NCBI GenBank assembly: GCA_945889495.1 | Contig: CAMDBU010000028.1 | Coordinates: forward strand, 1-43,834 | From: Syntrophobacter sp. SbD2 | Lineage (GTDB): Bacteria; Desulfobacterota; Binatia; UBA9968 | DNA length: 43,834 nucleotides | Direction: 5' to 3' | Shown: positions 1 through 43,834 of the stretch, in pieces | How the letters are laid out: each line of letters begins with the position of its first letter | Position numbering within the stretch: position 1 is the stretch's first letter | The notes under the pieces: generated by a model | Databases searched by the model: none | What the model saw: only the letters and a program-made list of their open reading frames with translations | Told to the model about the DNA's origin: nothing | Translations under genes and position numbers: made by a program

Positions 1-137
1 CCGCCACCCACATCCCTCTCTGCTCTTCGTGTTTTCGTTTTCCCATCGCCATGCAATAAACTCTACACGATCTCTTCTTCCTGTCGATCCTCATCGCCTC
101 GGTTACCCACTTCATTCTCGACTTTCACCACGGGCTG

Positions 138-941
138 CTAGGCGAGAAAATCGCGCATCGCTTTGTGTGCCACCGCCGGGTTGGTGGCGAGATAATGATG
201 ACCTTCGCCAGCCAGGACGACGAGCTTGGCGTTGGCAATCCCTTTGGCCAGTTGGTGCGCGGCGGCCCAGTGGGTGTTGTCGGTGGCGCCATGGTTTTCG
301 TCGTCGCCGACCATGACCAGCGTCGGCACTTTGATCTCCTTCAAGCGGCTAGTGTGGTCATGTTCCTGGCGCGCCAGGACGAAGTAGAGATAGTGGTCGA
401 TGTCGGCGATGCCGGACATGCGCACCTGCAAAAATTTCTCGATGAGCGCGGGATTTTTCGCGACGAATTCTTTGGTCCAGCCGGTCTCGATGGTGTGTTC
501 GCGGATGTAGCCCTCGAAGCCATGCTTGACCATGTCGCGGCACATCGCCAGCGGGACGCCATGGGCGCCGGGATGGGAGGTGCCGCTGGAGGCGAGGATC
601 AATTTTTTCACCCGGCTCGGATAGTCGAGGGTTAACAATTGCGCCACCACGCCGCCCATGGAGTGGCCGCAGACTACCGCTTGGTCGACCTGCAAATGAT
701 CCAAGATCGCCGCGGCGTCGTCGGTGAACATTTTAATCGAGTAGTGCTGGATCGCCTTGGTCGACTTGCCGGTGCCGCGGTAGTCGAACAGGATCACTTT
801 ATGATCGCGGGAAAACTCCGCCATTTGGTGAAACTTCCAGGCTTGATGGTCGAGGCCGGTGACGCTGCAAAAAAGAAAGGCTGGACCGTCGCCGTGGGTT
901 TCATAATAAATCTCGGCGCCGTCGCGATCGATAAATGGCAT
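138..941 (-). CDS. alpha/beta-fold hydrolase
   Basis: A 267-residue cytosolic alpha/beta hydrolase (no signal peptide). The nucleophile elbow GHSMGG places the catalytic serine at residue 94. The acid is Asp213 or Asp214 in VGDDENHG, and the histidine is His248 or His249 in GEGHHYL. The oxyanion region near CSVTGLDHQAW (25-35) and the DYRGTGKS turn (53-60) are typical of the family that includes 3-oxoadipate enol-lactonase, but the substrate cannot be read from sequence. It is clearly paralogous to the hydrolase at 22045-22878, with the same N-terminal pattern (YYETHG) and the same serine position. It lies alone, 90 bp downstream of the CBS-domain gene on the same strand. The fold is certain; the reaction is unknown. 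Confidence 0.93.
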   Translation of the reverse strand: MPFIDRDGAEIYYETHGDGPAFLFCSVTGLDHQAWKFHQMAEFSRDHKVILFDYRGTGKSTKAIQHYSIKMFTDDAAAILDHLQVDQAVVCGHSMGGVVAQLLTLDYPSRVKKLILASSGTSHPGAHGVPLAMCRDMVKHGFEGYIREHTIETGWTKEFVAKNPALIEKFLQVRMSGIADIDHYLYFVLARQEHDHTSRLKEIKVPTLVMVGDDENHGATDNTHWAAAHQLAKGIANAKLVVLAGEGHHYLATNPAVAHKAMRDFLA

Positions 942-1031
942 GCGGATTTTCCTCGTCGTTTGAATTGCTCGCGACTATAGCGCTATTGGATTGCGCCGAG
1001 CAACTGAAATGGCTGGGAGCGATGGGGTTGG

Positions 1032-1682
1032 CTATTCGCCGACGCTGACGACGCGGTAGCCGGCGGCGGCCATGGCGGGGATGAAACCTTTGGCGAGTCG
1101 GCCGTGGAAGCGGAAGATCGACATGTCGCGGCGGCGCAGGCGGTTTTCGTGGAACGACATCATGCTCAGGATCTCCACCCGGTTGGCGCGGCAGAAGTCG
1201 AGCACCGCCGGCACCGGGCTGTCGTCGAAGTCGGACTCGATAAAGATGCGCGTGCCACCGCTCTTGGCGGCGGTTAGGCTGATGAACGCTTCGAAGAGAT
1301 CGGACTGGGTGACGATGCCGATGAGCTGGCCGTCTTGGAGCACCGGCAAACAGCCGATGCGATGGCTGCGCAAGAGGCGCGCCGCTTCCTCGATGGGGCA
1401 ATCGGGCGCCACGGTGATGACCTTTTTGGTCATCACGCTGGCCACCGGTTTGGGCACCGACTCTTCGGTGACTTCGACGGAAAATGGATTGAGATCGTTG
1501 GGGAAGCCGCGCGCGATATCGAACTTGGCGACGACGCCGACCATGCGTTGGCCGCTCCGGGTCGGCTCGCACACCGGGAAGTGGCGCAGCTTGCGCCGGC
1601 TCATCTCGATCGCCACCGCCGAGATGGTCTCGTCGGGCGAGATCGTGACCGGATTGGGCGTCAGCCACTTTTCGACGAACAT
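1032..1682 (-). CDS. CBS-domain pair protein with C-terminal ACT-like region
   Basis: A 216-residue soluble protein. Two CBS motifs occupy about residues 1-58 (LTPNPVTISPDETI to GVVAKFDI) and 80-135 (VMTKKVITVAPDCPI to GIVTQSDLF), the usual adenosyl-nucleotide-sensing Bateman module. The last 70 residues (from about TRIFIES, 145) resemble the ACT-like tail of AcuB-type proteins. No catalytic domain is fused, so it is probably a stand-alone energy or nucleotide sensor. The start is ATG with no strong Shine-Dalgarno sequence. It is divergently oriented to the TAXI gene at 1823, with about 140 bp between them that must hold both promoters. Confidence 0.9.
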   Translation of the reverse strand: MFVEKWLTPNPVTISPDETISAVAIEMSRRKLRHFPVCEPTRSGQRMVGVVAKFDIARGFPNDLNPFSVEVTEESVPKPVASVMTKKVITVAPDCPIEEAARLLRSHRIGCLPVLQDGQLIGIVTQSDLFEAFISLTAAKSGGTRIFIESDFDDSPVPAVLDFCRANRVEILSMMSFHENRLRRRDMSIFRFHGRLAKGFIPAMAAAGYRVVSVGE

Positions 1683-1822
1683 GGTTGGGTTACAACAGCT
1701 TAGGAAAATTTGCCGGTCATGATCTAATTCGGCAAATCCGCGCCGATCTTTAGCGGTTAATTTGCAGCGCCATGGCGCGCTGGTGTAAGACGGATGGAGA
1801 CAGAAACTGGAGGACTATGACC

Positions 1823-2719
1823 ATGGCGATTCGAATCGGCACCTCGGAACTGGGCGGGACTTTTTACACTCAAGGGCAGGCGATCGCGGAACTATTCAAC
1901 CAGGGGACGGCGGGCGACCGGTGCGTCGTCCAGACCAGCGACGCGAGCATTCACAATGCCAACCAGCTTGACGCCGGCACGCTGGAGTTCGGTTTCATGG
2001 CGTCCAACTGGATCGGCCGGGCCAAGGACGCCACGGCGCCATTTACCAAGAGTATCGCCATCCGCATGGTGGCGCCGGCCAATGCCGGGCCCATGTGCTT
2101 CGTGCGGCTGGCCAACACGCGCATCGATTCGCTGGCCGACTTCGCCGGCAAGCGCATCGCCATCGGTACCAAGGGCAGCGGCATGGAGCAGCATGTGCGC
2201 ACGATCTTCAACGTCCTGGGGATTTCCTTCGACAGCTTCTCGGCAGTGCATATGGGCTTCGCCGAAGGCGCCGACGCGCTGATCGCCGGAAAGATCGACG
2301 TGCAGTTTCATCCGCCGATCCCCAACGCAGTGCTCAGCGATCTGAGTCAGCGCGCCGAGATTCGGGTGATTCCCTACTCGCAGGCACAGCGCGACAAGCT
2401 GTTCGCCGCCGTTCCGTTCTATCGCCCGGTGGCGGTGGAGAAAAATGCTTTCCGCGGCGTGGTCGAAGAGATCGTTCAAGTGGGCGTGGTCAACGTCATC
2501 GTCAGCCATGCAAGCGTCGCTGAAGCGACGGTCTACCAGATGGCGAAAACCATCGCCGACAATTTAGACAAGCTGCCGCGGATGAACCCGCTGTTCAAAG
2601 GCATGCGCAGTCTCTTCGAGCCGCTGCGCAGCCAAGGCGCGGCGGCGTTCGAGTTCGGCGGCGTACCGCTGCATCCGGGGGCGCTACGCGCTTACAAAGA
2701 GGCGGGATGGTTAGGATAA
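1823..2719 (+). CDS. TAXI-family solute-binding protein, apparently without signal peptide
   Basis: Matches the TRAP-associated extracytoplasmic immunogenic (TAXI) binding-protein family: IGTSELGGTFYTQGQAIAEL at the N-terminus, a central DSLADFAGKRIAIGTKGSG segment, and LHPGALRAYKEAG at the C-terminus, the counterpart of the YHPGAIKFYKDAG end of the four TAXI proteins at 14-18 kb. The chosen ATG is 9 nt after GGAGG (1809-1813). ATG 1817 and an upstream in-frame ATG at 1772 are alternatives, but the 1772 extension (MARWCKTDGDRNWRT) is hydrophilic and no start gives a Sec signal. The predicted product is therefore 298 residues beginning directly with the first beta strand. No TRAP permease is adjacent. 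It may be cytoplasmic, or the true start may be mis-assigned. Confidence 0.85.
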   Translation: MAIRIGTSELGGTFYTQGQAIAELFNQGTAGDRCVVQTSDASIHNANQLDAGTLEFGFMASNWIGRAKDATAPFTKSIAIRMVAPANAGPMCFVRLANTRIDSLADFAGKRIAIGTKGSGMEQHVRTIFNVLGISFDSFSAVHMGFAEGADALIAGKIDVQFHPPIPNAVLSDLSQRAEIRVIPYSQAQRDKLFAAVPFYRPVAVEKNAFRGVVEEIVQVGVVNVIVSHASVAEATVYQMAKTIADNLDKLPRMNPLFKGMRSLFEPLRSQGAAAFEFGGVPLHPGALRAYKEAGWLG

Positions 2720-2724
2720 GAAGG

Positions 2725-2844
2725 TTGGCCGCAAAGAACGCAAAGGGCACAAAATCGGATTAAGATTATTAACCACGAAAAACACGAAAGGCACGAAACA
2801 ATATCTCGATCATTTTTTTGCGATTTTTGCGTTCTCCGCGGCCA
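2725..2844. repeat. composite of 9-nt-period intergenic repeats
   Basis: Three stretches of one repeat family fill the start of the gap between the genes ending at 2719 and starting at 3039. Positions 2727-2754 have units of the form NNNCGCAAA, 2771-2798 have three NNNCACGAA units, and 2821-2844 is a reverse-oriented copy. All are non-coding. The rest of the gap (2845-3038) shows no gene; a weak TTGACC at about 2909 followed 17 nt later by ATTTAT is only a poor promoter candidate. Confidence 0.75.
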
Positions 2845-3038
2845 GCTCTGGGCTTCCCGCCAGTTAACCCGATAGCGCCCTGCCTCCACTTAGCGTGGCA
2901 ATTCTGCCTTGACCCTGCCGGCAAGATTCTGATTTATCGTTGCCGATGTTGTGACAACATTGGCCAACTCGGCCCTGGTACATAAACTGCGCTTAGACCG
3001 GTTCGACACCGAAGTTATCCGACGGAGGGGGCAATCAG

Positions 3039-3428
3039 ATGTCGAAGCAGGATCATAGCGATAAGATGCATAGTTTCTGGCTCAACGTGTTTCATAACAG
3101 CAAGGTCAACGGGGCGGAGTACCGCGAGGATCATTTGCCGTCGCAAACTTGGTCTTGGCCGTCCGATACCTATTTGCAACGGCGGCTCAAGGAAGTGCGC
3201 GCCAATGGCGCCGATGAGCCGGTGATCTTGGCGCAAAATCCGACGCTAGGTCAGACGGGGCAAATCCAGATGGACGGTCGATCGCGGTCTAGCGGCGCCA
3301 AACAGCCGGTGGACAATGCGACGCGGCCGGAGACCAATGGCAAACCGCAAAAAGACAAGGGGCTGGTCATCGAGTGGGATGATATCGACGAGCGGCTGGC
3401 TTGGTTTGCCCGGCCGAACAATAACTAA
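3039..3428 (+). CDS. small hydrophilic protein of unknown function
   Basis: A 129-residue protein preceded by a strong ribosome binding site (GGAGGGGG about 8 nt upstream of ATG), which argues it is real. It has no signal peptide, no membrane segment and no motif I recognise. The first half is rich in Trp, His and aromatic residues (SFWLNVFHNS, QTWSWPSDTY); the middle (about 75-110) is Gln/Asn/Lys/Gly-rich and probably disordered; the end is acidic-aromatic (EWDDIDERLAWFARP). It is monocistronic, with a repeat-filled gap before it and a convergent gene after it. Function unknown. Confidence 0.65.
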   Translation: MSKQDHSDKMHSFWLNVFHNSKVNGAEYREDHLPSQTWSWPSDTYLQRRLKEVRANGADEPVILAQNPTLGQTGQIQMDGRSRSSGAKQPVDNATRPETNGKPQKDKGLVIEWDDIDERLAWFARPNNN

Positions 3429-3546
3429 ATCGGAAGTATTCGATTGGCGTGCCTCAAGCCGGAGGGATTTCTCGCCTCGCTCGAAATGACGGCGACAAGA
3501 AATCGCTATCTCGAACGCATTGCGAGATCCCCCGGTTCAACTCTCC

Positions 3547-4521
3547 TCAAGGCGTCCAGCCGCTCTGGCTGATTTCCGCCTGGGCTTTGCGCAAGTAGGA
3601 AAAATCAAAAATCTCTTCCGGTCGCACTTCGCGGGTGACGCCGGTAAAGCGTTTGCTGCGCTCGATGACGATGCGCTGCAAGCGTTCGTTGATGGTGCCG
3701 TCCTTGGCGACGGTCTTCATGTGATCGTCGTAGACCCGCGCCATTAAGTCCCGGTCTTTCTGCCGGGTGAATTCCATGATCGCGGTGGTGCTTTCCTGCC
3801 GATTGACCTGATAGAGCCGCTGGCCTTTCACGGTGGCGCGCATGAAGCGGCGCACCAGATCGCCCTGGCGCGCTAGCCGGTCGTCGGTGGCGACGATGGA
3901 GGCTTGGATGTCCTCCAAGTGATCGGCGAAATTGAAAAACGTCTGATAGCCCAAAGAGTGCGCCAGCAAACTTGACGGTGGACTCAGCGACGCAGCGTCG
4001 ATGCTGCCGGCGCGTAGGGCCACGTAGCGCGCGCTGGTGGAGCCCACCGGCACGAAGTTGACGTCCTTTTCCAGATTCAAGCCGAACTTGGGCAGCACCT
4101 CTTTCAACCAGCCGTAGTCGAGGCTGCCGATGGTCGAGCCGCCGACCCGTTTGCCGCGCACGTCGGCGATGGTTTTGATTCCCGGCTGGGCCATAAAACT
4201 GCCCGGCGGCTTGTCGTTGAACACCATCAAGATTTTCAACTTGGCGCCTTGCACCGCGGCGGTGGGATTGCTCGCCGAGCCGAATTCGACGCTATTGCCG
4301 ATCAGCGCCCGGGTGCCGGTGAGCCCAGCCATCAGGATCACCTCGACGCCCATGCCTTCCTCGGCGTAATAGCCGCGCTTTTGCGCCAGCACGATGGGGA
4401 TGTAGGAAGCGGAAAAATTCGAGATCGCCACCCGGACTTTGTCCTGGGCGGCGAGGCGGGTTGTTGACAAGTGCGCCGCGCCGAATAGAGTCAAAGCGAA
4501 AATCACTTGCCACCGCCTCAT
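3547..4521 (-). CDS. ABC transporter substrate-binding protein, NMT1/THI5-like (SsuA type)
   Basis: A 324-residue exported protein. A Sec signal (MRRWQVIFALTLFGAAHLS, cleavage near LAAQ-DK) is followed by a type II periplasmic binding fold of the NMT1/THI5/SsuA group: VAISNFSASYIPIVLAQKRGYYAEEG, then the hinge-side segment IADVRGKRVGGSTIGS and the LRAGSIDAASLSPPS motif. This family binds aromatic sulfonates, nitrate, pyrimidine precursors or other small molecules; the ligand here is unknown. It begins 10 nt after the stop of the phosphatidyltransferase gene on the same strand, so the two are probably cotranscribed. No permease or ATPase gene is nearby. Confidence 0.92.
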   Translation of the reverse strand: MRRWQVIFALTLFGAAHLSTTRLAAQDKVRVAISNFSASYIPIVLAQKRGYYAEEGMGVEVILMAGLTGTRALIGNSVEFGSASNPTAAVQGAKLKILMVFNDKPPGSFMAQPGIKTIADVRGKRVGGSTIGSLDYGWLKEVLPKFGLNLEKDVNFVPVGSTSARYVALRAGSIDAASLSPPSSLLAHSLGYQTFFNFADHLEDIQASIVATDDRLARQGDLVRRFMRATVKGQRLYQVNRQESTTAIMEFTRQKDRDLMARVYDDHMKTVAKDGTINERLQRIVIERSKRFTGVTREVRPEEIFDFSYLRKAQAEISQSGWTP

Positions 4522-4531
4522 AAGAGCCTCG

Positions 4532-5170
4532 TTACAGCTTGGGAATTTTCAAAGTCTTGCTGATCATCGCGCAGCCGTTGGCGAAAAATAGCAGCGCGAA
4601 GGGATGGAAGCCAAGGCCGGCGATGTCGACTTTTCCCAGCGCCAGCTGCTCGCCGGTGCGGTCGAAGTGAAAGCATAGCGCCAGGAGCGCGACCAGCAGC
4701 AGGCTCGACGGGATCGGCGTGCCTTCGAAGTATTTCACTTTGCCGCTGTCATCGGCCAGCTGGCTAGCGGTGACGTTGTAGCGCGCCAGCCGGCTAATGC
4801 CGCAGGCGACGAAGAAGATCAGAATCACAATGTCGAGGCCGGCGCGCAGGCCCAAGCCGTAGCCCAGGGCGGCGGGCGCGACGCCGAAGCTGACGATATC
4901 GGCGAGCGAGTCGAGCTCCTGGCCGAAGGGCGAGTGCTCGCCGCGCCGGCGCGCCACCCGGCCGTCGGCGATATCGAAAACTAGCGCCACCGGTATCAGC
5001 GCCAGCGCCAAGTAAACCCGCCAGCTCTCGGCCGTGGTCAGGTAGCTCATCATGACCAACACCGCGGCCATGCCGGCGCCGGCGTTGGCTAGAGTGATCA
5101 GATCGGCGGCGCGATAATCGCGCAGCATGGAAAAGTGCACGCGCTTCTTGTCAGGTTTCTTGCGAGCCAT
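4532..5170 (-). CDS. pssA: CDP-alcohol phosphatidyltransferase, probably CDP-diacylglycerol--serine O-phosphatidyltransferase
   Basis: An integral membrane enzyme of phospholipid head-group synthesis. The complete CDP-alcohol phosphatidyltransferase signature is present: D66-x2-D69-G70-x2-A73-R74-x8-G83-x3-D87-x3-D91 (DIADGRVARRRGEHSPFG then QELDSLAD). Several hydrophobic segments follow. The basic N-terminus (MARKKPDKKR), the sequence SFGVAPA and the length (212 residues) suit PssA of the Bacillus/archaeal type better than PgsA, but the exact alcohol acceptor is inferred. ATG at 5170 was chosen; an in-frame GTG at 5200 would add 10 residues, and neither has a good ribosome binding site. It is the first gene of a two-gene unit with a binding-protein gene. 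Confidence 0.88.
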   Translation of the reverse strand: MARKKPDKKRVHFSMLRDYRAADLITLANAGAGMAAVLVMMSYLTTAESWRVYLALALIPVALVFDIADGRVARRRGEHSPFGQELDSLADIVSFGVAPAALGYGLGLRAGLDIVILIFFVACGISRLARYNVTASQLADDSGKVKYFEGTPIPSSLLLVALLALCFHFDRTGEQLALGKVDIAGLGFHPFALLFFANGCAMISKTLKIPKL

Positions 5171-5310
5171 GGGGCTAGTCAATCGAACTCGATGCGGCAC
5201 GCTAGCATAGCCGGCGCGAAGCTGTCCAATGAATCGATCAACAAGCGCATTGACAGACCGCGGCGGCGCTGCTTAGATGCGGCCGATAGCATGTTTGAAA
5301 AAGATTTTTC

Positions 5311-5330
5311 ACCACGAAGACACGAAGGGG
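5311..5330. repeat. short copy of the CACGAAG intergenic repeat family
   Basis: ACCACGAAGACACGAAGGGG, a degenerate two-unit copy of the same family seen at 2771, 9753 and 25755, in the gap between divergent genes. Confidence 0.5.
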
Positions 5331-5385
5331 ATTTCGTGGATAATCCATCATTGCATCAAACTAACTGCTTCAATTAGGAGGCACT

Positions 5386-6015
5386 ATGACTGCGACTCAA
5401 AGCCGGCCCGCCGATCGCTGGCCGATTACGACGAAAAATCTCGCGCTGATCCTGGTCGATATGCAAAATATCTGGGTGCACCCGCGCGGCGCGCGTTACT
5501 TGCCGTCGTCGGAGGACATCGTGCCGAAGATCCAACAGCTGCGCCGCTTCTGCCATGCTAACAACGTTCCGGTGATCTATCTGCACACCACCAAGCGGCG
5601 CGATCTCGCCGATGTCGGCATCTTCGCCGATATCAAGCCGCAGACCCATGACGCCGACGATGAATGGAGCAATTTCGAGGGTACGCCCGGGGCGGAGATC
5701 TATGAGCCGGTGAAACCGACGGCGGACGATATTCTGGTCAAGAAATTTCGCTACAGCGGCTTTTACGGCACTCAGTTGGAAAATCTCCTGCGCGCGTTAG
5801 GCCGCGATACGATTGCGATAACCGGCGTGGCGACCAATGTCTGCTGCGACTCGACGGCGCGGGACGGCGCCATGCGCGATTTCAAAGTGCTCTTTCTGTC
5901 GGACTGCAACGCGTCGTTCTCCCAAGCCGAGCAAGAGGCGACGCTGAGCAACTTCGACAAACATTTTGGCGTGGTGATGGACTCGGCGTCACTCCTCGCC
6001 AAACTGTCGGCATAG
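5386..6015 (+). CDS. isochorismatase-family cysteine hydrolase
   Basis: A 209-residue cytosolic hydrolase with the complete catalytic triad of the family: Asp25 in LILVDMQNIW, Lys120 in KKFRYSGFYGT, and Cys153 in GVATNVCCDSTARDG. Family members include N-carbamoylsarcosine amidase, nicotinamidase and the ureidoacrylate hydrolase RutB; the FRYSGFYGT/TNVC pattern is closest to the amidase/RutB side, so hydrolysis of an amide or carbamoyl compound is likely. ATG is preceded by AGGAGG with a good spacing. It is followed 28 nt later by a TctC-type binding protein, and the two probably form an uptake-plus-hydrolysis operon. Confidence 0.93.
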   Translation: MTATQSRPADRWPITTKNLALILVDMQNIWVHPRGARYLPSSEDIVPKIQQLRRFCHANNVPVIYLHTTKRRDLADVGIFADIKPQTHDADDEWSNFEGTPGAEIYEPVKPTADDILVKKFRYSGFYGTQLENLLRALGRDTIAITGVATNVCCDSTARDGAMRDFKVLFLSDCNASFSQAEQEATLSNFDKHFGVVMDSASLLAKLSA

Positions 6016-6043
6016 ATTGAGACGACAAAAGTTGGAGGGATTT

Positions 6044-7102
6044 ATGAAACGACTTCAGGCGATGATGATGGTGGCGATGCTGTTTGGGATGCTGGAGCGG
6101 AATGCGGTTGCCGGCGAAGCCGGCTTTGACGAGAAGGCGGTGGCGAATTTTTACCGCGGCAAGACCGTGACGATTCTGGTCGGCCATTCGGCGGGCGGCG
6201 GCTTCGATACCTACGCGCGGGTGATTTCGCGCCATCTCGGTAAGCATATTCCGGGCAACCCCAACATTCTCGTCAACAACATGCCCGGCGCCGGCACCTT
6301 GATCTCGGCTAACTATACTTACAATCAGGCATCCAAGGACGGCACTCTCATTAATAGCTTCGACGGCGGCATCGTGCCGATGCAGATTTACGGATCCAAG
6401 TCGGTGCAGTTCGACCTCACCAAGTTCAACTACATCGGCGCGCCGGATTTCTTCAAATACATCATGGTGGTGACCAAGAAGCCGGGCATCAACAAGATGG
6501 AAGACTTTATTTCCGGCGGCAAGCAGGTGGTGATCGGCGCGGTGCCCAATACCGGCATCCAACATGCCGCCATGCTGATGCGCGAGGTGTTTGGCGCCAA
6601 CGTCAAAGTCGTCAACGGTTTTAAAGGCACGGCGGAGATCCGCCTGGCGATGAAGTCGGGGGAAGTCGACAGCGTGGTCACCGGCTGGGAGTCGTTGAGG
6701 GTGACCAACATGAAGGAGTTCGAAACCGGCGAGTGGCAAATCCTATCGCAATGGGTCGAGGAGCCGCTCACCGACATGCCGCAGAAGAACGTGCCGTCGA
6801 TTTATCAGTTCGCGCGCAACGACGACGAGAAGCAACTGTTCCGCGCCGGCTTGGTCAAACCCAACAGCTACGCCCGCCCCTACGCGCTGCCGCCGGGCGT
6901 GCCGGCCGACCGCGTGCGCGCCCTCGAAGCGGCGCTGCAAAAAACCTTGCGCGATCCTGAGCTGCTCGCCGAAGCGGATAAATCCCGCCTGTCCCTCGGC
7001 CCCATCGCCGGCGCCCAACTGCGCGGCATGATCGCCGACGGCCTGTCGATGCCCGCCAAGTTAAAAGAAAAACTCCGCCCCATGCTCGCGCCGGGGAATT
7101 AG
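6044..7102 (+). CDS. Bug/TctC-family tripartite tricarboxylate transporter receptor protein
   Basis: A 352-residue exported binding protein. The start at 6044 follows GGAGGG and gives a signal peptide (MKRLQAMMMVAMLFGML, cleavage near NAVAG-EA); an upstream in-frame ATG at 6017 lacks such support. Family hallmarks are FYRGKTVTILVGHSAGGGFDTYAR, the conserved NNMPGAGTLISANY segment and PPGVPADRVRALEAAL near the C-terminus. Bug proteins bind carboxylates or amides for TctAB permeases, but no tctA/tctB gene occurs in the window, so this is an orphan receptor or works with a distant permease. Cotranscription with the upstream cysteine hydrolase is likely. Confidence 0.92.
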   Translation: MKRLQAMMMVAMLFGMLERNAVAGEAGFDEKAVANFYRGKTVTILVGHSAGGGFDTYARVISRHLGKHIPGNPNILVNNMPGAGTLISANYTYNQASKDGTLINSFDGGIVPMQIYGSKSVQFDLTKFNYIGAPDFFKYIMVVTKKPGINKMEDFISGGKQVVIGAVPNTGIQHAAMLMREVFGANVKVVNGFKGTAEIRLAMKSGEVDSVVTGWESLRVTNMKEFETGEWQILSQWVEEPLTDMPQKNVPSIYQFARNDDEKQLFRAGLVKPNSYARPYALPPGVPADRVRALEAALQKTLRDPELLAEADKSRLSLGPIAGAQLRGMIADGLSMPAKLKEKLRPMLAPGN

Positions 7103-7110
7103 GGGAATTT

Positions 7111-7250
7111 AACCACAAAGAGCACAAAGGTCACAAAGTAGAAGATTCGGAATCGGATTGTTAACCGTAAGAGGCGCAAAGAGCGCAAAAGGAATCGATC
7201 TCATTCAGAATCATTCCGAAACCTTTGTGTCCTTTGTGCTCTTTGTGGTT
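7111..7250. repeat. inverted pair of 9-nt-period repeats between convergent genes
   Basis: The left arm 7111-7138 (three NNNCACAAA units) and right arm 7223-7250 are reverse complements with a single mismatch over 28 nt. A degenerate GCGCAAAG-type copy lies between them (about 7160-7192). It sits exactly between two convergent stops (7102 and 7265), so a transcribed hairpin could serve both genes as a terminator, although the loop is long and there is no U-tract directly after the stem. Confidence 0.75.
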
Positions 7251-7264
7251 AACTCCTCCGAATC

Positions 7265-8896
7265 CTATTCCTGGGGATAATCACGATAGAACTTTTGCGC
7301 GGCTTCGGCGCTGCCGCAGATGTAGACGGCGTCGTTGGGGTGAAATTTAAACTCGGCGCCGAACTCCACTAGCAAATCTTCGCCCCGTTCCACGGCGACT
7401 ACGGTGCAGCCGGTTTTTTCGCGTAGCTCGGGCTGCTTGGGATGGTGCTGTTCCAGGCCGCGGGTGGTGACTTTGACCACGCGCAGTTCGGGGTCGACGG
7501 TGATCGATTCCTTGCCCAGGAGCCGGCGCGCGAGCAGCTGTCCGGACACCTGGCTGATCGATAGCGCGAAGTCGGCGCCGGCGGCGTAGATTCTTTCGAC
7601 GTTTTCGGCGCTATTGACCCGGGCGATGACCGGTACATCGGGCGCCAGATCTTTTATGATAACTGTGCTGAACAGCGTCGGCGCATCGGCGCTCAGCGCC
7701 AGGATCACCGCTTGAACATTATCCAAGCCTGCTTGTGTGAGGACCTGGGTGTCGAGGATGTTGCCGACTAGATTCACACCCGGGCCGGGCTGGGCGTCGA
7801 TCATGAAGGTATCCTCGCCGCAGTCGGTGAGCAGCTCGGCGACCTTGCGGCCGACCTCGCCGCCGCCGGCGATCAAGAACGGTCCGTCGCGGCGCAGCCG
7901 GCGCGCGCCGGCGCATAGGTTCATGAAATCACGGATGCTGTCGTCGTTGCCGACCAACACGAGAATGCCGCCGGCTTCCAGGCGCATGGATGGCGTCGGC
8001 GGCGCGATCAATTTGCCGCCGACCCATTGGCCGATGACCGTGACGCCGGCGTGCTGGCCGAGTTCCGCTTGGGCCAAGGTCTTTCCCGCCAGCGGGCTAT
8101 CGCGGGTGATGCGCGCTTCGGCGACTTGCAGTTTGTGGCCGAGGTGCTGGATGCCGGCCACCGTCGGGCTGACTTTTTGGCTGGCGCGGGCGGCCAACGC
8201 GGCGCCGAGCACATGGCGCGGCGTGTAGGCGCTGTTGGCGCCGGCGAGGATGATCGGCTGGCGGTGAAACGGATCTTCGACCAGGGCGAGGATCTCGCCG
8301 GTATAACCCGACTGGCGCGCCGTCAAGATCGCCGCCGCGTTGCGGTCGTCGCTGCTATTGACGATCAGCGCGCGGGCCTCGCGCAGATTCACTTTGCCCA
8401 TCACGCCTTCGTCGAGATTGCCGTAGATGACCCGATGGCCCAGCTCCAACAGATGGCGCGCGTCGGCTTCGTCTTCATCGACGATCACGGTGGAGATGTT
8501 GGCTTGCTCCAATTCCCCGATCAGGGTCGCCACCGCCGGGCCGTAGTCGAAGATCACCACATGATTTTTCGCGTTGGCCGACTCCTTGGGCAGCTTGGTT
8601 TCGAAGCGCTCTTCGAGAACCGGAATCAAATAAATTGGAAAGATTAGAAACAGTAAGATGACGCCGACGAACTGGGCGCAGACGACGTACGCGACCATCA
8701 GCGGATGTTGCCAAGATGTATCGCCGCCGTAGCCGGTGGTCGACGCCGTGCCCGCCGCCCACTGCAACGCCTGTAAGAAGTCGCGCGGCTTGCCTTCGAG
8801 ATAGTACATGCCGAGCATGTAGAGCAGCGCCATGACCAGCAAGAGCGCGATCAGCGCGCCGGCGAGAATAACGAAGCGGTTGTAGGAGCGGGGCAT
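7265..8896 (-). CDS. two-TM potassium channel with two RCK (TrkA-N/TrkA-C) modules
   Basis: A 543-residue inner-membrane protein. TM1 is at about 8-30 and TM2 at about 66-90. Between them is a pore helix and a potassium selectivity filter TTGYGGD (53-59). Two tandem regulatory RCK modules follow. The first begins at NHVVIFDYGPAVATL (111-125), where the usual GxGxxG is degenerate. The second has an intact Rossmann motif LIAGGGEVGRKVAELL (341-356). Each is followed by a TrkA-C-like segment (about 255-320 and 463-535). The architecture matches MthK/Kch-like channels with fused tandem RCKs, gated by nucleotide or cation. It is the downstream gene of a minus-strand pair with the SH3-like protein. 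Confidence 0.93.
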   Translation of the reverse strand: MPRSYNRFVILAGALIALLLVMALLYMLGMYYLEGKPRDFLQALQWAAGTASTTGYGGDTSWQHPLMVAYVVCAQFVGVILLFLIFPIYLIPVLEERFETKLPKESANAKNHVVIFDYGPAVATLIGELEQANISTVIVDEDEADARHLLELGHRVIYGNLDEGVMGKVNLREARALIVNSSDDRNAAAILTARQSGYTGEILALVEDPFHRQPIILAGANSAYTPRHVLGAALAARASQKVSPTVAGIQHLGHKLQVAEARITRDSPLAGKTLAQAELGQHAGVTVIGQWVGGKLIAPPTPSMRLEAGGILVLVGNDDSIRDFMNLCAGARRLRRDGPFLIAGGGEVGRKVAELLTDCGEDTFMIDAQPGPGVNLVGNILDTQVLTQAGLDNVQAVILALSADAPTLFSTVIIKDLAPDVPVIARVNSAENVERIYAAGADFALSISQVSGQLLARRLLGKESITVDPELRVVKVTTRGLEQHHPKQPELREKTGCTVVAVERGEDLLVEFGAEFKFHPNDAVYICGSAEAAQKFYRDYPQE

Positions 8897-8992
8897 GATG
8901 GTTAGGACCGACTGCGATATTTACTGTAGCTCTGCTTAACATGGCACGGTGGTGGGCATCAATGTTTTTACCGCGGGATGCTTTGCCGGCCG

Positions 8993-9679
8993 TTATTTGA
9001 ACGTGCGGATCGACCAGCTGCCCGACTGGTTGGTGCCGGTCCATAGCCCTTTGATCGCTTCCTTGGCGGCCAACTCGAACATGTCGGTGAGACGATAGTT
9101 GCGCGCCACCGGCAGCTCGGCGGACCAGCTGCCGGAGAAATCGCCGCCGCGATTTTCCACCGCGGCGCGCCAGGTGCCGTTCCAACCGGTGCTGTGGAGC
9201 TGCATCGCCCAGGAGCCGCGCAGCATGACCGTGCCTTCGGCGTCCTTCAACGTCCAGAAGCCGCGCGCCGACCCCGCCGTCGAACTGGGGTCGACGGTGT
9301 AGCTGCCGGCGAAGGCTTTACCGTCTTCTGAGACCGCGGCCCAATTGGATGCCGCCGGCTCTTTGTCGCGAAACGCTTCTTTGGTTTGACTGCTGACGGT
9401 GACATCGACGGCGCGCACCCAGCCGACCTGGCCTTGCTTGGTGCGCACCATGTACCAGATCTCCTGGCTGACGCTCTCGGCCAATGGCGTAAGCGTCTCG
9501 CCTTTGGGCATGCGGAGGATCGGCTCGATCTCAAGATCCTGCTGGCCATAGAGTGGCGTGTCCTGGTCGCGCACGGTCAATGCTGGCGGCGCGTCGGCGG
9601 CGTGCAGGTTGGCTGATGGCGTGAAAAGCCCTAGGCAGCCGATCAATGCTACAAGTAAGAAAACTAGACGATTGGTCAT
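8993..9679 (-). CDS. exported SH3-like domain protein
   Basis: About 228 residues. The start is ATG preceded by GAGAGGA at 8 nt; a TTG two codons earlier is less likely. A signal peptide (MTNRLVFLLVALIGCLGLF, cleavage near LHA-AD) is followed by a bacterial SH3-like region (about 35-100) with the hallmark MPKGETLTPLA and GQVGWVRAVDVTV. The C-terminal half is rich in Trp and Gly (GFWTLKD, LRGSWAMQL, GWNGTWRA, FSGSWSAEL), suggesting a repeated beta structure. It is a periplasmic or envelope protein that may bind peptidoglycan or a ligand. No catalytic motif was seen. Confidence 0.82.
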   Translation of the reverse strand: MTNRLVFLLVALIGCLGLFTPSANLHAADAPPALTVRDQDTPLYGQQDLEIEPILRMPKGETLTPLAESVSQEIWYMVRTKQGQVGWVRAVDVTVSSQTKEAFRDKEPAASNWAAVSEDGKAFAGSYTVDPSSTAGSARGFWTLKDAEGTVMLRGSWAMQLHSTGWNGTWRAAVENRGGDFSGSWSAELPVARNYRLTDMFELAAKEAIKGLWTGTNQSGSWSIRTFK

Positions 9680-9752
9680 TGGCAATTTCCTCTCGGTATC
9701 GAGAAATATTGTACTCGATTGTTCTCGTCGCCGTCACGGAAAGAATCGGGCG

Positions 9753-9817
9753 CAACCACGAAAAACACGAAAGTCACGAATATATTCGGTATCCCCCTTT
9801 CGTGTGTTTCGTGGTTG
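9753..9817. repeat. inverted CACGAA-type repeat
   Basis: Left arm 9753-9772 and right arm 9798-9817 are reverse complements over 20 nt with one mismatch; the left arm continues as 9-nt-period CACGAA units to 9780. It lies in the gap between divergent genes and belongs to the same family as the repeats at 2771 and 25755. Confidence 0.75.
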
Positions 9818-9896
9818 GATTCTTGTCTTCGCCATTTCTAGTTGCGCAAATCGCTCGATCTAGTCTAATCTCGCCGCCGATAGGAAACAAAATTTT

Positions 9897-10631
9897 ATGA
9901 CAAGACTCGACGGACAGGTGGCGATCGTGACCGGTGGCAGCCGGGGCATCGGCCGGGCGGTGGCGCTGGCGTTTGCCCGGGAGGGCGCGCGGGTGGCGAT
10001 CACGGCGGTGCATGATCGCGACGCGCTTGAGGCGACCGAGCGGGAAATCGCCGCGCTGGGCGGAGCTACGATCGCCATGATGGCCGATGTGGCGCGGCGC
10101 GGCGACATCGACAAGCTGGTGCAGGCGATCCTCGCCAAGTGGGGGCGCATCGATGTGTTGGTCAACAACGCCGGCATTCTGCGTCTGGCGCCGTTGGAAA
10201 ACATCACCGAAGAACGCTGGGACGAGACCCTGGGCGTCCATTTGAAGGGCACGTTCAATTGCACCCAAGCGGTGATCGCGATCATGAAGCAGCAGCGCAA
10301 GGGCAAGATCATCAACATCGCCGCGCCGTCGGCGCTGCGCGGTTCCTACGGCGTCGCCGATTACGCCGCGGCCAAGGGCGGCATCATCGCGCTCACCAAG
10401 AACGCCGCCAACGAACTCAAGTCGTTCAACATTCAAGTCAACTGCATCTCGCCGGTGGCCGACACGCGCATGACCGAGGAGCTGACCAAGTTTCGCCGCG
10501 AACAGTTGGGCATCGCCCGGCGCGACCGCGAGGTGGTACCGCCCGAGGCGATCGCGCCGGCGTTTTTGTTTTTCGCCACCGGCGATTCGGATTATGTCTC
10601 GGGGCAGTTGTTGGAAGTGGGGCGGAACTAA
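9897..10631 (+). CDS. short-chain dehydrogenase/reductase (SDR) with altered catalytic tetrad
   Basis: A 244-residue classical SDR. The NAD(P)-binding motif TGGSRGIGR is at 12-20 and NNAG at 90-93. The active-site Tyr156 and Lys160 lie in DYAAAKGG. Aligning IINIAAPSALRGS with FabG puts Ala143 where the catalytic serine normally stands; Ser145 two residues on could substitute. The tetrad Asn is His115 (VHLKGTF), a change also known in some hydroxyacyl-CoA dehydrogenases. Cofactor preference and substrate are unknown. It opens a long plus-strand run and precedes an NMT1-like binding protein by about 50 nt. Confidence 0.9.
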   Translation: MTRLDGQVAIVTGGSRGIGRAVALAFAREGARVAITAVHDRDALEATEREIAALGGATIAMMADVARRGDIDKLVQAILAKWGRIDVLVNNAGILRLAPLENITEERWDETLGVHLKGTFNCTQAVIAIMKQQRKGKIINIAAPSALRGSYGVADYAAAKGGIIALTKNAANELKSFNIQVNCISPVADTRMTEELTKFRREQLGIARRDREVVPPEAIAPAFLFFATGDSDYVSGQLLEVGRN

Positions 10632-10681
10632 ATGGATAATTGATAATGGAGAATGGATAATTTCGGAGGGGAATGAGCTTC

Positions 10682-11626
10682 ATGAATAGTCTCGGTTGTT
10701 TAACTTTGGTCATTCTTGCGCTGCTGGTTGGGCCTGCGAATTCGTTCGGGCAGGGGTTGGAAAAAGTTCGTATCGTTTATGCTAGCCGGGGGTTGCCGTT
10801 TTTTAGCGCGTTTGTCGCCCGGGACATGAAGTTCTATCAAAAGCATGGGCTCGATGTGGAGCTGATTCAGATGGCGCCGCGCATCGCGATTACGGCGTTG
10901 GCGACCAGCCAGGTGGACTACTCGCTCAACATCGGTTCGACCATGCGCGCGGCCATGCGCGGCGCCCCGGTACGGGCGGTGGCGTCGAGCACGGTGGCGC
11001 CATTTTTCGCCTTGGTGTCCAAGGAGCCCAACATTCAGGCGCTCAAGGGCAAGACCCTCGGCGTGTCGGATTTCGGCGGCACCAACTATCAAGTGACGCG
11101 GATGGTTTTGAATCATTACGGCTTAGTGCCGCTCAAGGATGTGCAAATTCTTTCCATCGGCGAGGAGAAGGTCATTCTCGACGCGTTGCTCGCCGGACGC
11201 ATCAACGGCGCCATGCTGTCGCCACCCTGGCCCTTCGAGGCGGAGAAGCATGGCTTTAAAATTATTCTCAAGGCTTCCGATGTCGTGCAGTTCCCCTTCG
11301 CCGGCATTTGTACGACCACCGACAAGATCAAGAATAACCGCGAGCAAATCAAAAAAGTCATCCGCGCCGAGATCGATTCCTTGCGCTTCATCCGCGAGCG
11401 CCGCCAGGAAACCATCGACATGATCGTCAAGCTGTTCAAGATGGATAAAGAGATCGCGCAGAAGTCCTACGACTTCGCCTCGGTGTTTTTTAGCCGCGAC
11501 GCGCGCATCCAACCGGAAGCGGCGCGCCGGCTGATCGCACTGGAGAAAGAAAACGGCGATATCAAAGGCGATGTCGACGTCGGCCATATCGCTGAGCTGT
11601 CGTTGGTGGAGGAAGTGCTGCGGTGA
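10682..11626 (+). CDS. ABC transporter substrate-binding protein, NMT1/THI5-like
   Basis: About 314 residues, exported: signal MNSLGCLTLVILALLVGPAN with likely cleavage after SFG. ATG 10682 is 10 nt from GGAGGGG and is preferred over ATG 10673, which is only 1 nt from it. NMT1-like features are VRIVYASRGLPFFSAFVARD, DMKFYQKHGLDVELIQM, the LKGKTLGVSDFGG segment and AGRINGAMLSPPWPFEAEK. The ligand is unknown. It lies between the SDR and two amidohydrolases, all on one strand with short gaps, so cotranscription is plausible. No ABC permease or ATPase is near. Confidence 0.92.
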   Translation: MNSLGCLTLVILALLVGPANSFGQGLEKVRIVYASRGLPFFSAFVARDMKFYQKHGLDVELIQMAPRIAITALATSQVDYSLNIGSTMRAAMRGAPVRAVASSTVAPFFALVSKEPNIQALKGKTLGVSDFGGTNYQVTRMVLNHYGLVPLKDVQILSIGEEKVILDALLAGRINGAMLSPPWPFEAEKHGFKIILKASDVVQFPFAGICTTTDKIKNNREQIKKVIRAEIDSLRFIRERRQETIDMIVKLFKMDKEIAQKSYDFASVFFSRDARIQPEAARRLIALEKENGDIKGDVDVGHIAELSLVEEVLR

Positions 11627-11654
11627 CGGGGGGAAGTGAAGACGGGGAAGGAAT

Positions 11655-11682
11655 GGCCGCAAAGAACGCAAAGGTCACAAAA
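11655..11682. repeat. 9-nt-period CGCAAA repeat
   Basis: Three units of the NNNCRCAAA family directly upstream of the amidohydrolase start at 11700. Confidence 0.65.
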
Positions 11683-11699
11683 GGGAATCGGAGAGTAAG

Positions 11700-12761
11700 A
11701 TGGACTATCAAATAATCGATGCCGATGGCCATGTGATTGAGGATGAGAGTTTGTTCGACTATCTCGACGCCAACTATCGGGCGCTGGATCATCAGCTGAG
11801 CTGGGACCGGCTGTTTCCGTCCCTCGACTTTCATCATATCGGCGGCCACTCGACGCGCAACAAGAAATCCTTCGGCGGCGGCAAGAAGGTCGGGCCCAAG
11901 GAGTGGCTGGAGTTCGTCGACATGGCCAATCTCGAATACTCCGTGCTCTATCCGACCAAGGGACTGCGCATCGGCAATATCAGCCATCCCGATTGGGCCT
12001 GCTTCGTCGCGCGCGCCTACAACGATTGGCTACATGACCGTTATTTGAAAGCTAGCCCGCGCTTGAAAGGCATGGCGCTGTTGCCGATGCAGGATGTTGA
12101 CGAGGCGGTTAGCGAGTTGCGCCGGGCGGTGAAACAATTGGGTTTCGTCGGCGCCATGCTGCCGTCGCGCGGTTTGCCCTTCGATCTCGGCCATAAAAGC
12201 TATTGGCCGGTCTACGCCGAAGCGGAGCGCTTGGGCTGCGCGCTGGGCGTCCATGGCGGCGCCCATCACGGCATGGGGCTCGATACGTTTGAAACCTTCG
12301 TGCCGATTCACGCCTTGGGCCATCCGCTGTCGTTGATTATCGCGTTTACCGGCATGGTGTATCACGGGGTGTTTCGCGAATTTCCCAAGCTGCGCATGGG
12401 CTTTCTCGAAGGCGGCGCCGGCTGGGTGACTTTCTGGATGGACCGGCTCGACCGCTCGCATTCCTATCATTTGGAGCTCAATCTGCGCGGCAAGTACAAA
12501 GGTCCGTCGGTGGAGGATGTGCCGAGCGATTATATTAAGAAGGGACAGATCTTCATCGGCTGTGAAGGCAACGAAGAAGGTTTGCCGTACCAAATCCAGC
12601 GCGCCGGTAACCAGCATTTTCTCTTCGCCAGCGATTTTCCCCATGAGATCGGCCCCGACGATATCCTGCATGAAATTGACGAGGTCGCCGAAGCGCCGAT
12701 CTCCGACGCCGACAAGCGCGCGGTGCTGCGCGACAACGCCAAGCGGTTTTATGGAATTTAG
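11700..12761 (+). CDS. amidohydrolase family 2 (ACMSD-like metal-dependent hydrolase)
   Basis: A 353-residue TIM-barrel hydrolase or decarboxylase of the PF04909 type. The N-terminal metal site reads DADGH (7-11), the variant in which the first histidine of HxH is Asp. Other expected ligands are His185 in VHGGAHHG, His204 or His208 in IHALGHP, and Asp312 in the conserved SDFPHE. LEGGAGWVTFWMDRLD (237-251) is another hallmark of this subgroup. Family members hydrolyse or decarboxylate aromatic and cyclic carboxylates; the substrate is not determinable. It is a tandem paralogue of the next gene. The start is supported by GGAG 9-10 nt upstream. Confidence 0.92.
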   Translation: MDYQIIDADGHVIEDESLFDYLDANYRALDHQLSWDRLFPSLDFHHIGGHSTRNKKSFGGGKKVGPKEWLEFVDMANLEYSVLYPTKGLRIGNISHPDWACFVARAYNDWLHDRYLKASPRLKGMALLPMQDVDEAVSELRRAVKQLGFVGAMLPSRGLPFDLGHKSYWPVYAEAERLGCALGVHGGAHHGMGLDTFETFVPIHALGHPLSLIIAFTGMVYHGVFREFPKLRMGFLEGGAGWVTFWMDRLDRSHSYHLELNLRGKYKGPSVEDVPSDYIKKGQIFIGCEGNEEGLPYQIQRAGNQHFLFASDFPHEIGPDDILHEIDEVAEAPISDADKRAVLRDNAKRFYGI

Positions 12762-12775
12762 AAGTCGGAAGATTT

Positions 12776-12836
12776 AACCACAAAGAGCACAAAGGGCACA
12801 AAATAAAATCGCAAGATTTCTCGCAAAGGCGCCAAG
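12776..12836. repeat. CACAAA and CGCAAAG repeats
   Basis: Three NNNCACAAA units at 12776-12803 and a TCTCGCAAAGG-type copy at 12819-12836 occupy the gap between the two amidohydrolase genes. Confidence 0.65.
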
Positions 12837-12934
12837 TTCGGAAAGGGATGATTTCCCACCAAGAACAACTTGACAACAAACCCGCTCCCGATGGATAGAT
12901 AGCCGCGGCGCACCTTTGAGCGGGAGGACGGATC

Positions 12935-13999
12935 ATGCGGCAGAATAGATTCCCGGTGATCGACGGCGACGGCCATATCACCGAGCGCAGCAAAGAGATT
13001 CTCGAATATCTTGGCGGCAACTATCGCGGCACGTCCAAGGACGAAAGTTGGGCCGATACGTTTGCGCCGTTTCCCTCCCTTGACGGCTGGGCGCGGCTGT
13101 CGGGCATGAGTTCGCCGGGGCTGCGCGATTATCCCGACTGCGACACCTGGGGCGCCTTTCTCGATGAGTGCGGCATTCAAACCACCGTGGTCTATCCGAC
13201 CGCGGCGCTGGCCTTCGGCCTGATTCAAGATCCAGCTTGGGCCGTCGAGATCGCCCGCGCTTACAACTCCTGGCTCTACGCCACCTACACCAAGAAAAAT
13301 CCGCGCATCTTGGGCGCGGCAATTATTCCGGTCCACGACGTGGCGGCGGCGATTGTCGAACTACGCCGGGTGAAAAACGATCTCGGCATGCCCGGCGCGA
13401 TGTTTCCCTCGGTGACCCGGCTGCGCAAGGGCTACGGTCATGAGAGTTTCTTCCCGCTCTACGAAGAGGCCTGCAAGCTCGATATGCCGATCGCCATTCA
13501 CGGCGCGCCGAGCCGCGGGCTGGGCTTTGACTTTTTCGATTCCTTCGTCGAAGTGCATGCGTTGGAACATCCCGTGCCGCTGATGATTCAGATGACCAAC
13601 ATGATTTTTCAGGGCGTCTTCGAGCTGTTCCCGCAGCTGCGGGTCGCCTATCTCGAAGCCGGCGCCGGCTGGGTGCCGTTCATGATGGACCGCCTCGATG
13701 AAGACTTTGAACGGCGCGGCAAGAAATGGGCGCCGCGCTTGAAAAAACGGCCGAGCGATTACATCACCGGCGGCCAGGTTTATGTTTCCCTGGAGTCCGA
13801 GGAAAGAACCTTGCCTTACGTTCTCGAACTGTTCGGCGAGGACCATATTTTCTTCGCCTCGGACTATCCCCATGAGCGCCAGCGGGCCCAGTACCTGCAC
13901 GACATTCCAGAGCTCGAAGCGCGCCAGGATATTTCCGATGTGGCGAAGCGGAAAATTCTCGCCGACAACGCGCGGGTGTTTTATCGATTGGCGGATTGA
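12935..13999 (+). CDS. amidohydrolase family 2 (second paralogue)
   Basis: A 354-residue relative of the preceding gene, preceded by GGGAGGA. The metal-site residues follow the same plan: DGDGH (10-14), His189 in IHGAPSRG, His208 or His212 in VHALEHP, and Asp310 with His313 in SDYPHE. YLEAGAGWVPFMMDRLDED (239-257) is the subgroup signature. The two proteins differ around the substrate-side loops (for example GGAHHGMGL against GAPSRGLGF), so they probably handle related but different substrates. The tandem arrangement suggests duplication followed by divergence. Cytosolic; no signal peptide. Confidence 0.92.
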   Translation: MRQNRFPVIDGDGHITERSKEILEYLGGNYRGTSKDESWADTFAPFPSLDGWARLSGMSSPGLRDYPDCDTWGAFLDECGIQTTVVYPTAALAFGLIQDPAWAVEIARAYNSWLYATYTKKNPRILGAAIIPVHDVAAAIVELRRVKNDLGMPGAMFPSVTRLRKGYGHESFFPLYEEACKLDMPIAIHGAPSRGLGFDFFDSFVEVHALEHPVPLMIQMTNMIFQGVFELFPQLRVAYLEAGAGWVPFMMDRLDEDFERRGKKWAPRLKKRPSDYITGGQVYVSLESEERTLPYVLELFGEDHIFFASDYPHERQRAQYLHDIPELEARQDISDVAKRKILADNARVFYRLAD

Positions 14000-14009
14000 A
14001 GATTCGATT

Positions 14010-14082
14010 GGCTGCAAAGAACGCAAAGAACACAAAAATAGTAATCGGATGGTTGGCCGCAAAGAACGCATAGATCGCAAAG
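14010..14082. repeat. two copies of the CGCAAAG repeat
   Basis: Copies at 14010-14038 and 14055-14082 (GGCYGCAAAGAACGCA...) lie between the second amidohydrolase and the TAXI cluster. Confidence 0.65.
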
Positions 14083-14097
14083 AATAATTTCTCAACC

Positions 14098-14118
14098 GGG
14101 CGGGTTTTAAACCCGCCC
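14098..14118. repeat. short perfect palindrome, possible terminator
   Basis: A 10-bp stem (GGGCGGGTTT paired with AAACCCGCCC) around a single T. It lies 98 nt after the amidohydrolase stop and 40 nt before the first TAXI gene. It could end the upstream transcript or be a dispersed REP-like unit. There is no T-tract. Confidence 0.5.
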
Positions 14119-14156
14119 TCCGGGATTGATACGAGCGATGGAGACGGAGGCAGACG

Positions 14157-15194
14157 ATGAAACTGGCTAACAATTGTTTACGCCTGTTCTTAGCTTTGCA
14201 GCTGTTGGTGCTGCCGGTGCTTTCACTCGATGCTTGGGCGGTCAAGCTCGATTGCAGTTCCGCTAGCAGCAGTAACGATCTACCGCGCACGGCGGCGCTG
14301 GCGACCAATCCGGCCGGCACGGGGGCTCATGCATTGGGCGCGGGGCTGGCGTCGGTGGCGGGTAAGGTGACCGGGATCTCGGTCAAGGTGCAACCCTACA
14401 ACGGCCCCAACGCCTGGATGCCATTATTGGAAAGCGGCGAGTTGGAGTTGGGCGTGCTCAACATTCTCGACTCGCAGATGGCCGCCACCGGCACCGGCAA
14501 TTATAAAAAAGCCTATCCCATGGTGCGGGTGATCGCCGGCGGCGTGTTCCCCTTCACCGCGTCGGCGATGGTGCGCGACAAGTCTGACATCAAGCAGATC
14601 AGCGACTTGAAAGGCAAACGGGTGGCCTGGGATTACGGCGGCCACGCGATCTCGCAGACCTATCTCAACGCGGTGTTGGAAACCGGCGGCGTGAAACCTA
14701 GCGACGTGCAGCAAGTGCGGGTATCCAACGTCAACGACGGCATTCGCGCCGTGCCCGAAGGCAAGGTCGATGCGTCATGGACCTCCCTCGGCATCGGCGT
14801 GGTCGAGGAGGCCAACGCCATGGAGCCGATTCGGATTCTCAATATCCCGAACACCGAGGCGTCCAACAAGATTCTCGCCCGCTACGGCGGTTCCGTCGTC
14901 AAAGCGACGCCGGCGGCGGGCGTGCGCGGCGAGACTTTCGTGCTCGGCTACGCGCTGCATATAGTCGGTTCGAGCAAGTTGAGCGACCGCATGGTGACGG
15001 CCTTGACCAAAGCTTGGTGGGACAATCTCGCCGAGCTGCAAACCATCCATCCGCTGTTCAAACAGTGGACCAAGGAAAACCAGGCGATCACCAATTTCAC
15101 GATTCCCTATCATCCGGGCGCCATCAAGTTCTACAAAGACGCCGGCGTCTGGACGGCGAAGCATGACGCGCGCACCAAGGAGATTTGCGGCTAG
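14157..15194 (+). CDS. TAXI-family TRAP solute-binding protein, copy 1 of 4
   Basis: A 345-residue exported binding protein. The signal (MKLANNCLRLFLALQLLVLP) is cleaved near AWA-VK. Core features shared by all four copies are TNPAGTGAH, VQPYNGPNAWMPLLESGE, NYKKAYPMVRVIAGGVFPF, LKGKRVAWDYGGHAISQT, EEANAMEPIR, KAWWDNLAELQTIHPLFK and a YHPGAIKFYKDAGVW terminus. The mature protein has exactly two cysteines, one in KLDC near the N-terminus and one in KEICG at the C-terminus. It is the first gene of a five-gene TAXI-TRAP operon. ATG is preceded by GGAGACGGAGGC. Confidence 0.94.
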   Translation: MKLANNCLRLFLALQLLVLPVLSLDAWAVKLDCSSASSSNDLPRTAALATNPAGTGAHALGAGLASVAGKVTGISVKVQPYNGPNAWMPLLESGELELGVLNILDSQMAATGTGNYKKAYPMVRVIAGGVFPFTASAMVRDKSDIKQISDLKGKRVAWDYGGHAISQTYLNAVLETGGVKPSDVQQVRVSNVNDGIRAVPEGKVDASWTSLGIGVVEEANAMEPIRILNIPNTEASNKILARYGGSVVKATPAAGVRGETFVLGYALHIVGSSKLSDRMVTALTKAWWDNLAELQTIHPLFKQWTKENQAITNFTIPYHPGAIKFYKDAGVWTAKHDARTKEICG

Positions 15195-15240
15195 GAAGAG
15201 AAGAATGGCGTGATGGAGTAAAGGAGTGTTGGAGTGATGA
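15081..15240 (+). repeat. near-identical tract shared with 16161-16320
   Basis: The last 114 nt of TAXI copy 1 plus the following 46 nt match the end of copy 2 plus its downstream spacer at an exact offset of 1080 nt. I count 2 differences in the coding part and 5 in the spacer/start. The rest of the two genes is visibly more diverged. Confidence 0.85.
15215..15235 (+). promoter_or_regulatory. triple GGAGT ribosome-binding array before TAXI copy 2
   Basis: GGAGT occurs at 15215, 15223 and 15231 (period 8). The middle one is 9 nt from ATG 15237 and fixes the start; the last overlaps an in-frame GTG at 15234. Confidence 0.7.
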
Positions 15241-16274
15241 GAAAGAAATACTGGAGACAATTCATTGCGACGGCAGTGGTTTTTATTCAGATGCTCGCTC
15301 CGCTTTACGTTGCCAACGCCAAGGTCGACTGCGGGCCGGTGGTCAACAAGGGCAACGAGCTGGCGCGCAGCGTTGCCATCGGCACCAGCCCGGCGGGCAC
15401 CGGTGCGTTCTCTCTCGGTTCCGGGCTCGCCGCGGTGGCGAGCAAGTCGACGCCGATCATCGCCAAGGTGCAGCCCTACGCCGGGCCCAATTCGTTTGTG
15501 CCGTTGCTCGAAAGCGGCGAGATCGAGTTCGGCATCATCAATATTCTTGACGCCCATATGGCGATGACCGGCACCGGCACTTACAAGAAAGCCTATCCGA
15601 GCTTGCGCGTGCTCACCGGCGGTGTGTTTCCATTCACCGGCGGCATCATGGTGCGCGACAAGTCGGACATCAAGCAGGTGAGCGATTTGAAGGGCAAAAA
15701 GTTGGCCTGGGATTTTGGCGGCCATGCGGTGGTCCAGGCGTTGTTCAACGCCGCGCTGGAAACCGGCGGCATCAAAGCGTCGGATGTCACGCAGGTGCGC
15801 GTTAGCACTTCCAACGACGGCATCCGCGGCGTCGCCGAGGGTAAGGTTGACGCGACCTACGCATCGCTCGGCACCGGCATCAACGAAGAGGCAAACGCCC
15901 AGGACCCCGTGCGCTTTCTCAATATCCCCAATACTGACGCGAACAATCGGACTCTCGGCAAACTCGGCAGCTCGGTGGTCAAAGCCGAGCCCGCCACCGG
16001 GATTCGCGGCGACACCTTTGTCGTTGGCTATCCGCTGCATATTTTGACTTCGACCAAGGTCAACGAGCGCACGGTGCAGGCGGTGCTCAAGGCCTGGTGG
16101 GACAATCATGCTGAGCTCTTGACGATCCATCCGTTGTTCAAACAGTTCACCAAGGATGTCCAGGCGATCACCAATTTCACGATTCCCTATCATCCGGGCG
16201 CCATCAAGTTCTACAAAGACACCGGTGTCTGGACGGCGAAGCATGACGCGCGCACCAAGGAGATTTGCGGCTAG
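15237..16274 (+). CDS. TAXI-family TRAP solute-binding protein, copy 2 of 4
   Basis: About 345 residues. The signal (MRKKYWRQFIATAVVFIQML) is cleaved near ANA-KV. It has the same fold and motifs as copy 1 but is the most divergent at ligand-side positions: VQPYAGPNSFVPLLESGE replaces NGPNAWMPLLE, AMTGTGTYKKAYPSLRVLTGG replaces AATGTGNYKKAYP-type sequence, and EEANAQDPVR replaces EEANAMEP. This suggests a different ligand. Two cysteines (KVDC and KEICG) are conserved. The C-terminal 38 residues are almost identical to copy 1, consistent with recent gene conversion or duplication. ATG was chosen by the ribosome-binding array. Confidence 0.94.
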   Translation: MRKKYWRQFIATAVVFIQMLAPLYVANAKVDCGPVVNKGNELARSVAIGTSPAGTGAFSLGSGLAAVASKSTPIIAKVQPYAGPNSFVPLLESGEIEFGIINILDAHMAMTGTGTYKKAYPSLRVLTGGVFPFTGGIMVRDKSDIKQVSDLKGKKLAWDFGGHAVVQALFNAALETGGIKASDVTQVRVSTSNDGIRGVAEGKVDATYASLGTGINEEANAQDPVRFLNIPNTDANNRTLGKLGSSVVKAEPATGIRGDTFVVGYPLHILTSTKVNERTVQAVLKAWWDNHAELLTIHPLFKQFTKDVQAITNFTIPYHPGAIKFYKDTGVWTAKHDARTKEICG

Positions 16275-16320
16275 GAAGAGAAGAATGTACCGATGGAGTA
16301 AAGGAGTGTTGGAGTGATGG
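16161..16320 (+). repeat. near-identical tract, second copy of 15081-15240
   Basis: See the entry at 15081; this copy spans the 3' end of TAXI copy 2 and the leader of copy 3. Confidence 0.85.
16295..16315 (+). promoter_or_regulatory. triple GGAGT ribosome-binding array before TAXI copy 3
   Basis: GGAGT at 16295, 16303 and 16311; the middle one is 9 nt from ATG 16317. Confidence 0.7.
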
Positions 16321-17366
16321 TAAGAAAAAATAAACTTCGGCTGATCTCGGCGGCGATGGCGCTCGCGTTTGGCTTTGCGCCGCTGCGATATTTTCGTGCT
16401 GACGCCTGGGCAAAACTCGATTGCAGCGCGACGGCGGAAAAGAGCATTGTCTTGCCGCGCACGGTAGCGATCGCGTCCAATTTGCCTGGCACGGGCGCCC
16501 ATTCCTTGGCGGCGGGATTGTCGGCGGTGGCGAGCAAAGTGACCACCATGTCGTCCAAGGTCCAGCCCTACAATGGACCCAACGCCTGGATGCCGCTGCT
16601 CGAACAGGGTGAGGTCGAGTTCGGCATCATCAATATTCTCGACGCCAACATGGCGGCCACCGGCACCGGCAATTATAAAAAAGCTTATCCGATGATACGC
16701 GTCGTCGCCGGCGGCGTGTTTCCGTTCACCGGCAGCATCATGGTGCGCGACAAGGCGGAGATCAAAAGCGCCGCCGACTTGAAAGGCAAGCGCATGGCTT
16801 GGGACTTTGGCGGCCACGCGATCACTCAGATTTGGCAACAGGCGGCGCTGGAAGTGCTCGGGGTCAAGGCGAGCGATATCCAGCAGGTGCGTTTCTCCAA
16901 CTTGAACGACGCCATCCGGGCCGTGCCCGAGGGCAAGATCGACGCGACCTTCGCCGCCATCGGCATCGGCATCAACGAAGAGGCCAACGCCATGGAGCCG
17001 ATTCGCTTTCTCAGCCTGCCGGACAACGCGGCGTCGAACAAAATCCTCGCCAAGTATGGCGCCGCGGTGGTCAAGCAGGAGCCGACGGCGGGCATTCGCA
17101 CCGACACCCGGGTGATCGGCTACCCTTTGCACCTGGCGAGTTCGACCAAGGTCAGCGACAAGACCGTAGCGACGCTGCTCAAAGCCTGGTGGGATAATAT
17201 CGGCGAGCTGCAAACCATTCATCCGCAATTTAAAAAATGGACCAAGGAGGTCCAGGCGATCACCAACTTCACCGTGCCCTATCACGACGGCGCGGTGAAG
17301 TTTTACCGCGATGCCGGCGTCTGGGGCGCCAAGCATGATGCGCGTACGCGGGAGATTTGTAGCTGA
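16317..17366 (+). CDS. TAXI-family TRAP solute-binding protein, copy 3 of 4
   Basis: About 349 residues, with a signal (MVRKNKLRLISAAMALAFGF) cleaved near AWA-KL. Shared motifs are VQPYNGPNAWMPLLEQGE, NYKKAYPMIRVVAGGVFPF, LKGKRMAWDFGGHAITQ, EEANAMEPIRFLSLPD and KAWWDNIGELQTIHPQFKKW. Two cysteines (KLDC and REICS) are kept, though the terminal residue is Ser instead of Gly. It differs from the others at the N-terminal ligand strand (ASNLPGTGAHSLAAGL). It is followed after 35 nt by copy 4. Confidence 0.94.
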   Translation: MVRKNKLRLISAAMALAFGFAPLRYFRADAWAKLDCSATAEKSIVLPRTVAIASNLPGTGAHSLAAGLSAVASKVTTMSSKVQPYNGPNAWMPLLEQGEVEFGIINILDANMAATGTGNYKKAYPMIRVVAGGVFPFTGSIMVRDKAEIKSAADLKGKRMAWDFGGHAITQIWQQAALEVLGVKASDIQQVRFSNLNDAIRAVPEGKIDATFAAIGIGINEEANAMEPIRFLSLPDNAASNKILAKYGAAVVKQEPTAGIRTDTRVIGYPLHLASSTKVSDKTVATLLKAWWDNIGELQTIHPQFKKWTKEVQAITNFTVPYHDGAVKFYRDAGVWGAKHDARTREICS

Positions 17367-17378
17367 GGAGGGGATCGA

Positions 17379-17399
17379 TGGAGTGTTGGAGTAAGGGAG
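17379..17399 (+). promoter_or_regulatory. triple GGAGT ribosome-binding array before TAXI copy 4
   Basis: GGAGT at 17379, 17387 and 17395 (period 8). The middle one is 10 nt from ATG 17402, which supports that start over the in-frame ATG at 17378. Confidence 0.7.
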
Positions 17400-17401
17400 T
17401 G

Positions 17402-18427
17402 ATGGTTAAAAAGGGATTCGCTCTGTCGTTGGCGTCGCTACTCATGGTGGCGCAAGTGCGGACCGTCGAAGCCAAGCTCGATTGCGGGCCGACGATGAAC
17501 AAAAGTATTCAACTGCCGCGGACTATCGCCATCGGCACCAATCCGGCCGGCACCGGCGCCCATGCGATCGCGTCGGGGTTGGCGGCGATCGCTAGTAAAT
17601 CGACCCAGGTGTCAGCCAAGGTGCAGCCCTACAACGGTCCCAATGCTTGGATGCCATTGCTTGAAAGCGGCGAGATCGAGTTCGGCATCATCAATATTCT
17701 CGACTCCCACATGGCCGCCACCGGCACCGGCAATTATAAAAAAGCCTATCCCGGCGTGCGCATTGTCGCCGGCGGCGTGTTCCCGTTCACCGCCGGAATC
17801 ATCGTCAAGGATAAGTCGGAGATCAAACAGATGGCCGATCTCAAGGGCAAACGGGTCGCCTGGGATTACGGCGGCCATGCGATCAATCAGACTTGGCAGT
17901 TGGCGGTGATGGAAGCCAGCGGTGTGAAACCGACCGATGTGCAGCAGGTGCGGGTGTCGAACTTGAACGATGGCGTACGCGCGGTGCCCGAAGGTAAAGT
18001 CGACGCGTCGTTCACCGCCGTCGGTATTGGCGTGGTCGAAGAGGCCAACGCCATGGAGCCGGTGCGATTTCTCAGCATGCCGAACACGGCGGCGGCCACC
18101 AAGATTCTCAGCCGCTACGGTGCCTCGGTGGTGAAGTCCGAGGCCGCCGCCGGCATCAAAGGCGATACCTACGTCATTGGTTATCCGCTCCACCTGGCGA
18201 GCATGACCAACGTCAGCGATAAGACCGTCTACACCATGCTCAAAGCCTGGTGGGACAATTTAGCGGAGCTGCAGACGATTCATCCGCTGTTCAAGAAATG
18301 GCCCAAGGAAATGCAGGCGCTGACCAACTTCACCGTGCCCTATCATTCGGGGGCGATTCAATTTTACCGGGAAGCGAAGGTTTGGGGCGCTCGACAGGAC
18401 GCCCGCAGCAAAGAGATCTGCGGTTAG
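17402..18427 (+). CDS. TAXI-family TRAP solute-binding protein, copy 4 of 4
   Basis: About 341 residues, with a short signal (MVKKGFALSLASLLMVAQV) cleaved near VEA-KL. It carries the shared TAXI motifs (TNPAGTGAHAIASGL, VQPYNGPNAWMPLLESGE, LKGKRVAWDYGGHAINQT, EEANAMEPVRFLSMPN, KAWWDNLAELQTIHPLFKKW) and the same two cysteines (KLDC and KEICG). It ends YHSGAIQFYREAKVWGARQD, the most altered C-terminus of the four. It lies 42 nt upstream of the TRAP permease, so it is the copy most tightly linked to it. The four proteins are clearly of one recent family. Confidence 0.94.
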   Translation: MVKKGFALSLASLLMVAQVRTVEAKLDCGPTMNKSIQLPRTIAIGTNPAGTGAHAIASGLAAIASKSTQVSAKVQPYNGPNAWMPLLESGEIEFGIINILDSHMAATGTGNYKKAYPGVRIVAGGVFPFTAGIIVKDKSEIKQMADLKGKRVAWDYGGHAINQTWQLAVMEASGVKPTDVQQVRVSNLNDGVRAVPEGKVDASFTAVGIGVVEEANAMEPVRFLSMPNTAAATKILSRYGASVVKSEAAAGIKGDTYVIGYPLHLASMTNVSDKTVYTMLKAWWDNLAELQTIHPLFKKWPKEMQALTNFTVPYHSGAIQFYREAKVWGARQDARSKEICG

Positions 18428-18469
18428 CGGCGCAACACCGCGCTCCGGCGTAGCGACAAGGAGATATTC

Positions 18470-20437
18470 GTGGAAATTGAAGAAAGCGTACGCGGACGGG
18501 AACTCAGCGGATTTCCCGACTGGCTCGGGCGGTCGTTGCTTGTTGCGATTCCTTTAACCGGGATATTTTTTCTCCTCAACCTGCCGCAGCAAATCGGCTG
18601 GTTGGTGTTCAACGAACAGTATATGGGGCTGTTCCTCGGTCTTGGCCTATGCGCGACCTATATTTTGATCCCGTTCAAACCTAGCGTCGGCCGCCATCAT
18701 GTGCCCTGGTACGATGTCATCGCCGCCTTGGCCGGCTTGGCGGTGGGTTTGTACGTGTTCATTTTCTACCCGTCCATCGTCAATTCGATGGGCGAGATCG
18801 CCACCGAGCGGGTAATTCTCGGCTGTGTGACGATTCTCCTCCTCGCCGAAGCCTCGCGCCGCCTGGTCGGCTGGCCGCTGGTGATCATCGCCGGCTGTTT
18901 TTTATTTTACGCTTACTTCGCCTATATCTTCCCCGGCGATTTCTACGGCAAGGGTTGGTCGATCAACCGCTTGGCGACCTATCTCTATCTCGACGCCAAC
19001 GGCATCTTCGGCCAGGCGCTCCAGGTCGGCGTCAGCATCGTCATAGTCTTCGTGATTTTCGGCGAAGTGCTGTTCGTCGTCGGCGGCGCCGAGTTCTTGA
19101 GCGATTTCTCGTTGAGTTTGATGGGGCGCTATCGCGGCGGCCAGGCGAAGATCGCCATCGTGTCGTCGAGCTTGTTCGGCAACATCAGCGGCAGCGCGGT
19201 GGCCAATGTGGTGGTCGACGGCGCCTTCACCATTCCGATGATGAAAAAAGCTGGCTACCCGGCGCCGCAAGCGGCCGCCATCGAAGCCACCGCTTCCACC
19301 GGCGGCCAGATCATGCCGCCGGTGATGGGCGCGGCGGCCTTCCTGATCGCCGAATATTTGCAAATCCCTTACGCCCAAGTGGCGTTGGCCGCGGCGGTGC
19401 CGGCGGTGCTCTATTATGTCGCGCTGTTCATTCAGGTCGATCTTTTGGCCGCGCGCAACGGGATTCATGGCCTGCCGCGGGAAGAAGTGCCGCATCTGCT
19501 GCCGGTGCTCAAGCGCTCGGCGAGCTTCGTCTTGCCGCTGACGGTGTTGATCCTGTGGATGTTCGTCCTCAACCGCCGGCCCGAAGAGGCCGGCTTACTG
19601 GCGGCGTTGGCGGCGTTGATTGTCGGCATCCTCACCCCAGGGATAAAAATCGGCCGGGCCGAAATCCTGCGCATACTCACCAACGCCGGCCGCGGCATGT
19701 TGGAGATCGTCGCCATCACCGGACTCGCCGGCGTGGTCATCGGCGTCTTGCAATTGACCGGACTCGGTTTCACGCTGACGTTGACATTACTCAACATTGG
19801 CCAGAGTAATGCGCTGTTGCTGCTCGTGCTCACCGCCATCGTCAGCATCATTCTCGGCATGGGCATGCCGACAACGGCGGTGTACGTGCTGCTCGCGGTG
19901 CTGGTCGCGCCCGGACTGGCCAAGCTCGGTATCGTGCCCATCGCCGCCCATCTGTTTATTTTTTACTTCGGCATGTTGAGCATGGTGACGCCGCCGGTGT
20001 GCATGGCGAGCTACGCCGCGGCCTCCATCGGCAAGACCGATCCGGTGCAAACCGGCTGGGAGGCGATGAAGCTTTGTAGCATCGCTTACATCGTGCCGTT
20101 CCTGTTTGTCTTCTCGCCGTCGCTGTTACTGATCGGCCACTGGTACGAGGTGGTACTCTCGGTGATCACCGCGATCATCGGTTCGATCTTGTTGGGCGTT
20201 GGCATCGTCGGTTATTTGTTCCGCCCGGTCGGCGCATTGAAGCGGCTCTTGTTTAGCATCGCCGCCGTCGGTTTGCTGATTCCGGTGGTGCATAGCGGAC
20301 CGTACGCGAGCATGACCTGGGCGTCCAACGGTATCGGATTGGTACTGGCGGTGTTACTGGTCGCCGTCGAATGGATCGCCCGCGGCCATGATAAGTCGCT
20401 GGCCGCGCCCGGCGGTGTCAATGCGCCGGCGCACTAA
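18470..20437 (+). CDS. TRAP transporter fused permease (DctQ-DctM type), TAXI-associated
   Basis: A 655-residue polytopic inner-membrane protein, the only transport membrane component in the window. The GTG start follows AAGGAG at 6 nt. The N-terminal part (about 1-160) holds the small-subunit (DctQ-like) helices, and the rest is the large DctM-like subunit. Diagnostic segments are EATASTGGQIMPPVMGAAAF (about 270-290) and LGMGMPTTAVYVLLAVLVAP (about 461-480). Fused 4TM+12TM permeases are characteristic partners of TAXI binding proteins and drive ion-coupled uptake of organic acids. Position directly after four TAXI genes strongly suggests it is shared by all of them. Confidence 0.95.
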   Translation: MEIEESVRGRELSGFPDWLGRSLLVAIPLTGIFFLLNLPQQIGWLVFNEQYMGLFLGLGLCATYILIPFKPSVGRHHVPWYDVIAALAGLAVGLYVFIFYPSIVNSMGEIATERVILGCVTILLLAEASRRLVGWPLVIIAGCFLFYAYFAYIFPGDFYGKGWSINRLATYLYLDANGIFGQALQVGVSIVIVFVIFGEVLFVVGGAEFLSDFSLSLMGRYRGGQAKIAIVSSSLFGNISGSAVANVVVDGAFTIPMMKKAGYPAPQAAAIEATASTGGQIMPPVMGAAAFLIAEYLQIPYAQVALAAAVPAVLYYVALFIQVDLLAARNGIHGLPREEVPHLLPVLKRSASFVLPLTVLILWMFVLNRRPEEAGLLAALAALIVGILTPGIKIGRAEILRILTNAGRGMLEIVAITGLAGVVIGVLQLTGLGFTLTLTLLNIGQSNALLLLVLTAIVSIILGMGMPTTAVYVLLAVLVAPGLAKLGIVPIAAHLFIFYFGMLSMVTPPVCMASYAAASIGKTDPVQTGWEAMKLCSIAYIVPFLFVFSPSLLLIGHWYEVVLSVITAIIGSILLGVGIVGYLFRPVGALKRLLFSIAAVGLLIPVVHSGPYASMTWASNGIGLVLAVLLVAVEWIARGHDKSLAAPGGVNAPAH

Positions 20438-20607
20438 CGGTTCGCCAACCCGCTGGGTATCGCTGCTGTGGTTGCGTAGATATTGCAAATTCCAGATTGA
20501 CGACGCCGTGGGATCTGGTCTTCTTCCATGCTGGAAAAGACGAGTTCCCAGGCGCTGTTCCGAACGATCGAGAATCCCCTGAAGTCTTGGCGTCGAATCG
20601 GCGCGGA

Positions 20608-21729
20608 TTAACGCAGCGTGGTGAATACCGAGAGGTATTCCTTGCGCAGGTAGCCGACGTTGCCGGAAGGTTGCACTTGTACCTTGATCCAGTCGCGCTC
20701 TTTGGCCAGGACGATGACGCGCGCGCCCCGGTCGACTTTTTCGATGGCGTCGGCGGCGAAGCGCGGTTCTTGTTTGAGCGCACCGGCGCGGGCGATCTCG
20801 GTTTCGATGCCCCCATGAACCGTGGCAATCATCTGCTCTTGTTTGGCGCCGGTTGGCTCCGGCAGATCGCTGTCCCGTCCATCACCGACGGGCTCAAGCC
20901 GTCCCGCCGTATGCGGTTTGAGCGGCGGTTTCTGCTTTGTCAGGGTTTCCGCTTGCGGCGCGCTTGCCGCCCTTTCGGCGCCGTTACTTCTCTTCGCCGC
21001 CGGCGTCGGGCCGTCTGACCACCCGAGCGGACCTTCGGCTAACTGCGCTACATCTTTGTCGCCCGCCAAGGCGCGCAACCCCTGGGAGTTTTGCGCCCAG
21101 CGCACGCCATCGCCTTTGTACATGGACAGGCTGAATAGCACGAGTAGGATCAGCGCCCCGGCACCGATCAAAGCGTATTGGTCCAATTGCTCCATACCCG
21201 GCGCCGTCGGTTCTTGTGCTTCGGATGGCACCTTGGCCGGTGCCGTCGGCACCGCTACTGTGGCGCTTCGAGGTGGTACGACGAGGGGAACTTCGCTGTC
21301 CCGTTCCATGGCGCGCGCTTCACCGATCGATAGGTCGAGGGGTTGGTTCAGTAGCAGTCGGCGAATCAGCCGTTGATAGACGAATTTTTGCAACGTCCGG
21401 CCTTCGCGCTCGGCGAATTGAAAACAGACCGAGAAAATTTGCTGGATGATATGGCGCTCGTTGGATGACAGGTCGCCGATGAAACGCAGCTCTTCGATTT
21501 GGTCGTTGAAGGGCTCGCTGCCGAACTTCGACACGTTGGCGAGCAGCAACATGAGTCGCGCCATGCGGTCCTGAGGATGAACCGCGATCCTTTGCGTCAG
21601 TGCGGCAATGGCTTGATCATAGCGCGCTTCCTGAAGCAGGCGCTGAACCAAGCTGTAAGTAAAATCGGTAACCGGCTGTGCGATCATGTGCGGCTCGTTT
21701 TTCGCAATCCAAAAAAACAGGCAGAACAT
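20608..21729 (-). CDS. TPR-like / single-TM / SH3 domain protein
   Basis: A 373-residue protein of unknown function. The N-terminal region (about 15-65: FTYSLVQRLLQEARYDQAIAA and onward) looks like one TPR-type helical pair. A Pro/Ala-rich linker follows (about 150-180), then one membrane helix (YALIGAGALILLVLFSLSMY, about 185-205), a low-complexity Ala/Pro/Lys/Glu linker (about 235-320), and a C-terminal SH3-like domain (DRGARVIVLAKERDWIKVQV, then GYLRKEYLSVF). The topology is probably an N-in bitopic anchor with SH3 outside. The start may instead be the ATG at 21687 (MIAQPVTDF). It is convergent with the TRAP permease gene. Confidence 0.8.
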   Translation of the reverse strand: MFCLFFWIAKNEPHMIAQPVTDFTYSLVQRLLQEARYDQAIAALTQRIAVHPQDRMARLMLLLANVSKFGSEPFNDQIEELRFIGDLSSNERHIIQQIFSVCFQFAEREGRTLQKFVYQRLIRRLLLNQPLDLSIGEARAMERDSEVPLVVPPRSATVAVPTAPAKVPSEAQEPTAPGMEQLDQYALIGAGALILLVLFSLSMYKGDGVRWAQNSQGLRALAGDKDVAQLAEGPLGWSDGPTPAAKRSNGAERAASAPQAETLTKQKPPLKPHTAGRLEPVGDGRDSDLPEPTGAKQEQMIATVHGGIETEIARAGALKQEPRFAADAIEKVDRGARVIVLAKERDWIKVQVQPSGNVGYLRKEYLSVFTTLR

Positions 21730-22044
21730 ACCACCAACGGCATGCGTTATGTCAAGTAGAACGTTCCTATATTTATCGAAATTGTAAGATGGAAGATCGG
21801 CGCTTTATATGGGTGCAGCGGTAACCGTTGAGCACTCCATATTGTGGCACCGCGCGGGAATGGTTCTGTTGCGCTCGGTGTGATTCGGCGCGCTGGCTTG
21901 GCAAAAATAAATTTTCGCTAGCGCGTCAGCGCGCGCAGCCGCGATGGTCTAACTGGCAGTTATCTAACGTCGCATGTTCAACGATGTATAACTTAGTTAC
22001 ACATCGCTTCGCAGCAGCTCGCAAAGGTAAGCTGATCTAGCAAA
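21730..22044. other. intergenic stretch with no recognised gene
   Basis: About 315 nt between two minus-strand genes, visibly lower in GC than the flanks. Short open frames are present but without a ribosome binding site or recognisable protein. No tRNA-like structure or clear repeat was seen. It must contain the promoter for the gene ending at 21729. Confidence 0.5.
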
Positions 22045-22878
22045 CTACAGTGCGCGGTAGCGCTTGACCCAGGCGAGGATCACCTGATTGGTTTCCTCCG
22101 GCGCTTGCCAGAAAAAGCCGTGGGATTGGCCCTTGAGCAATTGCAGTTCGGCGCCGGGAATGCGCGATTTGACTGCTTCGGCTTGTGCCAGGTGATTGCT
22201 CCGGCCCGAATCATGGTCGCCGATTAATATCAGCGTCGGCACTTTGACGTCACCCAAGCGATGAGTGGCTTCCCAATTATGACGCGCGATGATCAGGTGA
22301 ACATACTCGGAGACCTTGGCGTGGGTCGGCCAGACCTGCTGAAAGAACGCTTCGATCTTGGCCGGATTCTGTTTGCGGTAGTCGTCGGTGAAAAACGCGC
22401 TGGTGTCGCAGTACTCCTCGCGCAGCGCTTTCTCGAAACCCTTTTCGACCATGCGGATCACCAGCCAGTGCGGCAGGCCGGGGACGCAATCGGCACCCGG
22501 CCGCGGCACCTGTCCCGAGCCGCTCGCCGCGAGGATCAAACTTTTCACCCGGCCGGGAAAATTGAGCGCCATCTCCAAGCCGATGCGCCCGCCCATGGAG
22601 TGGCCGCAGAGATGGGCCGAGGGGATTTTGAGATGATCGAGTAAGGCGACGATATCGTTGGCCATCTGGTTGATGGTGCAGACGCCCTGAGCCGCCACCG
22701 AGCGGCCGCAACCGCGCGGATCGTGAATGATCAGTTGCGTGGACTCGGCGAGCGGGAGTTGGGACGGCTTCCACGCCTCGGCGGAAAAGCCCGTCGACGG
22801 GATCAACACCAGCGGCTCGCCTTGGCCGTGGGTTTCGTAATAGAGATTGGCGCCTGAAGGTAGATTGATGTTGGGCAT
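22045..22878 (-). CDS. alpha/beta-fold hydrolase
   Basis: A 277-residue cytosolic hydrolase. The nucleophile is Ser94 in CGHSMGG, the acid Asp223 (or Asp221) in IGDHDSG, and the general base His253 in QSHGFFW. The oxyanion region is IPSTGFSAEAW (26-36), and HDPRGCGRS (52-60) is the loop typical of lactonase or haloperoxidase-like members. It is paralogous to the gene at 138-941. It has a conserved cap-domain pattern (VEKGFEKALREEY) that parallels VKHGFEGYIREHT in that protein. It is followed 48 nt later by another hydrolase on the same strand order (that gene is upstream), so the two may be cotranscribed. Confidence 0.93.
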   Translation of the reverse strand: MPNINLPSGANLYYETHGQGEPLVLIPSTGFSAEAWKPSQLPLAESTQLIIHDPRGCGRSVAAQGVCTINQMANDIVALLDHLKIPSAHLCGHSMGGRIGLEMALNFPGRVKSLILAASGSGQVPRPGADCVPGLPHWLVIRMVEKGFEKALREEYCDTSAFFTDDYRKQNPAKIEAFFQQVWPTHAKVSEYVHLIIARHNWEATHRLGDVKVPTLILIGDHDSGRSNHLAQAEAVKSRIPGAELQLLKGQSHGFFWQAPEETNQVILAWVKRYRAL

Positions 22879-22896
22879 GATAACTCTCTAGAATTT

Positions 22897-22930
22897 GTTC
22901 AAAACGTTTAAGCCGTTCGAATCGTTTTAG
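22897..22930. repeat. 9-nt-period GTTCAA repeat
   Basis: Four units of about 9 nt each starting GTT(C/T)(A/G)A or close to it, running into the stop codon region of the gene at 22927. A better-preserved copy of this family is at 36599-36636. Confidence 0.55.
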
Positions 22931-23784
22931 ATGTTCATTTGCTTGATCATCGCCTGCGTCAGCGGATTGGTCTCGTCGAGTAACTTTTCCGCCATGGTGT
23001 AATGGTTGGCGCCGGCCACGACCAGGTAGTCGGCGGTCATGCCCTGTTGCTTGGCATAGTTAAAGTAGGCTTCCGACATCTGCTGCCAGCCCTTCGGTTC
23101 GGCGCCGCCGACCGCGACCACCAGCGGGCACTGCACTTTAGGCGGATTCAAGAACGGGCTGTTGCGCTTCGCGATGTCAGGGGTCATGCGCACCTGTTCC
23201 TGGACGCTGATCTTCATCACCATGTCGAGGTCGAAAACCCCGGAGGTCGCCACCGCGCCTTTGATGCAATCCGGCGCCAATCCTTCCGTCGTCCAATCAT
23301 GGGCCAACGCCAACGCCGTCAGGTGACCGCCGGCGGAGTGGCCGGAAATATAGATGCGCGATGGATCGCCGCTGTAGCGCAGGATGTTCTGCGCCACCCA
23401 AGCGATGCTCGCGCGGCTCTGCCGGACGATGTCGGTGACGGTGACTTGCGGGCAGAGATCGTACTCGACGAGCACGACGGTGGCGCCGCGCTTGGTGAAG
23501 GTCGGCACCCAATTGCAATTCTCTTCCTTGCTGCCGCTGCGCCAGTAGCCGCCGTGGATGTAAACCAATACCGGACCGCCGGGTTTGTCGGCGGCGTAAA
23601 TGTCGAGGGATTCGCGCGCCGAACTGCCGTAGGCGATGTTCAACCAAGATTTCGCCGTCGCGCGAACCTGCTTCGCCTGCGCCGCGCGGACCTTCGATAG
23701 CTCGGGAAACTCCGGCACCGACTCGCGGGGCTGGTATTGATATTCCATCTCGTCGGGGCGAAAGCCTTTGTAGAGTTCGCTCAT
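22927..23784 (-). CDS. alpha/beta hydrolase, arylformamidase (kynurenine formamidase)-like
   Basis: A 285-residue cytosolic hydrolase of the HGG (hormone-sensitive lipase/BD-FAE) type. The oxyanion motif HGGYWRSG begins at 77, the nucleophile is Ser150 in SGHSAGGHL, a probable acid is Glu229 in VGGAEP, and His261 is in NHYTM. HGGYW with GHSAGxHL is the pattern of animal-type arylformamidases, so hydrolysis of an N-formyl or ester bond on an aromatic compound is plausible. No tryptophan-degradation genes are nearby, so a true kynurenine role is not supported by context. It probably shares a transcript with the hydrolase gene at 22045. Confidence 0.9.
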   Translation of the reverse strand: MSELYKGFRPDEMEYQYQPRESVPEFPELSKVRAAQAKQVRATAKSWLNIAYGSSARESLDIYAADKPGGPVLVYIHGGYWRSGSKEENCNWVPTFTKRGATVVLVEYDLCPQVTVTDIVRQSRASIAWVAQNILRYSGDPSRIYISGHSAGGHLTALALAHDWTTEGLAPDCIKGAVATSGVFDLDMVMKISVQEQVRMTPDIAKRNSPFLNPPKVQCPLVVAVGGAEPKGWQQMSEAYFNYAKQQGMTADYLVVAGANHYTMAEKLLDETNPLTQAMIKQMNI

Positions 23785-23999
23785 GGTTGATCGTCCTTTG
23801 GTTGATTTAAATTCCGAGACCGCCGTTTCACCGCCGACAGTAGTGGAAAGCTTATTTCGATGTCAACGCTTGTAGCAACCGTAAAACTCAACAATGCGCG
23901 GGGCGCCATGGTCGGTTCTGACCTAGACCTCGATTCAGGCGAGCGGCAGTTGCTGCGTGTCGCGGATCGTTGATAGCTTTCTATAGCCAGACGACTGGG

Positions 24000-24029
24000 T
24001 TGCCGATCGAAGTGACCTTGCGCTACACT
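24000..24029 (+). promoter_or_regulatory. candidate sigma-70 promoter of the toxin-antitoxin operon
   Basis: TTGCCG (24000-24005), 18 nt, then TACACT (24024-24029), each matching the consensus at 4 of 6 positions, 31 nt before the antitoxin start. Prediction by eye only. Confidence 0.35.
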
Positions 24030-24059
24030 GAAGCAGCTGTGAAAAATAGAGGAGACTTT

Positions 24060-24293
24060 ATGCCCACCGATGTCGCCGAAATCGAAGCGAAGATTCGGTC
24101 CTTGAATCGCAAGGATAAAACCGAGCTCATCCGCACACTGATTGCCGAGCTGGATGGTCCCGCCGACCCCGAAGTCGAACGTCTTTGGCTGGAAGAAGCG
24201 CAACGACGTTATCGGGAGATCGTCGAAGGGAAAGTGCAGCCGGTTCCCGGCGAACAAGTCTTTGCCAATCTGCGTGCCCGCCTAGGGCGATGA
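24060..24293 (+). CDS. addiction-module antitoxin component (PF09720-like)
   Basis: A 77-residue acidic protein. It opens with MPTDVAEIEAKIRSLNRKDK and contains LIRTLIAELDGPADPEVERL then WLEEAQRRYREIVEGKVQPV, the typical layout of the putative addiction-module component family (helical region, then a conserved W-x-EEAxRR segment). The ATG follows GAGGAG at 7 nt; an open frame begins earlier (23970) without such support. Its TGA overlaps the ATG of the toxin gene (ATGA), a common type II arrangement that couples translation. The antitoxin is expected to bind and neutralise the ParE-like partner and to autoregulate. Confidence 0.88.
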   Translation: MPTDVAEIEAKIRSLNRKDKTELIRTLIAELDGPADPEVERLWLEEAQRRYREIVEGKVQPVPGEQVFANLRARLGR

Positions 24294-24586
24294 AACTTGA
24301 GTTCCACCCCGGAGCGGAGGCGGAGCTCATCGAAGCGGCCGCGTATTACGAGCTGCAAGTGCCCGGGCTGGGTGAGCGTTTTGCATCGGAGGTCCGACGC
24401 GCAACGGATTTATTGCTTGAGCAACCCGAGCTCGGAGCCCGCGCCGATCCAGTCCTTCGGAAATTCGTTTTGAATCGATTCCCATTTACGCTGTTCTACA
24501 GTGTGACCGCTGAGGTTCTACGTATCGAAGTTGTGGCCCACCAAAGCCGCCGTCCTGGCTACTGGCGATCGAGACTTGGCGGCTAA
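24290..24586 (+). CDS. RelE/ParE-family toxin
   Basis: A 98-residue protein with a typical ParE fold signature: MKLEFHPGAEAELIEAAAYY at the N-terminus, LGERFASEVRRATDLLLEQP in the helical hairpin, then VLRKFVLNRFPFTLFYSV and a VEVVAHQSRRPGYWRSR-like tail (IEVVAHQSRRPGYWRSRL). The start overlaps the antitoxin stop by 4 nt. Family members poison DNA gyrase (ParE) or cleave mRNA on the ribosome (RelE); the residues visible do not decide between these. It is on the plus strand between minus-strand genes, consistent with an independent mobile module. Confidence 0.9.
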   Translation: MKLEFHPGAEAELIEAAAYYELQVPGLGERFASEVRRATDLLLEQPELGARADPVLRKFVLNRFPFTLFYSVTAEVLRIEVVAHQSRRPGYWRSRLGG

Positions 24587-24650
24587 CTACGCGACCGGAG
24601 CTGATGTGCGCGGCGTGACATTTACACTACTTACGTCAATTTCAGTTTGG

Positions 24651-25658
24651 TTATCTCCCCGTCGCCACCAACTCGTCATAGTTCTTCTGCCCAAACTGCC
24701 GCTTGCCCGCTTCCAGCTCGCGAAAGATTTCTAATAGCTTGCCGCACAGCGGCATCGGCATGCCGAGCTTCTTACCTTCATTGACCACATAGGCCAGCGT
24801 GAAGTCGACTTCGGTTCTGATTTTCTTTTGCACGTAGCGCAGCGGGCCTTTTCTGTCTTCTGGTTTCCAGGTCTTGGCGAAGCCGTTCACCGCGGCGAGC
24901 CGTGTTTCGACGGAGTTTCGTGGGTGGAAATCGGCTGGGTAGTATTCGGCCAGTTTGATCCAGCGCACGCCGAGGGATTCGCCGACGGCGACGATTTCGG
25001 CGAAGAAGTCGGCCATGGTGCGACGGTCGGCTTCCGTCGTGCAGGTGGTTGCCAGTGAGGCGTCGGCTAAAGAGCCGTAGTAGCCTAAGCAGGTGTAGGT
25101 GAGTTTGCTCCACAGCACGCCCAGGATGTTGTCGGAGATTTCAGTTTCCATGACCGCGTCGAGGGTTTTGCGTAGCTCTTCCAAGCGCGGCGTGGTTTTG
25201 CCGTGCAGGTGGCCGAGATAAAGATGGCCCTTGATGTCGGTCTGGACATGACCGGGGCCGACTTTGCGGCAGCCCATGCGGATCGCCATTCCTACCGTCC
25301 GGTCGGCGCCGACTTTGTCTTGCAGGAGCGGCGGGTTGATGCCGTTCTGCATGGACACCAGCAAGCCGTCGTTGGCGAGGTGCGGCATGACCGTATTGAG
25401 CGCGTCGGGGGTGTAGTTGGAGCGCACGGCGATGCCGCCGATGTCGAACTTTCCCTCGATCTCATTGGGATAGACGATTTTTACTTTGACGTTGAACGGG
25501 CCGTCGGGCACGTCGACTTGCAGGCCGCGCTCGCGGATGGCGCTGACATGTTCCTGGTCGATGTCGACGAAGGTAATATCCGCGCCGGCGCGCGCCAGCC
25601 TGCCGCCGATAATGCCACCGATTGGGCCGGTGCCGATGACGATGATGCGATTGGACAT
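24651..25658 (-). CDS. ketopantoate reductase (ApbA/PanE) family protein, atypical active site
   Basis: A 335-residue cytosolic oxidoreductase. The Rossmann motif is IGTGPIGGIIGGRLA (8-22), QNG is at 104-106, and the C-terminal domain carries KKIRTEVDFTLAYVV (278-292), so the family is clear. The catalytic lysine is present (Lys185 in LWSKLTYT) and the conserved Glu is Glu283. However, the two active-site asparagines of E. coli PanE (KLxxNxxxN) are Thr189 and Tyr193 here. With no other pantothenate genes near, this is probably a PanE-fold dehydrogenase for another 2-oxo or hydroxy acid. It has an ordinary ATG start with AGGAG. Confidence 0.88.
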   Translation of the reverse strand: MSNRIIVIGTGPIGGIIGGRLARAGADITFVDIDQEHVSAIRERGLQVDVPDGPFNVKVKIVYPNEIEGKFDIGGIAVRSNYTPDALNTVMPHLANDGLLVSMQNGINPPLLQDKVGADRTVGMAIRMGCRKVGPGHVQTDIKGHLYLGHLHGKTTPRLEELRKTLDAVMETEISDNILGVLWSKLTYTCLGYYGSLADASLATTCTTEADRRTMADFFAEIVAVGESLGVRWIKLAEYYPADFHPRNSVETRLAAVNGFAKTWKPEDRKGPLRYVQKKIRTEVDFTLAYVVNEGKKLGMPMPLCGKLLEIFRELEAGKRQFGQKNYDELVATGR

Positions 25659-25754
25659 AAGGATCTCCTTTGAATTGTCGCCAACATATTACGAAGCGGC
25701 GAACAGCGTCAATGCGGCGTGGCTGCTAGTTGAAGGGGCTTAGGAAAAATTCTT

Positions 25755-25834
25755 AACCACGAAAAACACGAAACGCACGAATATTGGGTTCGGTGGTTGT
25801 CCGAACTTTCGTGACTTTCGTGTTGTTCGTGGTT
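25755..25834. repeat. inverted CACGAA-type repeat, possible terminator or MITE-like unit
   Basis: Arms 25755-25781 and 25808-25834 are reverse complements over 27 nt with three mismatches; each arm is built of 9-nt CACGAA units. It lies between divergent genes, so a terminator role is unlikely here. Confidence 0.75.
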
Positions 25835-25941
25835 GATAATCTTTTCCGTTCCGATACGCCGGGTGCAGCAGGCCGCGCCCCTACTTGAAGATTCTTGGAT
25901 TCCTGGAATAGTAGAGCAGCTTTGCCAGGGAAGGGACCACT

Positions 25942-26919
25942 ATGAAGCGACTACTTCTCGCGCTCTTTTTACTTACCGCCATCTATCAGCCGGCCCATGC
26001 CGCGGACCGGATTCGCATCGGCTACAGCTCGATCAGCGGCGCTTATACGCCGATCTGGGTAGCGCATGATGCGGGCTTCTTCGCCAGAGAAGGTTTGCAG
26101 GACGACATCATCTTGATCCCCAGCGGCACGCAGTTAGCGCAGGTTACCGTCGCCGGCGAGATCGACATCGGCTCACTCAACGGTAGTTCGGCGATCGCCG
26201 CGGCGCTCGCCGGCGCCGATCTGAAAATCATCGGCAACTCGGGCAACAAGATGGTCTTCTCGCTCTATGTCCGGCCGGAGTTCAAAACCGTCGACGCCCT
26301 GCGCGGTAAAAAGATCGGCATCACGCGCTTCGGCTCGGCGCCGGATATTTCGGTGCGCTACGCGCTGCGCAAGCACAACATCAACCCCGACAAAGATTTG
26401 ACCTTGATCCAGTTGGGCTTCATGGCCACGGTGGCCGCCGGGCTGCAAGGCGGTTCCATCGAAGGCGGCGTGGTGTCGCCGCCGACTCAGTTCGCCATCG
26501 ACAAGGCCGGCTTCAAGGAACTGATCAGTATCACCGACATGGATTACGCCTTTCCCAACCCGGCGCTGGTGGCGGTGGGCTCGATCATCCGCAGCAAGCC
26601 CGACGTCATCAATCGTTTCATGCGCGCCTACACCCGCGGTATTCACAAAGCGCGCACCGACCGCGAATTCACCTACAAATCGCTGGCCAAATACACCAAG
26701 ATCACCGATCAAGTGGTGCTGCAAAAGGCCTACGATTTCTACATGACCAAAGTGTTAGAAAAAACTCCGGCGGTGAATATGGCCGGGGTGGTCAACGTCC
26801 TCGACGACCTGGCCAAGACCGTGCCGGCGGCGAAAACCGCCAAGCCCGAGCAGTTCGTCGACATGCGCTTTCTCGATACGCTGGAGAAGAGCGGCTTGTT
26901 GAAAGAGCTGTATCCGTAA
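25942..26919 (+). CDS. ABC transporter substrate-binding protein, NMT1/THI5-like
   Basis: A 325-residue exported protein with a clean signal (MKRLLLALFLLTAIYQPAHA, cleavage before ADRIRIG). Family features are IGYSSISGAYTPIWVAHDAG, GFFAREGLQDDIILIPSG, LRGKKIGITRFGSAPD and LQGGSIEGGVVSPPTQF. The ATG is preceded by AGGGAAGGGA. The closest relative in the window by pattern is the protein at 28148-29107 (LRGKKVGIASFGGNND and IMSPPGLF at corresponding places). Ligand unknown; no adjacent permease or ATPase. Confidence 0.93.
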   Translation: MKRLLLALFLLTAIYQPAHAADRIRIGYSSISGAYTPIWVAHDAGFFAREGLQDDIILIPSGTQLAQVTVAGEIDIGSLNGSSAIAAALAGADLKIIGNSGNKMVFSLYVRPEFKTVDALRGKKIGITRFGSAPDISVRYALRKHNINPDKDLTLIQLGFMATVAAGLQGGSIEGGVVSPPTQFAIDKAGFKELISITDMDYAFPNPALVAVGSIIRSKPDVINRFMRAYTRGIHKARTDREFTYKSLAKYTKITDQVVLQKAYDFYMTKVLEKTPAVNMAGVVNVLDDLAKTVPAAKTAKPEQFVDMRFLDTLEKSGLLKELYP

Positions 26920-27021
26920 TCGCGGAAGTCATCGTGGCTCGTGCTCGTGATTCGTGTTCGTCCGAACGCGGGCACGGACGACCGTCGCATGTCTTGTTTT
27001 CACTGACATACTTCAGGCTTC

Positions 27022-28068
27022 ATGGCGGACGTTAAACCCACGGTCGATAGTCCGAACAGTTCCGCCAGTGCGCCGCCTGCCAGTTGGTTCGCGCGTCATA
27101 AAGACAAGCTTTGGTGGCTGCACAGCGCTTACGCGCTGCTCCTGGGCGTGGGTATCATGTGGCTGGGGGCGCGCAATTATAATTTTTTGCGCGTGACGGT
27201 GTTGCATGTCGGCTTCATCTGGCTGTCGAGCCTTTACTTGCCGCGCTTGTTGAATCGGCCTTGGCTGGCGCCGCGCTGGGCCGAGCGGCTGCGCTTGTTG
27301 GTTAACTTTTTCAATAAAAATCTCTATCAGCAGGTGTTGTTTTTCATCTTGCCGATCTACTACGGCAGCGCGACGCTGTCGTCGGGTAATCTCTTCTTCG
27401 TCCTACTCTTGGCGCTGTCGGCGCTCATGTCGACCCTCGATGTGGTCTACGACCGCCATGTGTCGGTGCGGCGCGGGCTCACGGCGTTGTTTTTCGCCTT
27501 CAATCTGTTCGCGCTGATCAACGTCATGCTGCCGGTGCTGTGGAGCATCGGCAACAACTGGGCGACGCGGTTGAGCGCGTTGTTGGCGGCGCTCGGTTAC
27601 GCGACCATTCTCCGCCCCTTCGCCGAGTCGAAAAAGTGGCAACGGGGCTTTGCCGCGGCGGTCGCGGTGGTGCTCGTGGTGCTGGTGGAGTTGGCACGGC
27701 CATTGATTCCGCCGGCGCCGTTGCGTTTAGTCGCGGCCGAGTTCGGTAGTGAATACCTAGCCGACACCAAAGCCGTGGCGCCGGTGTTGAGCGAAGTGGA
27801 AACTGGCCCAGCGCGCCGGCTCCATGTTCTTACACCGATCAAAGCGCCGCTGGGGCTACGTGAGACCGTGCAGCATCGCTGGTATAAAAACGGCAAGCTA
27901 GTTTGGGCGTCGCCGTTCATCCAAGTCACCGGCGGGCGCGAGCAGGGATTTCGCTTGTGGACGAACTATCTTTTCGATGTCATCGAGCCCGGTGCTGCGC
28001 TGCGCGTTGACGCCGTCACCGAAGGCGGTCAGTTGATCGGTAGAGTGCGAGTCAAAGCGACGAGCTAG
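27022..28068 (+). CDS. membrane protein with DUF5924-like N-terminus and DUF2914-like C-terminus
   Basis: A 348-residue protein. After a hydrophilic lead (about 1-28) come about seven hydrophobic segments between residues 32 and 235 (for example LWWLHSAYALLLGVGIMWLG, VLFFILPIYYGSATL, AVAVVLVVLVELARPLI). The last 110 residues form a soluble domain with LVAAEFGSEYL, VLTPIKAPLGLRETVQHRWY and RLWTNYLFDVIEPGALRV-like sequence ending VRVKATS. The combination resembles DUF5924/DUF2914 proteins, whose function is not known. It sits between two NMT1-like binding-protein genes. It is not an ABC permease by any motif I can see (no EAA loop). Confidence 0.82.
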   Translation: MADVKPTVDSPNSSASAPPASWFARHKDKLWWLHSAYALLLGVGIMWLGARNYNFLRVTVLHVGFIWLSSLYLPRLLNRPWLAPRWAERLRLLVNFFNKNLYQQVLFFILPIYYGSATLSSGNLFFVLLLALSALMSTLDVVYDRHVSVRRGLTALFFAFNLFALINVMLPVLWSIGNNWATRLSALLAALGYATILRPFAESKKWQRGFAAAVAVVLVVLVELARPLIPPAPLRLVAAEFGSEYLADTKAVAPVLSEVETGPARRLHVLTPIKAPLGLRETVQHRWYKNGKLVWASPFIQVTGGREQGFRLWTNYLFDVIEPGAALRVDAVTEGGQLIGRVRVKATS

Positions 28069-28147
28069 CTTGATGTGGCGACCGGGCGAAAATTTGACTT
28101 ATATCTATCCCTATGAATAAGTTGAGCGCTCAAGTAGGTTCCAATTC

Positions 28148-29107
28148 ATGAGTAAATGTTTCGCTATCGTCGTGCTTGCTATCGGGTTCTTCGGCGCCGC
28201 CGATTTGTCGGCGCAGTCGCGGGTCACTTCTAGTTACCCCGGCACGGCGGGTTACAACATTCCCTTTTGGGTGGCGCTCGATCTCGGCGAGTTCAAGAAA
28301 GCCGGTTTGGAAGTCGATCCGGTGCTGATCTCCGGCGGCTCGAAGAGCATGCAAGCGCTGCTCTCGGGCGGTCTCGATTTCGCGCTGGTGAGCGGCGGCG
28401 TGTCGGTGCAGGCGGCGCTCAGCGGCGCCGAGGTGACGATCATCGGTTCGAGCTCCAACTCCATGTCGGCGGGTGTGATCGCGGCCAAGGAGATCAAGAG
28501 TTATCAAGATCTCAGGGGCAAGAAAGTCGGCATCGCCAGCTTCGGCGGCAACAACGACATCGGCTTTCGCTACGCCTTCAAAAAGAACGGTATCAATCCC
28601 GACAAGGACATCACCTTCTTGCAGTTGGGCGGCGAGCGCAATCGTTTGACCGCGCTGGAACGCGGCGCGATCGCGGCGACGATCATGTCGCCGCCCGGCC
28701 TCTTCGTCGCCGAAGGGCAAGGCTACAGCCGGCTCGGCGATCTCAATGCCATGGGCATGCGCTATCCCGAGCTGTCGCTGGTCGCGCGCAAGCGCGATCT
28801 GAAGGAGCGGCGCGATTTCGTGCGGCGCTACTTGCGCGCCTGGGTCGAGGCGGTGCGGGTGATGAAGAGCAACCGCGAGGCGACGGTGCGATTGGTGGAA
28901 AAATACATCCATGTCGGCACGCGGGCGGACGCGATCAAAACCTACGAATACTTCGCCAAGAGCACCTCCGACACCCTGCGCACCGACCGCGACGGCATCG
29001 GCGAATTTCTCGCGACTGTGGAAGCGAGCAAGCCCGGCACGGCGAAGCGCAATCCCAACGAGTTCATCGACGAGTCGGCGTTGGAAGAGGTGTTGAAGGG
29101 GCGGTGA
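28148..29107 (+). CDS. ABC transporter substrate-binding protein, NMT1/THI5-like
   Basis: A 319-residue exported protein: signal MSKCFAIVVLAIGFFGAADL with cleavage near LSA-QS. The sequence SYPGTAGYNIPFWVALDLGE, then FKKAGLEVDPVLISGG and LRGKKVGIASFGGNNDIGF identifies the NMT1/THI5 group; ALERGAIAATIMSPPGLFVA is the usual ligand-domain hinge motif. The ribosome binding site is weak. About 105 nt downstream is a nitroreductase gene on the same strand. The binding protein and reductase are probably cotranscribed, suggesting an aromatic or heterocyclic ligand, but that is inference. Confidence 0.92.
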   Translation: MSKCFAIVVLAIGFFGAADLSAQSRVTSSYPGTAGYNIPFWVALDLGEFKKAGLEVDPVLISGGSKSMQALLSGGLDFALVSGGVSVQAALSGAEVTIIGSSSNSMSAGVIAAKEIKSYQDLRGKKVGIASFGGNNDIGFRYAFKKNGINPDKDITFLQLGGERNRLTALERGAIAATIMSPPGLFVAEGQGYSRLGDLNAMGMRYPELSLVARKRDLKERRDFVRRYLRAWVEAVRVMKSNREATVRLVEKYIHVGTRADAIKTYEYFAKSTSDTLRTDRDGIGEFLATVEASKPGTAKRNPNEFIDESALEEVLKGR

Positions 29108-29122
29108 ATCGGAATTCGATCC

Positions 29123-29160
29123 GGCACCCCACCTTTGTCCTCTCCCGTCGAGGGGAAGGA
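29123..29160. repeat. partial copy of the CCCGTCGAGGGGAAGG repeat
   Basis: Contains GGCACCCC and, 19 nt on, CCCGTCGAGGGGAAGG, matching the right part of the longer elements at 37853 and 41811. Confidence 0.6.
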
Positions 29161-29212
29161 GGGGAAAATGCGGGGATTGGGATCGAGCGGATACGAGCCA
29201 TGGAGAATTAGA

Positions 29213-29998
29213 ATGTCCACCACCACCGAAACCTATGACATGCTGCTGAGTCTGGTGAAGACACGCCATAGCGTGCGCAAGTTCAAGCCCGATCCGATTC
29301 CCGAAGATACCATCGAAAAAATTCTCGAAGTGGCGCGCTGGGCGATGTCGGGGGCGAACTCGCAGCCTTGGGAATTTATCGTCGTCACCGACCCGAAGAC
29401 CAAGAAAGAGCTGCGCGACGCCTATTCCGAGTACAACACCGATCTGATCTTCTGGATGGAGCAACAGCGCGAGTACAGCCTGCGCCATCCGTCCTACCAA
29501 GTGAAAAACGATCCCCATGAATCGCTGCGCTTCAACAAGGCCAAGGCCAATTGGCACCAAGCGCCGGCGGTGATCGTGGTTCTCGGCGACGGCCGGCGCC
29601 AGTGGGGCACGGTGATGGGCGCCCATACCTTTGGCCGCGATCAATCGCATTTGACCGACGGCTTGGCCAACGCCAGCTTCCTACTTCATCTCGCGATCGC
29701 GTCCCTCGGTCTCACTTCCGAGTGGGTGTCGATCCACATCGAAGAGCCGCATAAACGCATCCTCGATGTGCCCGACTTGTTAAAGCTCTATCTGATCATT
29801 CCGATCGGCTATCCCGACGTGTCGTCCCGCGGCGAGGGCGTGCGCCGGCCACTCAAAGACATGGTCCACCGCGAGCGCTACGACATGAGCAAGTACATGT
29901 CCAACGAGGATGTCATCAAGTATCTCTACTCGCTGCGCGAAGCGACGGTGCCGGTGCATTCGGCGTCGCGCGCAGTAGTGGCGGACGAGAAAAAATAG
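29213..29998 (+). CDS. nitroreductase-family FMN oxidoreductase
   Basis: A 261-residue flavoprotein from the ATG at 29213 (GGAG 7 nt upstream). The FMN-binding N-terminus is TRHSVRKFKPDPIP, followed by ARWAMSGANSQPWEFIVVTD. The central segment is GDGRRQWGTVMGAHTFGRDQ and then SHLTDGLANASFLLHLAIAS. The domain ends with LYLIIPIGYPDVSSRGEGV, the usual IPIGYP motif. Family members reduce nitro, quinone, enone or iodotyrosine groups with NAD(P)H. It is a close paralogue of the gene at 42023-42802. The upstream neighbour is a binding protein and the downstream neighbour is HyuB. Confidence 0.93.
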   Translation: MSTTTETYDMLLSLVKTRHSVRKFKPDPIPEDTIEKILEVARWAMSGANSQPWEFIVVTDPKTKKELRDAYSEYNTDLIFWMEQQREYSLRHPSYQVKNDPHESLRFNKAKANWHQAPAVIVVLGDGRRQWGTVMGAHTFGRDQSHLTDGLANASFLLHLAIASLGLTSEWVSIHIEEPHKRILDVPDLLKLYLIIPIGYPDVSSRGEGVRRPLKDMVHRERYDMSKYMSNEDVIKYLYSLREATVPVHSASRAVVADEKK

Positions 29999-30024
29999 TC
30001 GGTGACGATCGGAGAAGAGATGAC

Positions 30025-30110
30025 TCTCGCAAAGGCGCAAAGGCGCAAAGTTCGGAAGAGAAATTTGATTTCCGCTTTCCCCACCTTGGCGTCTTTGCGC
30101 CTTTGCGAGA
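30025..30110. repeat. inverted GCGCAAAG repeat
   Basis: Arms 30025-30050 and 30085-30110 are reverse complements over 26 nt with two mismatches; units are GCAAAGGC with period 8. It lies between the nitroreductase stop and the hyuB start. Confidence 0.75.
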
Positions 30111-30149
30111 GAAAGTCCGAATCCGATATCTGACCGAGAAAACAATTAG

Positions 30150-31811
30150 ATGCCCCAACCCGCTATCAATCCGATCACCGTCGAGGTCGTGCGCAACGGC
30201 TTGGCGCATATCGCCAACGAGATGGCCACCGTGCTGCGTAAGACTTCCTACAACATGATGATCTACGAGGTGCGCGACTATTGCGTCGGCATCGTCGATC
30301 CGGACGGCAATATTCTGTCGCAGAACTTCGGCGCGCTGCCGATCTTTTTGGCCGATCTCGGCCCGGCCATCGTCGACGGCGTGCGCATGCATGGGCGCGA
30401 CGGTTTCAAGCCCGGCGATGTGCTGATCATGAATCATCCCTATGTCTGCGGCCAGCATTTGAACAACGTGGTGGTCTACACGCCGTTTTTTCACCAAGGC
30501 GAGTTGGTGGCGTTTCTCGCCGTGCGCGCGCATTGGATCGATATCGGCGGCCGGCCGATGGGATTCGGTTTCAGCGGCACGCGGGAGGTTTACGAAGAAG
30601 GGTTGCAGTTTCGTTCGCTGAAGCTCTACCGCGGCGCGGAGCCCAATCAGGAACTGTTTCAGATCATCACCGACAATGTCCGCTTCGCGGAATCTTCATT
30701 GGGCGATCTGCGCGCGCAGATCGCCGCCTGCCGGGTCGGCGACCGCGGTCTTGGCGCGCTGGTGCGCCGCTACGGTTTAGAATCGTTCCTGCAATGCGTC
30801 GGCAAGATTTGGCAGCAGTCCGAGGCGTTGGCACGGGAACAGGTGGCGCGCATCAAACCGGGAAAATATTCAGCCGAAGCTTTGTTCGACAGCGACGGCG
30901 TCAATCTCGATCAGCCGGTGCCGTTGAAAGTCATAGTCGAAGTCGCCGGCAGCGATATGACCATCGATTTTTCCGAGTTGAGCGAGCAGGTGGCGGGCTC
31001 GATCAACTCCGGCGAGTCCGGCGCGGTGGCGGCGGCGCGGGTGGCGTTTAAATCGCTCGTCAGTCCCTACGCTCCTATTGATGAAGGTTGTTTTCGCGCG
31101 CTGAAAGTTATCATCCCGCCGGGAAAAATTTTGAGCGCCACGCCGCCGTCGCCGGTGGGTAACTGGAGCCGGACTTTGCCGACGGTGATCGATTTGATCT
31201 TTCGCGCCTTGGCGCCAGCCATGCCGGAGCGCATCGCCGCGGGCCACAAGGGCGACATGGGCGGCTATGCTTTTTTCGGCGTCAATCCCAAAACCGGCCG
31301 GCGCTTTCTCTGCCAGACCATCATGGGCGGTGGCTGGGGCGGCCGGCCCCATGAAGACGGCGAGAACGCCACGGTGTCGATGTGCCAAGGCGATGTGCAG
31401 AACGCGCCGGTGGAGATCCAAGAAATTTTTTATCCAGTGCTGATCGAGCGCCAGCAACTGCGCGAGGGTAGCGGCGGCGCGGGAAAATTTCGCGGCGGCC
31501 TCGGCATCGAAGTGACCGTGCGCGTGCTGTGCGACGCTGCCACGAATATTAACGTCGAACGCCAGCGCACCGCGCCCTGGGGACTGTTCGACGGCGAGTG
31601 CGGCGAGCGGGCGAAAGCGCTGGTCAAACAATCACCCGACGATCCCGGTGTGTGGCTGACCAAGAAGCCCAACTATCCGTTGAAAGCGGGCGGCAGCGTG
31701 ACGTTCTACACCGCGGGCGGCGGTGGTTATGGCGCCGCCGATGAACGCGCGCATGATTTGATTGGCCGAGATGAGCGACTTGGGTATATGCGGGCGATCC
31801 ACGAAAAGTAG
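30150..31811 (+). CDS. hydantoinase B/oxoprolinase family protein (N-methylhydantoinase B-like)
   Basis: A 553-residue cytosolic protein of the HyuB family. Hallmarks are NPITVEVVRNGLAHIANEMA, SYNMMIYEVRDYCVGIVD, GDVLIMNHPYVCGQHLNNVV, and a C-terminal GEGGAGKFRGGLGIEVTVRV-like segment (EGSGGAGKFRGGLGIEV) followed by TAGGGGYG. With HyuA it forms ATP-dependent hydrolases of cyclic amides (hydantoins, 5-oxoproline) or carboxylases of ketones. Length is close to the family norm. The usual partner gene hyuA is not adjacent but 6.4 kb downstream (38170), which is unusual. The start is ATG with a weak ribosome binding site. Confidence 0.93.
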   Translation: MPQPAINPITVEVVRNGLAHIANEMATVLRKTSYNMMIYEVRDYCVGIVDPDGNILSQNFGALPIFLADLGPAIVDGVRMHGRDGFKPGDVLIMNHPYVCGQHLNNVVVYTPFFHQGELVAFLAVRAHWIDIGGRPMGFGFSGTREVYEEGLQFRSLKLYRGAEPNQELFQIITDNVRFAESSLGDLRAQIAACRVGDRGLGALVRRYGLESFLQCVGKIWQQSEALAREQVARIKPGKYSAEALFDSDGVNLDQPVPLKVIVEVAGSDMTIDFSELSEQVAGSINSGESGAVAAARVAFKSLVSPYAPIDEGCFRALKVIIPPGKILSATPPSPVGNWSRTLPTVIDLIFRALAPAMPERIAAGHKGDMGGYAFFGVNPKTGRRFLCQTIMGGGWGGRPHEDGENATVSMCQGDVQNAPVEIQEIFYPVLIERQQLREGSGGAGKFRGGLGIEVTVRVLCDAATNINVERQRTAPWGLFDGECGERAKALVKQSPDDPGVWLTKKPNYPLKAGGSVTFYTAGGGGYGAADERAHDLIGRDERLGYMRAIHEK

Positions 31812-31999
31812 CAGGTGGGGCGAGTTTCACGAGTGAAACATGATCGAACGGCGGCGAGCAAATTAACTCTTACCCCCTCGCCGATGCCGATGGGAGAGCG
31901 CAGAGGTGCGGGCGCTTGCGGCGAAGAAACCCATCGCCGCTGGGAGTCGAATTGGCGGGAGCGCTGACAGGAGCGATCGTCGCCAATTATTTCTTCAAT

Positions 32000-32028
32000 T
32001 TGACAACCCCATCGACCGGCATTAGTCT
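32000..32028 (+). promoter_or_regulatory. candidate promoter of the phd/relE-type operon
   Basis: A perfect TTGACA (32000-32005) is followed after 17 nt by TAGTCT (32023-32028; 3 of 6). TAGTC recurs 12 nt later, and these direct repeats could be the antitoxin's operator. Seen by eye only. Confidence 0.4.
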
Positions 32029-32058
32029 AAATTCTAGTCCAATTTTAAGGAGATCGTT

Positions 32059-32346
32059 ATGGCACGTGTTCTAAGCTTATCTGAAGCCAAGGCCCATCTC
32101 AGCCGGCTAGTGGCTGACTGTGAAAAGGATGAGGAAGAGCTTGTCATTACCCGAAATGGCCGGCCCGCGGCTGTTCTCATCAGCGCCGACGAGTATGAAG
32201 GTTGGCGCGAAACCAAAGAGATCATGCGTAACCGCCCCCTGATGAAGGAAATTAGACAAGGTCTGCGGCAGCTCGAGAAAGGCCGGCGGTTTACTTTCGA
32301 GGAAGTTTTCGGCGAGCCCTTGAGACCGAGCAAAAATTCAAAATGA
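32059..32346 (+). CDS. Phd/YefM-family antitoxin
   Basis: A 95-residue protein whose N-terminal half is the classical Phd/YefM DNA-binding domain: VLSLSEAKAHLSRLVADCEK, then EELVITRNGRPAAVLISADE and YEGWRETKEI. The basic/aromatic C-terminal tail (RQLEKGRRFTFEEVFGEPLR) would wrap the toxin. The ATG follows AAGGAG at 7 nt. Its stop overlaps the toxin start by 4 nt (ATGA). It opens a likely accessory island between hyuB and the M24 genes. Confidence 0.92.
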   Translation: MARVLSLSEAKAHLSRLVADCEKDEEELVITRNGRPAAVLISADEYEGWRETKEIMRNRPLMKEIRQGLRQLEKGRRFTFEEVFGEPLRPSKNSK

Positions 32347-32645
32347 TCCGTTATCGCGTCGAAATGGCTCGGGCGCTGCGGGATCTCATCCGCCACCTCC
32401 CCCCGGAGTTGAAAGCAAAAGTCAAAGCTGCACTAAGAACAATTGCCGACGATCCCCATCGCGCTAAGGAGTTGCGCGACGATTTGGCAGGCTTGAGAAG
32501 CTACCGGATAGGCGGTTTCCGAGTGATCTTTCGTATCGTCGGTTCCATGCTTCAAATCGTTGCGCTTGGACCTCGTGCGGACATCTATGAGCGTGCGGCC
32601 GCCGAACTCAGTAAGTTCTTGAGGAAACCCAAACCCATTAAATAA
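32343..32645 (+). CDS. RelE/StbE-family toxin
   Basis: A 100-residue RelE-superfamily toxin: VEMARALRDLIRHLPPELKA, then LRTIADDPHRAKELRDDLAG, LRSYRIGGFRVIFRIVGSML and IVALGPRADIYERAA. The LR-x-YRIGxFRVIF core and the terminal R-x-x-IYERA motif are the usual ones for ribosome-dependent mRNA interferases. It is translationally coupled to the antitoxin. The C-terminal tail (ELSKFLRKPKPIK) is basic. Confidence 0.92.
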   Translation: MIRYRVEMARALRDLIRHLPPELKAKVKAALRTIADDPHRAKELRDDLAGLRSYRIGGFRVIFRIVGSMLQIVALGPRADIYERAAAELSKFLRKPKPIK

Positions 32646-32719
32646 TTCTAAATTTTAGTCCGCGGGGCTGCTTGCCGTCCGCTGGGCTGCTTTTGGACTG
32701 GGCTAAGGGAGATAAAAAC

Positions 32720-33778
32720 ATGACCAAAACATTTTCAATCCGGTTTCCGGTGTCTTCCTCCGGCAATCCAAAATCGAAAATCCAAAATCGCAAACTGGTG
32801 GGGTGTGTCGCCCTCGCTTTCACATTCGCCATCGGTGGGGCTGTGGCCGGGGCGCAGCAGCCGAAGAAAGTCCCGCGGATAGGGTATCTATCGCAGCTCG
32901 ATCCAGCTCGTGAGTCCGCCCGTGCCGAGGGAATTCGGTTGGCTCTGCGCGAGCATGGCTACATAGAAGGACAGAACATCGCCACCGAGTACCGATATGC
33001 TGAGGGAAAGCCCGATCGGTATCCTCAGCTTGCGGCCGAACTGGTGCGACTCAAGGTTGATATCATCGTGGCAGCAGGAGGGGCCAGTGTAATCCGGGCG
33101 GCCATGAATGCGACCAAGACGATTCCAATCGTTATGACGGGCCAAGGGATCGATCCTGTCGGGGCAGGCCTGGTTGAAAGCCTTGCCCGTCCCGGCGGCA
33201 ATGTCACGGGCATTACAAACCTTGGCAGAGAGCTCGGCGGTAAGCGGCTGGAGTTGCTCAAAGAAGCCGTTCCAAAACTTGCCAGTGTCGCGGTTCTCTA
33301 CACCACGACCGGTTCTGGCAACGTAATCGAGGTGAAAGAGGGTCTCCCAGCGGCGGCGCGAGCGCTGAAGTTGACTCTTCAACCTTGGGATGTACGGGGC
33401 ACGGACGATTTCGAGAGGGTTTTTCCTGCGCTGAACAAGCAGCGCCCGGATGGACTCTACGTGCTCGGGAGCCTGATAATGAGTGCCAACCAAAAACGAA
33501 TCATCGGCTTTGCGTTAAAGAGCCGGTTGCCGTCGATGTACGTCACTAGAGAAACTGTAGAGGCCGGCGGGCTCATGTCCTACGGGGCGGACCAAGCGGA
33601 GAGCTACCGGCGCGTGGCATACTACGTGGACAGAATCCTGAAGGGAGCTAAGCCCGCCGATCTACCGGTGGAGCAGCCGATGAAGTTCGAGTTGGTGATC
33701 AATCTCAAGACAGCGAAGCAGATTGGCGTGACGATTCCGCCGGAGCTGCTGGCGCGGGCGACTAGGATAATCAAATGA
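32720..33778 (+). CDS. ABC transporter substrate-binding protein (ABC_sub_bind, PF04392 type), copy A
   Basis: About 352 residues from ATG 32720 (GGGAG 8 nt upstream). The export signal is unusual: an n-region of about 26 residues including NPKSKIQNRK precedes the hydrophobic core VGCVALAFTFAIGGAVAGA (cleavage near AGA-QQ). That n-region is encoded by a 7-nt-period repeat at 32765-32791. The mature start QQPKKVPRIGYLSQ and the segments GQNIATEYRYAEGKPDRYPQ, SLARPGGNVTGITNLGRELG and YYVDRILKGAKPADLPVEQP identify the family, which includes the tryptophan/tyrosine-type binding proteins. It is a tandem duplicate of the next gene. No permease or ATPase is adjacent. Confidence 0.9.
   Translation: MTKTFSIRFPVSSSGNPKSKIQNRKLVGCVALAFTFAIGGAVAGAQQPKKVPRIGYLSQLDPARESARAEGIRLALREHGYIEGQNIATEYRYAEGKPDRYPQLAAELVRLKVDIIVAAGGASVIRAAMNATKTIPIVMTGQGIDPVGAGLVESLARPGGNVTGITNLGRELGGKRLELLKEAVPKLASVAVLYTTTGSGNVIEVKEGLPAAARALKLTLQPWDVRGTDDFERVFPALNKQRPDGLYVLGSLIMSANQKRIIGFALKSRLPSMYVTRETVEAGGLMSYGADQAESYRRVAYYVDRILKGAKPADLPVEQPMKFELVINLKTAKQIGVTIPPELLARATRIIK
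32765..32791. repeat. 7-nt-period repeat inside a signal-peptide coding region
   Basis: Units of ATCCAAA and ATCGAAA alternate four times with the last degenerate. Translated it gives the NPKSKIQNRK part of the signal peptide of the gene at 32720. Confidence 0.65.
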
Positions 33779-33781
33779 CAG

Positions 33782-33810
33782 CGGTCAGCCGTCAGCGATC
33801 AGTGGTCAGC
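33782..33810. repeat. 7-nt-period GGTCAGC repeat
   Basis: Four units close to CGGTCAG, starting 3 nt after the stop of copy A and ending 21 nt before the start of copy B. Confidence 0.65.
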
Positions 33811-33831
33811 AAGAACCTCGGAGCAAAATCC

Positions 33832-34824
33832 ATGATGAAATCTATTCTCTTCGGCCTACTGATAGCTGTCTTGCTGACAGCTACCCCGCCCGCCCAGGCG
33901 CAGCAGCCGAAGAAAGTCGCGCTGATAGGGTATCTATCGAATACCGACCGAGCTGGTGAGTTCATCCGTGCCGAGGCAATTAGGCTTACTCTGCGCGAGC
34001 GTGGCTACATAGACGGCGAGAACATCGCCATCGAGTACCGTTATGCGGAGGGGAAGCCCGATCGGCAGTCTGAGCTTGCTACCGAGCTGGTCCGTCTCAA
34101 GGTTGATATCATCCTGGTAACAGGAGGGGACGGTGTGATCCGGGCGACCAAGAACGCAACCAAAACGATTCCCATCATTATGATGGGCTCTGTGGCCGAT
34201 CCTGTCGAGGCAGGCTTCGTTGAAAGCCTTGCCCGTCCCGGCAGCAACATTACCGGCCTGACAAACCTTAGCAGAGAACTAGGCGGTAAGCGGCTGGAGC
34301 TGCTCAAAGAAGCGGTCCCCAAAGCGATCCGTGTCGCGGTGCTCTACGATCCGGCCAGTTCGAGTAGCGTCGTCGAAGTGAAAGATGTTCTCCCAGCCGC
34401 GGCGCGCGCGCTGAAGTTGACTATTCAGCCTTGGGAGGTACGAAGCGCCGATGGTTTAGAGAACGTCTTTGCTACGCTAAACAAGCAGCGTCCTGATGCA
34501 CTCTACGTATCAGCAGGCCCGCTAATGAGTCCTAACGAAAAACGGATCATTGGCTTTGCGTTAAAGAGCCGGTTGCCTTCGATGTTTGCCAACAGAGCGC
34601 CTGTAGATGCCGGCGGGCTCATGTACTACGGCGCGGACCAAGCGGAGAGCTACCGGCGCGTCGCCTACTACGTGGACAGGATCCTGAAGGGAACCAAGCC
34701 TGCCGATCTGCCGGTCGAGCAGCCGATGAAGTTCGAGTTGGTGATCAATCTCCAGACGGCGAAGCAGATCGGCGTGACGATTGCGCCGGAGGTGCTGGCG
34801 CGGGCGACTAAGTTGATCAAGTAA
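33832..34824 (+). CDS. ABC transporter substrate-binding protein (ABC_sub_bind, PF04392 type), copy B
   Basis: About 330 residues from ATG 33832, which is 8 nt after CGGAG and starts a normal signal (MMKSILFGLLIAVLLTATPP, cleavage near AQA-QQ). The open frame extends upstream to 33775 but that part encodes the GGTCAGC repeat. The mature sequence parallels copy A closely from QQPKKVALIGYLS onward (GENIAIEYRYAEGKPDR, SLARPGSNITGLTNLSRELG, ALKSRLPSMF, DRILKGTKPADLPVEQP, ELVINLQTAKQIGVTI). It is a clear tandem duplicate with changes concentrated in the ligand side (for example VTGGDGVIRATKNATKTI against VAAGGASVIRAAMNATKTI). Orphan binding protein. Confidence 0.92.
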   Translation: MMKSILFGLLIAVLLTATPPAQAQQPKKVALIGYLSNTDRAGEFIRAEAIRLTLRERGYIDGENIAIEYRYAEGKPDRQSELATELVRLKVDIILVTGGDGVIRATKNATKTIPIIMMGSVADPVEAGFVESLARPGSNITGLTNLSRELGGKRLELLKEAVPKAIRVAVLYDPASSSSVVEVKDVLPAAARALKLTIQPWEVRSADGLENVFATLNKQRPDALYVSAGPLMSPNEKRIIGFALKSRLPSMFANRAPVDAGGLMYYGADQAESYRRVAYYVDRILKGTKPADLPVEQPMKFELVINLQTAKQIGVTIAPEVLARATKLIK

Positions 34825-34845
34825 TGTTAAGAGGAGAAAAAATCC

Positions 34846-35097
34846 TTGCCAACAATACTTCTCATTCGTGGATGGCGATTCTTTTTCTATGCCAACGAGT
34901 CGAATGAACCGATTCATATCCATTGTCGAAAGGCCGAGAAAGAATGTAAATACTGGTTGGACCGAGCAAGCTTTGGCGTGGTGGAAGCGTTTAGTTATAG
35001 GCTGACCGGGAAAGACAAGCGCGAAGTCATAAAAATAATCTTCGAGCACTTTGAGTACATCGAGAGTGAGTGGGACAAGTTCGAGAAGAAAAAATGA
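34846..35097 (+). CDS. DUF4160-family small protein
   Basis: An 83-residue protein beginning at a TTG codon 9-10 nt after GAGGAG. The pattern PTILLIRGWRFFFYANESNE then PIHIHCRKAEKECKYWLD is the DUF4160 signature (R-x-FFY...EP.H-HV-like). The region is noticeably AT-richer than the surroundings. Its stop overlaps the ATG of the next gene. DUF4160 and DUF2442 genes are commonly found as a pair and have been suspected to form a toxin-antitoxin-like module; that role is inference. Confidence 0.85.
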   Translation: MPTILLIRGWRFFFYANESNEPIHIHCRKAEKECKYWLDRASFGVVEAFSYRLTGKDKREVIKIIFEHFEYIESEWDKFEKKK

Positions 35098-35342
35098 TAA
35101 AAAAATATCATCACGTGAAAATTATCCGTTTTGAGAATCAATTTCTCCTGTTAACCGTCGATGGCCGGGAGTACCGGGTCGATCTTCGGCAACAATCCAA
35201 AAAACTCGCAGCGGCAACCCAGCGTGCGAAGGACAATTTCGAACTGTCGCCGTCAGGGTACGGAATTCACTGGCCGGAGTTAGACGAAGATCTTTCGATT
35301 GACGGAATGATTACGGCTGCGAAGGTGAGAAAGGCGGGATAG
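35094..35342 (+). CDS. DUF2442-family small protein
   Basis: An 82-residue protein from ATG 35094 (overlapping the upstream TGA as ATGA; GAGAAG precedes it). Features are YHHVKIIRFENQFLLLTVDG, REYRVDLRQQSKKLAAAT and SPSGYGIHWPELDEDLSIDG; the GIHWPELDEDLSIDGM segment is diagnostic of DUF2442. It forms a translationally coupled pair with the DUF4160 gene. Biological role not established. Confidence 0.87.
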   Translation: MIKKYHHVKIIRFENQFLLLTVDGREYRVDLRQQSKKLAAATQRAKDNFELSPSGYGIHWPELDEDLSIDGMITAAKVRKAG

Positions 35343-35485
35343 GCGAGACGGCAAATATACCACAGCCAATCAGATCGGCGTGGCCGTCGCGCCGAGTCGA
35401 GTGGTGCGGGGAGTTGTTTGCAGCGTGATGATAATAAATTGGAACCGCAATGGTGAAATGCTTGGGTGAAACTTTCGAGGTGAAT

Positions 35486-36595
35486 ATGGACGAACGGCAA
35501 ATATTTCAAAATCGCTTGACTCAAGTGCGCCAAGCCATGCGCGCTCAGGGGCTGCAAACTGTGCTGGTGCATGATGGCGGACGGCATAATTTTTTACGCA
35601 TGAACTATGTCGCCTATCTCACCGACTTCATCAGCGTCGGGCCGGATACCGTGTTGGTCGTGCCGCTCGACGATGAGCCGGTGCTTTATTTGGCTCCAGC
35701 CTGGGATATCGCGCGGGCGCAGGAGGAAGCACAGGTGGGCTCGCTCCGGCCGTTCAAAGAATTTCACCCGCGTTTGCCGAAGCTAACTGGCAAGGTAGGA
35801 CTCATCGGCCGAGAAGCGATGCATGTCGGACTGCATGACGAGATCGTCAAGGCGCTTGGTCAGACGCCAGCGAATTCTAAAGATATCATCGAGAACATGG
35901 CGCGCTGCAAAGGGCCCTTCGAGTTGGAACGCATGCGGCGTGCGGCGGCGATCGCCGATGCCGGTGTCAGCGCGTTGCACCAAGACGCGCGTCCGGGTTT
36001 GAAAGAATATGAACTTGCCGCCATCGTCGAATACAAAATGCGTTCGCTCGGCGCTGAAGATAATTTCGGCATGGTGGTGGCGAACAATCATAATCAGGCG
36101 CTCCATCCGCCGACGGATCGAACCGTCCAGCAAGGCGACATCATTATCGGCGAGATCACGCCCTGCATCGGTGGCTTGTTCGTGCAAATCTGCCGCACCG
36201 TGGTCTTGGGCGAGCCGGCGCCGGTGGTGCGCGAGAAGTACGCGATTCTTCATAAGGCGATGGGCCTGGGCATGGAAGCGGCACAGACCGGCGCGCCGGC
36301 GAGCGACGTGGCCAAGGCGATCAACGGCACGTTCATCGAATACGGCTACGCCGAGTACTGCCGGCCGCCGTTCATGCGCGTGCGCGGCCATGGACTCGGC
36401 TGCGGCTCCTTCGCGCCGGGAAGTTTGGAAGACGACAACAAGAGTAAGTTGGAAGAGGGAATGACGTTCATCATTCATCCCAATCAATATATTCCCGAGA
36501 CCGGGTATTTGACGCTCGGCGACACCGTGGTGATGGGGAAGACCAAGGCGGAGTCGTTGATGCAATCTTCTTGGGATCTCTTTGTTAAGAATTAG
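35486..36595 (+). CDS. M24-fold (Xaa-Pro peptidase/creatinase-like) protein lacking metal ligands
   Basis: A 369-residue cytosolic protein from ATG 35486 (GAGGTG just upstream). It has a creatinase N-terminal domain (about 1-130) and a pita-bread C-terminal domain (about 140-365). Of the five metal ligands of M24 peptidases only the histidine is kept (His302 in RGHGLGCGS). The two Asp positions are Glu223 (GEITPCIGG) and Gln234 (VQICRT), and the two Glu positions are His331 (IIHPNQY) and Gly345 (LGDTVVMG). It is therefore unlikely to be a metallopeptidase; a metal-free hydrolase like creatinase is possible. It is followed 68 nt later by a second M24-fold gene. Confidence 0.88.
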   Translation: MDERQIFQNRLTQVRQAMRAQGLQTVLVHDGGRHNFLRMNYVAYLTDFISVGPDTVLVVPLDDEPVLYLAPAWDIARAQEEAQVGSLRPFKEFHPRLPKLTGKVGLIGREAMHVGLHDEIVKALGQTPANSKDIIENMARCKGPFELERMRRAAAIADAGVSALHQDARPGLKEYELAAIVEYKMRSLGAEDNFGMVVANNHNQALHPPTDRTVQQGDIIIGEITPCIGGLFVQICRTVVLGEPAPVVREKYAILHKAMGLGMEAAQTGAPASDVAKAINGTFIEYGYAEYCRPPFMRVRGHGLGCGSFAPGSLEDDNKSKLEEGMTFIIHPNQYIPETGYLTLGDTVVMGKTKAESLMQSSWDLFVKN

Positions 36596-36598
36596 CTC

Positions 36599-36636
36599 GT
36601 TCAAATTGTTCAAGCCGTTCAAAACGTTCAAGTCGT
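36599..36636. repeat. 9-nt-period GTTCAANNN repeat
   Basis: Four GTTCAA hexamers spaced exactly 9 nt apart, directly after the stop of the first M24 gene. Confidence 0.7.
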
Positions 36637-36663
36637 GATTCGGATTCGCGCGGTGAGGTTGAG

Positions 36664-37824
36664 ATGATCTTCGGAAGACATTCAGTATTGAAACGGGGCT
36701 GCTCCACTTGGGACCCGGCGGCGGTGCCGCAGGCGGAGTTTCAGGCGCGGCTCGACGGCGTGCGCCGGGAGATGGCGCGGCGCGAACTCGATGCGCTGGT
36801 AATTTACGGCGACAACTATTGCTTCGCCGATCTTTGTTATCTGACTAATTATTTCCCCAAAGTGCGCGGCGGCATCGCCATCGTGCCGCGCGACGGCGCG
36901 ATCTCGATGCTGCTTAACATCGGCAGCCGCGATGTGCCGTTTGCCAAGACGCTCACCTGGGTCGACGATGTGCGCGCGTCCAATCAAGTGGGTAGCGACG
37001 GCGCCAAGATGATTAAGGAAAAAGGTTTCGAGGAAGCCAAGCTCGGCTTGGCCGATTCCGGCCATGGTTTTCCGCTGCCGCAGTTGGAAGACATGAAACG
37101 AGCGTTGCCCGACGCCAACTGGCGGGATTGCGATGACATCGTCGCGCCGTTGCGTCTGATCAAGACCGCGCGCGAGCTCCATGCCATGACTGAAGCGGGC
37201 CGCTTGCTGCGCGAAGTGTGCGCCGGCTCGGCGCAGTTTATCAAGTCTGGGCGCAAGGAGTACGAAATCGTCGCCGACATCGACCGCTTCGCGCGCGACA
37301 AGGGCGCCGAGGACATTCGCATCCTGGCTGGCGCGAGCCGGCTTAATCCGCCGAGCTTCAAGCAAGCGGCGAGCGTCGGCGCGCACTGGGCGGTTTATTT
37401 AGCGATCCAGCATGAGCGCTACTGGGCTGAGGCTGGGCGAACTTTCATTCTCGATAATGACGGCAAGATTCAACCGGCCTACGCGCGCGCCCAACAGATC
37501 GTCGCGGCGATGGCTACGCAGCTGCGCCCCAACGGCGCCGTGGCGGCGATCGACGAAACCGCGCGCAAGGAGCTGGGCGAATTCTATTCGACGGCTGCCG
37601 TCTACGGTCTCGCCAACGGCATCGGTCTCAATCTGTGGGAAGCGCCGTTCTTGAATGACAGCGACGCCGGTGAAGTCGGCGCGCCGGCGGTGGAGGCGGC
37701 GATGTTGAATGAGAATATGACCGTGGCGCTACGCGTGACTATTGAGAGCGAGGGGCGGATTGTGCTTTACGGCGATAGTTTCCAGGTGACGGCGGGCGGC
37801 GCGAGATCGCTGGTGGGGAATTAG
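36664..37824 (+). CDS. second M24-fold (creatinase/Xaa-Pro peptidase-like) protein lacking metal ligands
   Basis: A 386-residue cytosolic protein with a creatinase_N-like domain (about 20-160) and a pita-bread domain (about 165-380). The metal-site histidine is replaced: Asn318 in ANGIGLNLWEAP where GHGIGL is expected. The second Asp position is Glu256 (WAEAGRTF) and the last Glu position is Gly370 (LYGDSF); one Glu (Glu361, TIES) remains. Like its neighbour it cannot bind two metals in the usual way. The pair is diverged in sequence and may form a heteromer. It lies upstream of hyuA; creatinase/hydantoinase-type chemistry (cyclic or N-carbamoyl amides) would be a coherent context, as inference. 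Confidence 0.87.
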   Translation: MIFGRHSVLKRGCSTWDPAAVPQAEFQARLDGVRREMARRELDALVIYGDNYCFADLCYLTNYFPKVRGGIAIVPRDGAISMLLNIGSRDVPFAKTLTWVDDVRASNQVGSDGAKMIKEKGFEEAKLGLADSGHGFPLPQLEDMKRALPDANWRDCDDIVAPLRLIKTARELHAMTEAGRLLREVCAGSAQFIKSGRKEYEIVADIDRFARDKGAEDIRILAGASRLNPPSFKQAASVGAHWAVYLAIQHERYWAEAGRTFILDNDGKIQPAYARAQQIVAAMATQLRPNGAVAAIDETARKELGEFYSTAAVYGLANGIGLNLWEAPFLNDSDAGEVGAPAVEAAMLNENMTVALRVTIESEGRIVLYGDSFQVTAGGARSLVGN

Positions 37825-37852
37825 AATTTAAACTTGCTTTCGCGTCTTCCAT

Positions 37853-38110
37853 CCGGTTCCTTCGCCCTTGATGGGGGAAGGCTAGGATAGGGGTGATGGG
37901 GTGCTACGCACGCTATCGATTATCATTGGCACCCCTTGCTCAGTCCTTCCCCGTCGAGCAGACTGTGTCGCAACTGCTCGGAGCCCTTCGACAAAGCTCA
38001 GGGCGAACGGATAAGTACTTGAATTCGCGACGCAGCAATACCGTTCGTGGTGAGGCTCTCGAACCATGAACGGTATTGCGACACAGTCTGCGAGGGGAAG
38101 GAAGTAAGAG
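37853..38110. repeat. outer palindromic repeat, copy A, interrupted by an inserted element
   Basis: Matches the uninterrupted copy at 41811-41926: CCGGTTCC, then GGCTAGGATAGGGGTG, TGGCACCCCTT, CAGTCCTTCCCCGTCGAG, and after the insertion GGGGAAGGA. Copy A is split at CGTCGAG/GGGAAGG by a 132-nt inverted-repeat element. No gene is present in this 345-nt gap. Confidence 0.8.
37959..38090. mobile_element. 132-bp inverted-repeat (MITE-like) element inserted in a repeat
   Basis: The ends are a perfect 15-bp inverted repeat (CAGACTGTGTCGCAA at 37959-37973; complement at 38076-38090). CGAG flanks both sides (37955-37958 and 38091-38094) while the uninterrupted repeat at 41811 has one CGAG, so it looks like a 4-bp target duplication. 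Inside are a second inverted repeat (38036-38051 with 38063-38078, one mismatch) and the TTCGACAAAGCTCAGGGCG segment at about 37987, a variant of a sequence widely dispersed in bacterial genomes. No coding capacity. Confidence 0.75.
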
Positions 38111-38169
38111 GTTCGCAAGCGAGCAGCAAAACGAATGGATGGATTTCTTAGAATAAATCGAAAGGCTCC

Positions 38170-40206
38170 ATGAGAATCGCAGTTGATATAGGTGGGACGT
38201 TTACCGATTTGGTTGCCGTTGACGACGACGGCCAGGTGTTTCGCAGCAAATCGTTGACGACGACGGACGATTTGGCGCGCGGCATCGACGATTGTTTGAA
38301 GGGCGCCAACGTTAAAGTTGCCGGCGCGAGCTTCTTCGTTCACGGCTCGACGGTGACCATCAACGCCGTGCTCGAGCATAAGGGCGCGCGCACGGGGCTG
38401 ATAACGACCAAAGGCTTTCGCGATGTTTACGAGATCGGCCGGGGCAACCGGCCGGAAGGTTACAATTTATTTTTCAAGCGGCCGGTGCCGCTGGTGCCGC
38501 GCGACTTGCGCTTGGAAGTGGACGAGCGGCTCTACGCCACCGGCGAAGTGCTGACGCCGCTGGATGAACAGTCGGCATCGGCGGCGATTGGCGCGTTAAA
38601 AAAGGCCGGTGTCGAAAGCGTCGCGGTCTGCTTACTCCATTCCTATGCTAACGCGGCCCATGAGCAGCGGCTGGGCGAACTGTTGCGCGAGCAATTTCCC
38701 GAAGCTTATGTTTCGCTGTCGCACGAAATTCTCCGCGAGTTCCGCGAGTACGAACGCACGTCGACGACCGCTTTGAACTCCTACGTCGGCCCGCTGGTCA
38801 GCCGTTACTTGGTCTCGCTAGAGAAAATGCTCGGCGCCGGCGGCTTTCGCGGCACCTTTCGCGTCATGCAGTCCAACGGCGGCGTGATGTCGGCGGAGAC
38901 CGCCAAGAAAATGCCGGTGACGATGATGGAGTCGGGGCCGGTGGCGGGCGTCATTGCGGCGGCGCGCTTGGGTGAAGCGTTGGGCTGCCGCCATATCATT
39001 TCCTTCGACATGGGCGGCACCACGGCGAAGTCGAGCTTGATCAAGGATTTTCATCCCGAGGTGACCAGCAGCTACTATGTCGGCGGCTACGTCACCGGCC
39101 ATCCGATGATGCTGCCGGTGGTCGATATCGTCGAGGTTGGTAACGGCGGCGGTAGCATCGCCTGGATCGATGCCGCTGGCGGGTTGAAAGTCGGCCCGCA
39201 GAGCGCCGGCGCAGCGCCGGGACCGGCCTGTTATGGCAAAGGCGGCGCCAATCCGACGGTGACCGACGCCAACTTGATTGCCGGTAGAATCGACCCAGAA
39301 TATTTCCTCGGCAGCGGCATTCGCTTGCAGCGCGACCAAGCGGCGGCGGCGATCATGGAAAAGGTCGGCAAGCCGTTGGGCTTGTCGTTGCAAGACGCGG
39401 CGCTGGGGATTCTCACCATCGCCGACTTCAACATGTCGCTGTCGGTGCGCGCGGTGTCCGTCGAGAAAGGCTACGATCCGCGCGATTGCGTGCTGGTTCC
39501 GAGCGGCGGCGGCGGTGCGCTCCACGCCATGGCGATCGCCCGCGAGCTGTCGGTGCCGAAGGTGATCATCCCGCCGATGCCGGCGCATTTCTCGGCGCTG
39601 GGCATGCTGATGGCGGATTTGAAACACGACTACGTGCAGACTTTTGTTCGTGAGTTGGCCGACACCAGCGGTGGCCAGATCGCCGATGCTTTGGCGGTCT
39701 TGGAAAAATCCGCCAACGATACGTTGCGCGAAGAAGGCTGCAAGCCCGAGCAAATAGTTCTGCGCCGCTTCCTCGACATGCGCTACCGCGGCCAGGAATA
39801 TACTTTGCCGGTGCCGGTGACAGAAGACCTGCGCACGTTGGCCGACTTTAGCGCGATCCGTGGGCGCTTCGATCAAATGCATCAGGATCACTACGGCCAC
39901 TCGGCGCCCAAGGAGCCGGTGATGATGGTCAACCTGCGTTTGTCGGCGCTAGGAAAATTCGACAACCAGTTGCCGTTGGCCGCCGCGTCGCACGCCGAGG
40001 ATCGCGGCGAGCGGGGCCGGCGGCCGGTGATCTTCGACACCCAGCCGATGGATTGTCCGATTTATCTGCGCAGCGGTTTTAAAGCCGGCGACAAATTAAT
40101 TGGTCCCGCGGTGATCGAAGAAATGGGCGCGACGATTCTCGTCTATCCCGGCGATTCGATGGAAGTGAACGAGCTCGGGCAGTTGGTGATCGAAGTCGGG
40201 AGCTGA
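38170..40206 (+). CDS. hydantoinase/oxoprolinase family protein, subunit A (HyuA-like)
   Basis: A 678-residue cytosolic ATPase-fold protein. The N-terminal actin-like phosphate loop is VDIGGTFTDLVAVD (5-18), followed by FFVHGSTVTINAVLEHKGAR and TGLITTKGFRDVYEIGRGNR. The conserved centre is SGPVAGVIAAARLGEALG, SFDMGGTTAKSSLI and VEVGNGGGSIAWIDAAGGL, then GPQSAGAAPGPACYGKGG. Near the C-terminus are FLDMRYRGQEYTLPVPV and a GPAVIEE motif. It pairs with HyuB for ATP-dependent opening of cyclic amides or carboxylation. Here hyuB is at 30150, separated by an inserted island and two M24 genes. The start ATG has a weak AAAGG. Confidence 0.95.
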   Translation: MRIAVDIGGTFTDLVAVDDDGQVFRSKSLTTTDDLARGIDDCLKGANVKVAGASFFVHGSTVTINAVLEHKGARTGLITTKGFRDVYEIGRGNRPEGYNLFFKRPVPLVPRDLRLEVDERLYATGEVLTPLDEQSASAAIGALKKAGVESVAVCLLHSYANAAHEQRLGELLREQFPEAYVSLSHEILREFREYERTSTTALNSYVGPLVSRYLVSLEKMLGAGGFRGTFRVMQSNGGVMSAETAKKMPVTMMESGPVAGVIAAARLGEALGCRHIISFDMGGTTAKSSLIKDFHPEVTSSYYVGGYVTGHPMMLPVVDIVEVGNGGGSIAWIDAAGGLKVGPQSAGAAPGPACYGKGGANPTVTDANLIAGRIDPEYFLGSGIRLQRDQAAAAIMEKVGKPLGLSLQDAALGILTIADFNMSLSVRAVSVEKGYDPRDCVLVPSGGGGALHAMAIARELSVPKVIIPPMPAHFSALGMLMADLKHDYVQTFVRELADTSGGQIADALAVLEKSANDTLREEGCKPEQIVLRRFLDMRYRGQEYTLPVPVTEDLRTLADFSAIRGRFDQMHQDHYGHSAPKEPVMMVNLRLSALGKFDNQLPLAAASHAEDRGERGRRPVIFDTQPMDCPIYLRSGFKAGDKLIGPAVIEEMGATILVYPGDSMEVNELGQLVIEVGS

Positions 40207-40231
40207 GTGGAAGGTTCGGACTCGGAAGGTT

Positions 40232-40259
40232 GGCCGCAAAGAACGCAAAGGACTCAAAG
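40232..40259. repeat. 9-nt-period CGCAAAG repeat
   Basis: GGCCGCAAAGAACGCAAAGG followed by ACTCAAAG, flanked on both sides by TTCGGACTCGGAAG (40216 and 40260). It belongs to the family at 2727, 11655 and 14055. Confidence 0.65.
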
Positions 40260-40277
40260 TTCGGACTCGGAAGTATG

Positions 40278-40363
40278 GTTGTCATTCCGAGGCGAAGCCG
40301 AGGAATCTCGTCTTGGCAAGTTGCACACGAGACGAGATTCCTCGCTCCGCTCGGAATGACAAC
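40278..40363. repeat. long palindromic repeat ending GTTGTCATTCCGAG
   Basis: Arms of about 35 nt (GTTGTCATTCCGAG... and its complement ...CTCGGAATGACAAC) pair with a one- or two-base bulge around an inner loop of about 18 nt. Next to it (40374-40403) is a GTCATCCTGAAC...GAAGGATCTCGAC half-repeat. Both types are common dispersed elements in bacterial genomes. A half copy of the first type lies at 3463-3490. It could terminate the hyuA transcript. Confidence 0.8.
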
Positions 40364-40422
40364 TAATGAGAGTGTCATCCTGAACTTAGTGAAGGATCTC
40401 GACCGGAATCGTCCCGACTTCA

Positions 40423-41796
40423 ATGGCTGATCAGACATTAAGCGAGCAGATCGCGCAGCATTGCATGGCGCTTCGCTCCGACCGGCTACCTGGCGACGTC
40501 ATGAGCGCCGCCAAGCTGCACATTCTCGATTCCCTCGGTTGCCTGCTTGCCGGCTCGCGCTTGGAGCCGGGATGTTTGGCCTATGAGCTCGCGGTTGCCG
40601 CTAGCGGCGGCAATGCTGCTTCCACTCTATTCGGTACGAATCAGCGCGCCGCGCAGCTCGAAGCCGTGCAGGCGATGGCGACGGCGGCCCATTGCGGCGA
40701 GCTCGACGACATTCATGGCGGCGCGGCGACTTGCATTGGCGCGATGATCGTTCCGGCGCTGTTGGCCCTGGCGGAAAAGCATCGCGGCAGCGGCCGAAGT
40801 TTTCTTGAAGCGGCGATTGCCGGCTACGAGACAACCACGCGCATCGGCTTGAGCATCGAGGCGCCGAAGCTGTTCGCGCGCGGCTGGTGGCCGAGCACTA
40901 TCTGCGGCGCCTTCGGCGTCGCGGCGGCGGGAGCCAAGTTTCTCGGTTGGCCGGTCGACAAAACGACCAACGCGCTCGGTGTCGCTTCGCTTCTCGCCGG
41001 CGGCATGCTCACCGGCGGCCAAGAGGGGGCGACGGCGCGCCATCTCGCTTTCGGTTCGGCGGCGCGCAATGGGCTGCTGGCATTGCTGGCGACGGAACAT
41101 GGGTTGACCGGGCCGAAGCGTGCGTTGGAAGATCCGCGCGGCTTTTGCTTCACGCTGTGCGCCGAGCCGAAGTTCGAGCTGCTGCGAGAGTTCGGCAAAT
41201 TCCATTTGCTCGATGTGGCCTTCAAACCCTATCCCTGCGCGCGCCAGTTGCATGCCGGCGTCGAAGCCTTGCTTCGATTGATCAGCCAGCATTCCATCGG
41301 TGGTGATGGGATTCGCTCAATCGAGCTGGCGGTGCCGACGCAAAACGCCGGCATGGTCGACCGGCCGGCGACGCCGACGCTGCGCGCGGCGACCTTGGGC
41401 AGCGGGCAGTATGTCATGGCGGTGACGGCGCTGCGAGGCAAGATCGACTTGGTGTCATTCGAAGACGAGTATTTGCGTAGCGAGCCAGTGCGCCAGTTGA
41501 TGGAGAAAGTGACGGTGAGTGCTAGCACGGAACTGGATCGCCATTTCCCAAAATACTGGGCCGGTCGCGTGACGGTGGCGCTTGCCGATGGTCGTGAGCT
41601 CACGGAAGAAATTATCGCGCCCAAGGGCGAAGTCGAGAATCCACTGACGCGGCTGGATGTGGAGGAAAAATTTCTTGGCTTGGCCGGGCCGGTGCTAGGC
41701 GCAGCAACGGCGCGAGCGGCGATCGATGAAGTGCAGGCATTGGATGCGCGTGAGTCCTTGGGGCCGCTGCTTGCGAAAATGGCCACAGTATCTTGA
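40423..41796 (+). CDS. MmgE/PrpD family protein (2-methylcitrate dehydratase-like)
   Basis: A 457-residue cytosolic protein. The N-terminal half carries LHILDSLGCLLAGSRLEPG and HCGELDDIHGGAATCIGAMI; this resembles the conserved H-x-x-E-x-D-D region of the family (PrpD: FDFNDT-type site). Further motifs are GWWPSTICGAFGVAAAGAKF, LAGGMLTGGQEGATARHLAF and FKPYPCARQLHAGVEALLRL. The C-terminal domain ends with VTVALADGRELTEEIIAPKG. Members dehydrate or isomerise small carboxylates (2-methylcitrate, aconitate, itaconate, iminodisuccinate). No prpB/prpC genes are present, so a role outside the methylcitrate cycle is likely, perhaps in the same catabolic locus as HyuA/HyuB. Confidence 0.92.
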   Translation: MADQTLSEQIAQHCMALRSDRLPGDVMSAAKLHILDSLGCLLAGSRLEPGCLAYELAVAASGGNAASTLFGTNQRAAQLEAVQAMATAAHCGELDDIHGGAATCIGAMIVPALLALAEKHRGSGRSFLEAAIAGYETTTRIGLSIEAPKLFARGWWPSTICGAFGVAAAGAKFLGWPVDKTTNALGVASLLAGGMLTGGQEGATARHLAFGSAARNGLLALLATEHGLTGPKRALEDPRGFCFTLCAEPKFELLREFGKFHLLDVAFKPYPCARQLHAGVEALLRLISQHSIGGDGIRSIELAVPTQNAGMVDRPATPTLRAATLGSGQYVMAVTALRGKIDLVSFEDEYLRSEPVRQLMEKVTVSASTELDRHFPKYWAGRVTVALADGRELTEEIIAPKGEVENPLTRLDVEEKFLGLAGPVLGAATARAAIDEVQALDARESLGPLLAKMATVS

Positions 41797-41810
41797 TTCG
41801 ATGAGCGGCT

Positions 41811-41926
41811 CCGGTTCCTTTCCCCTTGACGGGGAAAGGCTAGGATAGGGGTGCTGCGCATTTATTAAAATGTCCCTGGCACCCCTTCCTCAGTCCTTCC
41901 CCGTCGAGGGGAAGGATGTAAGAAGG
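41811..41926. repeat. outer palindromic repeat, copy B (uninterrupted)
   Basis: Contains three stem-forming parts: CCTTTCCCC with GGGGAAAGG; AGGATAGGGGTG with CACCCCTTCCT; and CCTTCCCC-GTCGA-GGGGAAGG. It is the empty-site counterpart of the interrupted copy at 37853 and lies between MmgE/PrpD and the second nitroreductase gene. Confidence 0.8.
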
Positions 41927-42022
41927 GAAATGAGCCGCAAAGGGCGATTGAAGCGCCACAGCATTGTCAGCTATAAGTATCGAGCTTCACGCAAATCGTT
42001 TTTAGATTTTGGAGGTTCAAAC

Positions 42023-42802
42023 ATGTCCGCAGATACGACCCAAGGTTACGATCTTCTCTATGACATCATTCGGCGCCGTTCGAGCGTGCGCAAGTTGAAG
42101 CCCGATCCGATTCCCGATGAATCGATCAACAAAATTCTCGAAGCTGGCCGTTGGGCGATGTCGGGGGCGAACTCGCAGCCATGGGAATATATCGTCGTCA
42201 AAGACCCCCAGGTGAAGAAGGATCTGTTCCGCTGCTACTCGGAGGACAATACCGATTTTATCTACTGGATGGAGCAGCAGCGGGTCTTCGAGCTGCGCCA
42301 TCCGGCCTATCAGATGACCGCCGACAAGGCGGTGGAACAGCAGCGGCGCGGCGCCGGTTGGTCGGAGGCGCCGGCGTTGATCGTCGTCGTCGGCGATGGG
42401 CGGCGCCAGTGGGGCACGGTGCAGGGCGCGCATACCTTCGGTCGCGATCAGTCGCACTTGACCGACGGACTCGCGAATACCTGCACGCTGATGCATCTGG
42501 CGGCGGTGTCGTTGGGACTGGCGACTCAGTGGGTGTCGATTCATTTGCAAGAGCCGTTCAAGAAAGTTCTCGGTGTCCCCGATTTGATGATGCTCTATCT
42601 GATTATTCCGATCGGCTATCCAGCTGTGCAGCCGTCCGAAGGCGTGCGCCGGCCGCTGGAAGAAATCGTCCATCACGATCATTACGAGCAGGACAAGTTC
42701 ATGAGCAACGAGCGAGTGATTCAGTTTCTCTATGAGCTGCGCGGCAAGACATTGGCGACTTATCGGCAGTCGTATGTCGGTAAAGAAGAAGAGAAGAAGT
42801 AA
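42023..42802 (+). CDS. nitroreductase-family FMN oxidoreductase, second paralogue
   Basis: A 259-residue flavoprotein from ATG 42023 (GGAGG 7 nt upstream); an upstream in-frame extension would only translate the repeat at 41811. It has the same order of motifs as the protein at 29213: RRRSSVRKLKPDPIP, ARWAMSGANSQPWEYIVV-like sequence (GRWAMSGANSQPWEYIVVKD), GDGRRQWGTVQGAHTFGRDQ, SHLTDGLANTCTLMHLAAVS and LYLIIPIGYPAVQPSEGV. The two are close paralogues along the whole length, diverging near residues 85-110 (substrate side). The substrate is unknown. It sits between MmgE/PrpD and an interrupted binding-protein gene. Confidence 0.93.
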   Translation: MSADTTQGYDLLYDIIRRRSSVRKLKPDPIPDESINKILEAGRWAMSGANSQPWEYIVVKDPQVKKDLFRCYSEDNTDFIYWMEQQRVFELRHPAYQMTADKAVEQQRRGAGWSEAPALIVVVGDGRRQWGTVQGAHTFGRDQSHLTDGLANTCTLMHLAAVSLGLATQWVSIHLQEPFKKVLGVPDLMMLYLIIPIGYPAVQPSEGVRRPLEEIVHHDHYEQDKFMSNERVIQFLYELRGKTLATYRQSYVGKEEEKK

Positions 42803-42822
42803 CGGGTGAAGGGTAAGGGGTA

Positions 42823-42870
42823 AGGATTTTGGATTGTTGTCTGCGGGGCCGTTTTTGGATTTTGGATTGG
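42823..42870. repeat. 7-nt-period TTTTGGA repeats upstream of a binding-protein gene
   Basis: AAGGATTTTGGATTG and TTTTTGGATTTTGGATTGG are two patches of a TTTTGGA heptamer, complementary to the ATCCAAA units at 32765. They end immediately before the ribosome binding site (GGAG) of the gene at 42881. Confidence 0.55.
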
Positions 42871-42880
42871 AGAAAAAAAC

Positions 42881-43687
42881 ATGAGTAAAAAAATCTTCGC
42901 CTTTGTGCTCGCTAGCTTAATCCTTGCGTCTTCTCATCTAGCGCAAGCGCAGCAGCCAAAGACCTACCATGTCGGCGTCATCACTACAGGCGGAGCGTGG
43001 TACGAGATCATTGACGGGCTACGGGTTGGACTCCGGCAGTTGGGGTTTGAAGAGGGAAAACAATTTGTTCTGACAATCCGAGATACCAAGGGCGATAACA
43101 AGGCGGCGGAGGAGGCGGCGAGGAGTTTCGAAAAAGAGAAAGTCGACCTGATATATACAACTTCCACCTCCGTCACCATAGCGGCAAAGCGGGTGACGGC
43201 TGACATCCCCATCGTTTTCTGTGCCGGGGCCGATCCGGTTAATCTCGGGCTAGTGGACAGCTTCGCAAAACCGGGGGGAAGACTCACAGGCGTCTTCACC
43301 CGGAACACCGACCTCAACGCGAAGCGACTGGAGATCCTGAAAGAGATTGTCCCGAAGCTCCGCCGGGTAGTGACGTTCTACGACCCGCGCAATCCTGTTG
43401 GCATCGAGTCCTCCAAGTTGGCACGAGAGGAAGCGAGGCGTCTGCGAGTTGAGTTCGTCGAGCGGCACGTCACTTCCGTCGAGGAACTTCAGGCGGGTCT
43501 GCGAGCGCTTAAGGTGGGCGAGGTGGATGTCTTCTTTGAAATGTCGGACCCGCTGGTGGGTGTTCAGGATCAATTGATCATCGACACGGCAAGGGTGAAG
43601 AAATTGCCGACTATGTTCAACAACCAAAGTTCTGTCGTCAAGGGAGGTCTCGCCAGCTACAGCGTGAGCCGCCACGAAGTTGGCCGC
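42881..43687 (+). pseudogene. ABC transporter substrate-binding protein (ABC_sub_bind type), 3' end lost to an IS insertion
   Basis: The ATG follows GGAG at 9 nt and gives a normal signal (MSKKIFAFVLASLILASSHL, cleavage near AQA-QQ). The mature part (VGVITTGGAWYEIIDGLRVG, ADPVNLGLVDSFAKPGGRLT, LEILKEIVPKLRRVVTFYDP) follows the family up to GGLASYSVSRHEVGR, about residue 268. The family continues for some 50 further residues (a LP-x-E-x-P segment and an INLKTAK-x-IG-like end, as seen in the copies at 32720 and 33832), but here the frame runs into unrelated sequence and stops at 43810. The break coincides with an insertion-sequence end. It is probably non-functional, unless the fused 40-residue tail folds. 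Confidence 0.85.
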
Positions 43688-43694
43688 TGTTGTA

Positions 43695-43741
43695 GCAAAG
43701 TGAATCTGTCAGGGTCTAACGGCAACGTGAATATGTCAGGG
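43695..43741. repeat. two 20-nt subterminal direct repeats of the IS
   Basis: 43695-43714 and 43722-43741 differ at two positions and are spaced by 7 nt. Confidence 0.8.
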
Positions 43742-43748
43742 TGGAAGG

Positions 43749-43834
43749 ATGAGAACCCTGACGATGAGAGACGAGAAACGACTAGACATCATACAACGAT
43801 CGTTACGTAATGAGCTGACGATGGTGGAAGCCGC
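43749..43834 (+). CDS. transposase N-terminus, partial
   Basis: Open from ATG 43749 (or ATG 43764) to the window edge. The second start gives MRDEKRLDIIQRSLRNELTM then VEA, which resembles the beginning of the helix-turn-helix domain of ISNCY-type transposases (RDEKRLxxIQxxxRGELTxxEAA). Only 23-28 residues are visible, so the assignment rests mostly on this short match and on the repeats before it. Confidence 0.65.
   Translation, partial: MRTLTMRDEKRLDIIQRSLRNELTMVEA

Follow-up and report, generated by a model that had tools for sequence, protein, structure and literature searches.

Several TAXI-type receptor genes preceding one fused TRAP permease in Syntrophobacter sp. SbD2 and its relatives

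Four intact genes for TAXI solute-binding proteins (T1-T4, positions 14157-18427), followed by one gene for a fused TRAP permease and all on the forward strand, lie in the window, i.e. the whole stretch of 43,834 nucleotides analysed here, which is contig C28 of the genome G000 (5.64 Mb, 239 contigs, 95.6% complete). The arrangement is real, conserved and recurrent, and is a new variant of TAXI-TRAP organisation; gene content, gene order, co-orthology of the copies, constraint on the proteins, recurrence in a second system and a signature specific to T2 are all seen directly. The best explanation, which we hold with moderate confidence, is that the row constitutes an operon-like TAXI-TRAP uptake system in which one fused elevator permease would be served by several periplasmic receptors. 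More precisely, tandem duplication ahead of the permease, beside an amidohydrolase gene, would have increased the number of receptor genes, and the copies would then have diverged and been kept as distinct proteins. Each receptor is expected to capture its ligand and to dock on the common permease, so that the loaded receptor would decide which substrate is imported, or with which affinity.

Genes of the array and their families

The initial annotation described four full-length, intact paralogues ahead of a GTG-started permease with spacers of about 35-45 nt, and this description was borne out: none of the five reading frames contains an internal stop, all five proteins score above the NCBI family cut-offs, and the successive spacers measure 39, 39, 35 and 42 nt, the third shrinking to 11 nt if T4 starts at 17378, where its reading frame opens, rather than at the ATG at 17402, which is the better start. 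The frames of T2 and T3 have their ATG at 15237 and 16317, respectively. By eye, GGAG-type sites precede the array genes, and T1 displays a signal peptide and an upstream GGAGG site. A scan of the four spacers revealed no terminator-like site on the forward strand, and a promoter scan returned six sites against 4.4 expected, none of them near T1. Judging from this layout, array and permease are presumably co-expressed.

Table 1. Positions of the array genes and of related features in the window
Feature	Position	Strand	Basis and remarks
Unpaired TAXI gene	1772-2719		TIGR02122 search
Second Amidohydro_2 protein	11700..12761	+	PF04909
Amidohydro_2 protein	12935..13999	+	PF04909
T1, TAXI solute-binding protein	14157..15194	+	345 aa; TIGR02122; orthologues G019_a, G021_a at the same position
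3' tract (T1 end, stop, spacer, T2 start)	15080..15239	+	Partner of 16160-16319
T2, TAXI solute-binding protein, divergent ligand-side loop AGPNSFVPL	15234..16274	+	ORF from 15234; TIGR02122; orthologues G019_b, G021_c
Partner tract (T2 3' end, stop, spacer, T3 start)	16160..16319	+	Partner of 15080-15239
T3, TAXI solute-binding protein	16314..17366	+	ORF from 16314; TIGR02122; orthologues G019_c, G034_a, G021_d (more distant)
T4, TAXI solute-binding protein beside the permease	17402..18427	+	TIGR02122; trees
Fused QM TRAP permease, GTG start	18470..20437	+	655 aa; TIGR02123; PF06808 at residues 121-556

The family assignments are firm. T1 to T4 reach 148, 137, 130 and 145 bits with TIGR02122 (TRAP_TAXI; cut-off 84.35), and the permease 622.7 bits with TIGR02123 (TRAP_fused; cut-off 320.65) over residues 45-634. 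DctM was the sole Pfam match on the permease, where the claw domain DUF3394 was not detected by Pfam. The AlphaFold2 model of T4 (pLDDT 83.4) has solved TAXI proteins as its top structural matches, VcGluP and TtGluBP first; the first seven are TAXI or 'immunogenic protein' entries, and the TM to target is 0.77-0.78 for 9ibo, 8u79, 8s4j and 1us4. The permease model is almost wholly helical, its pLDDT of 62.5 being too poor for a fold search. Receptor family, receptor fold and fused permease family are shared with VcGluP/VcGluQM and TtGluBP. However, four receptors precede one permease here, whereas VcGluP is described with one cognate membrane component in the available text of PMC11574862, in which a word search yielded nothing on tandem or multiple receptors.

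An assembly artefact, which the initial annotation had named as a possible refutation, is unlikely because repeats are short (the longest exact repeat between copies, of 61 nt, occurs twice, in T1 and T2) and orthologous copies in the same order are present in genomes of other species. The mature parts of T1-T4 are 64-72% identical in pairwise comparisons. The two 3' tracts, each of which runs from roughly 37 codons before the end of T1 or T2 through the stop and the spacer into the start of the following gene, match at 154 of 160 positions (6 mismatches), and the 400 nt upstream of them contain 121 differing positions. Over the last 112 coding nucleotides, T1 and T2 agree in 110, compared with 85-94 when each is set against its own orthologues. 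This tract, which stops short of the presumed pocket positions, looks like the product of recent conversion or copying. Concerted evolution of silent sites over the whole array was considered and rejected: paralogues within G000 share 0.613 of their codons against 0.572 for cross-species paralogues (difference with a 95% interval of 0.002-0.086, computed without the last 42 columns), G019 and G021 gave no signal, and only the 3' tract of T1 and T2 is clear.

Orthologous arrays and the age of the copies

With T4 as query, 23 of 35 genomes of the order matched at 1e-40; when an alignment of 23 close relatives (A1) was run against 148 genomes of the class, 12 matched at 1e-100, all of the window's family. 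As the initial annotation had proposed looking for, the same arrangement is present elsewhere. Of the two relatives in the same genus, G019 carries three TAXI copies and the permease, and G021 four copies and the permease, its array reading T1-T1'-T2-T3-like. In a neighbouring genus, G034 has two copies, T3-T4, before its permease, and one further copy on another contig that ends just after it. Single copies occur in six genomes of the same family (G016, G032, G015, G030, G028 and G014). G012 harbours three clade members, each on its own contig, and the stretches inspected (one of them near a contig end) showed no recognisable permease; the copy of G013 is broken by a stop and sited downstream of its permease.

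In the trees, T1 groups with G019_a and G021_a (support 96/99), T2 with G019_b and G021_c (97/96), and T3 with G019_c (100/99) and G034_a (99/95). G021_b is an extra T1-like copy (92/95, unstarred) and G021_d an outlying T3-like copy (95/87). T4 joins G034_b (88/91 and 89/91, unstarred), near single-copy proteins of other genera. The order of these groups along the DNA is identical in G000, G019, G021 and G034. Since co-orthologues of T1, T2 and T3 precede the orthologous permease in the same order in three species of the genus, T1-T3 predate the split of these species and have remained separate ever since. G019 and G021, which are 98 and 99% complete, yielded no T4: they hold three and four clade members, none grouping with it. 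T1-T3 therefore probably serve the permease there, and the copies other than T4 would probably suffice for it. In a second tree with more outgroups, placing all array copies in one clade gave a likelihood 0.24 above that of the free tree (p-AU 0.56), a result that fits a single origin of the array out of a single-copy state, the rival history being an earlier duplication with losses.

The dN/dS check suggested in the initial annotation points to purifying selection on the shared copies. Orthologues (T1, T2 and the T3 pair G000-G019, the T3-like copy of G021 left out) have dN/dS values of 0.06-0.11, with 85-91% identity across species and silent distances of about 0.8-1.4; the T3-like copy of G021 shows 72-75% identity and dN/dS of 0.10-0.16. 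The array values are similar to those of the permease (0.08-0.15 between species) and of the two amidohydrolases (0.07, one species pair each), which speaks for the multi-receptor explanation, and no decay is apparent in any copy common to the three species. As silent sites are strongly diverged and the proteins conserved, the copies are old and kept. Paralogues within G000 have dN/dS of 0.21-0.30, which was not read as relaxed selection, pS being 0.48-0.56 against about 0.70 at full codon randomisation.

The genes upstream of the array partly travel with it. Orthologues of the amidohydrolase nearest to T1 stand directly upstream of the TAXI genes in G019 (93%, locus L046), G034 (85%, L048) and G032 (87%, L051), and an orthologue of the second amidohydrolase directly upstream of the array in G021 (91%, L047); neither was found at 1e-30 in the inspected stretches of G016, G030, G028 and G014. 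Since G032 has one receptor, the linkage between amidohydrolase and TAXI genes may be older than the multiplication of receptors. An NMT1-type binding protein and an SDR gene also lie upstream of the array. In G019, relatives of four window genes at 35450-41796 are found upstream of the amidohydrolase with their order kept (M24 peptidases, 86 and 76%; hydantoinase A, 92%; MmgE/PrpD, 73%). Any connection with the catabolism of hydantoin-, oxoproline- or aromatic acid-type compounds would be a guess.

That TAXI-TRAP operons normally have one binding protein per permease, as the initial annotation stated, agrees with a survey of the 35 genomes of the order, in which at least 63 permease loci of the window's family were counted, nearly all with a frame of at least 500 aa. 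TAXI genes were taken as adjacent when on the same strand and within 400 nt of the permease. At the 44 loci with at least 500 bases between their upstream side and a contig end, and among the matches listed, 3 have no such gene, 33 have one (downstream in one case), 4 two, 2 three and 2 four. One locus counted as two, G013:C220, consists of two pieces of one broken gene, and at least two whole copies are present at 7 of the 44 loci; again among the matches listed, each of the four loci holding three or more whole copies belongs to the window's genus. The other 19 loci, cut by contig ends, comprise 6 with none, 8 with one, 4 with two and 1 with three, a figure to which pieces of a broken gene contribute. 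G012:C129, G013:C767 and G026:C290 stand outside this count. At G012:C129, the permease is cut by the contig end, two TAXI genes being adjacent and two more nearby; at G013:C767, a split permease has one TAXI gene before it and two after. Among 72,556 plasmid records, a tblastn search with T4 at 1e-10 matched 87 records, each at a single place (many come from strains of one species; 39 cover 80% of the query). Inspection by eye of the matches listed for 395 genomes of the phylum, with at most five candidates per genome, gave no neighbouring TAXI pairs, which is a weak observation.

Ligand pocket and the T2 copy

Pocket positions were obtained by moving the VcGluP-glutamate contacts given in the available text of PMC11574862 to T4 numbering by profile alignment at about 20% identity, S40, V44, Y45 and Y46 of VcGluP being placed by hand via the TtGluBP row. 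This yielded 13 contact-equivalent positions (48, 52, 53, 54, 80, 98, 125, 127, 160, 161, 205, 206 and 208). In this same alignment, the VcGluP residues Y45, S75, Q93 and E125 that contact glutamate read A, P, N and F in T1-T4. Because T1-T4 lack the residues by which VcGluP holds glutamate, they probably bind something else, a tentative conclusion drawn from sequence.

T1-T4 differ at 163 of 313 mature positions. The initial annotation held that differences cluster at presumed ligand-side segments, which was not confirmed: 5 of the 13 contact-equivalent positions vary (48, 54, 161, 205 and 206) against 158 of 300 elsewhere (OR 0.56, Fisher p=0.40). Substitutions scattered away from the pocket, which it had named as a refutation, are largely what is seen by these alignment-transferred contacts. 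T2 has 32 fixed group-specific positions, of which 2 fall on the 13 contacts (54 and 161) against 30 of 300 elsewhere (p=0.63); when the pocket is widened to three residues on either side of a contact, they take up 9 of its 54 positions, compared with 23 of the 259 outside it (p=0.13). Of 140 positions that hardly vary in the 20 other clade members, those altered in T2 number 5 of 31 close to contacts and 5 of 109 further away (p=0.043). The signal for a pocket enrichment in T2 is weak and was not retained, this being the sole value below 0.05 in 10 comparisons (four plus six, with unequal settings for pocket width and tolerance); for T3, a single p of 0.046, reached at another pocket width, is equally weak.

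Nevertheless, one of the noted differences proved stable. The contrast between NGPNAWMPL and AGPN(S/T)FVPL separates all three T2 proteins, the orthologues G019_b and G021_c reading AGPNTFVPL, and the signature H54F, N78A, A82S/T, W83F, M84V is present in 3 of 3 T2 proteins and in 0 of 20 other clade members. The contrast between AMEP and AQDP did not hold as a mark of T2, its two orthologues reading AMEP and AQEP. Besides, the T2 loop VQPYAGPNSFVPL resembles VQPYAGTSTFVPL of a receptor from the second TAXI-TRAP system of the same genome, and may therefore represent an older state that was retained rather than derived. T2 would most likely have shifted its specificity or kept an older one. Of the four, it is the receptor that these sequences most suggest as binding a different ligand, and a model that sets T2 apart from the other three is the strongest they offer.

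T1, T3 and T4 of G000 agree at 10 of the 13 contact-equivalent positions, differing at 48, 205 and 206; their ligands would probably be identical or close relatives, with affinities that may differ. The earlier proposal of one permease with four specificities thus stands in part: co-orthology, order and constraint argue for several kept receptors, and the agreement among T1, T3 and T4 against four distinct specificities; the four-ligand claim goes beyond the data. That same agreement is in favour of a simpler possibility, in our view rather unlikely, in which all four receptors would bind one ligand and their number would either raise the receptor-to-permease ratio or cover a range of concentrations. 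Such systems usually hold more receptor than permease, and the near-identical 3' tract keeps T1 and T2 alike at that end. However, the G000 paralogues are only 64-72% identical, compared with the 85-91% found across species for T1, T2 and the T3 pair G000-G019, and T2 alters residues that are nearly invariant in 20 other clade members.

A second system, precedents and other readings

Three DctM-type genes are present in G000. Two encode fused permeases and have TAXI genes beside them; the third lies on contig C3. The second fused permease, on contig C215, is 47% identical to that of the window. Receptors of the C215 type number at least two in G000, three in G019 and at least two in G021. In their tree, G000 p1, G019 p2 and G021 p1 form one group (100/100), and G000 p2, G019 p3 and G021 p2 another (100/100), which one copy of G017, from another genus, joins (99/97); G019 p1 groups with G034 and G033 (96/95). 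These co-orthologous sets indicate that receptor multiplication before a TAXI permease has been kept in two systems of the genus. As a tentative extension, each of the two permeases could be a common docking port for stable receptors of different ligands, the permease itself not being the specificity filter, and T2, with a loop partly like that of the second system, could import a different compound through the same elevator.

A full-text literature search, mostly covering journals outside subscription and judged on the titles and abstract starts of the matches listed, found no description of TAXI receptors arrayed in tandem ahead of a single TRAP permease. Receptor-permease pairs of TRAP transporters are usually unique according to the part of PMC12599236 consulted, which counts against the multi-receptor explanation, as do the pocket substitutions, not significantly enriched in most comparisons, the copy number, not fixed between species, the unstarred grouping of T4 with G034_b, and the loose deep branching, T1-T4 as one clade being neither rejected nor shown. 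In its favour, by analogy, Pseudomonas aeruginosa DppA1-A5/DppBCDF likewise combines several paralogous receptors with one membrane unit (PMC12728205 and PMC4206461, in the sections available); four of these receptors have distinct substrate profiles and DppA5 bound nothing (PMC12728205). Unlike the present case, which concerns a TRAP secondary transporter, that system is an ATP-driven ABC transporter with measured ligands. In the same organism, the authors of PMC12599236 suggest, in the text available, that the TRAP membrane unit IctQM accepts a second, related receptor (IctP/DctP); there, however, the whole transporter is duplicated, whereas here it is the receptors that form an expanded, operon-like row before one permease. 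In the TTT family, too, receptors are described as having multiplied in particular lineages relative to few permeases, for the bug genes of Bordetella and the 434 TctC of Rhodoplanes (PMC5994714 and PMC5812351, in part), these being genome-scattered or orphan members of another family, in contrast to copies ordered directly before a permease.

Orphan receptors are common in that family, as reported in the part of PMC5812351 seen, which lends some colour to an improbable alternative: certain array receptors might feed other permeases or act as sensors, their location being a relic of duplication. G000 is indeed very rich in NMT1-type binding proteins (all of the best 150 of 482 candidates match), an unpaired TAXI gene lies in the window, and the C215 permease and the C3 gene offer other partners; however, DctM-type genes are few, and three species share the position and order of the array. 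A neutral turnover of tandem copies that carries no function, to which the varying copy number (4, 3, 4, 2, 1), the T4 not found in two species, the extra T1-like copy of G021 and the broken copy of G013 could be attributed, is very improbable in view of the purifying selection on shared copies despite large silent divergence and of the same pattern repeated in the second system.

Old, separately conserved receptors standing before one permease, twice in the genus, provide a natural test of whether one TRAP elevator could work with several receptors. The array also bears on where the specificity of TRAP transporters lies, the single-copy relatives offering a ready comparison. If the explanation of one permease served by several receptors is true, TRAP transporters can be modular.

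Spacers and terminal cysteines of the array

The spacers between the four tandem TAXI genes (T1-T4) have wording in common, such as GATGGAGTAAAGGAGTGTTGGA, which is the source of GGAG ribosome-binding-like sites. Similar wording is found in some spacers of G019 and G021, two further genomes of the genus, among them spacers of L047, the array locus of G021. Besides, two cysteines, one close to the mature N-terminus and one close to the C-terminus (residues 28 and 340 in T4), are invariant in 23/23 aligned clade members (T1-T4 and their close relatives); a disulfide between them is possible in T1-T4.

Other genes of the window and its relatives

Array spacers and outlying genes of the window
Feature	Position	Remark
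Inter-copy spacer	15195-15233	
Inter-copy spacer	16275-16313	
Inter-copy spacer	17367-17401	
Fifth TAXI protein	1772-2719	type other than T1-T4; TIGR02122, 190 bits
Hydantoinase A and B, MmgE/PrpD, two M24 peptidases, three ABC_sub_bind proteins	30150-43810	3' side

Searches of the window gave a single fused TRAP permease, at 18470. Relatives of four genes from the 3' region lie upstream of the G019 array, and G018, a 67% complete genome of the same genus, contains two adjoining TAXI genes of a distant type (G018:C321:6404-8402).

NMT1-type binding proteins

NMT1-type binding proteins are very numerous in the whole source genome, PF09084 being matched by 150/150 scored candidates (among 482 first-look candidates). 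This abundance recalls the TTT receptor expansions, in which receptors multiply over few permeases in a lineage-specific manner (Bordetella bug genes, Rhodoplanes TctC).
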